From the NCBI GenBank assembly GCA_008802785.1, contig VUYT01000007.1, positions 434,001 to 498,000 on the forward strand: DNA of 64,000 bases, in the 5' to 3' direction. Source of the stretch: Symmetrospora coprosmae. Its lineage: Eukaryota; Basidiomycota; Cystobasidiomycetes; Symmetrosporaceae. The position numbers were made by a program, and so were the translations under genes. The notes beneath the pieces are model-generated. The model was not told where the DNA came from. It searched no databases and saw nothing but the letters and a program-made list of their open reading frames with translations. Position 1 is the first letter of the stretch. Every line of letters begins with the position of its first letter. This document shows, piece by piece, positions 1 to 64,000 of this stretch.

Positions 1-343
1 GAGTGCAATTAGATTCGCAGCGAGTCTCAGATGGCCGCACGGGTCGAAAGCGATTCGCGTTGATGCGCTGTGCGCTTCTGACGTCTGCCTGGCCCAGGCT
101 GGCGAGGTTCTTGCTGAGCATGCTGGCTGAGGAGCTGGGATCGCTCGCATCTCTGAGGATGGCGCTGCTCTTTGTCTCGCTCGCAGGCGTCACATCCTCC
201 CCTCGAAGGTTGATGTTCCTTGGTGGTGGTGCACGGGTATTGCGACTGGCTCCGGCTGCGGCCGCCTCGGTAGCCCGCGCGGTCCCGGATGTTGCGCTAC
301 CTGCTGCTGCCGATGACACTGCCTTGCTTGCCCTGTTGCCCAT
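1..343 (-). CDS. Partial gene, unknown protein with a likely N-myristoylation signal
   Basis: Read on the minus strand, an ATG at 343 opens a frame that runs off the left edge of the window (at least about 110 codons), so only the N-terminus is visible. The protein begins MGNRASKA, which fits the N-myristoylation pattern (Gly2, small residue at 5, Ser6, Lys7). An Ala/Ser/Pro-rich stretch follows, then a more regular segment containing SSASMLSKNLASLGQADV. That segment looks conserved, but I do not recognise the family. A possible intron donor (GTGCGG) lies near position 40, so the last codons before the edge may be intronic. The gene is head-to-head with PFS2, with about 130 bp between the start codons. 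Membrane attachment is inferred from the N-terminus only. Confidence 0.5.
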   Translation of the reverse strand, partial: MGNRASKAVSSAAAGSATSGTARATEAAAAGASRNTRAPPPRNINLRGEDVTPASETKSSAILRDASDPSSSASMLSKNLASLGQADVRSAQRINANRFRPVRPSETRCESNCT

Positions 344-474
344 GTCTGTCTGTGTCTCTCTATGTGTGTATGTTGGATGAGGTCGTCAGGAGCCAGAGTA
401 GACGAAGCAGGCTGTCACCTATTCCTCCTCTTCTCCTCGCTTCCCACTCACTGCGCATCAGACATAGCAGGGAA

Positions 475-2960
475 ATGTCATACAAGGGCAAGGAGAGGGA
501 ATGGCAGTCATACGATGGAGGGAACAACGGAGAGGGGGACGACGACGGCGAGATCATCGAGCAGCAGCAGCAGCATCGCTATGGCAGTATCGAACAGGAA
601 CGGTGGGATGAGGATGGACAACAGGAGGAGGAGGAGGAGGACGGCGAGGACGATAGGCAGGCTCATGTCAAGCATGAACAACATGAAGAGGGTCATGACC
701 CCGAGGGACGGCCGCCGCCAAAGGATCCAATACCACGAGAGGCCTGGCTCCCGAAGCACGTCCTCGAACGGCCAAAACCGCCGACAAAGGAGGAGCGAGA
801 GGCAGAGGCCGCTCTCCTGGAAGCGCAGGCTAGAGCTGGGCAGAACACGAACGACCCAAGAGCAAAGGCGAGAGGCAAGGTGGGCGTCCCCGAGTCCGCG
901 TGCCGTTTGGCCAGAGCTGGCCAGAAGCAGCGGTGCGGAGAGCTGACGGTGCACCGATAATTGGACAGCCACGGCGAACGATAGACTACTTTGGACCGAT
1001 GACACGGTGGAAGCTGGTGGGTGGCATATCATGCACGAGCTTCTGCTGCGTACCCGGCTCATGCTGCTCTCTTCTGCGCTGGTCCGCCAGCTCCGCTCTC
1101 TCGCAAGCTGTCCTGGAGCACTGCCGCCAATACGACCGCAACCCAACTACATCGTGGATGTGAGTCCTGTGCGCCCTCTGATGACATGATCTTCGCCAGG
1201 CGAGCTCACCTCCTCCGTGCTCCCTTGGCCGACAGCTCATGCCGCCAAGCGCATATGAGTCCAACACTTCCATCGCCTTCTGCTCGAAATACGTGCACAC
1301 GTCGACCAACAAGGTCCGCACAGCCGTCAATACGGTGCGGTGGACTCCCGACGGGCGGCGTGTCCTCACAGGGAGCAACTCTGGCGAGATCACGCTGTGG
1401 AACGGCCTGACCTTCAATTTCGAGACCATCCTGCAAGCGCACGACCACCCCATCCGCGCGTTCGAGTGGTCTGCCAGTGGCACCTGGCTCGTATCGTGCG
1501 ACAACGGCGGGGTCATCAAGTACTTTCAGCCCAACATGAACAATGTCACGCTGTTCCAGGGGCACGTCGAGCCGATCCGCGACCTCAGCTTCGCGCCGGA
1601 CGACATGCGCTTCTGCACGGGCTCGGACGACGGCACCGTCAAGATCTGGGACTTCGAGCGGCGCGAGATGGAGAAGTCGCTCACGGGGCACGGGTACGAC
1701 GTGCGCTGTGTAAAGTGGCATCCGACAAAGAGCCTGCTCGTGAGCGGGTCCAAGAACAATCTGATCAAGTTCTGGGACCCGCGCACGGGCACGGACCTGC
1801 GCACCCTGCACGACCACAAGAACAGCGTGCAGGCGCTCAGCTGGTCGCCTAACGGGAACCTCGTTGCCAGCGCGAGCCGCGACCAGAGCGTGCGCATCTT
1901 CGATATCCGCATGATGAAGGAGCTGTACGACATGCGCGGGCATGCGAAGGATGTGTGCAGCTTGGCGTGGCACCCGGAGCACAGCACGTACCTCGTTTCG
2001 GGTGGCTCGGACGGCTCGGTCCTGCACTGGTGTCTGGACTCGCCGGCGCCCGAAGCACCCGTCGATACGGTCGAGTTTGCGCACGAGAACCAAATCTGGG
2101 CAATGGCGTTCCACCCGCTCGGCCACATCTTGGCGACGGGCAGCAACGACTATACGACGCGGTGGTGGAGTCGCGGGAGGCCGGGCAGCCACACCGTCAT
2201 GAACGACCGGTACCACATCGGTCGGGACAGGGCAAAGGAGCTGGGCGCAAAGGAGGACGACGACGACAATGACGACGACGAATTTGCGTCAGGCCAGCTG
2301 CCCGGTCTGTACCAGCGGGGCGGCGGCTATTCCCAGCACTACGGGAACCAGCAGTGGCAGGGGCAAGGCGGTGCTCCCCACTCGAGCTCGCACCTGCCCA
2401 ACTTTAGCATGCCCTCGAGCAATGCCAGCGCTCCTCCAGCGCCTGGCATCGGCATCGATACTGGCTTCTCAATACCCGGCCTTGACGCAGTCGCCAGGTC
2501 CGCAGCGTCTGGCGTCATCCCTGGTCTTGCAGCAGCGCAGGCCGCAGCTGCTACGGGCGGAGGTTCCGGGCACACGGTCGCGAACGCGTATGGGATGGCA
2601 AGGGCGGGACAGTCCTTGCCGTCGCAACTCGACGCGCTGCAGGGCGGCGGCGGGCAGCACCACCAGCACCAGCATCCGCACCAGCCGCACTTTGGGGGTG
2701 CGCCGGGATACCAGCAGTATGGCGGACCGCCGATGGGCCGAGGGGGCGGGCCGGGTCCTGGACCTGGTCCTGGTCCCGGACCTGGACCATACAGAGGCGG
2801 GCCTCCTCCTGGTGGTGTTGGGCGGGGCCGCGGCATTGGCTTTCCAGATGGCGGAGGCGGGCGAGGAGGGTTCGCCCCAGGAGCAGGTCCCGCCAACAGG
2901 CCTCCTGCAGGCGGGAGGTATAGCAACGCGGCGGCATCGGAGAGGTACAAGCCGTATTGA
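475..2960 (+). CDS. PFS2: Polyadenylation factor subunit Pfs2 (WDR33-like WD40 protein)
   Basis: WD40 scaffold of the cleavage and polyadenylation factor complex, acting in the nucleus on pre-mRNA 3' ends. Four exons close in frame: 475-879, 969-1016, 1091-1159 and 1236-2960 (748 aa). After an acidic, Gln/Glu-rich N-terminus comes the family signature RRTIDYFGP and then IVD-LMPPSAY across the third junction. WD40 repeats (about residues 195-490) follow, including WNGLTFNFETILQAHDHPIR and NMNNVTLFQGH, which are typical of Pfs2/WDR33. The C-terminus (about 500-748) is a disordered Gly/Pro/Gln/His-rich tail with a GPGPGP run around 2748-2789. WDR33 proteins also carry a Gly/Pro-rich tail, so this fits the family. 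The ATG at 475 is chosen because the frame is open from there and MSYKGKERE is a plausible start. Identity is clear; the first 130 residues are less certain. Confidence 0.93.
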
Positions 2961-3115
2961 GTGTTTGCGTTGTAGCTGCCATCGCTGTTTCCGAATCACA
3001 CACTCGAGACGTGGCGTCTGCCCGCGTCAACACCGCGCATCACCGTCTGCCCCCGTCTGCCCCTGGCCTGTCTTGCTTGCCCACGCGTCGATTCAGCAGC
3101 AGCATCTCGACCAGG

Positions 3116-5315
3116 ATGAACGTCGCGGCCCCTTCTGTGACGCTGGCTGCTGCGCCATCACCACCACCATTGTCACCCTCCTCAGCGTCCATGTCGTGGT
3201 CGCAGCTCTCGTCGCTCCTCTCGTCGTCGTCGCACCCCCTCGGCGGCCTCGTCGAGCGCCTCCAGTCCCTGCCGGGCAGCGCCGTGCTCTGGCGGTACAT
3301 CAAGTCGTCGCACCAGAACGACCCAGCGCGCACATTCCTCGAGCTCCTCCTCTTCCTCTTTATCGTCTACACCTGGCTCAAGGGGAGGACCAGAGGGGAG
3401 CGCGCGGGCAGGAACTTTGTGAAGCTGTCTAGGAAGGTGCGGCGTGCGCAATCACAGTGCGGGTGATGCAGCGACCGGACGCTGATGCTGCTGTCTCTAC
3501 ACTGCTGCTCCATTGACCCTGCTGCTCCATTCTGGCTGCTCTGCTCGCTGCTCGGCCTGCACGCACGGGACCGACTGCGACTGCGCGCCGCGAACGACGA
3601 TGACCCTGCGCTGCTTGACCCTACACACACGCGTCTATTGTGCGCCCACGTACACAGGAGATTGACGAGCTCGTGGAGGAATGGCAACCGGAGCCTCTGG
3701 TCTACGACGACCCGGAGCTGGCAGCCCTGCCAAATCCACCCGTCATCGTCGGACCACCGTCCCTGCATCCAAAGGTCGTCTCGCAGATACCCGAGCCGCC
3801 TAGCATGCTCGTGGGGCCTACCGGCTCAATGAACAATGGCACCTCGACATCGCTTGCTACACAAGGCGGCAATGCGGCCAACAGCCTGATCCCCGGCATC
3901 GGCGAGACGGGCAAGCTCCCTTCGGAGCGGAGCGTCATGAACCTCGCATCGAGCAACTTCTCGGGACTGGCGCTCAACGAGCGCGTCAAGGAGAAGGCGA
4001 TAGAGTGCCTCCGCGGCTACGGCGTCGGCTCGTGCGGGCCGTCTGGGTTCTACGGCTTCTTTGACGTGCACATTGAGCTCGAGAACGCGCTCGCCGCGTA
4101 CGTCGGCATGGAGGCGGCCATCATCTACGCGCAGGGATTCACCACCGTCTGCTCAGTCATTCCTTCTTTCGCGAAGCGGGGCGACATCATTGTCGCAGAC
4201 AAGGGCGTCAACTTCGCGATCCAGAAAGGCATACAAATCAGCAGATCCAGAGTGCGCTGGTACGACCACAACGACATGGACAGCTTGGAGGAGGTCCTCG
4301 AGACTATTGATAGGGAGAACAAGCGAACGAAGGCACCTCTAACGAGACGCTTCATCGTTACCGAGGGACTCTTCGAGGGTGATGGGCAAATTGCGGATCT
4401 GCCGCGACTGGTGGGTCCGCAGCAACCATAGCTCGCCGGCGCACGCGGATGACTCCTGACGCAAGTCTGGTGCCGTGCATTGCTTCTCCCCCGCAGATCG
4501 AGCTGAAGAAAAAGTTCAAGTATCGCTTGATGCTGGATGAGACCTGGTCATTTGGCACGCTAGGCAAGATGGGCCGAGGCCTGTCAGAGATCTACAATCT
4601 ACCGGTGAGCCAGGCTGTTTTCGTGTGCAGCTACTATGCGTGGCTCATGCGCTGTTCATGGCATCGCAGGCCAGCGAGATTGATATGATGATGGGCTCGA
4701 TGGCTGTCGGGCTCTGCTCTGGCGGCGGGTTCTGCATGGGCTCGAGCAACGTCATCTCGCACCAGCGCATCAACTCGGCTGCCTACGTGTTTTCGGCGTC
4801 GCTGCCCCCGCTGCTGGCTGTTGCGGCCAACGAAGGCCTCTCGTACCTGTCTGGCGCCATGTCGACGAACGGGCAGCTGCCGCTGGCGACGCTGCCGGAG
4901 AATGTGCGGGCGTTCCGCGCAATCCTGGACAAGCTCGACAGCATCATCTACATTCCGTCGAGCCCCATCTCGCCCCTGATCCACGTGCACATCCGCCGCA
5001 CCGAGGGTCTGACGTTCTACGACCAGGAGAGGCTGCTGCAGGAGATTGTCGACGAGTGCATAGTCAATGGCGTGCTCGTCAACCGGACAAAGAAGGTCTG
5101 GAAGCAGGAGAGCGTCGAAGGGAGCCCGAGCCTGCGCATCAGCATGTCGGCGGGACTGACCAAGAAGGAGGTCGAGAAGGCGGCCAACGTCATCAAGGTG
5201 AGAAGTCATCTTCTCTGCAGCATCGTACAGAGCTTTGCTAAAGACTGACGCGCTTCGCTTTCGTTCACCCTAGTCTGCACTCCAGTCCAAGCTCGGCAAG
5301 GGTGCAAAGAGGTGA
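3116..5315 (+). CDS. LCB1: Serine palmitoyltransferase subunit 1 (Lcb1)
   Basis: Regulatory, non-catalytic subunit of the ER enzyme that condenses serine with palmitoyl-CoA, the first step of sphingolipid synthesis. Exons 3116-3436, 3658-4410, 4497-4604, 4670-5197 and 5274-5315 give 583 aa. One hydrophobic segment ([15 protein letters not shown], about residues 72-87) is the membrane anchor. A fold type I aminotransferase body follows: [52 protein letters not shown]. Around [18 protein letters not shown] there is no PLP-binding lysine, as expected for Lcb1 rather than Lcb2. An insert after PPSLHPKVV ([14 protein letters not shown]) is low complexity. An in-frame ATG at 3191 (MSWSQ) is an alternative start. 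The gene lies 155 bp downstream of PFS2 in the same direction. Confidence 0.94.
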
Positions 5316-5600
5316 TGCCGTTCTTGCTCCCTTCCCAGACGCGCCTCCACCCGTTTCGTCCTTCCGTACTTCTACGAGCGTTGTCTTTCTTGCTTCGCGC
5401 CGTTTCGTCCTCGTGGTTGTTTGGAATTCGGTTAATGCTATTCTGCGCCTGTCGCGTCGCCCTTGCGTTGCGTTGCCTTGCCTTGCCCCTTTTTCGTCTC
5501 CTGACTCGCGAGCACGCACAAGGAACAGCAGCAGCAAAACGCCAGCTCGGACGAGATTGCATCGACATCACATCCATAAGAGGATAGAGAAACGGGCACC

Positions 5601-7580
<1,980 letters not shown>

Positions 7581-7861
7581 AGGCAGAGTTCGGTGTAGAA
7601 ATACAGAGCGGATACCTAGAGCAAGTCGGGAGTGATAGGCGCGCTGCACTTCCGCCCTGAAACAGCATCTGTCCGCGAGACTTCACTTCAGCCTCTTGCA
7701 CAGCAGACGTGAGTCTTCATACCTACGTGGAGAGTGCGTTGCTCGTCAAGCTTTAAAGTCTGTGCCCAGTGAAGAAAGAAAATCTACTCTACATCGACCC
7801 ATAATCCCCATCGTCGAGCTAGCGAAACTGCTAGAGGCATCGGTCGCAACAAGGGTAGCAT

Positions 7862-9383
7862 CTAAGACAGTCCGACCATCACTACGCTGCTGAGCACGAG
7901 GGAAAGCGTGACGGCAATCCAGCTGAGGGCAAGCGCCGATCGTGCAGCAGAGTCCGCCGGAGTCGAGGTCGGAGCAGGCTGCCCCAAACGGGTGTTTGGT
8001 ACGAAAGTGCCATCGACAAGGCCAGTCGTGACGAGCTCGAGTGTAGGTCGTCCAGAATCATCAGTCGTGCTTATTGCAACGACTGCGTTAAGATGGAGGG
8101 AGCCGGGATTAGCCACGACCTTCTCCAAGCTTCCGCCGTTCACCAGACGCACCTTGAGATCGCACCGCACCGTTATCATCGCGGATGACAGTTGCGACGG
8201 CACGGCCTGCTGAGTCCGTAACAGTGCTGCCACCGCCATTGCCATTGCCGCCAGCGGGGCGCGTCGTCCTGCCACCGCCACCGGGAGTAGGGGTGGTCGT
8301 GCCGCCGCCGGCAGGGGGGTTGGAGGGACACTTGGATCCGGTAGTACGCTGTCCAGTGCGGATGTCGATACAGCGCTTGGCAGAGCACCACTGGGTGAGC
8401 TCTGGAACCGGAGAGCAGAGGCGGTGGCGAAAGTATGGTCAGAAGCAAGATTCGCCGCCAGAACAGTCCAGAATAATTCCAAACGTACTGTCTCCGAAAC
8501 TGGAAAAGGATCCGCCGTACAGGGGGCCAACGCCCTGACCGCCATCGCAGACGCGGCAAGCCCCCCAGGTGTCGATGACTAGCTTCCGGCAAGGGTCAGT
8601 TCCGGAAGCGAGCTGGAGCAGAGCATTGCATGTATCGTAGCAAGCGTAGCTCTGAGGTGAACCTCCGGTCTGTGTGCAGCTTTTTATATTGAAGGTGGAC
8701 CATGAAGGTGGCCTGTAAGTGAGTTTCAAAGTAGAGGGAGAAGGACAAGAGAAGCGAACGGGGCAGCTTACATTCCAGGACGTCCATCTGCATCCTCCAG
8801 CGACTCAATCTCTTCCGTAGATTTGCAGCTGAAGCCGCCAATCCAGACGTTCCTGCGTGGCACACCGTCGTAGTTGGGCCAGCATTTGCTGCAGTACACT
8901 CCGCTAGTCGAGTTCGTGTACTGCTCCGGCTGCGACTCGCAAGACAGGCTGCAATTTCCGTCGTAGTCTGTAGCGGGAGGGTAGGTCTTGTCACCAGGAG
9001 GCGTCTCCCCGCCAGACGGCGGATTGGGCGTTTCTCCACCCGGAGGACTGGGCGTTTCTGGGCTTGGGGTCTCGGGCGGGTTGGGCGTGGTAGGAGGGTC
9101 ACCGGGCGTATTGTCTCCCGGGGGTGTAGAAGGAGGCGATGGCTCGGAAGGCGGCTCGGCAGGGGAGGGTGTGTCTTCGCCCGGAGTAGGAGCAGGGGTC
9201 GGTGTGGGTGTGGGTGCAGGCTCGACATCCGTGGTCTCCTGTCGCGCCGCCAGGTGAGGCCTGGCCATGCAGGCTGTTGCAAAGGCCATATCAGCCAATG
9301 ACTATCGTGCAGCGTAAGTCTATCGCTTGCGGTGTCCAACCACTCGCAACCAGCGCGAGGAAGAGGAGGTAGCGCAGGAGCAT
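7862..9383 (-). CDS. Secreted Cys-rich, Pro-rich GPI-type surface protein (copy A1)
   Basis: I do not recognise a named family. Exons on the minus strand are 9344-9383, 8772-9273, 8489-8712, 8153-8401 and 7862-8082 (411 aa), and every junction closes in frame. The start MLLRYLLFLALVAT is a signal peptide split by the first intron. A long Pro/Gly/Thr/Ser stretch follows (9230-9000), then Cys-rich modules: NCSLSCESQPEQ, GVYCSKCWPNY, then the core SCTQTGGSPQSYACYDTCN, DPCRK, ACRVC, WCSAKRCIDI. A Gly-rich linker leads to SAGRAVATVI and STTDDSGRPTLEL, and the C-terminus (ALALSWIAVTLSLVLSSVVM) looks like a GPI-anchor signal. It is a paralogue of the gene at 11809-13531 and lies head-to-head with 10022-11462. 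Cell-wall or plasma-membrane display is inferred from the two terminal signals. Confidence 0.75.
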
Positions 9384-10021
9384 TGTGGGCTCTGAGATTT
9401 AGGTGAGGGTCGAGGTTGGCTGATCTGGCTGCTGCAGCTTGTTGATGCGAATGGGAGGAAAGTGGAGAGATGAGATGGTCACGGAGGAGATGTTATACCC
9501 TCTGGAGGCAAAGTCCGGAGCTGTGCTCAGGGGGTGAAGGGCGAACGGAGGAAGAGGATGGGGTCAATGCAGGCGAACAGCGTCACTTTGCGATGCGTCC
9601 AAGGGGTCAGTGCATGCCCTTGTGCGGGCGGTGCGCATGCATGTGAGTGCGGTCCAGACTCTGCTATGCATGACCCACCGACGGAGGTCCGGAGGCAGTG
9701 ACACACACCCACACACCCCCTGGCCTCCCTCCGATCCTCCGGACCCACTGTGGGATGGTCCAAGAATGTTGACGAATGCGCGCGACAACAAAGGGATGAT
9801 GCGATGGTCTGGACTGTCACATTGCATTGCCCCGGGACCCACTGACTGACACACTCGGACCTCCTGCACGGGTGGGAGACGGAAGGCGGTTCCGAGCTCC
9901 GCTGGCAGCTCGCTTGGCGTATTCGTCGTCGAGCAGCATGTCCTGAAGAAGGGCATTTGATGTTGCTCTCTCTCCTCTTCATACTCTCATCTTTCAACCA
10001 CCATCCTCGCAGCCTTGCACC
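9384..10021. promoter_or_regulatory. Divergent promoter of pair 1 (A1/B1)
   Basis: This is a 638-bp head-to-head intergenic region with no supported gene. It contains the direct repeat GGACCCACTG at 9741-9750 and 9835-9844 (94 bp apart) and a perfect 10-bp inverted repeat, GGTCCGGAGG at 9686-9695 and CCTCCGGACC at 9736-9745. A CA-rich stretch lies between the inverted arms (about 9701-9718). The B1 side ends in a CT-rich leader (9962-10010). The matching region of pair 2 carries the same decamer twice, differing in one base. A regulatory role is inferred; it could also be leftover homology from the duplication. Confidence 0.5.
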
Positions 10022-11462
10022 ATGGCGAAACCCGATTTCAAACTGTCCTAGTAGGCCTCTGCCAGACTGGGGTCCAGACGCCGCGCGCTGCGATAGAGAC
10101 TGACGCATCCCGAAACAACCTCCCACAGCGCCGCGACCATTCCGTTCTCTGCACGAACGAGCATCGTTCTCTACACCTTTTACGCCGTCGCCGCAGCGCA
10201 GCCGGACTCCTCGTCTGGAACTTCTTAAGTCAGGCGAAGGGATTGCAGTGCACCAGCAGCTTTGCAAGCGGAGAATACAACAATGCCACTTGCGAGCCCG
10301 CACGGCTCGAGTTTGGGAGGTCCTACTACACGCGCTCGACCAGCTCTGTCGTACCGGGCACCATTGGGACGTTCCCCTGGCAGCCGTACGGGTTCGGCAA
10401 CGGCTCGAACGACACCCCGCTCGATTACACTATCCTCACGTCCAACTGGACCGCTGACCCCCTCTCGTGCGTCATGTACGAGCAGTTCCTCGTTCTCGAC
10501 CTTTCGACGGAGAACAGGTGCGTCCATGCCTGCAGGTGTCGCTAGCTACCACGCGAACTGACATTCGAGAGCCTCTCCCAACAGCGTGGCGAATGCTTGC
10601 TACTACTGCGGCAGCAATCTCCGCGTCATCTGTGCGACAATGGATGCCCAACGCATGCAAATCCCCGACATGTCTGCCGTCTCGTACGTCCAGGTCCTCG
10701 ACAGCTTCAACAGGCTCAGCGTCCTCGCGCACGGCATCGCCACCTCCGCCGTCGAGGGTGCCACGGTGGGGTCAGTCAGGATCAAGCGCAAGCGCGCCAT
10801 CTCATCTCTCCCCGCCGGCATCATACCAGTCACGGAGGACTCGTTCAGTATCACGCTCGGTTCCACCGTTGGCTCGTTTCCCATCGACGCCTCCAACTCG
10901 AAAGCCGCCGTAGCCGGGGTGGCCTCATTCGCCCAGACGCTCAGTGAGTGTGAAGAGCTGCTGTGCCGTGCTTACAGTGTACCGACAACCGATGTACGCC
11001 TTACCAGGCCAGATCGTCGAGGAGGCCATGGAGCGCGACCTGCAGCCTGGGGATGATTCTCAGCCAGCTCGCACGCTCCAGGCCAGCTACCTATGCAAAC
11101 ACTGCGAGAAGCGATACAAGCCTGCACTCGAGATCATCGCTCTCCTGCTGAGCGGCACGGCCGCGCTGCTCGCCCCGCTCATGACCGCAGCCAAGCTAGT
11201 GGCAGAATGGTGAGTCTGTCCGGCCTGCATTAATGGCGCATGGCCCGTACTGACGGTCACTCTACTCGACCATTGCAGGATGTCGCCGGCACCGGAGAAG
11301 CACGACATCGCAACCGGGCCCGGCGACTACGGCTATAAGCCTACCACTCCTTCGGCTCTACCCACGCCGGCTCTCCAGACTTCCTACCCCACCTATCCGG
11401 TGCCGTACCCCGCGAATCCTCCGATGCAGCAGCTCAGCTACCAGGGCGGGCCGTATCAGTGA
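10022..11462 (+). CDS. Two-pass membrane protein with large ectodomain (copy B1), frame broken in TM1
   Basis: Paralogue of 14381-16015; family unknown. Exons by homology are 10022-10050, 10129-10517, 10585-10943, 11008-11209 and 11279-11462. The start MAKPDFKLSYAATIPFSARTS leads into a hydrophobic segment whose frame does not continue into the ectodomain. A perfect 5-bp tandem duplication (GCAGC at 10193-10197 and 10198-10202) accounts for the shift, since the copy at 14381 has exactly 5 nt less there. Used as it stands, the first frame stops after about 42 residues. If the first intron instead ended at 10196, all later exons would be in frame (364 aa), but most of TM1 would be lost. The ectodomain has sequons (NAT, NGS, NWT), ACYYCGS and VICATMD; LCKHCEKRYKP precedes TM2 (ALEIIALLLSGTAALLAPL), and a Pro/Tyr-rich tail ends the protein. 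Confidence 0.65.
10193..10202 (+). repeat. 5-bp perfect tandem duplication inside TM1 of B1
   Basis: GCAGC is present twice in a row within the first membrane segment of B1. The aligned stretch of B2 is exactly 5 nt shorter between the Tyr codon and the Ala-Gly-Leu-Leu codons. The position coincides with the point where the conserved reading frame changes. Confidence 0.8.
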
Positions 11463-11808
11463 GGGGTCCAACTCTGCTGCGATGGCAAGATAGGGAGTCT
11501 GGGGTGTTAGAGAGGGCTGGAGGCTAGGCAGGGTATGGGAGCAGGTCGCATTCGATGAATGTCAGAGCGCTATGATACGTGAAGTGATGATTTGCTTGCT
11601 GTACGGCGGCAACGTGCGAGATCATGAACAGCACTTAATGACATTCACAGACCTGGTACTGCGAGATCACATTCACAGACCTGGTACTGCGAGATCGCCT
11701 GGGATGCTAGAGACACGAGAGAAAGCCTACTCTACAACACCACACTGCTGCACTCCTACCTCCTGCTTCCTGCCCAGACACCTGACTACAGATCGTGACA
11801 ACTGAAGG
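11463..11808. other. Convergent gap between B1 and A2
   Basis: This is a 346-bp 3'-to-3' intergenic region without a gene. It holds the 28-bp tandem repeat listed separately and the decamer CTACTCTACA at 11727-11736. The same decamer lies at 7784-7793, at nearly the same distance (69-73 bp) beyond the stop codon of A1. The latter suggests that the duplicated block includes the 3' flank of the A gene. Confidence 0.6.
11641..11696. repeat. Perfect 28-bp tandem repeat, two units
   Basis: A 28-bp unit starting ACATTCACAGACCTGGTACT occurs twice without any mismatch (11641-11668 and 11669-11696), in the gap between the two gene pairs. Perfect identity in non-coding DNA suggests a young duplication. 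Confidence 0.95.
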
Positions 11809-13531
11809 CTAGACCAACCTGAGCACAAGGAGGCTTAGCGCGAGGGAGAAGGTGCCGATGGCATGATTGAGGCGGACTGCCGCGAGCGACCCGGATGGGC
11901 TTGAAGTCGCAGTGGGAGGTGAGGAGCCGAGTCTCGTATTTGGTGTGAATGTGCCTCCCACCAGAGCCTGCGTAAAGAGCTCTAGGGTGGGCCGTCCGGA
12001 GCCATCGGTAGTACTGACGGCAATGACTGGGCGGTAACGATTGATGCAAGGATGATGTGTCAGCGCCCGTCCGACTAGTGATCCCGGCGCGCGAGCAGAT
12101 TTCACCTTGGGACAGAGCTACGCCATTCTGATCGTTGATAACAGTAGCGACTGCTCGGCCGGCGCTCACGACTGTGCTATCTCTGACAGCACTAGCAGCC
12201 GGAGCAGTCCCCGCAGCCACAGCAGTAACTTCGGGTAACTTCGGCATTGCCGCTCGCAAGAGAAGGTATGTCGCTCCCCGCTACCGCAGCGTTGCCGCTC
12301 GCGACGGGACGAGTAGCCGCAGCTGTAGGTACAGCGTTGCTGTTCGCGATAGGGGATGTATTTGTGGCTGCCTGAGCAGCTTTTGCAGGCGTAGCGACCG
12401 ATGCTCCATCGGAGATCATTGCGCCTTTCCTACCATCTCCAGGTGTCTGAACTGAGCGCGTAGTGCCCTGGACTGGACAATTAGCAATCTTCTTGTTGTT
12501 GACAAGGTCCGTACAATGCTTGTCGAGGCAGTACTTGACGAGATCTACCAGTCATGTCGCCGTGTATTAGATAGATTTGGCTTCGATTGTGAGCAGCGGG
12601 TAGATCGAGCCATGCCGTTCTCACCATCTCCATAAGCTCCGAGTTGGACATAGACATTCGTATCCACTTGATCTTCATCCAAGCATTCCATGCAGGAGGT
12701 GAAGGTATTATACGTATTCTCGTTGCACGGGTTGGACTCTTTCGCTAATTGAAAAAGCGAATTGCAAGTGTCGTAGCAAGCTGGGCTACCGCCTGGTTCG
12801 GGAATCCCACATGCTTCGTCTCTGTGCACAATTGAGCATAGTTTAGTGAGCGAGCTCGCATTGATGATTAGCTACTCACCCTGTTTCAGGATCCACTGAC
12901 ACCACGATCTGCGACTCGTGACATCGGTGTGGCATCCTCGTGGGAATCTTGGTGGGCTCTGGGACACTAGCCCCCGTCCCGGTAGGCTGTTCCGGGATGA
13001 CTGTCGTTCCAGCCTGTGGCTGCCGCGCGGCCTCCTGGTTCTTGCCGTTAGCGACGGGCGTCGCGTCCTCTGATGATGGTGTCGATGCGTCGGATTCTCC
13101 GTCCTTCACATCTCCCGGACCTTCTGTTGCAGGTGCTTGTGTGTCCTCTGTGGACGCCTTTGGAGAGGCCGGAGTCGTATTGGATCCATTCTGCTCTCGT
13201 TCGTCCCCGTCATCGGCGGATGGCGGAGAGCTCACGCCAGTAGGCGTATCGCCCGAAGGTGACGTCTCCTCGCCTTCAAGACTGGGCTGTTGGTTGCGCT
13301 GTGGTGTTAGTGTGAGACTTTATCTGCTGGTTGTCGGATCAAGCGAGTCTGTGCCTACCGCGGCATCAGTTGACGTGCTGGCCTGCCGTGGTGACAGAGT
13401 TTGCGGGAGCGCAAAGCAGGCTGCAACGACTCAACGATAACAGCAATTAGTATTCTCCTTTCCCTCATTTCATTCAATGTCTTCGACTCACTAGCGACGA
13501 AGGTGAGAAAGAGGAAGTGGCGTAGCAACAT
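11809..13531 (-). CDS. Secreted Cys-rich surface protein (copy A2), frameshifted before its GPI signal
   Basis: Paralogue of A1. Exons on the minus strand: 13492-13531, 13359-13420, 12880-13298, 12625-12821, 12106-12544 and 11809-12026. The signal peptide MLLRHFLFLTFVAT is split by an intron at the same codon as in A1. An acidic, Pro/Ser/Thr-rich region then leads to the shared Cys core (ACGIPEPGGSPACYDTCN, SNPCNENT, SCMEC, YCLDKHC, ANCPVQG). In exon 5 the frame breaks: GTAACTTCGG is present twice in tandem (12225-12244, plus-strand sequence). With both copies the frame stops at 12192, after about 356 residues, before SAGRAVATVI, STTDGSGRPTLEL and the hydrophobic tail. With one copy the frame would continue to 11809 (454 aa) and match A1. 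As written, the product would be secreted but not anchored. It has one intron (13299-13358) that A1 lacks. Confidence 0.7.
12225..12244 (-). repeat. 10-bp perfect tandem duplication in exon 5 of A2
   Basis: GTAACTTCGG occurs twice back to back. Exon 5 is 439 nt, which breaks the exon phases; 429 nt would satisfy them. The arithmetic, the homology to A1 and the duplication all point to the same site. Confidence 0.9.
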
Positions 13532-14380
13532 GATGGGTCGAAGCAAGCGCGTAGAAGTGGTAAGCCTGTCCCTATTGCGGGGGTGGAAAAGCTAGCTATG
13601 GAGGAAAGGATGCACAAGAGAGAAGAGGAGGGGAGAAGGCGAGAGGGTTCTTGTAGTGCTCAGAGCGCAGGCATTCTCCTCTCGTCTGTCAGTATGGTCT
13701 GGATTCTGGCTCGCAGGGGGCGGTACAGCGGCTCAGCGCTTGCCGCACCGGGCCGAGTGCACCGCTCCTCAGAAGCCGATCCGTGACTCAGTACCGCTTT
13801 GTTAACGTGAGTACGAAACGTCTCTGAGTCCCGTCTGCTCGCGGCTCTGGGATCTCATCAAGATCTGGACTTCAAGCAGGGAGCCGGCGGGCGCGCTCAC
13901 AGAGGGTGCGTGGTGCTTACGAGACGAGCGAAGCGCAGGAGCGGGATGCACACCACGGTACCGGTGCTGGACCCGGAGACTCTTTTGTCTTACCCTCAGG
14001 TCTGTGATCGTGGTAGGACCCACAGCCGCAGCGGAATCCTCCCGAGCCAAGGGGTTCTGTCTTTGCCACCAAGCAAGTCGAGACCGAGCAGCTTTGCGCA
14101 GGACCCACAGTGACTTCGCCTGCCATTTTCTCACGATTGCGCTCTAATCTCTGGCGTTCTGCAAATCCGTCCTGCCGATATGCCCTGATAACCTGTGCCT
14201 GGACCGCTCGCTTCGCGGGAATCTGTCTGGACCGGACGGTCTCCACAATGGACGACGCTACATTCACCTGCAAGCACAGAGCATGGCTGTGCATGCTCGT
14301 CCAACAGCGCTGCCCTTTGCCTCTCCTGCAAGCGAGAGGATCCACCAAGCTGTCTGCCGGCCCCCGTCAGCGGAAGCAAG
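13532..14380. promoter_or_regulatory. Divergent promoter of pair 2 (A2/B2)
   Basis: This is an 849-bp head-to-head intergenic region without a supported gene; short open frames in it show no conserved features. GGACCCACAG occurs at 14016-14025 and 14101-14110 (85 bp apart). This mirrors the twice-repeated GGACCCACTG in the promoter of pair 1. The strand sense of the motif relative to the B gene is the same in both pairs, and in both the two copies lie on the B side. No TATA box is obvious. Confidence 0.5.
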
Positions 14381-16015
14381 ATGGCAAAGCCCAGCCTGAA
14401 CCTGTCCTATGCTGCAACAATCCCTTTCTCGACCGGGATCAGCATAGCCCTCTACATCTTCTACATCAGCGTGTTAGCCGGGCTGCTTGCTTGGAACTTC
14501 ATCTCGTCCGCTAAAGGTGGGGAGGCCATGCTTGATTACCGGTGATCCTGCCGTAGGACTGATCTTGCGCTCGCCTGCTTCGACATACAGGCGTACAATG
14601 CACCGCGTACAGCAGCGGGGAGTACCATGGTGGGCCTTCACGCTTCTCTGTAGTTAGCAGAAGGTCTCGCTAATATCAAGAGTCACTTCTGTACGATGTA
14701 GCCGACCACTGCGACGCGGCCTCGCTTCAATTCGGCAGGAGCTACTACACTCGGCCTACCACCTTAGATGTTGCAGCCGGCACTATCGGTACATTTCCCT
14801 GGAGTCCGCTAGCCTTTGGGAATGGCACTGCAGGCGCATCGCTAGACTACACTTTGCTATCTGCCAACTGGACAGCGGATCCTCTGACATGCGTGGTACG
14901 TTCCCCGGTTCTTGCACGAAGGTCGCGGCTACCGGACCACAGAATGCTAACCATACCCTGCAGATGTACGATCAGTACCTGATACTCGATGTAAGCTGGC
15001 TGTCACTGGGTTTTCAAGACCCCTGCGATGAGTCGTAGCTGACGAAACTCTGCTCAACCCCACGCGCAGCTCAGCACAGAGGGGAGTACAAGCAATGCTT
15101 GTTACTACTGCAACGATCTCCTTCGTGTCATCTGTACAACCATCGATTCTCAAAGGATGCAGATCCCGGACGTGTCCGCTGTGAATTATGTTCGGGTGCT
15201 CGACAACTTCAACCAGTTGTCAATCCTCGCCCATGACGTCGCTACGACAGCTCAAGCAGGTGCCACGGTTGGCTCGGTTCGCATTAAACGCCAGCGAGCC
15301 ATTCCCTCGCTTCCGGCTGGCGTCATTCCCGTCACGGAAGACTCGTTTTCAGTCATTCTCGGAAGCACGATTGGCTCTTTCCCCATCTTCTCGAACAACT
15401 CCAATGCAGCGGTGGCTCGAGTAGCATCGTATGCCGAGACACTCAGTGAGTAGCAGTCGGACCTGTGACCAGTCGAGCAAGCTCGCTGATAAGAACGTCC
15501 ACCACAGGTCAAATCGTCGAGGAAGCTACGGAGCGGGACCTGCAACCAGGCGATGCGTCAGAGCCCACTCGAACGCTCCAGGCGTCGTACCTCTGCCGAA
15601 CCTGCACAAAGGAATACAAGCCGGTGCTCGAGATCATCGCCCTGCTACTTGGCAATACCTTCGCAGTACTCACACCGCTGTTCACGGCAGCCAAACTCAT
15701 CGCAGAATGGTGAGCGACTTCGATACTGTGGGCTTGAAAGCGACGAAGCTGCGCAGAGGCTGACTGCGCTTGGCATCGCGGTTCCGCAGGATGAGCCCGT
15801 CACGTTCGGCGCAGAATTCAGCTAGTTCCAACGCAGGCACGCCGCCTGCCTCTCCTGGACCTCAGCTCTACAAGCCGACGTCAGCGAGCATGCCGTCTAC
15901 GCCTGTATATCAGCCGATGCAGCAGCCGACATACCCGACGTATCCTGCGGCCTATCACCAGGTCGCAAATCCAGCCATGCCAACCCTTCCTTATCAGCCA
16001 GGGTACCGCATCTGA
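14381..16015 (+). CDS. Two-pass membrane protein with large ectodomain and Pro/Tyr tail (copy B2, intact)
   Basis: Seven exons (14381-14516, 14591-14629, 14702-14895, 14964-14990, 15070-15445, 15508-15709, 15790-16015) close in frame to 399 aa. I do not recognise the family. Predicted layout: short N-terminus MAKPSLNLSYAATIPFS; TM1 about residues 19-40 (ISIALYIFYISVLAGLLAW); an ectodomain to about residue 290 with Cys residues (VQCTAY, DHCDAA, LTCVMY, ACYYCND, VICTTID) and sequons NGT and NWT; then YLCRTCTKEYKP, TM2 (EIIALLLGNTFAVLTPLF) and a Pro/Tyr-rich cytosolic tail (PTYPTYPAAYHQ). Both ends would lie on the cytosolic side. It is divergent from A2. B1 has an intron after codon 9 that B2 lacks, while B2 has several that B1 lacks. 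Confidence 0.75.
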
Positions 16016-16404
16016 GGTCAGTTCCTGAAAGCAGTTAGTCAGTATTAGTCAAAGCAGGCTCTCAAGTGTACAACGCTCGGTGACAGGTGCGACTGAGTGC
16101 CGGGAGTGACGGGGAGTGAGGGCAGGGAGAACGGTGGCGGATGCTCGTTGTGTGTTCGGCTGTTGACCAAGACAATCCCTGCCAGTGTGTATGCTCTCGG
16201 TAAAGTCCGCCTCGGGTATCGTGCATTGCCATGCTGCAAGGGTGATTGAGATATATCACAGAACAGAAGGAGAGCACACTAAACGGGTTGGAGAGGAAGG
16301 AAGGCAGGTTGCGAACGGGCAGAGCATCCATTATCGATGAGAGGTAAGAGGAGGAGATGCAGAAGATCCCTATGCGCAGTACTCCCGAATCGCCGTGTAA
16401 GCAC
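16016..16404. other. Convergent gap, B2 / PP2C
   Basis: This 389-bp region lies between two 3' ends. I see no gene, repeat or RNA in it. Confidence 0.6.
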
Positions 16405-19034
16405 CTAGAGCGGTCCCTCGCTGCCGTCCATGAGCCCCTCAGCCGAGACGGAGGGATGGGGCTTCTTGTCGTCCTCGCCCGCGTTGGGGATATTGCTCGT
16501 CTTCGCCGACGGGGACGACTGCACGCCTCGCACCGCCGAAGGGGGTGACAGGATGTAATCCGGTCTCTCGGCGCCCGGGCTGAGCTTCTCCGGCGCCGCG
16601 GGGGAGTGGATGGGCACGCTCGACGCCGAGGACGCAGAGTCCGTGTGCGGCGTCCGCGGTCCGCCTCCCGAGCTCAACGACGACGACGTATCCTCAATCA
16701 TGGCGTCCTCGTCGAGCGACGTCGGCGACTTTGTCGTGTTGTACTGGTCGGAATCGTCTCCCTCCATGTCGTCATCGTCGTCGCCCCGCCCGAAGCGCAG
16801 CGTCCCGTTGTTGATTGCGTTCGTCAGGAAAGATGTCGGGCCGGAGAGAGCACCTCGCGCGCCGCCCTGTTGCTGTTGTTGCTGCTGGCCGCGGTTTGCG
16901 AACGGGTCTGGCAGGTCGGTCGGTCTGCGGCGTTTTGGAGAGTAGCGTCAGCCAGCGAAGCGACAGCAGGACACGACGGGCGAAACCCACGTCGAGTAGC
17001 CAACATTGTTCGTGACCCGCTCCTTCATCCAGTCGTACCACTCTGCCTTGGTCTTGCCATTGAGGAGGGCGACGAGCATGACGGTCATATTGTCGCACCC
17101 GACGCCGCCCCAGTCGCTGTCCGGCGCGAGGCACTTGTCCATCATGAGCTCGCAGATCTCGTGGAGCTCCTTGCCGTCGCCGAGGCAGCGCCGCACAAAG
17201 TCGACCACTTCCTGCGACTTGAGCACGTCCCAGATCCCGTCGCACGCAATCACGAGGAACTCGTCCTCGGCCGTCGACGTGTGCACCTCGATCTCTGGAT
17301 CCGCAGTCACAATCTGCTGCTCGGCCGGCAGGTTTTGGTTTTGCTTGAACTCGAAATCGCCAAGCGCGCGCGAGAGGGCGAGGTTGCCTGATGAACGACC
17401 GTCGAACGGGATCAGCTGAAGGCCGTCAAATCGGGAGCGAGCACAGTCGCCCACCGTTGACTCGGCCAAACTCGACAAAGCCGCCAGCTGCGACAATCCG
17501 GCTGTTCTCGCCCTTGTTGACTGGCTTGTGGTCGTACGATAGCGCCTTGACCTTGCCTCCAATCGACATGACTGACCGCGAGTCTCCGGCGTTGGCCTGT
17601 CGGCGAGGTGCAACATCAATGTAAGCGGACGGGCACACGCTAGACCGGGGTCCACCACAGGCCACGCACGACGTAGATCGTGTTGTCTTCCGTGATGATG
17701 GCCGCCACCGCCGTGCAGCCTGATGTGTCGTGCGCGTATTCGGGGTCTGCAGAGGCATTGCAAGTGCATCAGCACGCTGCTGACGTGCTGCAGCACCGTC
17801 CCGCGCTGGACACGCTGTCAGGCGCATGCACGCACTCGCTCGCAAGTCCTCATCCGTCTTTACGAATGCGCGCGTCATGGACTCCGAGTATTTGCCCTCC
17901 TGGTAGAGGTCGAGCGCGCGCAGTCGCTTGTGGACAGTGTCGCCAGAGTAGCGCGCGACGGTGGAGCCTGCAGACAGGGGCCGGATCTGTCAGCATCCGT
18001 CACACAAAACAAGCCAGACTGGAGCCGTATCCGGACCCACCTCCATGTCCGTCGTATACTGCGAAGAAGCTGTTCTTCCCCTTTTTACCGGATCCGCACT
18101 GCGCCGCCGCGCTCTCGTCTGGGTTGTCGAGGTTGAGTATCGTTGCGTGGGCGTCTTCCATGCCTGGCGGCGCGTAGAGGAGAATGAAGGACAGGCAGGA
18201 CTTTGTCAGCTCTGCACAGACAAGCAAGGATGCGGCATGACACGCAAGAGCGGTAGGGACGGATGGGCTTTCCTGACTAGGGAGCGAGGGCGAGGGTCAT
18301 GCTGATCTGTCCGATAACGCCGCCGTCCGCAGCCGGCATAACGCAGGGCGAAGGCTAGTCCGGAGCTGGCGCCAGCTCCAGGCAGTCACCACGGCATCCT
18401 CATGCATGCCTCCAGGCTTCCACCATGCCAAATCGTCCCGCACAATCGTCTCAGGACTAGGTGGAGACGGGGGAGCCTGCAGGGACAGCGCAGCAGAGCA
18501 TGCCCGCCCAGCGAAGCTTTCTCCGCCCGTCTCTGTCGATGCCTGGCTGCTTGCATCGAGACGGGGGTGGCACCGGTCGCAGACGCTCCTCCACTGCAGT
18601 GTTGCTGTGCCATCCTGCTTGCATCTCTGCAGTTGTCGCGCTTGTGTCCACGGGGATTTGCGCAGTTCCGTCGACCATCTCGCTGCCCTCTCTTGCGTGC
18701 TCTGCCCTGTTGGCCGTCGTCGTCGCCCCCGGGCTGAACGGCCTGACACCGTCCAACCACGGCACACCGCAGTGCTATGCACGCACACGTCGATGTACTG
18801 CTGGTGCACATCCTCAACACGCCTTCCTCTCCCTCTCCTGCTGTCTGAACTCCTCCGCCATCCCGCCTCCCGATCTCCCTCCCGCCCGCAGTCACGGTCT
18901 GTCCATCAACAGTCACTTCGCTTTCACTCACTCAACCTCCACCCTTGCATCTCGGACACTGCAAATGCGAGGCGGTCATCCTCGCCGTAGCTCGTGTGCT
19001 TTGTCACTTCTGGCTCGGATAGCGTCTGTCCCAT
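16405..19034 (-). CDS. PTC2: Protein phosphatase 2C, Ptc2/Ptc3 type
   Basis: Mg/Mn-dependent Ser/Thr phosphatase; yeast Ptc2/Ptc3 dephosphorylate Hog1 and cell-cycle kinases. Exons: 18932-19034, 18041-18163, 17836-17967, 17670-17746, 17455-17596, 16991-17387 and 16405-16924 (497 aa). The start [15 protein letters not shown] is typical of this subfamily and fits N-myristoylation (Gly2, Ser6). Metal-site motifs are present: [46 protein letters not shown] and [11 protein letters not shown] Gln/Ser-rich C-terminal region after [13 protein letters not shown] resembles the tails of fungal Ptc2/3. The first intron is 768 nt, about ten times the length of the others. The Ptc2 symbol is by type; orthology between Ptc2 and Ptc3 is not resolved. 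Confidence 0.92.
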
Positions 19035-19316
19035 CGTTGCTGTGCTGTTGATCTGATTGTGGTGGAGGAGAAGGGGCGGGCTCAGCGGCAGCGGGTCTGG
19101 ACTCTCCTGCGGGCGGGCGTGGTGGCAGCAGGCAGCAGCGGGCGGGGGGCGGCGCCTTTCAGCTGGGGAGACGTCATCGCAACAGCAGCTTCCATGCAAC
19201 AGCCACTACAATGACCAGCGACAACGAAGGAACAGTAATGCACACACTACAAGCAGCATATCCATGAAATGCGAAGTCTCCCCCTCCCTCCTCCTCTCAT
19301 CTTCCTGATCGACCCC

Positions 19317-21783
19317 TCACCTCGCCAGCTTCTCCTTGAGCAGCTGGCTCTTCAGCCTCGCCTCGAGATACTCCAACCTCGCACTGTACCGCTCCTCCAC
19401 GTCCTGCCGCCGATGTTTCACCTCCAGCACCTCCTTCTCTTCGTGCTCGTCACCTCGAAGCATTCCATTCAAAGCTGGCAATGGCCTTGCTTTCACCGCT
19501 GGCGGCGACAGCCCCAGGCCAGACGTCCCGCTGCTGGACACTGCGTCCCGCGAGATGGCCGTGCGCTGAGACGACGCCGAAGACGAGAGGATGGTCGAAG
19601 CGATGGACGGGCGACGCGACAGATTGGCAGATGCGGCCTGATGTGGGAGTTCAGCTCCCGACGCCGTCTGCGAAAACAGCGAGCTCGACAGCGATCCTCT
19701 CCGATGCGCGTGCTGCTCCTGCTCGGGTCCATGCGCAGAATGGTATAACTGAGACCTCCTTCGACCAAGCGTCTGGCCAGCATCTACTTGCTCCCGCGCT
19801 TTTGCGCCTGAAGTCGCACCGCTCTTCGCAAGCACCGCCAGCTCGAGCTGCTCGAACTGGCCGACCAGACGTTCCTTCTCCTGCTGAACCGCCGCAATGG
19901 CCGCTTGCAAGCCGCGCGAGTCGAGCCCCTCTTCCGAAGCTTGCACGACGCTGAACGGGCGTGCTGAAGGGTATTGCGCAGTCGACCCGCTCCTGCTGCG
20001 TGCAGTCGCGGACGGCGCAGTGCTCGAAGTGGCAGTGAGGCGACTGTCGCTCCTGAGACGCCGGATGGTCTGGTCTGAACCGTCGGTCAGCTCGACGTGC
20101 CCTTTTGTCTCGGGGACCTCAGCGGGAATCATCCATGGCAGGTCTGTCGCCTTCGCCGTGGCCATATCGCAGCTGGGTCCCGACTCTGCCACTGCGCTGC
20201 CTCTGCTCCGCATCGTTCGGTACTGCCTGTCGTGCTCGCGCGCTACCGGCGGTGCCGCTGCCAGGACAGTATCGGCCGTCACGCTTCTGCCCCTTTGCTG
20301 ACTGAAAAACCCGCTGGTCCCCTTCGCGTCCTCTCGCGCCGCCTCGGCCATATGCAGGCTCTGCAGCCGCCGCCAGTCGTCCGGTATGGGGTGCTTGGCG
20401 GCGCCGCTGGTTTTGCGCCGGACGCTGCCGGTGCTCCCCTTCCTCCCGCGCGAGATGACCAGGTCAGTCGCGTACGCGCCGTCACGCGCTGCGTCTCTCT
20501 CGACGTCTGCTGCTGGAGTCGACGCCGCTCGTCGGAAGAGGGAGGATAGGCGGGCCGAGCCGACGGTGAGCGCTGATCGAGTTGAGCGCAGGGACAGCCG
20601 GCCGCTTTTGGAGCGGATCGAGGCGGATGATGGCAAGGCTAGGGATGCACTTCCGGATGCTGGTGCCTCCGCTGAAGGTTTGGACTCGGGTGAAGGCTGC
20701 GGTGCGGAAGATACTACAACGAGCGGGTCAAGCCGTCAGCGATTCTAGACCGACATCACAGCTCAGACCGGCTCTGCCCGGAACGGACTCACCCGTTGCA
20801 ACGGTCGCAAGGCGCGGTAGCTGGAGCAGCGTCCCTGTTCTTTCGATTCCCTCCTCTCGCCTGTCGAACCGGCCAATGCCATCGGGAGGCTGAACGTCCT
20901 GGCTCGTTTGTCCGGCGCGACCCGCAACAGCAAGAGTGTCTCCCGCGCCGCCGACAGCCGTCTTGAACACGTTCTCCTTGAGCAGGCGGTACTCGTCATC
21001 GTTGAGCAGTCCAGCCTGGTTCGCCTCTTCCAGTTCTCGGAGTCTGGCCGCTAGGGATGAATGCTCGCCATGCTTCAGCAGTGAGCTAGGTGTTGCCTCC
21101 ACGGCCAGGAAGTAGCCATCCGTAGTCGAGACGTGCGGCACAGGCTCGATGGACGCTGCTGCTTCGGATGCGCTGCGTCTTGGTGCAACCTGGAGCAGCG
21201 AGCGCGGGGATGGCAGGCCGACGTCGACGTAGCTGGCGGACGGCGATGCGGCGTGAGATGTCCTGCTGTAACCTTCTGTCTGACGCGGTGGCAGCAGGTG
21301 CCTCTCTGCTTGACTATGCCTCTCTGGTGTCCGCTGCGCGTCGTCTCCCCTTTTGCCACTGTCCCCGTCTCTGCCTGGCAGGCGCAGACTGGCGAAACCA
21401 GAGCGTGTGCTTCCCTTATCTCGCCCGCCTGAATTGCTCGACGAGCCCTCGGAGCTGTGCTGTCTCCCTCTTCGACTGCTCTGCGCGCTCAGATGGCCAC
21501 TGCCGTTCTTGCTGCTGCTGCCATCATCCTTGCCCGACGACGCCGAGCCCCTCGAAGTGCCAATGTGCTCGACCGCAGGCGGATATATCGCTCTGTTCCG
21601 CCCACTCGACGTGCCGGCAGAGGACGCCAGACTCAAGGACGAGATGCTCGCCAGCCAGGCCTTCTCCTTTTCCTGCCGCTTCGAGGCGGGCGGCGGCGGC
21701 TCTGAGATGAGAGGGACCACCTGGGCCGGCCCTCCCCGTGGAGCGCCGCTGGCCGTGCGCGAGAACAGAGAGGACAAGGGCAT
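19317..21783 (-). CDS. Unknown Ser-rich protein with SHOCT-like motif and coiled coils
   Basis: Two exons (20793-21783 and 19317-20713) give 795 aa. The start is MPLSSLFSRTASGAP. Most of the protein is Ser/Arg-rich and probably disordered. Around residues 246-271 there is RLRELEEANQAGLLNDDEYR, which resembles the SHOCT short C-terminal module seen in bacterial and some eukaryotic proteins. A coiled coil lies near residues 600-628 (VQQEKERLVGQFEQLELAVL) and another at the extreme C-terminus (EERYSARLEYLEARLKSQLL). No catalytic motif, signal peptide or membrane segment is visible. It sits between PP2C and a divergently transcribed dehydrogenase. A scaffold role is only a guess; I do not assign a function. 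Confidence 0.75.
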
Positions 21784-22539
21784 CGGGGCGACAGTACAAT
21801 ATATGAGCGACCTTGGGATGAGGCTATGCCCCGCTCATCATGCTGCCAGTGCTGCTGCTGCTGCTGCTGCTGCTCTTGTGCGCGACGTGAGCGAACACAG
21901 ACAGCGCGTCCTCGTCTACAGGCGGCCCAGCAGCGGTGAGGAGTCCGTGCGCGTAGGGCGGAAGGACTCCCGGACGGCAAGAATGTAGTGTGCTCGACAC
22001 CATAATGCAGTCCTCTCTCTCTCTGTCTCTCTCCCTTTCCTCCCTATGCCCAATCAGTGGGAGGGAACGTGCAGAGTCACCTCCGACCGAAGGGCTGCAC
22101 CGGTGCTCGCATACGACGTCGATAGCGACCGGATCCGTGAGAGCTGGTGCGATCACCGGCAGGCCGACGGCTACGAGCACGGAGATCGTAAGGCGTGAGA
22201 ATCATGCAGTGCTGGACTGCAGACGCAGCCCGAAGAGCCATGCATATGGCCTCGGTGAGGGGCCTTTGCTGGATTACATATGCAAGGCCGAGCGCCGCTA
22301 GCGCCGTTAACGCCGCTAACCGCCGCCAACCTCTCCTCGAGGGCGCGCCAATGTTGCTTGCGGGATGACGATGACAGACCTGGACCGAACTGATTAGAGA
22401 GTGGAGACTGGGGATGGACGCATAAGAGGCGTATCCAATTTTGCCTCTTCCTCTTCCCTTCCCATCGCTACACGACATACATACCATACCCGCACTCATC
22501 TCTCCCCTTCCACTTCTTTGAGCACTCCCATCCCCCATC
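21784..22539. promoter_or_regulatory. Divergent intergenic region, SHOCT-like gene / SDR
   Basis: This 756-bp region has no supported gene. It contains a (GCT)8 microsatellite at 21851-21874, a polypyrimidine run at about 22010-22049 (a purine tract in the leader of the minus-strand gene), and a short GC-rich stretch of near-repeats of CGCCGCTA around 22290-22330. The 60 bp before the SDR start codon are C/T/A-rich, as in many fungal leaders. Confidence 0.55.
21851..21874. repeat. (GCT)8 microsatellite
   Basis: Eight uninterrupted GCT units lie 67 bp upstream of the SHOCT-like protein start, probably in its 5' untranslated region. Confidence 0.95.
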
Positions 22540-23780
22540 ATGTCAAATACCACGACCAAGGATCAACGCTACCAGCGCTACGCCAACGCGCACAAGTCCA
22601 CCGACGGTCCAGGAGATGCCAGGCCTACCGCACTCGACATTGTCAAGGACGAGGACAAGCTCGGCAAACTCGCTGGAAAGGTCATCCTGATCACCGGTGC
22701 ATCGTCTGGCATCGGTAGGTTGCGCCAGTCCCAGGTGCCCAGCTGTCTTGAATGAGTGTCTGAGATGATGAGATGATCACTGCAGGCATCGAGACTGCGC
22801 GAGCTCTTCACGCAACTGGCGCGACTCTCTATCTCCCCGTCCGGAACCTCGAGAAGGGAGAGGCGGTCAAGAAAGACATCCTGTCAAAGAGCGATGGAAA
22901 GGGCGACATCCATGTCATGCACCTGGATCTCGACGACCTCGACAGTGTCCGAAGCTTTGCTAGCGAGTTCAGCGGCAAAAGCAAGCAGCTCAATATCCTG
23001 ATCAACAACGCTGGTGAGTCAGGCTGATGCCTGATCAGTCCATCGGCGGGGACTGGCTCACGCGTGTCTGTTCCGCCATCAGGCATCATGGCCGTCCCCA
23101 CTCGTGTCCTCACAAAGCAGGGGTACGAGTCGCAATTTGCCTGCTGCCACTTGGCCCACTTCCTCCTCTTCCAACTCGTCAAGGACGCCCTCCTGTCATC
23201 GAGCAGCCCCGACTTCCCATCGAGGGTGGTTAACGTATCTTCGGTTGGCCATCGGTATGGTCCCGGCGTTCGTTTCGACGATCTCAACTTCGACCGCGAT
23301 TACGAGGGCTGGGCTTCCTATTCTCAAGCCAAGACTGCCAACATCTACATGTCGAATTACATCGAGAGGTGCGCTTAGCAGCCCTTTCTCTGTCTTTCTC
23401 CCCTGCTGACGTCTTCTGCTGCACCCCTTCATCACAGGGTGTACGGACCACAGGGCATCCACGCCAATGCCTTAATGCCGGGAGGAATCGCCACGGGCTT
23501 GCAAAAGCATGTTCCGGAGATGCAAGAGATGATGAAGGACCCGAACGTTGCCAAGATCATGAAGTCGACCTCGCAGGGTGCGGCGACCACAGTGTGGGCT
23601 GCCATTGCAGACGACTTCGCTACATCCGGAGGACATTACTTCGAGGACTTGAGGTTTGCGGAACCGATTGGAGAGCACCCGGATCAGATGTCGGGATACG
23701 CTCCGTTTGCCTTCAATCAGGAGAAGGAGGACAGACTGTGGAAAATCAGCAACGAGCTCGTCGGGTTCAAGGAGGAATGA
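22540..23780 (+). CDS. Short-chain dehydrogenase/reductase, retinol-dehydrogenase-like
   Basis: NAD(P)-dependent oxidoreductase of the classical SDR superfamily; the substrate is unknown. Exons 22540-22714, 22786-23013, 23083-23368 and 23438-23780 give 343 aa. The cofactor motif TGASSGIG is split by intron 1; NNAG is split by intron 2. The catalytic Ser lies in VVNVSSVGH and the Tyr/Lys pair in YSQAK. After PGGIATGL comes the long C-terminal substrate region typical of the WWOX/retinol-dehydrogenase-like SDRs of fungi. The segment ESQFACCHLAHFLL replaces the more common N-x-L-GHF pattern, so the SDR-tetrad Asn appears absent. There is no membrane anchor or signal peptide. Confidence 0.9.
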
Positions 23781-23909
23781 GCAGAGTGCCGGATGTTTCG
23801 TCAAGAAAGGCAGAGATCACATGTCGTAGCAATGTTAGCAGACTTTTGTTGAGATACAATCCTCTGCAACTGGCAGTCGCCGCGCTCTCTCTGCAGATTC
23901 CGTTGCTCG

Positions 23910-25088
23910 TTACGCAACCACCACAGCGACAGGTATCCCTCCAATAAGTATACACACCGCAGTGATCAAGCTAGCCAAGCCCAGGGTCGGAGTGCCGCTC
24001 AGACCGTGCCCGGACGTGCAGCCTCCTGCTATCCGGCTACCGAGGATCGTCAAGAACCCGCCTGCGACAGCTGGTACTGTCGGTGCTAGGGAGGCGACCC
24101 GGGTGCTGGGCAATGATGGTAGCGCGGGCAGGCATTGGACGAGCGCTAAGCTGCCGAGACCAACGCCGATGGCGAAGACTGTCGAGTCTGACAGCGTGAC
24201 TTGAAGGTTCCGACGGACTGGACCCGCAGGCATCGAGCTGTCTCGACCGCTTCCTGCACTTGCGTTTCGGGGGAAAGTCACTGAACTCCAGACGTTCTCG
24301 TAGAAGGTCGAGATGCCAATTGTCTTGCGGCGTGTCAGGATGGAGAACAGCTGAGCAAAGCCGAGAAGAACCCCGCCCCGCATTGGCCCGGAGTGAACCA
24401 GGGACAAGAGTGACAGATGTCCTCCTTGGATGAGATACAGGCAGGCTGTAGCTAAGCCGAGAGCAAGTATGGGCGCCGCATCGTGCGGGAGACGCAGCAG
24501 GGCTGTCAACGTCGTGGGTGCTGACGCAATTCGCTTTATTTGTGTGCTTGAGGCGGCTGGACGTGCGATGTGTCTCTCCAGAATGCGGTATGCGAGGCCT
24601 CCCAGTAGCGACCCGACGAACGCTGGACGTGCATTGTCCCATGGCCAGTGTCGCGGTGAGACCGACAGGGACGAAGCTGCCAGCACGAGGGTGGTGCCTG
24701 GGTCTGTCCCGCTCAGGGCCATTCCGACGCCCTGCAGCAGGCCTCCGACGATGTTCCCGTCGTAGACCGTCAGACGAGGAAGGAAGTTCTTGCTCGACGG
24801 TGCGCGTGGCAGTGGTGTGAGAAGGCCCAGTCCCCTCGGACCCGTGAGCAGGAGCACCAGTCTGAGCGGGCGGAGGGGGACGACGATGAGCTCGGCGATG
24901 CAGTGGATTGAGGAGGACAAGACACACGAGGTCGCGGCGCTTGCCGCGAGAAAGAGCTGCACGAGGGAGCTCGACTGGAGCGCGTAGTGCTGCCTGAACC
25001 AGCTGTACTCGTACGGGCCGCATAGGCCAGAAACCAGCAACGCCGACCCAAAGACGGCACCAGAGAGAAGAGTCTGGACGTGTGACAT
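23910..25088 (-). CDS. YeeE/YedE-family membrane transporter (putative sulphur-compound permease)
   Basis: Intronless 392-aa polytopic membrane protein starting MSHVQTLLSGAVFGSALLVS. The protein is an internal duplication typical of YeeE/YedE proteins: the first half has NIVGGLLQGVGMALSGTDPG, the second has RGGVLLGFAQLFSILTRRKT and then FLTILGSRIAGGCTSGHGLS. The Gly-Gly-Cys-Thr-Ser-Gly-His-Gly signature is diagnostic of the family, whose bacterial members import thiosulphate or related sulphur species; the fungal substrate is not known. About nine hydrophobic segments are visible. The start is placed at the first Met after which the hydrophobic core begins; longer upstream frames lack support. 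It is the only long intronless gene in the window. Confidence 0.88.
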   Translation of the reverse strand: MSHVQTLLSGAVFGSALLVSGLCGPYEYSWFRQHYALQSSSLVQLFLAASAATSCVLSSSIHCIAELIVVPLRPLRLVLLLTGPRGLGLLTPLPRAPSSKNFLPRLTVYDGNIVGGLLQGVGMALSGTDPGTTLVLAASSLSVSPRHWPWDNARPAFVGSLLGGLAYRILERHIARPAASSTQIKRIASAPTTLTALLRLPHDAAPILALGLATACLYLIQGGHLSLLSLVHSGPMRGGVLLGFAQLFSILTRRKTIGISTFYENVWSSVTFPRNASAGSGRDSSMPAGPVRRNLQVTLSDSTVFAIGVGLGSLALVQCLPALPSLPSTRVASLAPTVPAVAGGFLTILGSRIAGGCTSGHGLSGTPTLGLASLITAVCILIGGIPVAVVVA

Positions 25089-25822
25089 TGCTTGACCGCG
25101 ATATTTACTCGTGCACAGACGTCTTTGGCTGTCGTTGCCCAGAGTTGGGCGAAAGAAGCGGTGAAACGACGAGGCAAAGGCGTGACCTCGATCGTCCGCT
25201 CGAACTGAGCGAAACTCATCGTCAAGCCAACAGATTGTCGATATACGACACAGACCACGCCAAGGCATGAGTCCTGTGCATGTGTCTTTCGAAGCATCGC
25301 ATCGCTGTGCCCGCGTCTGCCATTCCGACATTATTTGGTGCGCGAGCCGTGCCTGCGGGCGTGCGTGCGTGCGTGCGAGCGAGCTTCTCCGCGTTGCCAT
25401 GAAGCTGGCGGACCTCCGTCACGGAGCCAAACATGCTCTCGCAACCGAACTAGCGCCATCGATAGCCCTGGTCTCCCTGCTCGCGTGGCTGCCCTGCTCG
25501 CCTTGTGACCACCTCGAGCGAGAACCCCTGGCTCATGCGCACATGGCGCCCGAATCACCTTGTCGACAGCGAGACTTGGCCTCCGAATCGCACGACCTGA
25601 TCGATGCCCGATCCCCCATGCGTTCTGCGGTCGTGGTGGATCTTACTTAAAGCTGCCCTGAACGTGCTCCTTGCCTCTTGCTTCTGCTCTTCTCGCTCAT
25701 CCTCGAAGATACTCAGATACTCAAACACTCGCTCACTCCCTGAATCTCAAAGCAAGTCTCCCATCTCCCACACTCACTTCCATCTCACTTACTCCCTCCA
25801 TCATACAACCAACCTCGCAATC
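25089..25822. promoter_or_regulatory. Divergent intergenic region, YeeE/YedE gene / cutinase
   Basis: This 734-bp region has no supported gene. A short GTGC microsatellite (four units, 25361-25376) is present. On the cutinase side an A/T-containing stretch (TTACTTAAAG near 25644) could act as a TATA-like element, followed by a long C/T-rich leader running to the start codon at 25823. Confidence 0.5.
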
Positions 25823-26716
25823 ATGTTCATCTCCGTGAGCTCCGCCCTTTCTCTCTTCCCGCCTACTGCGCTCCCACTTACGCTCCCTCTCATGACTCCC
25901 CCCTACAGCTCCTCGCCATCGCTCTTCCCCTCCTCACCTCCCTCTCCGCCCTCGCCGCGCCCCTCGAGGTTCGCCAGTCGGGCTGCGCCCCTCTGATTCA
26001 CCTCCACGCCGCTGGTACTGGCGAGAGCGGGCTGGGCATTGTGGGCAACGCCTTCAGGTCCAAGCTCCCCGCCGCCGTCCCTGGTGCCTCCGTCCAGGCC
26101 ATCACCTACTCCACCTCGGCCGAGTACGTTTCATCCGTCGCTGCTGGCGCCAGAACCGCTGCGGCCCAACTCGAGCGACTTGCTGCGCAGTGCCCGCAGG
26201 CCAAGTTCTCCCTGTCTGGCTACTCCAAGGTGGGCTGCATCTTTTCTCACGGTCTCCACACAGCGCTCAATGGCTGACCGTCGGCAATGTGTAGGGAGCC
26301 ATGGTCATGCACGGGATCAGGCTCAGCTCGGCACTCCAGGCCAAGGTTGTCTCGGTAGCGGTCTTTGGCGGTGCGCACACCCTTTTCCACTTGCAGTCCC
26401 TTCTCCTGAAGCTCACGGCTGATCTCTGTCCTTGTGCATTGACAGACCCGAACACCAGCCAGGGCAGCCGAGGCATCCCGCTCAACGATCAGCAGTGCTT
26501 CTCGGCGTGAGTGTCCCACGTTCTGGACACAAGGCCTTAGCAAGGTATGCCTGAATGCCAGACTGACGCCTCGTCTCTCTGCTTGCACACAGCTTTTGCA
26601 ACCGCGGCGACATCTTCTGCTCGACCATCAGGACGAGCATCGCTCCCCACCTCGCCTACCCAAGGGACGGGTCCGTCGACAAGGCCGTCGCTACCATCGC
26701 AGGCTGCGCCAACTAG
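25823..26716 (+). CDS. Secreted cutinase-family esterase
   Basis: Serine esterase of the cutinase/acetylxylan-esterase fold, expected to act outside the cell on cutin or other polyesters. Exons 25823-25834, 25909-26229, 26295-26370, 26446-26506 and 26593-26716 give 197 aa, the usual cutinase size. The first exon codes for only four residues. The signal peptide MFISLLAIALPLLTSLSALA ends near a VRQ site. Family marks: HAAGTGESGLG near the N-terminus; nucleophile motif GYSKGAMVMH (split by intron 2); DPNTSQGSRG; the catalytic Asp in CNRGDIFC; and the catalytic His in APHLAYPRDGS. Cys residues are placed as in the two conserved disulphides. Substrate preference cannot be told. Confidence 0.92.
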
Positions 26717-28169
26717 ATGCGGGCAGAACAGCTGGCTCTACCCTCTCGCATTTGCATCTCGTCTCGCTTCTACTCTCCCTTTCAGTCGCCTGTAGCACAT
26801 TAGCCAAATAAGGGGCAGGTCCCCTAACTTTGAACCGTCTGACAATACAGGCCTTCCTCAGTCCTTTGCAGTCCTTTGAACCGGGGCATGGCCATGTGAC
26901 GCGTCCGCGCATTCGCCATTCTTCTGTCCTGACTGCTCGAGCATCCTGACTTCTGCGTGCGGACGTCGAAGCGAGGTAGCGTACCCTCCCTGTCGAACCG
27001 CTGCTTACCGTCACTTACCCTGTGCGCGTGCAACAGCTTCAGCATGCTCGTCTCGTCCGTCCGCCTGTCGAGCTCGAGCTCGGGCTCTTGTTGCAGGAAG
27101 CTGCTCACTTGGTGTTTTCATTTTGCATCATGTCGGTTGATCCTGCTTGCCGCGTGTCACGGAAGGGTCCGCTCCGCTCGCTCCGAACCGCGCCGCGGAA
27201 GATACGGCAGCCTCCGACGAGCGGGGTTGACCCGAGCAAGGCCCAGGCCCTTTGACCGCGTCCACGAGTACTTACGCGTACGCGTTTATACGCGCACAGC
27301 CATGCAGCAAGCAGCGTCAGTACGCCAGGACCTGTCACGCCGTGCGCTCATCCATCTCAGCGCTGTCCGTCATGTCCGTGACGACCGTCCCGTTTTGACC
27401 GTCCTGACATCGTCGGGGTGAAGCGGAGCGGAGACGGCTCTGACGGCTGCCTCTCCGAAATATACGGGTGGGAGCTCGCAAGAGGCCCGCACGGACGCGT
27501 CAGGGACAGTATGCGCATCACGCAACGCATGGGCGGCGTACGTACGCACGCACTCGCGGCGACGAACCGCTTGCCTTTGACTTTTCGGTTAGCAACGCGT
27601 ACAGACAGACCTTTGACCTTTGTGTGAGCTTCGACGCGCTTGCAGATGGTCACAAGGCCACAGCACTCGCTTATTAGGTTAGCGAGCTGAACGAGCGTCT
27701 ACAAGAACGCCTTGCCATCTACATCTCCCTTCTCTGCTTTCTCCATTCGTGCAAGGCCTGCCTCATCATCTGCGTCTCCACCTCCATCCATCCTCTCCCA
27801 GTCCATCACGTGCTTGAAAAGTAGTCCCGTCCGTTCCTGCGCAGAGGGTCGTGGAAAACGAGGACAAGCAGGACCATCCGCAGGAGGGAGTCGGGAGTGA
27901 CAGAGCGGAAGTCAGTCAACATCACCGCTGTTGTTCCACTGTCGCAGCAACCCCCAAATCCAATCACACTTGCTCTCGGCCCGGGCTTTGATTCGGTTGT
28001 CGCTTCCTTTTGAGGAGATAGCCGGAGCAGCCGCGGTTCCCCGGCGGGTCAAATTCAAGCACTGCCCGCCGTGTCCCTGTTACCCGGTGCGGTGGCTCTC
28101 ATCTCGTCCTCCTCTTCTTCTGCACCACATACACGACACAGGCAAGCACATCCACGCACTACTATTCGC
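26717..28169. other. 1.45-kb stretch without a convincing gene
   Basis: This is the largest gap in the window. Short open frames on both strands lack conserved features or a consistent exon structure. A perfect 10-bp tandem duplication (CAGTCCTTTG at 26859-26868 and 26869-26878) is present. The region from about 27130 to 27600 is rich in CG-containing hexamers (GCGTACG, CGTACG). I found no tRNA-like arms, transposon ends or long repeats. Regulatory DNA, a non-coding RNA or a rapidly evolving small gene remain possible. Confidence 0.5.
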
Positions 28170-28883
28170 ATGCACAACATGAGCGCAACACCCTTCTGCT
28201 ACTCGTGCGTTCTCTTGAAGCTTGTGTCAAAGCTGCTCCAGGCCCGGGAGACTGACTGTCCCCACCTGACTCCGGATCCCATGCAGCTCCGACAGCGACT
28301 GCGAGAACAGCATGATGGTCCAGACAAAGCAGAAGCAGCACCAGGCATCGCCAGCCGCGAGGGTCCTGCCACTCGAGTCGTGAGTCCCGCTGTGTGGTCT
28401 CCATCAGTACAACACAGCCTGCTCACGTTCCTGCTGCTCGCCACTAGTTTTTACCGCGCCGTCCTCGTGGACCTCCTCACATCGCGCAGCAACGACTTCT
28501 TCGACTTCATCTTCGGCCAGCTCTTCAGCCGCAAGGTCAAAGGCAACCTGAACGGCAAGGCCGTCGGGTACGAGGAGCTGCACGCGCACTTCCGCGCGCT
28601 CAGAGCGACCTACTTTGCCCACACGGCCGACGGCGTCCTGCGCTTCGGGCCGTTCCTGGCGAGCAGCAAGCACGGCGAGCGCGATGGGTACCTCGCAGCC
28701 GCCAGCGTCGTCGCCAGTCTCGCGCAGGATACCGCAGAGAACCACGCTGCGGGCCAGCTGCACTACAACGCCCTCATGGTCACCGACACCCTCGAGGTCC
28801 AGTGGGTAGAGGGCAAGGCCGGCGAGTCGAGGCGGATAACACGATTCGACAGGGCCACCACACGCCCCGTCAGGTCACCATGA
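28170..28883 (+). CDS. Small conserved-looking protein, possible NTF2-like fold
   Basis: Exons 28170-28204, 28287-28379 and 28448-28883 close in frame to 187 aa. The start is MHNMSATPF, with a second in-frame Met three codons later. After a short Gln/Ser-rich N-terminus comes FYRAVLVDLLTSRSNDFFDF, then GKAVGYEELHAHFRALRATY, then AENHAAGQLHYNALMVTDTL and a final RRITRFDRATTRPV. The alternation of a helical start with later hydrophobic strands, and the pattern of a ligand-pocket His/Tyr, resemble SnoaL/NTF2-like proteins. This is a fold-level impression only. No signal peptide or membrane segment is present. Confidence 0.65.
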   Translation: MHNMSATPFCYSCVLLKLVSKLLQARETDCPHLTPDPMQLRQRLREQHDGPDKAEAAPGIASREGPATRVVSPAVWSPSVQHSLLTFLLLATSFYRAVLVDLLTSRSNDFFDFIFGQLFSRKVKGNLNGKAVGYEELHAHFRALRATYFAHTADGVLRFGPFLASSKHGERDGYLAAASVVASLAQDTAENHAAGQLHYNALMVTDTLEVQWVEGKAGESRRITRFDRATTRPVRSP

Positions 28884-29415
28884 TGGCCGTGATGGGTTCT
28901 TTACGTCCCGTCAGATCTCGTCTCATCACCTCGACGCATTACCCGGCAGACTCCGCGGTGTCCCGGTTCTTTCCGACAGAGTGCGCACGTGCCCTCTGCC
29001 CTCTTCGCCAAAACACGCCAAACGCACCCGTCGTCCAACACCCTCATTCAGCATCAGCAGCAGCAGTCTCACGCAGTGCCCGTTCATCCATCCATCCGTC
29101 GCATCGCATCGCATTGCGTACATCGACGTACCCCCTAATGCATTGCTCAGCATCAAACACCACCTGCATCGGCACCAGCACAACTACGTACCGCAACGGC
29201 AAGCTTCGGCTCTGTAGACTATAGTATTTCATTCGCACGACGGCTGTCAGGGTTGGCCATGCTTCATCCAATCTCCTGCATCCCCTTTCTTTCGCTACCC
29301 GTATCGATAGTTTTCCGTCTTTTTGTTCGCGGCATGCCAGGGTGTATTCGGAGACGAGACACAACAAGTGGATGTTGTAGTTGAAACACCAAGCCAAAGC
29401 CTTCTTCTTACATCA
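28884..29415. other. Convergent gap, NTF2-like gene / Cwf19
   Basis: This 532-bp 3'-to-3' region contains no supported gene. There are short CATC/GCATC-rich stretches around 29085-29125 but no clear repeat array. Confidence 0.55.
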
Positions 29416-32400
29416 CTATCGGTCACTCGTCTGTGAGAGCATCTTGGTCCAGTCGTGCGCGTCGTACGCCTTGCGGAAGTGCTTGATGCGCTCGTCGTTG
29501 AGCTTCCTATCCATGCGCCTCGGCTTGCGCCACAGACGCGGCTGGAGCTCCATGACCTCTCCGATGATCTCCGCCGCAAAGTTGCGCTTGAACTCGCCTC
29601 CTCCTTTGGCGCCCTCGTCGAAATCGTACCCGTCGCCGGCGCCCGTCTCCGTCTCTGGCCCCTCGATGACGTGCCCATACCCTTTCTCGCCCTTGTGGTC
29701 CCAGTGCACCATGAAATACGGCAGGTTGGGCACCAGCGCGCGCCGGAACCCTCCTGGACGCGCAGAAAAGTCGATGAGCTTCTTGTGCTGCGACCACTCG
29801 GCTTCGACCGTCAGGATGGCCTCGCGGAAGTACCCCGGCATCTCCTCGAATGTCGCCCAGGGAAGAGGGAGGCACTCAATGTACGTGTGTCGCTGCCCTT
29901 TGAAGCTGAGCACAGTCTCGTAGAAAACAACGCCCTTGTCTTGTTGAGCATGCATCTGCATGAGCGTCTTCATGAAGTTCTGTGAATGCAAGCAAGACAG
30001 ACGGTGTCAGCTCGATCTTCGACGAGCAAGCCTTGTGGAACTGACCCTCATCTCGTCCCATGTATCGTCGTCCGCTTCGAGCGTCGAGAGATGATGCTGC
30101 ATCGGTACGATGAGAGCATGCCCATCGACCAGCGGCTCAAACAGGGGCAAGGCCAGATACGCTCGAGTCCCCATAGCCACCACAGCGGCTTGGGGAGGCA
30201 CAGTGGTCGTCTCGGTGTCCTGGTAGCAGAACTGACAAGTATCGAGAGCCTTTTTGGTCTTGCCGTAGTCATTGATGGCAAATAGCTTCTTCTGCGCTTC
30301 CGTCTTTTGCTTCTTCCGCGCGAGGCGGTCCGCAGAATCGTCCATGTAGTCGAGATCGTCTTCGAATTTCGCGTCCCCCGCGATGCGCGACGCCATCTCA
30401 ATGTCCATGTTCTTGCTGTCGCCCGACCCAGCGCCGAACCGCTCCTGCCGGACGAGCTCCTCCAAGGATGTGGTATCGTCGTCTGCGTTGTAGCGGAGGA
30501 GCTCGCCCGTCTTGGGATCGCGCGTCTCAAAGTACTTTTCCTTGCGCTTCCGCTTGCTGTTGCCCGGACCGAGCTTCGCGTCCTCCGCGTCCTCGGCAGC
30601 CTCGCCGCTCCTGCCAACATCGTACAGCCGCCCTCGTCCGTCGAGCGTGGGCAGCACCCGGATTTCATCCTGCCGCGCGCCCGGATCGGCGTGCGGTCCC
30701 ACGTCCTTGGCGTCGAAGTAGCCTCCTCCGCGATCGCCCTGCTTCGCCCGCGCACTCTCTCGCTCGTACGTTTCCTCCATCTCCTTCAGCTGCGCAGCGT
30801 CTCCGCCCATGAGCTTCGTCCGCAGTATCTTCGCCTGCAAGCGGTTCAAGCTTGTCGGGCTCATCGGCGCCTGGCTCAACAGGCTCTCGCTGCCCTGGCT
30901 GGTCGCGACTGCCTCCTCCGTAGCCGTGGTCGACACCTGCAGCTGGGACGGCTTGCGCGCGGCGTTGGCGAGGGCCGCTCCCATCGGCGGCGGGGTAAAG
31001 ACGGAGGGGATGGGCGTCGACGCTTTGGGCGTGTTGCCCACGCCGCTCGGCGTCCGGCTAACGGGCACGGGCGTGCCAGACCGGGAGTTGTCGGCGGACG
31101 AGCTGCCAGGACGCCTGAAGGAGCCTGCGCGGCTTGGTGGCCGCGATGATGCTGCCGAGTTGGGTTGCTCGTTGAAGATGTAGCGCGTAGTCTGGTGGGA
31201 TGGCGTAGAGCTCTGACCACTCCCGCTGGGACCAGCGAGAGAGCCGCTGCTGCTGCCACCTGCATCCAACCGTCTTTCCCGTCCGAACTCGTCCAGGCCG
31301 TCGTCACGACCGGTCCTGTTGCCTGCAGTTCCGCGGTCATCGGCCCGATCTCGCCCATAGGCGAGTCCAGCATTGTTGCCCCTCCGGCCACCCCGGTTGT
31401 CCATGACCTTCTTCTCCTCTTTGGCCGCCTCCCATAGCTCCTCACTACCAAAGCGCTCGATTCCGACTTCCTCGGGATCTCTTCCTTCCTCATTCGCTAC
31501 CTCGTAGACCCGCTTGAGCTTGGACATCCTCCATCCGCTGCCGCTGCTGCCAGGAATGGGTGGGCGCTGCCCATCGGCTGTATTCGAGTGCCGCGTAGGC
31601 TCTCCAGCTATTGCAGCAACGGAGCTTTCTGCTCGTGTGCCATCCGCATTGTATGCCGCCGTGTTGATCTCGCGCGACGACATCCTGACCTCCTGTACCT
31701 TTGGCTTTGCCTCGCTCTCCTTCCTCCTGCGCTCGGTGCCGAGGGATGAGAAGAAGTCGTCTCGCTCCTTGCTGCTGTGTACGGCACCCCCGAAGCTGCC
31801 CTTCGTGCCGACTTCGCCCTCGCCGTACCCGTCCGTGAACTGCTCGAGCGTATTGTGCATCGAGGGTCTCGCAATCCCCGTCGGCATCTCGCCCACACTG
31901 AAGGTGCCGCCGTGAGTCGAGTAGTCGCTCTGTCGGACGGGAGGAGCAGTCCGAGTGACGGTCGTGTCGGACAGCATCCAGTCTTCACGCTTCTCCTTGG
32001 GCAGCGTCTCGGCTGTCACGGACACTGGGAGAGCAGGGCCGGAGGAAGATGGCGTAGCATGGGAGGTGAGATGGAGCGAGTCGCGGGTAGGGATGTTGGC
32101 GACAGAGTTGGGCTGTGCGTGCGATTGCTGCGTGAGCGATCCTTGAAAGCCTGATTGCTGCTGCACGCTGCCTGCCATGACCTCACTCACCTCCTCGGCC
32201 GTCCCATCGCCTGCGCCTTTCTCGACCCAGAGGTCTTCCTCTTCATTGTCGCCGTCATCGTCGACCACTCTGCTCTGACTCTTGCTCTTGCTGCTGCTGC
32301 TCTGCCTGCTGCTATGGCTGCTCTTGTGCCTGCTGCTATGGCTGCTGCTGCTCCTCTCGTCCTTCCTGTCCTTGTCCCCGCTGCTGCGATGACGCTCGCT

Positions 32401-32433
32401 CCCACTGCCCTTCTCCTTGGATGAATGGCCCAT
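29416..32433 (-). CDS. CWF19: Cwf19-like splicing/lariat factor (CWF19L2 family)
   Basis: Nuclear protein associated with late spliceosomes and lariat turnover. Two exons (30046-32433 and 29416-29979) give 983 aa. The N-terminus is Ser/Arg/Lys/His-rich (MGHSSKEKGSGSERHRSSGD), followed by a long disordered part. CwfJ domain 1 begins near residue 729 with DTCQFCYQD and contains the HIT-like motif HALIVPMQHH. CwfJ domain 2 is in exon 2: QDKGVVFYETVLS, PYFMVHWDHKGEKGYGHVIE, KKLIDFSARPGGFRRAL and NFAAEIIGEVMEL. The intron uses a GTCAGT donor. The domain order and length agree with CWF19L2 rather than with the debranching-associated Drn1/CWF19L1 group. Confidence 0.9.
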
Positions 32434-32964
32434 CGCAATTCACGCCAGTATGGACAATGCACTGCCTAGGGTATCCCGGTACTCGGTGCAATGCAATGCG
32501 CGATGGATGGGTCGGTCAGAGCGAAGATCTCACGAGCCGCTGACGTTCATCCCGACACCTCTGTTCGGCTCGAGGTTTCTTATCCATTCTCGTCCCAGCT
32601 CCGCAGCGCACCTCAAGAGCGGCTCGTACAGCATATGAAGACAGCGGGCCGCCTGCGTCTCATCTTGTGCGTCGCCTCTTCGTGCGGGCCGAGTCCACCT
32701 CGCGCGCCCGCCAGAAGCCTTCAATCAAGTCGTGGCACATACGGCGCCGCGAACGCCAACGCCATCAGCCTGACCCTACGAAGGCCATGGCCGAGTCTCC
32801 TTTGATACCGCTGATACCCTTATGCTGCCTGCAACGCGGCCGAGGCCCCCTTTGATGCGACGCGATTGCAGCCCGTGACTTGCCCAAATAACCCGACCAC
32901 TCGCTAAGCCTGGACTGAATACATGCTCACTAGCTACTCAGTTTTCAGTCCTTGCAGCGAGCTA
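32434..32964. promoter_or_regulatory. Divergent intergenic region, Cwf19 / CSC1-like channel
   Basis: This 531-bp region has no supported gene. A near-repeat of TTTGATACCGCTGATACC occurs around 32797-32820. An ATG at 32923 in frame with the channel gene could extend its N-terminus by 14 residues. Confidence 0.5.
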
Positions 32965-35900
32965 ATGTCGCCCCAAGCAGTAGGAAAGATCCACGAGACG
33001 CTGGGCGGTGCTGGCCGATATGGGATCCAGCCACGGGCGCTCGATGTCAAAGAGCTCACGAATGCCGTTTCCACGCTGGTCGAGACCAATACAGAGAAGC
33101 TAAATGGCGTAACCACCTCCGGAGTCATCAAGCAGGTCGTCATCATGTCTATCGCCGTCACCGTGGGCCTCGCCGTCTATTTCCTCCTGCTCCGACCGCA
33201 TCTCTCGGTAAGGCAGCGCAGAGCGTCTTGCAGTCAACGTGCTTGCAGCACACATCACTGATGTTCAGAACCTCAACAGAGCCACCTAGCCCCGCGCACC
33301 ACGCAGAAAACTCGCCTGGGCCTTCACATCGACCGCTTCGTCAAAAAGCACTTCAAGCAGGACGGGTACATCAAGCGCGTCTGGGATGCCATCCAGGAAT
33401 TTTACAACACCATGACGCTGGCCGAGTCCGACATGCTCCTCGTGTCCGGACTCGATGCCGTGGCGTACCTCCGCCTCGCCTGGCTGAACGCTTCCATCAT
33501 GGCCTGCATCGCCATCGCCACCTTCCCATCGCTTGTGCCGCTCGATTGGCGGGCGCACAATAAGAACAAGGTTCTCAATACCGAGAAACTTTACAAGGTC
33601 TCCCTCAAAGACTTTACCATACAGGCTCTCACGGGTAACGAGCTGTACTTCCACATTCTCGCCGGCTACGGCATCACTATCATTGTCATGGCACTCGTCT
33701 GGTGGAGTGGGTGCTCCACCAAGAGGTCCCGAGAGGATTGATGGACGGGTTGACCTATCTTCCTGCCTGCAGACAGCTGGTGCCTCTCCAAGCTCCGCGA
33801 GCAATACTACTGCAACCCTGCCTATCTCGACGACAAGGAGGAGGACAGCTACAAGCGCTGTGTGATGATAGCCGATCTTGGGACAAAGCAGTCCCGCATC
33901 CGGGGCAAAATCATCAAGAAGATCCAGTCAACCGACACTCTGGCGGACTGTGACTACGAGATCAAGATCTTCAATACTCCCGATCCACAAGGCCGGGCCG
34001 CCCGCATGAAGCAGCGCAACAAGCACGTCCTGCACCTCGAGAAAGTCGTCACCGACTACCTGGAAAAGAAGCTCGAGAACGTCGAGCGAGAGAAGAGGGG
34101 CGAGAGCCTCCATGACCTCGATCCGGAGCCGATGATGCGGCCACCCGGCTGGCTCGCATGGGCAGACTCGAAAGTCGAAGCGCTCCCCTGGTTCCGCCGC
34201 GAGATCGTCAAAGACTGGAACGACGCCAGCAAATCGAAAGCGAAGCACAAGTATGCTTTTGTATCGTTCTCTTGCGCAGGGGATGTCAGTCGCTTCCTGC
34301 AGGCCTGTGGCGGATCGTCCAACCACGGAAGCTTCAGCATGACGGGCTGGGAGATTGATTTCGCGCCAGCGTAAGTCACAGGCTCTCGAGCGGCGGCATC
34401 ATCCCGATGGCACTGATATCTTTGTTCTCAGCCCGCAGGGTATCATCTGGGCCAATATCGGCTCGAACTCGCAGGTGCGATTCGGCAAGAACATAGGCGG
34501 CTACTTCCTCCTTTCCGTGCTTCTTGTCGTGTATACTCCGGTAAGGCCTCTTTCTCCTGCCCCAAATGGGCTCCTTCTGGACTGACGGACAACTTTTCCT
34601 GTAGCCCATGGCAGGGATCGCGCTCCTGTCGAACGTTGGCGCAGTGACTGCTTATTCTCCCATGCTTGAGCGATGGCAGTCATCCAATCCCAACCTCTTC
34701 ACCGTCCTCACGAGTGAGTGTTTACGCTGCTTCGAGCGCCCATGCAAGAGGACAGCCTGCCTGACCCTGGACCGGACCATCCGCAGCTACGGTACCTCCA
34801 GCCTTGTCTGCCGCAATGTTCTCGATTCTTCCCAAGATCATTCACGCAATTGCATACGCACAGGGCGCCAAGACAACTCGAGCACTGCAGTCCCGCGTCA
34901 TTCACTGGTACCTTGCGTTCACCATCATCGCTCAACTGGTCATTTTTCCGTCCCTATCAACCATCTTTACGCTAGTCAGCAGCGACGTCTCGAACAGAAG
35001 CGCCGCAGACAAGGCGGCCACTGGTCTGAGGAAGGTTTGGGTCGACCTGATCTACTTCCTCTCGCAAGTTCCTATGACGTACCAACAACAGGCCAAGTAA
35101 GAGCAGCCTCATTGGGTACAGGCGACTAGAACTGATCGTCCGAAACTTTGATGCTCAGTTACTGGCTCAACTGGCTAGCAATGCGATGGTTTCTGACTGT
35201 CGTTCAGCTGGTGAGTTTGACAGCTCGTTTGACAACACTGCTGCTGACCTCGGCCTGCCCCGCCCCAAGGCGCAAGCCCCGTTGCTCTTCAGGAACTTCG
35301 TCATACGCTTCATCAGACACCTGACCGCACGAGAAGAGAAAGCAGCGAAGGCTGCACCGGCCGAATATGCCGTGCATGTGAGCAGCCTCGAAGAGCGGGT
35401 TGGACGGCAGGAAACGCGGCAGAGGAGCCAATGCTGACACCGACCACTTCGCAGATTCCGCAAGGCATGTTTGTGCTTGCTCTGTACGTTCACTGCTGCT
35501 CTCGACCTTCCTACACGCCCTCGCTTCGCTGACACGCTGGCTGTTGCGTAGGTCCTTGATGTATGCTGCGACGGTGCCGTTCGTCTCGGCATTTGCAGCA
35601 GTAGCTCTCGGTCTCCTCTGGGTACGATACCACGTCCGCTCGAGGCATATTTGCCAAACGTTCTTGACCCTCACATCGCTTCTGATTCTTATTTGCCAGG
35701 TCATCCACCAGGTGCAAGCGTGCATCTTGTACCACACCGAGTCGGAGACGGGCGGTCGCTTCTGGCTACCCGAGCTGGATCGGTGCGTGAGAACATCGCT
35801 GCCCTGGCTATACCGGTCCTCACTCTGCACAAGGTCCACAGAGTCCTCATCTTCCTTGGCCTATCGCAAGGTATGCTAGCGCTTACGTGCGCTCTGCAAG

Positions 35901-36791
35901 CCAAAGACGTCAAGATGGCCTTCTTTGTGTGAGTGAAAGGTCGAGCATCAAAGCACAGCAGCCGAAATCTAGGCTGAGGACGGGAGTGTCACCAGCGCCC
36001 CCGCTACCGGAATCACCATGCTCTTCAGATTTGCGCTCCGAAGCCGCTTCAACAGCACGCTCGTCTATGTGGGTGGACGGTCTCGCGTTATGGCGGCTCG
36101 CGCTCTGACGGGATGACACTTCGGCTCGCAGATGACGAGTGAGCTGGCTAGCGTGCGGACGTCCTTGGAACCGGATCTCACGCCCAAGGATCTGGAGAAT
36201 ATTTGGGGTTTTGTTCCAAAAGGGATCAAGCTCGTCTTGTGAGTACGAAGAGACCGGTGAGGGGACGGGTGCAGAGCTGACGATTCTTTCATGCACCCAC
36301 AGCAAGGAAGACATTCGCGAAGCTGCACATGCACTTCTGGAGGAGCAGTGCGTCTCCCTCTTTCGACGAGTTGTTTCGTGTTACGCTGACGTTGCAGCTG
36401 CAGTGGCTTACTCCCGCTGGTAGAGATCGTCGATCATGTGGTCAAGATAGACGAGAAGGACCCAGAGAAAGACGACGAGAAGTCGGGAAAGCTCAAAGCA
36501 GCAGCGAAGGTGGTAAAGGCCGGCGTGTTGCTCGCAAAGGGTGCCAGGAAGCGCAAGCCTGCCGATCCAAAGGCGCCCAACCCAGACAAGGAGTCGGACT
36601 CTGCTGCGGTCACCGCTGGGAAGACCATGTTCGTCAATGCAGCGCTACAGGGTGCCATTAAGGGACAGCCTGGGACTGGCCGGACTGCGCAAGCTGTACT
36701 CGGCGGCACAGCCACAGTCATGCGCGCTGGGAAGCGGTTCAAGAACAAGGCGAAGAGGACGTCGCAGGCGATATTGCCAGGTCCGCTTTAA
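32965..36791 (+). CDS. CSC1/OSCA/TMEM63-family membrane channel
   Basis: Multi-pass protein of the osmosensitive or mechanosensitive calcium-permeable channel family (DUF221/RSN1_7TM). Sixteen exons: 32965-33207, 33280-33706, 33773-34370, 34432-34540, 34605-34713, 34787-35096, 35159-35210, 35270-35377, 35455-35483, 35552-35621, 35700-35782, 35842-35928, 36029-36068, 36132-36238, 36303-36347 and 36404-36791 (934 aa). An N-terminal TM (VVIMSIAVTVGLAVYFLLL) is followed by two more, then the cytosolic RRM-like loop (KYAFVSFSCAGDVSRFLQAC), and the 7-TM core with SAAMFSILPKIIHAIAYAQG and TESETGGRFW. A Lys/Glu-rich tail ends it. The intron at 35622-35699 is 78 nt and open in frame, so it could be retained. 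The last junction has an alternative acceptor at 36397. It is the most intron-dense gene here. Confidence 0.85.
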
Positions 36792-36856
36792 AGATACTGT
36801 TAGGTCGTCTGCTTGTGTAGCTACTCTCCGTCTAGTATTAGGGCCACAGTGCTGGC

Positions 36857-39800
36857 TCAACCGAACTTGATCTCCATGCCCGGCGTCCATTGCCCCGGCT
36901 GCTGTGCTCTGAGCGTGCGCGGCGTAGGCTGAGCCGGCCTGGTCGGCTCTTTCGTCTTTGACGGCGTTGGCTGAGGCGCTTGCTGCTGCTGCTGCGACTG
37001 AATCTGACGGGCCGGAGGATTAGGTGACTTCAAGGTCGGCGTTGTCCGGTCTGACTCGTGGTCTTGTACCGACATGGACTCCATGTTGAGCGCGTTGAGC
37101 AGCCCTTGCGCTTCTGACCGTCGAGCATGTACCCACTTGATGCGCATGAAGGTGAAACTGTTGTCAGCGAGAACAACGTTGGCCAATGGGCGTGGAAACC
37201 TGCGACTGACCTCTCGGACAGTGGCTCTGAGCTGATCGAGGAGGTTTGCAAACTCTCGATAGAAGTTGAGCGCCTCTGTAAGGTTCTGCCTGATCTCCTG
37301 ATGCTTGCTGAGGGCCACATCCAGGCGCTGAAGGGCCTCTTCTCGCTCCTTGAGCACCGGATCGCTCTTGCGAGCAGACACGAAGCGCTCATTTCTGTCC
37401 TACGAGTGCAGACCACCTTAATCAGACTCGAGCGCTAGGTCATGCCTAAATTGTACCACCTTACCGCGATCCTGTGCAGCAGGTCTGTCTGCCGCCGTTC
37501 ATTCCCTGCGAGCGTATCTCGATAGAAATTGTAGTTGCCGAGCTGCTTCTGGAAGAGATCCTCGAAATGTGCAGCCTCGATCTTCTCGGAGGATTTGCTG
37601 CTGAAGGCATGCTGCTCCTCCATGACCAGTGGTCGAATGTCATCATCCTCAGCCGCCCGCTTTGCGTCCTCGAGCGTCCGGCGCCGTGCCGCGATAAGGT
37701 CGTCCAGGTCTTCCAGCATCCTGCGTAGCTCGCGAACAAGAGCGGTCTGTGAGCTGGGCGAAGTAATGTCGTCATAGCTGTTTTGGCGACGGGATGTTGA
37801 CGGCACAGAAGCCTCTAGCGCGTCCTGCCAGATGATACACTTGCAAGTCTCAGCCGATCGAAAGGGAACCACCTCCTTGTCTGCGATTTACTTACCTGCG
37901 GTCCCTCGAGCAGCTGCAAGGGCCCTTCCCACTCTCCCAATTTCTTCCTGACGAGCTTGTCGCTGCTACCAGCAGCATCAAGCGTATCCCTGAACTTCTG
38001 GATCTTGATCCGCAGCTGCTCATTCAGTGCTTCCGACGTCGGTCTCGTCCACCTCTCCTTCCCAAAGTGCAGCCGCAGCTGGACATCCTCGCTCTCTTCC
38101 TGGTCGAGCAGCTCGGACACGTCGTCGAGCACCTTGCGGTCGGTGGCAGCGACCGACAGAGCATCCTGCGTCATTGTTCGAAGACGCTTCGTCCCGCCTT
38201 CGCGACGGAGATCTTCGGCTTTCCGTAGCAAGGACGGCGGAAGGCCAAGGGGAACTTCCAGAGCTTGAATGGAGCCGGGCAGGTTCAGCTCTTGCAAAGT
38301 GCTGAGCGTGGTAGTATAGCCAAATAGTTGTCAGCCTGCATATGGTAGGTACGTCTATCTTCCCCACTACCACTGACCTCGTCGATTCGTGATCGAGGTC
38401 ATCCTTCTTTGCAGCGACTTCCTCGCGGATGAAGGCTTCCTTTCGATCGTCGTAGATGCTGATAGCGAGATGCACGGCGTAGGGCATGAGTCGCTCGAAC
38501 AGCGGGCGCATGCCCAAGCCTCCCTTGCCAGTGTGCAACTTGGGTATTGGGTATTCAACGTCGGTAGGGAGGAAGGGCTTGGCCATCGGAACTGCCTGGA
38601 TGGCGGGCAGAGATGCTTCGGAAGTGACTGCTTGCAGATAGATGAGAGAGTTGTCCCGCTCCGCGCGTTTTGTGAGGTCCAGCAGCGTCGCCTGCAAGGA
38701 CTTTATGTCTACAACCACGCTGGGCGGGACGCCCTTCTTGGATGTATCGAGACCATGCTTGACATACTTTTGTGCGAGATGCAAGCGACCGAGTTCGTCT
38801 CCGTAGCGATTGGCCGCGGAATCGTCACAGCTCTTTCGGTACTGCGCAACAGCGGCAAAGTGCCACCTCTTATAGGTGACGTGGTTGATCCAGCCGGTTG
38901 GGAAAGCGAACGTCGGCCAGACGCCACCAGCCCCTCTAGCTTCCGTAGCTTTGGCAAGAGCTTCAGCGTAGAAGAGTGAGACCTGCACCGCTATCCGGGC
39001 GATCACTCCGTTCTTGGAGTGATTGTTGATGGCTGTCTGGAAATAGGACTCTTGTGCTTGGGCGAGAAGGACGGCAATGAGAGCGTCTAGTGAAGGCTTG
39101 GACAGGTCCGGGGATGGCGGGTTGCGGTCTTCTGCCGATAGCTGAACGCTGGGCAGAACAGCGTCTCTAATGTATGTGAGAATGCCGGCTGCGGTCTGCA
39201 GGCCACGTTGGAATGGATGGGCGGTCAGATCAGCGACCAAACAGCAGAGTCCTGGGAAAGCAGAGAACGCACAATCAAGGCTGAGACTGCACGCTTTGCT
39301 CCTTCTGGCTGCGAGCGATCTTCACGGGTTGCATTGTGAGCGTAGACGGCAGCAAGGCTGTAGAGCACGCTACACCGCTCATACTGGAGGTCTGAGATCT
39401 CAACAGGGTCGGTGGTCGGTAGGCCGCCAGACAGAGAGAATTCTGCTTGCTGTCCTGGAGGGGTCGGTGTTGCAAAGAGGGGATACCAGGGGAAGGATGC
39501 GCCAATCTGGGGAGATGGCACAGAAGCGGCGTCAGATGGGGGAGATGGGATCAGGCACGCAGTTTCTGACCACTCACGTCCAGCGGGAACTTGCCCAGCA
39601 TGAAGGCGAGCTGAGCATGGTACCTGTAAGCTCAGTAGTGCAGCAGCAGCAGCATCATCCGTCAGCCCGACGTCAGGAGCGCTTTCACGTGCACATCCGT
39701 GGACGCACAGGATGATCTGCTCGACGCTTCCCGATGGCCATTCTGAGCCAGGCGACGACGAGCTGATGGTGGCCGCCTTACGCAGATCGTCAAGCTGCTT

Positions 39801-40052
39801 TGCATCCCCCGCCAGCGAATCTGGATGCGAGTCTGGGTCGTTGGTCTGAGCATAGGTCCGGTTGCCGTAGCCTCTGATGGCTCCGACAAGATCCACCTAG
39901 AGGAGAGGAGAAGAGGCGGTAGGAGCAATGATGAGAAGTGGTCAGCCGTTCCTCGTTGATCACTGATGGCGCTGCTCCAGGTCATGCTGAGGCCGACTGC
40001 TCACCTCCTGCGTGATCTTGCATGGGAACGGGATGCTCGGCTGGTTGGCCAT
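36857..40052 (-). CDS. RIM20: BRO1-domain protein, Rim20/PalA (ALIX-like)
   Basis: Scaffold of the fungal alkaline-pH (Rim/Pal) pathway that binds ESCRT-III and the Rim101/PacC factor. Exons: 40005-40052, 39709-39896, 39578-39623, 39273-39506, 38378-39195, 37896-38301, 37465-37824 and 36857-37399 (880 aa). The BRO1 domain begins MANQPSIPFPCKITQEVDLV and includes LYHAQLAFMLGKFPLDIGAS, YERCSVLYSLAAVYAHNA and RWHFAAVAQYRKS. The coiled V domain runs from about residue 400 (LNLPGSIQALEVPLGLPPSL) to about 760. The tail is Pro/Gln-rich (QQQQQAPQPTPSKTK). Rim20 is favoured over the endosomal Bro1 because of overall length and the V-domain start, but this is not proven. Its 3' end is only 65 bp from that of the channel gene. 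Confidence 0.85.
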
Positions 40053-40343
40053 CTTCCGACTCGTGGATGGAACGCGATATCACCAATCCACTCTGCAGTG
40101 ATGCGGACGGCGCGCTATACAGAAAAGATAGGACTCGGGCGTCTGCGGTTCTTGGTATGCTTTCGGTCGTGGAGGAAGCAAGAGGCACTCTAGGCAGCGG
40201 CAGCGCAGTCTCTGGGGAGCTGTCCAGCGTGATGCACGAAAAGGTTCACCAGTGACCGTCTAACGATGGGTACTAACGCTATCTCACACCGAGTTGCGCA
40301 TAGCTTGGTACTAAAGACAACGCCCGCCCGCCTGACGTCGACG

Positions 40344-41910
40344 TCATGCAGCCTCGCCGAACAGCGTGACAAGCAGGTCGATGGCTCGCCTAGCTGCTCC
40401 CCAGGAGTTCTGGTATCCACTTCCGCTGTGACCGTAGTGATGCAGGACTGGCACGCCTTCCGGGCCTTGTTGCGCCCATAACAAGTGCGTGCAAGTGCGT
40501 GAGCGAACAAGGCCTCCATCTGACGGCATTGTCCGGGCCAGACTCACCTTCGCAGAGCTCCCTTCTGACACCGCCATTGCGACTCGGGCGCCTGCCTACC
40601 CCGACCTCAAGCAGGTCAAGGTCCTCCCAGGTCCCGTATTCCCGCTTTTCCGGCGGCAAGAGGTCCCGGTCGTATCGAACTGCCCGTTCAAGCATGAGCT
40701 GCGTCGTTTCTGGCCTCACGGCAGCCTCCCAATCGCGCCCCTCCTTCGTTCCCCCGATGATAACCACGCCCGACGAGCGCGGGATCGTATAGCTTGACCA
40801 GCCTTCGCCCTTGACTGTCTTCCCATGTTTGATCCAGGGGGCGCGGATGATGCACAGCTGCCCGCGTGTTGGGAAGACGGCCTTGTCCTCGACATCCCCG
40901 AGCGTCAGCGCGCCGAGGCCTGTGCAGTTGACAATGAGATCTGGTCGCGTGTCGGCGTAGGTCATTGCTTGATTCAGGCTATCCAGCTTTGCTCGGACAA
41001 TCTTGCCTCCCGCAGCCGTGAAGCGCTTGGCTAGGTATTCCAGATAGGTAGGAGTGTCGATGCTGAGAACCGCATGTCAGTGACCAAAGCACAGACCCGT
41101 GCTGTGCGACCCACGTCATGGTCTTGAAGTAAATGCCAAACGAGACTTCCGGAGGCAGCTCTTCTTTCGGAATGTCCGCGAGCTGTGACCGCTCACACGT
41201 TAGTGCATGTCTGCGCTCAGCAAGCGATACGGTCCGCACCTCTGGATAGTTGCACAGCCTCAAGCCTTCTGGCACTGGCCCGTTGTTGAAGCCATCGAGG
41301 AAGTACTGGTCCACGCACGAGTCAGCGGGGCGGCCAGTCGTCGCGTAGAAGCGTGGGGGCCGCACACCTCGTACTGGTCTATCTCCATGATTGCAGAAGT
41401 TTCTCCGTCCCGTTGTTGGCGCTGGAATACCTCGAAGCTTTCCATGTCAGTCGCTGCGGGTAAGTCCGAGAGGCATGTCAGATTGCGGCGGTCTTGCGAG
41501 CTCGAGGGCCGGACGTCGCTCGCTGTACGGACCTGCTTCTTCCACGTCGTCTCCGTTGGCGTGTGTGACATGATGTGCGCCCTACTTTGCGAGCTGTTCT
41601 CAGTCAGATCGGCCTGCTTTGTGTCGCGGCGTCTTGACAGACTGTACGCACAGCCCATGGAGATGTGTAGTCGATGGTCTTGTTGTCGCCCGGCAGATGC
41701 TCCGCGACGACAACGCAGTGGGTATCCGGATAGCGCTGTAGAAGCTCAATTGCAGTGGTGAGGCCGATGACGCCTGCGTGACTGCAAGCCTCAGAGACGG
41801 TCCTCAGAGGCGGATGCCATCGGATCCGGACTCGAGCCTTGGCATCTCGCCTCACCTGCCCCGATGACGACGACTGACCTAGCCCGGCGGAGTCCTGGCG
41901 TGTGCGACAT
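40344..41910 (-). CDS. D-amino-acid oxidase
   Basis: FAD enzyme that oxidises D-amino acids to keto acids, ammonia and peroxide. Eight exons: 41856-41910, 41652-41773, 41532-41580, 41368-41453, 41240-41305, 41115-41182, 40548-41062 and 40344-40465 (360 aa). The dinucleotide-binding motif VVVIGAGVIGLTTAIEL is split by intron 1. Other family marks are DYTSPWAGAHHVTHANGDD, TPTYLEYLAKRF, IVNCTGLGALTLGD, RGQLCIIRAPW, TIPRSSGVVIIGGTKEG and the C-terminal HHYGHSGSGYQNSWGAA. The protein ends GEAA, so the usual peroxisomal SKL-type signal is not present in this model. It lies between RIM20 and a P450 gene on the same strand. Confidence 0.9.
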
Positions 41911-42179
41911 TGCTCCGACTGCGATACATGTGTAGAAAGCAGAAGGGATGTCGGGTCACGGTGTGCCTCGCATGTGTACCTACCTACCTGGCCATTGCCG
42001 CAATTGCCGATGCTAGGCATGAGAAGACCCTCAAGGCAATGGCACACTCGCCATTTGGGGAGAGCTAGCTACATTGCAAGGTACCCAGAAGATGAAGGCG
42101 TTGCTACAGGCACATGCTGACGTCGGGTGCGTATATTCGCGCGGATTCTGCCTTATGACTTCACCTCTTTACTCGCACG

Positions 42180-44664
42180 TCATACTCTCACGGCCTTCTT
42201 GACGCGGAGGGGAAGCTGCGAGCCTTCATCCTCCTTGCCTGCCAGGCACATCCTCGTGACAATATTCGAGCGCTTGGTCTGGTGGCGACGAGAGTGTCCA
42301 GATCAGCCTTTGCCAAATGGCTCCCAGTGCCCGGGTGGCCTACACAAGTCATGGCGTCACTCACAAACTCTGTTCCGCCAATGTCACGCTCTTCGAACTC
42401 GTAGGCATTGATGAGAGTCGCCAGGATGGTCTTGTACTCGAGGAGGGCGAAGCGGTAGCCGATGCATCCTCTACAAGAATTTGAGCGGTCAGCAAAGCTA
42501 ACGATAGCCTGCAGCGTCGCAAAGCCAGGTAAGCTTACCTCGGACCACCTAGGAACGCAAGAAGCGGAGCCCAAGCCGTGAAGCCCTTCGCACGGGACTC
42601 GAGATCAGCCTCGAGCCAGCGGTCCGGGCGGTACTGATCGGCATCCTCCCCGAACAGCTCCTTCGACTGCTGCATCGTGTATATGCCAATCATGATGACC
42701 GTCCCCTTGCTGACGGTGACGGCGTCAATCTGCTTGCCGTTCTTGCCGACCAGCGGCTCGCTCAGCGGAATGACATCGTCGTGGCCGGCCTCGCGGACCG
42801 TGAGATGCACAGGAGGGCAGAAGCGCATCGTCTCTCTCTGCGGAAGACAAGCTGCGCGGTCAGCCAGTCATGCGCGCGTGATAGGCGGAGCACTCGACTC
42901 ACGATGACTGCATCCATGTAAGGCAAGCTGTTCAGCTCCTCAGCGGAGAGCTCGTCCCTGCCTTCGCTCTTGGCCAGTCCTTTCGCTTCCTGTACTTCCT
43001 TGCGAAGTCTGTCCTGCATATCCTTGTTCTTGCTAAGGTACAGCAACGTCCACGAGAGTGCGACTGTTGCATATGGGCAGAAGAGTCGGAGTCTCAGCGG
43101 AGTCTGGAGCTCCGATCACACCGGCGGAAGCACACACCTGCAGTGGTTTCATGACCCGCCAGCATGAAGGTTGTGATCTGACCCATGAGCTCCTCATCGG
43201 TGATCATGTCCTTCTTGCTCTCCTTGAGGTTGGCCTTGACGATCAGGGACAGAAGATCGATCTTGTCATCGAGTTCGCCAGCTTCGGCCTGCTTGCGCCG
43301 GATCTCGAGCATCTTGCGTCCTTCACCCTGCATGACAGCCATGCTCTTCTTGACAGCCAGCAGCGTCTTGGTAGGCAGCTTGGTCACGATTGGGAAGTAT
43401 CGGGCAAGGCCGAACATCAGAACCTGCGCGACGAGCACAGAGCCGAGTCAGCCCTCCCATCGCGAGTCAAGGCGACGGTCAATAGCTGACCATCGGGGTA
43501 GTGATCTTTCGAGGCTTGAGCATGCCGCGGAAGACCGAGGCTAGCGGCGTCTCCTCGGCAGTCGTGTCCAGCTCGTTGAAGGCAAAGTCGAAGCCAGCCA
43601 GACCAATGATGTCGAGCGTGCAGCGGGACAACCAGCCGACAAAATCAACGATGACGTGATCGCCTTTGACAGCTGGCGAGTTCTCCTTGTGCGACTGCTC
43701 GATGACTTCGTCCAGGCGGTCGCGGAGCTGTCGGTTTGATCGCGGCGATAGGCAGGTTCAGCAAAGGTAGCGGTCGCAGATGAGGTCAGGCTGCTCACTC
43801 TGTTGGCTTCCGCCTGGAAGATGGGCAGGTAGCCATTGACTTGCGTCCACGTAAACGCAGCCGTCATATTTCGCTTCTGGCGTTTGTGGTCATCGCCTTC
43901 CGCGAAGAGAATGCCCTTTCCGCTGATGTGGTGAGGACAGAGGCTTTAGCTGCGGGCAGAGAAGAAGCGGCGGATCTAGCGTCGCGCACAGGATGGTCCC
44001 CATCTGCTCGCGTGCCTGAGCGGGCTTTGGGTACTCGTAGCTGTGATTCAGGAGGATGTGCTGAAGTGCCTTCGGGTCGGTGACGTAGAGACGACTTTCG
44101 CCCATGAACCCTCGATACTTGATGACCTTGCCGAACTTCTCGACCCATCCCGTGTGCAGGCTGGCGGCTTCAGCTGTGGATGGAAGCAGCGTAGGCGTTA
44201 GAACCCCACAACGGCGGCGACGGAGCTTCCTTGTGCACACCTTCGAAGATCTCGGCGAGATTGCCGCTGATGAGGTTGCGCGTTGACGGACCGGGGACAT
44301 TGCGGATCTTCGAGACATACTTTGGCTTGATGAAGAGGTGGTAGACTAGGATTCCGAGTATTAGAATTGCTGCAGCTCTATAAGGTGTAAAGTGGCTTTG
44401 GTCAGAAGAGCTCGCATGAGCCGGGACGATGGCAGACTCCGGCACGGCAGCAGAATCGATGAGCAGTTGACACAGTCACAGTGCTGCTGCTGGCTGTGGC
44501 GCTGGTGCTTCGTGCCGCTCTGCGACTCTGCGACGTGTCCAGCATCTTTGCCACCGCCGGCTACTTTGGGCGGCCGGAGTCGGCCCCTCTGCCCGCGACG
44601 GTGCGACTCACGACAGCTTCCCTCCTGCAAATGGCAGACCAGGGAGGTCGATAGCAACAGACAT
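42180..44664 (-). CDS. Microsomal cytochrome P450
   Basis: Haem mono-oxygenase anchored in the ER; substrate unknown. Ten exons: 44612-44664, 44241-44377, 43990-44173, 43799-43922, 43491-43727, 43138-43423, 42903-43063, 42539-42837, 42365-42470 and 42180-42278 (561 aa). The membrane anchor AAAILILGILVYHLF follows a short N-terminus, MSVAIDLPGLPFAGG, coded by exon 1. Family motifs: proline hinge VPGPST, I-helix AGHETTA, ExxR in RETMRF, PERF-like YRPDRW, and the haem-binding FLGGPRGCIG, split by an intron before Gly-Cys. An upstream part in DNA that looks non-coding (44378-44611) is best read as a 234-nt first intron, because the second exon has no ATG of its own. Confidence 0.92.
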
Positions 44665-45015
44665 GGCAGCAGAGGGTGTGCGACAAGTTTGCCCTGCCCT
44701 GGCGTGGTGGTGGGAGCAGAGTCGAGAGCAGCGAACCAGAGCAATGCGGTTTGCCCAGACCTCGGCGGGCTGCTCGGCCGACTCGGAGCTCTCGCTGCGA
44801 GAGTGCGAAAGCGAAGAACGGCGTGAATTAGCGGGACTGACGGACGAACGGCAGACAAGCGTTACCGGCAAGAGCACACACACACACACACGATGCTGAC
44901 AGCTACAGCTTGACAACAACGACAGAACAACATTGCGAGCTGCGCTGGCGCTCTGGTCTCGCCCGCACCTCGGTCGACCACACCATCAAAAAGCAGACGT
45001 CCTTCCTGTTCCCCG
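44665..45015. other. Gap between P450 start and MAPKKK 3' end
   Basis: This 351-bp region has no gene. It holds a (CA)8 microsatellite at 44875-44890. Confidence 0.6.
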
Positions 45016-48000
45016 TCATGGACCGCCTGCAGAAGGTGTTCCTCCAGCCGCCGGTCCATCGACGCCCTCGACTTCCTCAAATTGCTCGACGAGCTCGTTC
45101 GTGCCATTGGCATGCCTGGCTGGCTGATCCTCAAGCGCCTTGGACGCATGGACCGGATTCTCGTCTCCGCCTTCTTCAGGCTGCTGATTAGCGTACGCAT
45201 TTGCGCCCTCATCTCCTTCTTCGTCGTATGCCTGCACATCAACAGCACCGTCTCCCGTCTCTTCGTATTCTTCGTCCTCCTCGTTGATGGTGTTGATGGC
45301 TGGGTTGCCACCTCCGAGCACCGCCCCGTCGGTCTCTGCATAACCCCCGTTCTCCATGTTCATCTCTCGCGCGATCTCTTGCGAGAATGCCTGGATCCAC
45401 GGGTGGTCCATGAGCTCGACCGCACTCGGTCGCTTCATCGGGTCAATGTCCAGGCAGCACTCGACGAAATCGATGCCCAGCTCGGAAAGCTCGCCTTTCT
45501 CTGGCAGAGGCGGGTGCTTTGTCGCAATGCCGATGTGGAACATGATGGCCCTGTATGCGTGCGATGAAGCGGCAAGGCCAGTCAGTCATCGCAACTTCAG
45601 ACCGCAGATCTTCGGCACAGAGGAAGGGACACGCACCACTCGTTGTCCAGATTCGACCACGGCCGACGGCCCGTAGCGCACTCGAGGACGACACAGCCCA
45701 GACTCCACACGTCCATAGCCCCTCTTCTGCCGGAGTGGTCGCCCTTGATGACCTCCGGTGACATGTACATTGGCGTACCCGTAAGACTGTTGATACCCTC
45801 TGCTGCTCCCGCATTGCCTGGCCCTCTTGTCCGTGCAGCCATGGTCTTCTGATTCTTGGCGAGGACCTTTGCCGCTCCGAAATCAACGTATTTGATAACG
45901 CCCATGTGGTCGAGGAGGATGTTGTCCGGCTTGATGTCTCGGTGAACGACGCCCATCGAGTGCAGGTACACGAGACCGTCGAGCAGCTGAACCGTATAGA
46001 TCTGGATGACGCTCTCGTCCTCGATCCGCCCGTGCTCGAGCAGGTTCGCCATACTCCCTCCTTGGCAGTACTCTTCAAAGATGTACACCTTGTCCCTGTG
46101 CACCTCAATGCCGTAGTACTCGACAATGTTTGGATGCGACAGCATCTCCATGACGAGCATCTCATCCCTGATCGTCTTGATGAGGTTGGGTGACGAGGCC
46201 AGATCCTGGAACTTGATCTCCTTGACGGCCATGAGACCGCCCGAGTCGAGGTTGACAGCGAGGTAAACCGAGCCAAAGGTGCCTCCACCGATGAACTTGC
46301 CCTGCTGCCATCGAATCGAGATGTTGGAATTCGAGGTAGCAAGGAAGAGCAGCGACTTGTCCTCCGGCCGCTCCGAGTCGAGTACCCGTCCCACCATGCG
46401 CATGGCGCCATCTGTCTCTAGTCTCTTCTGGTCGATAGCAGTCGTCTGCTCGAGCCAGCGCCTGCGCACGTTGTTCAGGCTCTCGAGGAGCTTCTGATCG
46501 TCAAAGTAGAGCACTGCGTCTCCGCCATCGTCGACCTGGTAGTCGCCGTACGTGCGGATGTGGTAGACCGAGTTGAGGTACTTGAGCGTCTGCTTGAGCT
46601 GCGCGCGCACCTCCTCCCTCGCGACATCGCTCTTCTCCTTCTCCTGCTTGGCCTGGAAGCTCGACCGTGCACCAAGGATGTCAAAGTGCGAGATGAGCAG
46701 CGTCATGCAGCTCGCCACTTTGGCGCGGAGCAGCTCAAACTCCTCCGAGCTGAGGCGGAGGATCCCTTCGTTGCGCGTCATGAGCATGGCAAATTCGAGC
46801 GCATTGACGGCCCACTTGAATGTGCGCGAGTCGGATGGCACGCAATCGTCGCAGATGAAGGCAACCCATTTGATGCTGAACTTGATCAAATTCATCGAGA
46901 AGCGTGCACGCGAGGCCGGCTCCATGTGCTTCATCGAGCGCTGGCCGAGATCCGCCGTGAAAGCGAAATAGCTCGCGAGCGGTGCCTCTGATCCCATCTT
47001 GTTGCTGAGCACATGCTGCACGCGCTCGACAGAGCCCATGATGCTCTCCGCCAGCTTGAACTCGGACCGCTTGATCTTCTTGAGCTCGCGGTTGATGCGC
47101 CCTATGTGCGCCTTCTGCTCCACAATAACGAGATCCGTAAAGGCCGGGAAGAGGTCGTACAGGATCTGCTTGGCTCTCTGAAGACGCGCAAGCGGACCAT
47201 CGGCAACGAGGCGCATCCGGCTCTCTCGCATGTCCAGATCCGGCTGAGGCAGATCTTCGAGGTTGAGGATGGCTCCCGTCCAGATGAACGACTCATCCGG
47301 CGAGAGGATGAGGATGTAGTGCGCATCGTCCGCCGTATTATCTGCGTCCATGTACTCGATCTGCGTCTGGTTTGTGAAGCACTTGGAAAGCATCTGGCGT
47401 AGGAGGTCCTGCTGGTCGATGAGCCCTGGCGAGGCAATGACGTAGATCGCCTGAGCTTCGAGCGAACCCGTGTAGACGAGGTAGTGCTCGGTCTCGGCGA
47501 GTGCATGAATGAGTGAGTTGAGATTGATGTCTTCGAGAATATACTCTGCAGCGTTCTCGAAGCGTTGCTGCATGGCTCTGCAGGCAGAACGCGACGGAAA
47601 CACAATCAGATCGAGTACCTTTCCGCTTGGGGAACTGTACAGCACTCACCGGCCGAACCGCAACAGCTTTCGGTGTCGAAGACGGACATTATCCAACGTC
47701 TGGTTGAACCACCTGGACATCTCCACCACACTCATCTGCCGGTCGGCTAAGACCTGCAGCTGCTCCTCAAAGTAGCTCGTCACGCGCATGAGCAGACGAT
47801 GCGTGAGCATGCTGTGGGCGTCAGGACGAGAAGCCGCGGTCAGCCATATAGTGAAAAGCCACGGCTTGCAGGGTGTAATAGAACCATAGACCCACCAGAA
47901 GTGCTCGCCAATCAGCAAGTCACCGCCATCGATTTGCTCGACGGCCTCCGAGAGGAACTTCCACTCGTTCTCCACGATTTCCGTCTCTTTCAGGTAGATG

Positions 48001-50460
48001 GCCTTGCTGCCGGACTTCAGCTTCCAGTTCAGGAGCTTGAAGAAGAAGCGGAGCGAGTCGAGGAGGACGCGCTCGTACTCTTCAGGGAGCGTCTCGCCGG
48101 GCCAGCCCTGCTCCACGTTTGGGTGCATGATCTCTAGGAAGTTCTCTTTCATCTTCGCAGCCAGCGACAGGCCCGAGCGGAAATCGATTGTGAGCTGGTC
48201 CACAAGCACTACCGAGGGCTGCTGCTCCGAGCTGACGTGCTGCACGTAGTTCAGGCGCAGCTTGAGCGCCTCCTGGATGAGGTTCGTGGGAAAGTTGATG
48301 AGCGAGATGAGCTCAGAGTAGAAGCTCGGGAGATTCATCTCGGTGAATAGGTGGTTGCTTTCCGTGACGACGGATTTGGCATCGTGAATGAGACGGTACA
48401 AGTCGGCAATGGTCGACTTTTCAAACGTCTTCTGCAGCGTGTCCTCCTTGAAGATGCGCTCGATGAAGGGAGACGTGTCGAGCAAGCGGTGCACCGGCTT
48501 CGCCCCCGCGAGCGCCGGCGATTGTCTGTTTGGCGTGGCTGCCTCGTCAATCGTCTCGAGTCCCGGCTGGTTCACCTCGAGGTCGCTGCTCCCCGTCCAC
48601 TTCTGCAGGATGCTGATCTGCGTCTTTATGCGTCGCGTGATGCTCTGCCACGAGAGGAGGGCGTCAATCCGGCGCATCGTGTGCTCCTCTGCCGCGTGCA
48701 CTTTCTCCGTGCGCAGAGCCTTTGTCGATGGGTACAGGCACTCGCACCACTCAATCTTTGTGATCATCATGTTGACCTGCTCGGTCGCGTCCGGCGGGCG
48801 CTCGCGCTCGCCCTCGGGCAGGTCCTGGATGGCGTCCGTGTCGACGGGGTGTGTCAGCGCGCCTGTGCGCGCGCCGTCCGGATGCTCGACGACGCGGAAC
48901 TCTGCGACTTCCTTCCAAATGGCCTCGATGCTGGTGCGCGCCTCCTCGAGGTAGTCGAGCTCCTGCTGGAGCGTCCGTCCCCGGACGTATGCGCGCACGC
49001 GCACCCAGATCTGGTACGCGCGCCACTTCCTCGAGCTCGTCGAGTCGTCAAAGTCGTTGACGAGCGAGCCGGAGATACGCGTCTTCTCAGACTTGAGCAC
49101 CTCGCTGTGCAGCACGTTGCTCAGCATGTGCTGCCACTCGTACCGCGCCTCCGCCTCTGGGTGCTCTTCCTCGGAAGAGGTGTAGTCGTCCGACTCGTCC
49201 TCGAGCTCCTCGCTGCTCGAGCCGGCCTCCGCGTCGCCGGCCTCCGCCCGCCCGCCGCTACCTCTGCTGATCTCCCGGTGCCCGCGAGGCTGCCGGATGT
49301 CGTAGCTAGCTTGCGGCGGGCGATGCTGTATGGGCGCAGCGGAGAGTCCGCCCGTAAAGCGCATCTCGCCCGGCGCCAGTCCTGCGGCTCCCTCGAGTCC
49401 GGTCTGCGCGGCTTTGCCGCCGCTTGCCGCACCGACTCCATGGCCATCACCAGCGTCGGTCCCGTTGGCCATTCCCGGATGGCGGACATTGTTGTTGCCC
49501 TGCATCTTGCCGAGCGCGGCGTGGTGCAGGCTGGCGGATTGGGCATGGTGCCCGCCGCCGTGGTGGTGAAGGTGCGCGCCGGGCAGATTGGTCGGCGGCT
49601 GACGTGAAGACTCGTACTCGTCTCCTTCGTCATCGTCGTCATCGTCTGACGGTGAGCCTGCATCAAAGTCGTCAAGCCGACCTTGGTTTCTTGCGAAAAA
49701 GTGTCGATCTGGGTCGGACTCGTCGTCTCCTGGACCGCCGCCGCCATTAGGTCCGTTGTTCCGGCGCGATCTGGTAGTCGTAAGAGATGCGAATGCGGAG
49801 GTCAGTCATTGTCCTCTCAGCAAGCAGGCCAGCCGGGGGCCCTGTAGGGTATGCTCACAGCCATCGCCCGAACGCGCCGCCCGTTCGCGCGTTTGACCCC
49901 GAGCTCGCTGCTGGAGGAGGCAGGCGTAGACCGGGTCCTGGAGCGGCATTGGCATTGACTGCTGGATGTGCAACCATGGATGGCAGTCGCCGCAGTGTGC
50001 CCAATCCTTCGTTCGCTGTGGCTGCGGACGTCCCAGGCGCGAACGAGACGACCGAGGAGGAGTGTCCGCCCGCTGCGCCCGATGGCCCTGCATCCCCTCC
50101 TCCTACAATACCAGCAGCAGTCGATAACGACGACGAGCCAGCTGCTCCGAATCCTGCAGCCCGTGCTGAGCCGCTCCCTCCCGTCCCCGGCCGACTGGAG
50201 CCCGTCTCTCGCGCTTCAGCGTCCTCATCGTCGTCATCGTCGGACAGGGACTCGGAGGACGAGGCGCTGTTGCTGCGATTCCGCACAGAGGCAGCACGCC
50301 CACTCAGGCTCCTGCGGCTGCTCCCTGCAGTCCCATATCTCCTGTGGTACTGCTGCTGGCTGCCGTGCTGGTCGGCGCTGCCCTCGTCCCGCTCGCCGAC
50401 GCTGGGCAGCTTGTCGAGGGACGGCGACGACGTTGCGAAATCGAGGCGGCGATGGGGCAT
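45016..50460 (-). CDS. SSK2: MAP kinase kinase kinase, Ssk2/Ssk22 (Wis4/Win1) type
   Basis: Top kinase of the HOG stress cascade, activated through the Ssk1 response regulator. Four exons (49859-50460, 47650-49770, 45637-47577, 45016-45550) give 1732 aa. The N-terminus is Ser/Gly/Asp-rich, with [18 protein letters not shown]. The conserved regulatory part includes [20 protein letters not shown] and [14 protein letters not shown]. The kinase domain lies at about residues 1330-1610: P-loop [49 protein letters not shown] and the end HPWIQAF. About 120 residues of strongly acidic sequence ([13 protein letters not shown]) follow the kinase. The gene is head-to-head with the glycine cleavage H gene, 175 bp apart. 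Confidence 0.94.
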
Positions 50461-50635
50461 GGCAGTGGTCTATCTATTCTATGTGGCAGTCCCTGTCTGA
50501 TATGCTCCTGCTTGCATCCTGTTGGTGGTGAATTGTCCAGAGGGCAACCTGCCTGCCTCTCAGTCTCCCGCTCACTTCGGCAACACCCATCCTCCGTCAA
50601 AGCCATATCAGTCTGCACCTCCCTAGCCTTCAGCC

Positions 50636-51495
50636 ATGCTCCGCGCACTCCGACCTGCTTTCGCCGCCCTGCGCGTGTCTGCGCGACCTGCCTCTTCTGC
50701 CCGCGTTGTCGCCCAGCCTTTGCTCGCCGCTCGCTGGGCAAGCAGTCAGTCGCATCGCATTCCATCCCATCGCAGTTGTGGAGGGATGGAGGGATCCCAC
50801 TGCCTGATACAGACGGACAGACGGACAGAAGGCTGACAGATAATGCTGCTTGCTCGCTCGCTCGACTGCGATCGCAGCCCGTGCATACACCGAGGACCAC
50901 GAGTGGATAGCCTACGACTCTGACACGGTGCGTCCTAAGCCCTATGCTCTCCACGCTCGAGCTGGACCAACCACTGATCCCCTTCTCCCCCCACACGCTG
51001 TGGGCATCGCAGAAAATCGGAACCGTAGGCATCACCGAGTACGCCCAGAAGGCGCTCGGCGACGTCGTCTTTGTCGAGCTCCCCGTAAAGGGCAGCGAGG
51101 TCGCAAAGCAGGGTGCGCGTGTCTCTCCGCGGAAAGGACAACGACAGGGCAGACCCTGACTCCCCTCTGCTTGCTCGGCAACGATAGACCAGATCGGAGC
51201 TGTCGAAAGCGTAAAGGCCGCCTCTGACATCTTTGCCCCCGTCTCGGGCCTCATCGAGAGCATCAACGAGTCGCTCGGCGACCAGCCAGCTCTCCTGAAC
51301 CGCAGCCCAGAGGATCAAGGTGCGCTGCCATTTCATGCGGGACTCGCGGCAGAGTCTCCAATGGTCATGATAAGCTGACGCCGTCGTGAGATCCTGCCAG
51401 GATGGCTCTGCAAGATCAAGCTGACCAACGAGGACGACATCAAGGGTCTCATGGATGCCGAGGCCTACAAGGCTCACTGCGAGGGCAAGGAGTAG
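50636..51495 (+). CDS. GCV3: Glycine cleavage system H protein, mitochondrial
   Basis: Lipoyl carrier protein of the mitochondrial glycine decarboxylase complex. Exons 50636-50744, 50878-50927, 51013-51112, 51188-51319 and 51401-51495 give 161 aa, the normal length. The Arg/Ala/Ser-rich N-terminus ([20 protein letters not shown]) is a mitochondrial presequence. The mature part starts [14 protein letters not shown], with [20 protein letters not shown], the lipoylation site [20 protein letters not shown] and the C-terminal GWLCKIKL. Intron 1 begins GTCAGT. Confidence 0.95.
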
Positions 51496-51691
51496 GTTAT
51501 CACGGCGACAGTGGCATTGTCTTACCTTCGGACTTATTCAACTGGGTGGACGAGACGAGACGAACGGTGGCCGGAGCGGGGAGCATCCTGAACGCGATGT
51601 AGCTGTACTCTCACATAACGTTACTTCGATCAAAATGACAGAGCCAGGTACGCGAAGATGGCCTTAACGTTTCAAGTCGCATCGAGCGGCC

Positions 51692-53235
51692 CTAAAAGGC
51701 TACCGTCCATCCGAGACCTCGCTTGTCTGCGTGCGCAAGAACCAGGGCCGAGATGGCAGAGTCCATGACGCCCAGTCCGACGCATTTGCTGCATTCAATG
51801 CGGGCGTGCAGAGTGTAGGGTGTTCGTTAGCTTCGGTCACCGAGTGATGCAGGCGAGCTGAGCTAGGTTTGGACTCACAAAACAATAGTTTCGCCTGCAT
51901 TGGCGACTGACGACCTTCCTACGCAACCATCCTCGTCGAGCAGCTCTCCGAGCTCAATGAGCACCTTCTCACCCTGCTTCCCGACAGTATCGCCAGCCTT
52001 AGTGAAGAGATGATGCAGCTCTCCAGCTTCAGCCAGACACGCCGACCGGCTGTCGACAATGAGCCGGGTGCACGGGGTGGACGTGCCAGATGAGGGCGCG
52101 AAGAGGGGCACGAGATCGACTTCTCGCATGTGCGGCTTGTACGAGCCGATGAGTGCTAAACCGGCGCCTCGCTTGAGCCGGCTGCTTAAGAAAAGCGGGG
52201 CGGTAGCCGGGGTGCAGCTGCGGGGACAGACGATCTCATCCCCGTCAGCGCCGCTTTGCATCTGGCGGTTTATAGAGTGCACACTTGATTCACCAGCAGA
52301 CGAGATCAGCCGACTCCACCTCCCCGCCCGGCGCGGTGGCTTCCTCGATAGTGACCACCCGCATATCGACACCTCGCCCGCTGAAGAAATCCTGCAACTC
52401 GGCGAGCAAGGACGCAGCTCGCGGGTTGAGCGTGCGGCACGCGATCGTCACGCGTGTGAGGCGGTCTGGCGAGAGCGAGGAGACGAGCCTGGCGTGCCAA
52501 AGTGCTTGCAGGCCCGAGCCAAAGACTAACAGGTGCTTTGCACTTTGAGCGTTGGGCGAGAGGCTGAGCGCGAGCGCGGAAGCTGCGCTGTTTCATGCGA
52601 TGCATGCATGACCGGCCGGGGCGATTGTTGTTAGCCACTGTGCACTCATGTGCATTGAGCTGCAGGTTTTGCGAGCACGCACGCGGTCCGGACGGCTGTC
52701 AGAGCGCGCGCATTCATGACTGCCCTCACGCCGCCTGTCTCTTCGTCGAATACGAGCGTAGTCGCAGGCAGCCCCGTCTTGTCGGCGTCACTCCTCGGCA
52801 CGCTGACGACCTTGATGCTCGTCGTCTTCTGCCTGCGCACGTCGTGTCTATCAGTACTCCGGCGGGAGCTTGGACGTTCAGGAACGTAACCGCCCACACG
52901 CCTAGTCGTGACGGCATGAACAGCACAGTATGCCGCGGAGTCGTCACGCTCAGCCGGAGCGGGTTCTGGATGTCGGGTGTCTCCGCATTGTCTTGCGACT
53001 GCCTGTCGGTGGTCGAGTGACGCGAGAAGGAGGCTAGGGCTTGCCCGACGCTCGCGAGCTGGTGTATAGGGACAAAGGAGGCGTAGTGTCAGTGTTGATT
53101 GAAGGGAGTCCGGTTGCGATGTGGGCGTCGACGAACAATGGCAGATGGGGGAAGATCATCCAGCACAGCAGCGACGTCGGTCTCACTGAGTGTGAGCAGG
53201 GCGCCCGAACTGGACACAAAAGGTATTGCAGCCAT
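51692..53235 (-). CDS. Ornithine cyclodeaminase / mu-crystallin family protein
   Basis: NAD(P)-dependent enzyme family that includes ornithine and lysine cyclodeaminases, ketimine reductases and alanine dehydrogenases; the substrate cannot be told here. Six exons: 53137-53235, 52900-53058, 52683-52828, 52294-52587, 51879-52217 and 51692-51788 (377 aa). The N-terminus is MAAIPFVSSSGALLTLSETD; then HTVLFMPSRLGK, TSIKVVSVPRSDADKTGLPA and GVRAVMNARALTAVRTA. The Rossmann motif is LLVFGSGLQALWHARL. Later marks are LALIGSYKPHMREVDL, RLIVDSRSACLAEAGE and VGLGVMDSAISALVLA. Exon 1 ends at a GTTCGT donor, which is unusual but gives the only in-frame join. Confidence 0.87.
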
Positions 53236-53807
53236 AGCGCTGCTCGTAACCAGTCTTCGCGATTGTCAGATAGAGTATGCGTGTGGTATAGGAGCGCGTC
53301 AATGGTTGGTATGGCGACGAGCTCGGCCCGCACACCGTAGCTACAGTTAACAGGTGCGGCGGAGGGGGCTGAACTGCATCGCATTGCATGGCACAGCGGG
53401 CGGTGTGCGTCCACTTCAGGGAGAACGGCAAGTGTATATGGCTACAGGTAGAAACGGGAACAAGGGACAAGTCGGACTTCCTAAAGATTGCGGTACCGAT
53501 TCTTGCGAGGGTGGGTGGAAGGGGAGGCTAAAGATGGAGGTATGGCTAATGACTGCTGTGCGTGTGATCCACGGAAGAATGATGGAAGCTGAGACGTGCT
53601 TGATCTGGGGCAATGGTTGATACTGAAGTCACTGCTTGCGTGGACTGGGTTTGCAAGGTACTGGCGAGCTGGGAGGTGTGCGCTTTCTCAGCCGGAATGA
53701 GGCCACCCTTTTGCCTGCCACGTATATTGTTCTGGAAGACTGCTGAGGGTAGCGCTTATTCGATGTGTATGTGCTGATCTTGTCTTTGGTGTGCGAGTTC
53801 GGCAAGC
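53236..53807. other. Gap between Tdp1 3' end and cyclodeaminase-family start
   Basis: This 572-bp region has no supported gene. It is the upstream region of the cyclodeaminase-family gene and the 3' flank of Tdp1. Short frames in it have no recognisable features. Confidence 0.55.
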
Positions 53808-56194
53808 TTAGAAGTGGAAGACGCCAAAGTCGCCGCCAAGCGTACGACCGATGACGTTGCGCCGTCCAAGGACATCATCGCCGTCCGAATCATCGTCGTC
53901 GCTGTCTCTCTGAGCTCGCCTGCCCTTGGCCCAGCCGGGGTCGTTGAACGGCTTGTTCCCCCTCTCAAGGCTGCGGAAAGGGCGACAGAGTCGTGAGTCA
54001 GCTTGTACCACAGCTGCCAAACGAGCGCCATGGATAGCTCAAATAGGCAGCTGCTTACTCGTAGGGCACGGCGGGTGTCTGGTACGTGATGACCCCGTCC
54101 TTCCAGCTCCTGGTACCGTTCTCAAGGAGACCCATGAGCAGATGGCCCGGGATGACGACTCCGCATTCCAGATTGCTGATCTTGCACTTATAATTGAACG
54201 TAGATGCGCACTCTTTGCTGTTGCCCTTGGCAGCTTTACCGCCCTCCTCGAGCTTGCCCCATGCAGCTGCGCTGAGGTTGGCGCTGCCCACGTAGACGTA
54301 GTGCGGCAATGCGGCGCTGTTGGAGCCGGCACTCGTGTTAAGGACCATGATGAGCTTCTGATGCGTGAGTCGGCCGTCGTCCTTGGATCGGTAGTGGTGG
54401 AAGAGCTCCTGCAGCTCCCTGGGCGCCTTGTCCCATGCTGTGTGGCAGCCCATGTTCGACGCGGCCTGGTAGAGGCGAGATGGTGGCGAGATCAGCAACC
54501 GTCTCCTATATTGCAGACATCTGAGCGTGCGTCTGCTTACCCTCTTCGAATCGCCGTGGCACCTCTCGACGTCTCCTTTGTCCGGATAGACGATGCGCAG
54601 GTCTGTGGGCGTGTCTGCATTCTCGTCAACGTTGATGTACTTGCGGCCAATTGCGCAGTCGACGAAAACATCGAGCCACGTGTTGTTCAGACCTCCGATG
54701 CTCGCTGCACAGACCTCGACGGTGACCTCGCTGTTCTCGAGCCGCGTTGGTAGTCCGAGCTTCCAGTCCTTGACAATCTTGCGCAGGCGGAGGAGGCCGT
54801 GCTGCTCTGCTTTGCCTTCTCCCGCGTGTGTGCCAGGGACCGAAGTGACGAGCGAGACCTTGACGGTCGTGTAGTCGTCGTTGCCTCGCACGGAGTCGAG
54901 GAAGTCGTACGGCGCGTCGAGGGCGGTGAGGTGAGACAGGAGCTCGGCTTCAAAGCCGGATGGCAGACTGCCGAGCGTCTTCTTGCGCTTGGGAACGTCG
55001 TGGATGTACCAGTGGTTATCGCCCAGTTCCGTATCGATCGCCATTAGATTGGCCGAGGTGATGACAAGGCGGAGGAAGGTCGGGTAGACGAGGACGAGGA
55101 TTTTGGAATGCGCGGCGCCGCTGCAGTGTGGATAGAAGGCGTGATAGTTGATTCCGACGTCCTTCTTGTAAATGCGGCGAAGAGCCGGCTTGACCTGCTC
55201 GAGCTGCGTTTTGTTGAACTTGGCCTTCACGGTGAGCCCGGCGTCATCGGCGGCGATGCGGCTGCAGGGGTCATGCGCGATGTCTCGTCCGATGTAGATC
55301 TGTGATATTAGCAGCAGTGAGTTAGTCTGTGTAGCGCAGCTAGATATGGCATAGATCCATGAAGAGGCGTGAACCCACGGGGACGGCGTTAGACGTCTTG
55401 GAGAATGGAAGGTGCTGAAATAGCTCGTGCTGTCCGATGAAATAGGAGAAGATGCAAGCCGAGACGAGGGTTTTCTTGTTGATGAGGTCCTCGAGGGTGA
55501 TGGTATTCCTGATGGAGCTTCCGGAGCCCCTTCCAGGAGTGCGAGTGATGCGCAGCGCACCGTTGGGGTACTGCATGGCGGAGGAAGTGCTGGATGATGA
55601 CGAAGATGAGGACGAGGCGATGTTGTTGCGGGGCGCAGTAGGAGCGGACGCGTGGGATGGACCAGCTCGAGGTGGCGATGGTGGCGACATAGAGAGGGTC
55701 TGAGCGGGGCGCCTGGCTGGAGTGTTCTGCGATGACGACGATGCACCCTTGCCGTTCGCCGCCATCTCTCTGATCCTCATCATCTCTGCCCGCTCTTTGA
55801 GCTGAGCCTGGGCGGCATTCTGCGATGCGGCGTCTCCCCCTGTCTTGGATGAGCTGGTCGATGCCTTGGATGCGTTCGAGCGGGCATTGCTCCCCGATGC
55901 GCTGGTCTGCTGTTCCCGCTTGATGCTCTGCGATGCGGTGGTGATGTTCTTCTTCTTTGCAGGCGGCGGTCCGCTGAGGATCTCAATGTCGGAATCGCTG
56001 CCAGTGCTGCTCGCGTCTCCACCGTCGAGCTCGTCGACGTCGCTGTCGACCTCGGCCTTGACGCGTTTCTTCGAGGAGGAGGACGACGAGGCGGCACCAA
56101 ACCCCGAGTCATTGGCTCGCTGCGACTCTTTGAGGGACAGTGCGATTGCCTGCTTCATGTCGTCATCTTCGTCGTTCGCCCACCAGCCGCTCAT
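53808..56194 (-). CDS. TDP1: Tyrosyl-DNA phosphodiesterase 1 (Tdp1)
   Basis: DNA repair enzyme of the phospholipase D superfamily that removes topoisomerase I adducts from DNA 3' ends. Exons 55379-56194, 54541-55299, 54059-54465 and 53808-53970 give 714 aa. HKD motif 1 is HSKILVLVY near residue 334, with ITSANL downstream; HKD motif 2 is HQKLIMVL near residue 564, with YVGSANLSAAAWG. The first 215 residues are Ser-rich and disordered and begin MSGWWANDEDDDMKQAIALS, in which DDDMKQAIALSLKES fits a ubiquitin-interacting motif. An in-frame ATG at 56233 would add 13 residues. The C-terminus is acidic (RDSDDDDSDGDD) and then Gly/Phe-rich. Confidence 0.92.
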
Positions 56195-56691
56195 CACGAC
56201 GGCGCGTCTGGCGGCGAAAGGAGGGACTCGCATCAGAGAATCAGGACTCGGACGTTACAATGAGCATGGCGATCCGGAGACTCTCACGCTGACTGACGAG
56301 ACACGCTGGACTGAATGTGCTTGCTGTGTTGGACGAACGCCCCTGTGGCTGAAGGAGAAGAGGGGGCTCCGACGTCGACAGCCTCCCCCGACCCCGAGAC
56401 GCCCCCGGTCGACACGAAAACATTGTCGAAGTGGATCGCATTCGAGCGCAGTCGCATCGACCAGACTGGCACTGAACATACACTGAGGCTTCACTGCCGC
56501 TCCTCCTCTCTCTGACGTCCCTTATCGCATCGCAGAAAATGCCGAAACGAACACGTGCGCGCCTCAACCACACCGACACCGGACCGGCTACCAAGAGAAG
56601 AACCTCTTGCCTGCTCTTTCTCCTTGCTCCTTCCTTCTGTGCGCACAGAAAGCCGACTGAGGAAGATCCCACTGATCTGAGAAGCACGACA
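56195..56691. promoter_or_regulatory. Divergent intergenic region, Tdp1 / CDF transporter
   Basis: This 497-bp region is the shared upstream sequence of the two genes. An ATG at 56539 is in frame with the transporter and would add 51 residues. The intervening sequence is C/T-rich and looks more like a leader than coding DNA. Confidence 0.5.
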
Positions 56692-58865
56692 ATGACTGCT
56701 GATCTCGCACCGCACCACCCGCCCGCTGCTCCCGGAGGCTCTGCCATCCCTCTGGCCCGCTTGGGGACGGCCAGGACGACGACGAGCAGCAACAGCAACG
56801 AGAGCATCCTGCCCTCTCCGCCGGCCTCGCCGCCTCTCCGTCCACGCTCGTCGTTCGCGCGGCTCGACAGCGACGTTGAGGCTGGCAAGCTCGGGGCGCC
56901 TACCGGCGGCGTGCCCGCTGCGGTGCATGACGGCCCAGAGTCGCCCGGCGTAAGCAGGAGCAACACCCTCAACCTCATGGGCATCCTGCCCGGCTCGAAC
57001 GAGCAGGCCAGCGGGAACTCCGAGTACGACCCGCTCCTCCTCCGCAACAGGCTGGTCGGGGAAGAGGAGATTGAGCTCCGCAGGCGCGCCAGCTCAAAGA
57101 GGACGGGAAAGCTCGCTGGCTTCCGGAAGGGCAAGAAGCTGGGAGAGTGGGTGATACTCCCTGTCGCTGCACATGCTAGACAAGTGGATGCAATGTCCTG
57201 ACACGGTCTCCCCGGTGATTCTTGTCTCCGCTTTTGGCGCGCGATGCAACCAGATTCTACGACGAACAGAACGAGCACATCCGCGCACTCCTCAAACCTC
57301 TGTCTAAGCATGCCGAAGAGGCCCAAGACGCCGAAGACAGCAGCCGGCTGCCCGTCAAGATTGCCGTCTGGGCATCCCTCGCAGCCAACTGCTGTCTGGC
57401 CGTTCTGCAGCTGTACGCCGCTGCAAGCTCCCTGTCCCTCTCGTTCTTTGGTGCGCGTTATCGTGTCTTGTCGCGAGTTATCGCCAGCCTTCGAGATCAA
57501 TAAGCTGATTCGTCTGCGCCCCCTGTACTTCCTCGCAGCCACCGCAAGTGACAGCGTGTTTGACCCGTTCGCCAATATCGCACTGTATGTGCGACACATA
57601 CCGAGCAAGCAGTCGACTGCAGCTGACGCGCCTATTCATGCACAGCGCCGCCCTGCACCGCAAGGCCGCGAAAGCGGACCCGCTCAAGTACCCCTCGGGC
57701 GGGTCGCGCCTCACGACAATCGGCAACATTCTCTATGCTTTTTTGATGGGCAGCGTCTCGCTCATCCTGATCGTCGAGTCGATCCGTGCGCTCGCGACCC
57801 ACGGAGGCGGCGAGACGAACGAGTTCCACATGTGCGCCCGTCCCTTCGCCCTTCTCCACTGTCCCCGCGCAGTAGCGCGCCCAGCTGACGTGCGTGTGCT
57901 ACCGCAGCCCGGCGACGGTCGCCGTCGGCATCGCGTTCGTCGTCAAGCTCAGCCTGTTCTTCTACTGCTACACGATCCGGAAGATGTCGTCGCAGGTCCA
58001 GGTGCTCTGGGAGGACCACCGGAACGACCTGCTCGTCAACGGATTCGGCATCTTCACAAACGCCGCGGGCGCCAAAGTCGCGTGGTTCATCGACCCGCTC
58101 GGAGCCATCATCATCTCGCTCGTCCTCATCGGGAGCTGGTCGTGGACTGCGGCGTGTGCGTGGACCCGTCGCTGAGCTGAGGTGGGGCGAGGTGCATGCT
58201 GACATGCTTCTTCACGGTTTCAGCCGAGTTTAAGTGCCTGGCCGGCCGGTCCGCTGACCCGGACTTCCTGCGGCTCGTCGTCTACAAGGCCATGACGTTC
58301 AGCGACCAGATCACAGCGATCGACAGCTGCAAGGCGTACCACTCTGGGCGTAAGTTGCGCACATTGGCCTTGCTCTCTAGCAAGCGGGCTACATTCTCTG
58401 GTCGCTGACGTGTTTACGCAACGCCGCAGCCGACTACATCGTCGAGGTGGACATTGTCATGCCTCACGATACGCCACTATCAGTCGCCCACGATGTGTCG
58501 CAGGATTTGCAAGATCAGCTCGAGACATTGCCCCGGGTCGAGCGCGCGTGAGTAGCTGACGGTCAATGTGGAGGTTTTGCCAGAACTGACCCAGCTTTCC
58601 GTTGTTCGCCGTCTTGACCAGCTTTGTCCACGTTGATCACGAAGTTGCACACCAGCGTCAGCATTGTTCTTTTCTCCTATCTGGAATGCGCTTCTATCGG
58701 CTGACTCTTTCCCCGTCTCCCCTCCCATGTATCATGTTCTTCCCCCTTAGCTGTAAGTCCCAGCTACTTCAGGCCGTCGTTGCGGATGTCAGTAGAGATG
58801 GAAGAGCCTCAATTGACGGGTCGTATCTGCTGTCTCCTCTCCAGGAGCACCGCAAGGTCCGGTAA
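56692..58865 (+). CDS. Cation diffusion facilitator, probable Mn/Fe transporter
   Basis: CDF-family metal/proton antiporter. Exons: 56692-57146, 57254-57450, 57539-57584, 57646-57831, 57908-58155, 58224-58349, 58430-58547 and 58622-58865 (539 aa). A long Ser/Pro-rich N-terminus leads to FYDEQNEHIRALLKPLSKHA, then VKIAVWASLAANCCLAVLQL (TM1), the metal site DSVFDP in TM2, the Arg/Lys-rich HRKAAKADPLKYPSGGSRL and HRNDLLVNGFGIF in TM5. The cytosolic domain has DTPLSVAHDVSQDLQ and FVHVDHEVAH. The D-x-x-x-D plus H/N-x-x-x-D pattern and the FYxxQNxxI opening are usual in fungal manganese-type CDFs. The final exon is uncertain: typical relatives end soon after VDHE with an EHRK motif, and here EHRKVR appears only after about 60 extra codons, so an unrecognised intron is likely. 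Confidence 0.85.
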
Positions 58866-59430
58866 AGCCGGTGTGAGCTTGAACAGAAGCAGAGTCGCAA
58901 CGACAGGACAAAAGAGGGAATACATCGAACTACATTGACGTGATATGAAGCTGCGACGTGTGTACATCAGTCTATGTGGAGTGCTGCTGCAATTCTGGCA
59001 ATACAGGAGGCCATTGGTACTCGGTCGCGTACATAGCTGTACCTGCGCCTGGGCCTGTGCTCCAGGCCTTAGCTGCCCGGCCCGGCCCTCCTCTGCTTTC
59101 CTTCTGCCCGCTCAGACCAGCGCCATACAACAAACAGACACACGTACACACAACATCTACCGTACTAATCCGCGACAGGAGATCCCACTGACGCTCTTGA
59201 ACGGCCTCCATGAGTGCCTCTGACGTCACCCCCATTAATTCGCTTGCTTGCATCCTCCCGCGGCCACATGGCTCGATCACTTGCTCCCCCCACTGACAAG
59301 GGCACACTGACGCTTTTGCCCCGTGAGAAGGGACGCAGAGGACCACAGACGTCGACGCCAGAAGAGCGAGAAAGGCCATCACTCAGGACCGCTCTCTGCT
59401 TCTCACCGCATCACCAGCCATATATCCAAG
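58866..59430. other. Intergenic region, CDF transporter / CFEM gene
   Basis: This 565-bp region has no supported gene. It includes CACACGTACACACAAC around 59139-59154 and otherwise nothing I can name. An upstream in-frame ATG at 59323 would extend the CFEM protein past its signal peptide, so it is not used. Confidence 0.55.
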
Positions 59431-61924
59431 ATGAAGCTCATTCTTCTCACCTTGTCGTCGGCCGCCATTGCCGCAACGTCCGTCTCTGCGCGTGCCGTGC
59501 CCAACTCCGCCGCCGGCGCCCTCGTCCGCCGCCAGCTCGACGCAACGGCTCCCAATTGCGGTCAAAGATGTATGGTACACGTTCCTTACTCCTGTACGCA
59601 GAATATTGGCCTAACCGAATCTCACACCAATGCGTTAGGTATGCGGAGCAAGCTCCTCGAAATAGTGGAGTAGGTGTTACTAGGCTCGCCTCAGTCAATC
59701 CAGCGCAGACACGGCCCGTTTGGGCAGGAGGGACCCATAAAGCTGACAATTTCCATCGAACTCGCTCGCGGCCGACGTTGATAGCCCGGGACTTGCACCA
59801 ACCTGTGACCCAGGACAGGCCGACTTCATTGCGTGCCTGTGCGCCGCTCCAGATTTCATCCCGGCCTACAACGGATGCGTCGCAGACCACTGCGTAGGTC
59901 TCTTCGTTTGCGTGGGATCAGGATCCCTGACATCGCACGAAGGCCACTGACTTATCCTGTGCTCCTACTATTCCATCTGGTTGTAGCTGCCCGCTGACTA
60001 TCAGCAAGCCATTGACGCCGGAACCCGCTTCTGTCAGGCCCCCGATGCCTCGCAGGGTTAGCTGTTTGGACGCGGCCTTTTACTCTGCGCATTTGCTGAC
60101 ACTGGTACTACTCCGTCACGTCTCTTCCTTTTCTTTACAGTCGCCGCTGCGCAAGCTGGCGGTTCGACAGCCTTTAGCACCCTCGGCTTGACGCCAACCG
60201 GAGGAGCCGCTTCCACAGCCGCCTCGACAGCCGTTACGACTGCACTGACAGTGACCGCCGATAGCAGCGTCATCACGGACTCTACCGCTCTCTCTAGCCT
60301 CGCTTCCAGCGTTGTTTCCTCTGCTGCTTCGTCGGACGCCACGGCCGTCTCTGGCACCAGTGTCGCGGTCGTGCCTACCATCTCAGTCACAGCCTCAGAG
60401 ACAGTGACCGACTCCTCTGCCGTATCATCGCCCGTTGTGACCGGTACAAGTCTCGTCATCGTGCCGTCCGCAAGTGGCTCGGACGCGGCGTCCACCTCCA
60501 CAGACCCGTCAGCAACCGCCACCTCGACTGCAGATACCAGCGGCACAAGCATTGTCGTCATTCCCACGTTGGCGACATCCACCGACCCGGCTGCAACCGC
60601 CATTACCACAACCGAGGTCAGCGGCACCAGCTTCGTGGTGCAGCCTTCGGTTGCGTCCACGTCGACGGATGCGTCTGCCACCCAGGCATCTGTTACCGAT
60701 GTCAGCGGTACTACGATTTTGGTCATTCCGAGCGCCACCTCAACGGAAGGAGCTGCCTCTTCAGCCGCTACTGACAGCTCGGCCGCCAGCGGAACTACCC
60801 TCATAATTGTTCCCACGGCAGGCACCACCGATGCCTCCGCCTCCTCGAGCGCCGCAGCGACCGATTCGACCCAGGCCGCATCTGGAACATCACCCGTCGT
60901 CATCCCCTCTTCGACGGTCGACGCAACGGCCAGTACGGACTCTGCTGCATCGTCTAGCGCTGTTAGCGGCACCAGCATCGCCGTCATCCCGGTAGCGACC
61001 AGCGCCTCCTCCGACGCTGCTGCATCTTCTAGCCTAGCGAGGACTACCGGTACCGATGGTGCAATTATCCCAGTCACCGTCAGCGCAGCGAGCACGGACC
61101 TCAGCTCGGGCGTCTCCTCCGCTGCCGAGTCTGCCGCATCGTCCGCAGCCTCGTCGGCCGTGTCTTCCGTCCTGGCTTCTGCTACCGACTCGACCGGCGG
61201 CGTTGTCGGCGGAGGCGCCTCGTCTACTGCGGCCAGCGACAGCACAGCCCTCCCTACCCCGACTACTGCGACTGTCGCCGTCGTTCCTACAACTCTCACC
61301 TCTCCTACCGAGCTGAGTGGCAGCACCTCGCTCGTCTCCAGCACTCTCAGTCTCGAGTCCGGCTCTACCGCCCTCCCCGTCGTCTCTGGCAGTGGGGTCA
61401 CCACCGAGGTCCTGATCATTGGAACGACCACCGACGCTTCCGGTAGCACGGTCGGCTTCACATCGACGACGGCGCTCTCGTCAGACTCTGCCGCGTCTAG
61501 CGGAGCATCCAGCGCCGCGTCTTCAGGCGCAACGGGCGGTGCAGTCCCCGGTGGATCTTCTGCCGCTGGCTCGAGCGTTGCCCCGTCCAGCGCAGCCACC
61601 TCGAGTGCACCTGCTACATCCTCTGCGCAGGCGTCCAGCGCACAGCCCACCTCGCCGCCCGCTACGACCCCCGCAGCTGGCGGGAACAACAATTTGCCAA
61701 CGACATTCACGTCTGGGGGACGTACCTACTTTTCCGTTGCCGGCGTTGTGACGGAGATCACGGGTGGCGCGGGAGACGCCGCTGCTACTTCTGCAGCGGG
61801 CGCAGAGGCTCAGGCCCAGCAGGCGAGAGCACAAGCCACGGGCGTCGGAGCTGGGACCCAGCTCAAGGCCACGCACATTTCAGCTCTTTTCGCAGCGGCA
61901 ATGTCGGCGTACTTCATGCTCTAA
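59431..61924 (+). CDS. CFEM-domain protein with repetitive Ser/Thr stalk and GPI signal
   Basis: Predicted cell-surface protein. Exons 59431-59574, 59639-59664, 59785-59893, 59987-60056 and 60141-61924 give 710 aa. The signal peptide MKLILLTLSSAAIAATSVSA is followed by a Cys module: NCGQRC, PTCDPGQADFIACLC, YNGCVADHC and RFCQAPDA. This spacing matches CFEM, a fungal domain used in haem binding, adhesion and virulence. Exon 2 is only 26 nt and is the least certain; it adds an extra Cys. The stalk is Ser/Thr/Ala-rich and contains at least eight SGTSxxVIP-like units between 60347 and 60995. The C-terminus (HISALFAAAMSAYFML) is a GPI-type signal. The start follows from the signal peptide. Confidence 0.85.
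60347..60995 (+). repeat. Imperfect coding repeats, eight units of 27-33 codons
   Basis: Units with the core (V/A/T)(S/T)GT(S/T)xx(V/I)(V/I/Q)P begin at 60347, 60437, 60536, 60617, 60701, 60785, 60878 and 60962, in the same frame. Spacings are 90, 99, 81, 84, 84, 93 and 84 nt, all multiples of three. Confidence 0.85.
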
Positions 61925-62215
61925 GCCCTTCAAAATGGACACTCCGGACCTAGGCCCTTGGGCGGGTCCAACTCCCCCATTCTTCCCTCATTCGCTCTGC
62001 CCACCTTCGATGGCTCTTTCTCACGTCAAGAATATTATACATCACATACTGCTGTAGCACTAGGCATTTATACAGCAGCTCTGCTTCGGGCTTGCTTGAC
62101 CCGGATAATATGCACATACATACGCGCACTTCGCTAATTCCACTACTTGCGCTTTCAACTTCTACACGGATGCGCCGCCGAGACGCGGGGCGCCGAGGCG
62201 ATGGTCCTGTGGCTT

Positions 62216-64000
62216 CTACCGGCTGTTCAACCACGCCATTGCAGACTGCGCAAGGGTCTGAGGAGGAGGCGGGGGCTCAAGATTCACGGGCGGAGTCGAG
62301 CCCTGATACCTCGGCCCTTTAAGGGATGCTTGAGCCTCCTTGGACTTCCGCGCCACCGCGGCCTTCTTCTGACCTTCCTTTCGGTTTCTCGCCTTATGCA
62401 GCTGTCGCTGCTCTTGTGCCGCCTGCTTGCGCGACTTCTTGGTGCTGGGCGCAGATGGCATCTCGGTCCCGGATGCTTTGGCGGCGGCACGCGCTGCTGC
62501 TAATGCAGCTGCTTTTGCCTGGTTTGCGGCTGGAGCAAAAGTCTCAATTCAGCGAGTGACGTAACAGGTACATAGGCGGAGTGAGCACGTACCGGCTCTG
62601 GCCTTGCCGAGCGCCTTTCTTGCGGCTGACGCTTTTTTGCCCGTCAAGCCTTTCGGGATTGTTGGCAGCGGTTGCAGCTCCAGCTGTTCCGTGGTAGCTA
62701 CGACCGCGGCAGCCTCGGCCACTAGCGGATCCTCCGGCAAGTCCTTGGTGACTATTGGCAGCGTTGCCTCTTCAACGGACGTGTTCTGTAACGCGGCTGT
62801 CCCGTCAACGCGCGGGATACCGGGACCTGCGATGTCGACGAGAGCGCCATCACCCGGCTGCTGCTGCTGCAGATTGTCTGCAACCTTCGAAGATTGCGAT
62901 TCAGACCCGTCCTCGTCCTTCTCCTTGACCTGGACGTCGGCGTTGGCAGTAGTGGTGATCTGCCGCGCTGCAGCCTCGTCCGGCACGGCTACGTGCGACA
63001 TTTGTCCTTCTGCTTCAATGGCCACTTCATTGTCGACCCTAGCTGCGCTCGCCATCGCCATCGCCTTCTTGGCTTTGGCCTTGCCTTTCGCCTTACTTCT
63101 GCCTGCCGGCAGTTTCGAGGACGGCGCGCTGGCAGCGGTGTCGAGTGCACCCGGACTCATGGTAGCGTCTAGGCGATTGTCTTCGTTTCCCTCTTCCTCG
63201 CCAACGGACTCAAACGGCAGGCAGACGGCCGCTGAGCTGGCGTAGTAGCCCAAGGTAGGTGTGGTCGCAGATACAGGCTGGGCTGCGGGTCGCGAAGTGC
63301 CACCCGCAACCTCCGGCAATGCCGCAGGAGGTGTGCACGAGTTTGATCTTGATGCTGCAGCCCGCTTCTCGTCTTCCACAGTCGTGGCATTATCGATGGG
63401 CAGTGCCCGAGTGACGTCCTCACGAGCCATCGGATCCGATGCTACCGCCCGAACTCTGTCTGCTGGATCCGAAAGACATGTCGACGTTCCTTCCTCCTCC
63501 GATGCGGTGGCGTCTGCGGCAGATCCGCTCACTGCATCTCCAGCAGATGTACCCGTGTCATCGGACGTTGCGGCTGTCTCGGCCTCTCGGCGCTCTACTT
63601 TTGCGACTGCCTGCCTTTGACGTCTCCGCTGCTTCTTCGCCAGTCTGGAAGAAGTTGCTGCTTCTACTTGACCGGCGACTTCCTTAGTCTCGAGCTCCGG
63701 TGGCTCCTCTTCTGGTTGTTCAGGAGTCTGATCCTCAAGCTTGCTCTGGTCTTCGATAACATCGAGCTGGGCTTGCGTGCTGAGCTCGTCTGGCAGCCCG
63801 ATCTCCCGATGAAGTTCGGTTGCCAGTTGCGCCTGTCTCCCAACCGGTGAGGGTTCCATCAATCCGAGTGTAGTGACCCCGGGCGGCTTTGCCGCTTCCA
63901 AGGAATAGTCGGAGTGCGCTACTAGCGATACTCCGTCTCCCTGCATAGGTGTGAGAGCTGACATTCGCGCATGCAGCGCATCGATGCGATCCGTGAGCGC
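62216..64000 (-). CDS. Partial gene, unknown Ala/Glu-rich protein with Lys-rich C-terminus
   Basis: The frame is open to the right edge, so the 5' end is probably outside the window; ATGs at 63964 and 63946 are possible starts. Two exons are visible (62593 to the edge, and 62216-62529), joined in frame by a 63-nt intron. The long first part is Ala/Glu/Ser/Thr-rich with a basic patch (RLAKKQRRRQRQAVAKVERR) and a second one (SKAKGKAKAKKAMAMAS). The C-terminus is Lys/Gln-rich (TKKSRKQAAQEQRQLHKARN), then Pro-rich and ends AMAWLNSR. The basic stretches could be nuclear or nucleolar signals. I do not recognise the family. Confidence 0.65.

Follow-up and report, generated by a model that had tools for sequence, protein, structure and literature searches.

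A tandemly duplicated pair of divergent genes for putative surface proteins in Symmetrospora coprosmae, one of them a predicted member of a conserved Pucciniomycotina membrane protein family

Cell-wall mannoproteins of fungi that are GPI-anchored, rich in Ser/Thr/Pro and equipped with a Cys-rich head constitute a general class of proteins. One of the two gene families described here, designated A, is akin to this class, its copy A1 sharing the signal peptide, stalk, Cys-rich part and GPI-type end. The second family, designated B, includes proteins such as P389DRAFT_164727 of Cystobasidium minutum and BCR35DRAFT_352315 of Leucosporidium creatinivorum, in which the ectodomain, both transmembrane segments (TM1 and TM2) and eight Cys are found as in the copies B1 and B2 analyzed here. 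The B sequences from named species are annotated as hypothetical or uncharacterised. Among the abstract openings returned by a literature search, for which protein names were not among the queries, neither the A nor the B family turned up.

Both families are encoded in the window, the whole stretch of 64,000 nucleotides of contig VUYT01000007.1 (C74) that was analyzed within a 20.05 Mb genome of 77 contigs. The short introns and the B proteins of this genome point to a basidiomycete near Cystobasidium. The initial annotation had described a head-to-head A/B pair duplicated in tandem, and the positions and orientations of all four genes proved right. As outlined in Table 1, a segment of approximately 4 kb that carries two genes is present twice in direct tandem, as A1(-)/B1(+) and A2(-)/B2(+), with the gene order A-B-A-B in one orientation throughout. 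The exon models of A1, B1, A2 and B2 were built by hand; that of B2 is backed by the metagenomic protein P0001, which is of equal length and 97% identical. Downstream of B1, at 11642-11696, a 27-nt stretch is doubled in tandem with one base between the copies. Further along the window, at 60188-61924 on the plus strand, an open frame of 578 aa is rich in Ser/Thr/Ala and looks hydrophobic at its C-terminal end; it has no Pfam match, and its product is a candidate for a further GPI-type surface protein.

Table 1. Coordinates of the A and B genes, their shared upstream regions and Pfam-matched neighbours in the window
Feature	Position	Strand	Description
A1	9383-7862	-	411 aa, 5 exons, clean model
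A1 exons	9383-9344, 9273-8772, 8712-8489, 8401-8153, 8082-7862	-	
A1/B1 shared upstream region	9384..10021		638 bp
B1	10022-11462	+	two pieces read apart: N-terminal 33 aa, C-terminal 353 aa
B1 exons	10022-10050, 10129-(frame change near 10200)-10517, 10585-10943, 11008-11209, 11279-11462	+	
A2	13531-11809	-	layout as in A1; frame changes around 12240-12230
A2 exons	13531-13492, 13420-13359, 13298-12880, 12821-12625, 12544-...; C-terminal ...-12106, 12026-11809	-	
A2/B2 shared upstream region	13532..14380		849 bp
B2	14381-16015	+	399 aa, 7 exons, clean model
B2 exons	14381-14516, 14591-14629, 14702-14895, 14964-14990, 15070-15445, 15508-15709, 15790-16015	+	
Pfam-matched neighbour	1239-2960		WD40
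Pfam-matched neighbour	3640-4431		aminotransferase class I/II
Pfam-matched neighbour	16948-17796		PP2C
Pfam-matched neighbour	23910-25400		sulphur transport
Pfam-matched neighbour	30007-32433		CwfJ-like
Pfam-matched neighbour	38020-39240		BRO1
Pfam-matched neighbour	45597-47645		protein kinase
Pfam-matched neighbour	54055-55746		tyrosyl-DNA phosphodiesterase

A1/B1 and A2/B2 are a real tandem duplication, confirmed for both genes by similarities beyond chance. The C-terminal piece of B1 and B2 share 236 of 349 residues (68%), with a local score of 1191 against a maximum of 64 in 200 shuffles. For A1 and A2, 56 of 93 residues are identical in the tail (60%, score 251, maximum of 60 in 200 shuffles) and 34 of 94 in the Cys core (36%, score 149, maximum of 51 in 200 shuffles). 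A1 and the N-terminal portion of A2 also yield a single local alignment of 326 positions with 33% identity, which scores 292 against a shuffled maximum of 87, much of this alignment being low-complexity stalk. Thus, the proposal that each gene resembles its counterpart over most of its length holds for B, while in A the firm matches are confined to the signal peptide, the Cys core and the tail; the S/T/P-rich stalks align loosely, and a region of A1 of about 70 residues with five Cys (approximately 112-180) has no clear counterpart in A2. At the DNA level, comparison of the copies (minimum length 40, seed 11) found a single block of 210 nt at 73%. Six-frame searches of the whole genome yielded no further convincing copy of A or B among the best candidates scored, the sole match elsewhere (E 0.89, contig C8) deriving from the end of the A2 stalk.

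Judged by sequence, B is a conserved, previously undescribed family of Pucciniomycotina membrane proteins. B2 comprises TM1 (about residues 19-44), an ectodomain with eight Cys, TM2 (about 297-326) and a Pro/Tyr-rich tail, the ends of the transmembrane segments being set by homology to the modelled protein P0006. The view of B as a two-pass membrane protein is borne out by two hydrophobic segments in the hydropathy profile of B2, but B1 as assembled is not open: all eight Cys and TM2 are present, and a frame change breaks TM1. With a profile built from P0002, P0001 and the B1 piece, the 7994 candidates with the most words in common were scored (clusters at 90% identity); B was found in at least seven named Pucciniomycotina species and at least 13 sequence rows, one row per named species. 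The eight ectodomain Cys are invariant in all nine rows counted, four partial rows being left out, and an NWT sequon occurs in seven of these nine. B2 matches the C. minutum protein with an E value of 4.5e-124 over 81% of the query; identity to this protein is 57% for B2 (214/378) and 60% for B1 (209/349).

Database comparisons placed B in none of the families searched: Pfam gave no match for B2 and NCBIfam none for P0001 and P0002. Across the 13 B rows, a Pfam domain, Usp, was found in P0010 alone (E 4.6e-18). P0010, from Phenoliferia psychrophenolica, is a B gene model that runs on into this universal stress protein domain, either as a fused model or as a true fusion. The two Usp matches in the present genome lie on contigs C1 and C11, away from B, which hints at different neighbours of B in different species. 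Other Pfam matches for B were weak (best E 0.047, E7, in two rows) and were taken as chance, as were the PDB sequence matches of the B profiles (best E 0.27 and 0.053). In bacterial and archaeal GTDB genomes and in viral contigs, 4 and 14 pattern-matched stretches, respectively, were recovered, none of them related to B.

Protein A had initially been annotated as secreted, Cys-rich and of GPI type, and the predicted features of A1 agree with this. A1 carries a signal peptide, an S/T/P-rich stalk, a Cys-rich part, a conserved C-terminal tail and a hydrophobic GPI-type end, with 14 Cys beyond residue 15 and hydropathy peaks at 1-19 and 390-408. The N-terminal peak is present in A2 as well; the C-terminal piece of A2 has no window over the 1.5 cut-off, and its C-terminal feature is weaker. 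Neither A1 nor the N-terminal portion of A2 matched a Pfam family (best E 1.1 and 1.3). With B2 likewise unmatched, the earlier failure to recognise either family finds its counterpart in the lack of a Pfam family for both. The best PDB sequence match for the A alignment (E 0.4) was taken as chance. Outside this genome, no relative of A was found among 5849 candidates with A1 residues 112-411 as query. This search uses at most 100 words; since A1 has 15 of 296 exact 5-mers in common with the A2 pieces, a relative as similar to A1 as A2 is would have stood a fair chance of becoming a candidate. Even the sources of P0001 and P0003, which supply B2-like and B1-like proteins, gave no A in this search, and together with the word limit this makes the absence of A elsewhere weak evidence. 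Compared between the copies, the A sequences indicate faster change than in B (36% identity in the core and 60% in the tail versus 68%).

The duplication is old and the genes are under purifying selection. Between B1 and B2, dS is 1.99 and dN/dS 0.15 (349 codons); for A1 and A2 the values are 1.70 and 0.22 in the tail and 2.69 and 0.26 in the core. The last two introns coincide in B1 and B2, and the remaining two introns of B1 and four of B2 do not. These non-coinciding introns and the synonymous sites near saturation both argue for an old event. A tree built from 15 B rows shows B1 with P0003 and B2 with P0001 as sister pairs (100/99 each) that are joined at 100/99; C. minutum and its metagenomic neighbours P0011 and P0013 fall outside the joined clade. 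Hence, the duplication took place after the lineage had separated from C. minutum and before it separated from the closest relatives sampled. In these metagenomic relatives B1-like and B2-like proteins are both present, possibly in different organisms. Silent sites this close to saturation cannot establish a joint duplication of A and B in a single event. Between the upstream regions of the two pairs, no similarity was detectable (score 21.0, shuffled mean 21.7, 100 shuffles), and the sequences downstream of B1 and of B2 do not resemble each other (score 18.0, shuffled mean 18.9). For the region downstream of A1 against the B1-A2 spacer, similarity is borderline, its score of 25.0 (shuffled mean 18.0) equalling the maximum of 25.0 among 100 shuffles; a score reached by about 1 in 100 shuffles helps or hurts little and was not counted.

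The explanation we favor, and consider reasonably probable, is that two neighbours were copied together as one segment of about 4 kb, B being a conserved surface sensor or scaffold and A a faster-changing GPI wall protein that probably acts independently. A single unequal exchange or a similar event may have copied the segment with its two divergent genes, in the interval given by the B tree. B would begin with a short N-terminus in the cytosol, followed by TM1, a glycosylated ectodomain stabilised by disulfides of its conserved Cys, TM2 and a variable cytosolic tail, which in B1 and B2 would be the Pro/Tyr-rich part. By its topology, B most likely serves at the plasma membrane as a sensor or scaffold that faces the wall. 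A would be a GPI-anchored, stalked protein resembling wall mannoproteins and evolving faster. Their adjacency would account for the joint copying of A and B, and their functions are probably independent.

The initial annotation took the joint duplication as a sign that A and B work together. Nothing found supports this, as tandem copying takes neighbours regardless of cooperation, and the A-B-A-B order is not evidence for cooperation because a direct tandem duplication of about 4 kb produces it for any neighbours. In such a working pair, GPI-anchored A would act from the wall side as a ligand or partner for the ectodomain of B, the shared upstream region would co-regulate both genes, and A1/B1 and A2/B2 would be parallel pairs of changed specificity. 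The divergent arrangement in both copies would fit, as would the long retention of both partners in both copies with silent sites near saturation and the secretory-pathway appearance of both proteins; an A that evolves faster than B would suit a partner with changing specificity. We nevertheless regard a working pair as rather unlikely, since the two upstream regions are without resemblance, neighbours get copied without any function, and B is detected in at least seven named species whereas A (query A1 residues 112-411) was found in this genome and not outside it. The same difference in detection hints that the two families are scattered independently; it goes no further than a hint because A evolves fast and the A search was blank even in relatives that hold B.

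A quite improbable alternative is that the duplicate is partly decayed, with B1 and perhaps A2 being pseudogenes and only A1 and B2 active. The frame change of B1 lies inside TM1 at 10190-10205, within a GC-rich stretch, and the three listed splice options that keep the frame open each remove most of TM1. As B1 is frame-shifted as assembled, it is uncertain whether all four genes have been maintained. In A2, the frame of exon 5 changes at a 10-nt tandem repeat (12225-12245) and is broken unless a further intron is assumed. Both changes would be expected of decaying genes. However, the 353 codons of the B1 C-terminal piece contain no other disabling change, and constraint is evident on both sides of the break, with the dN/dS of 0.15 over 349 codons on one side and of 0.06 over 28 codons on the other. 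A B1-like protein exists in a relative, the closest outside relative of B1, P0003, being identical at 180 of 192 aligned residues. A2 is readable with one more intron, for which 26 single GT-AG introns of 45-299 nt in exon 5 would serve. The B1 frame change is either an assembly error or a recent mutation, and a single-base assembly error in a GC-rich stretch would look identical to decay.

The structure of B was also predicted. A first prediction from three sequences was discarded (pLDDT 34.8); the B model shows TM1, a mixed alpha/beta ectodomain and TM2. An internal sequence repeat of the ectodomain, suggested by strands-helix occurring twice, was not seen by hhalign, whose sole match covers 5 columns where the two pieces overlap. 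An ion-channel-like reading of B drew on a strand directly after TM1 and another directly before TM2, as in P2X/ASIC-type channels; no P2X/ASIC-type chain is among the matches listed, which is no test of this reading. A viral-structure search returned two rows under E 0.001, one of them rat cytomegalovirus Pr152.5, which were not relied on (rmsd about 28, TM 0.07-0.28). By fold alone, the B ectodomain was compared with the MHC class I alpha1-alpha2 platform. It is highly improbable that the ectodomain forms such a platform of strands and two helices outside vertebrates and their viruses, displaying or binding a ligand at the yeast surface with the fast-evolving GPI protein A as partner; if true, the duplicated pairs would represent a fungal system of surface recognition with two specificities.

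Returning to the favored explanation of copied neighbours, the duplication is an ordinary genomic event and an A/B system is unproven; the interest lies in the annotation gap. Sequence and a partial model outline what is probably a conserved family of surface proteins in a large subphylum of fungi, not covered by the Pfam copy used, and the duplicated neighbour pair offers a test case for functional retention of divergent neighbours. Unlike fungal GPI-anchored wall mannoproteins, A is without a Pfam match, its conserved tail before the GPI signal is without a named relative, and its GPI anchor is predicted. Within its own family, B is represented elsewhere by at least one row per named species, in contrast to the tandem pair described here, and the C-terminal tails differ.
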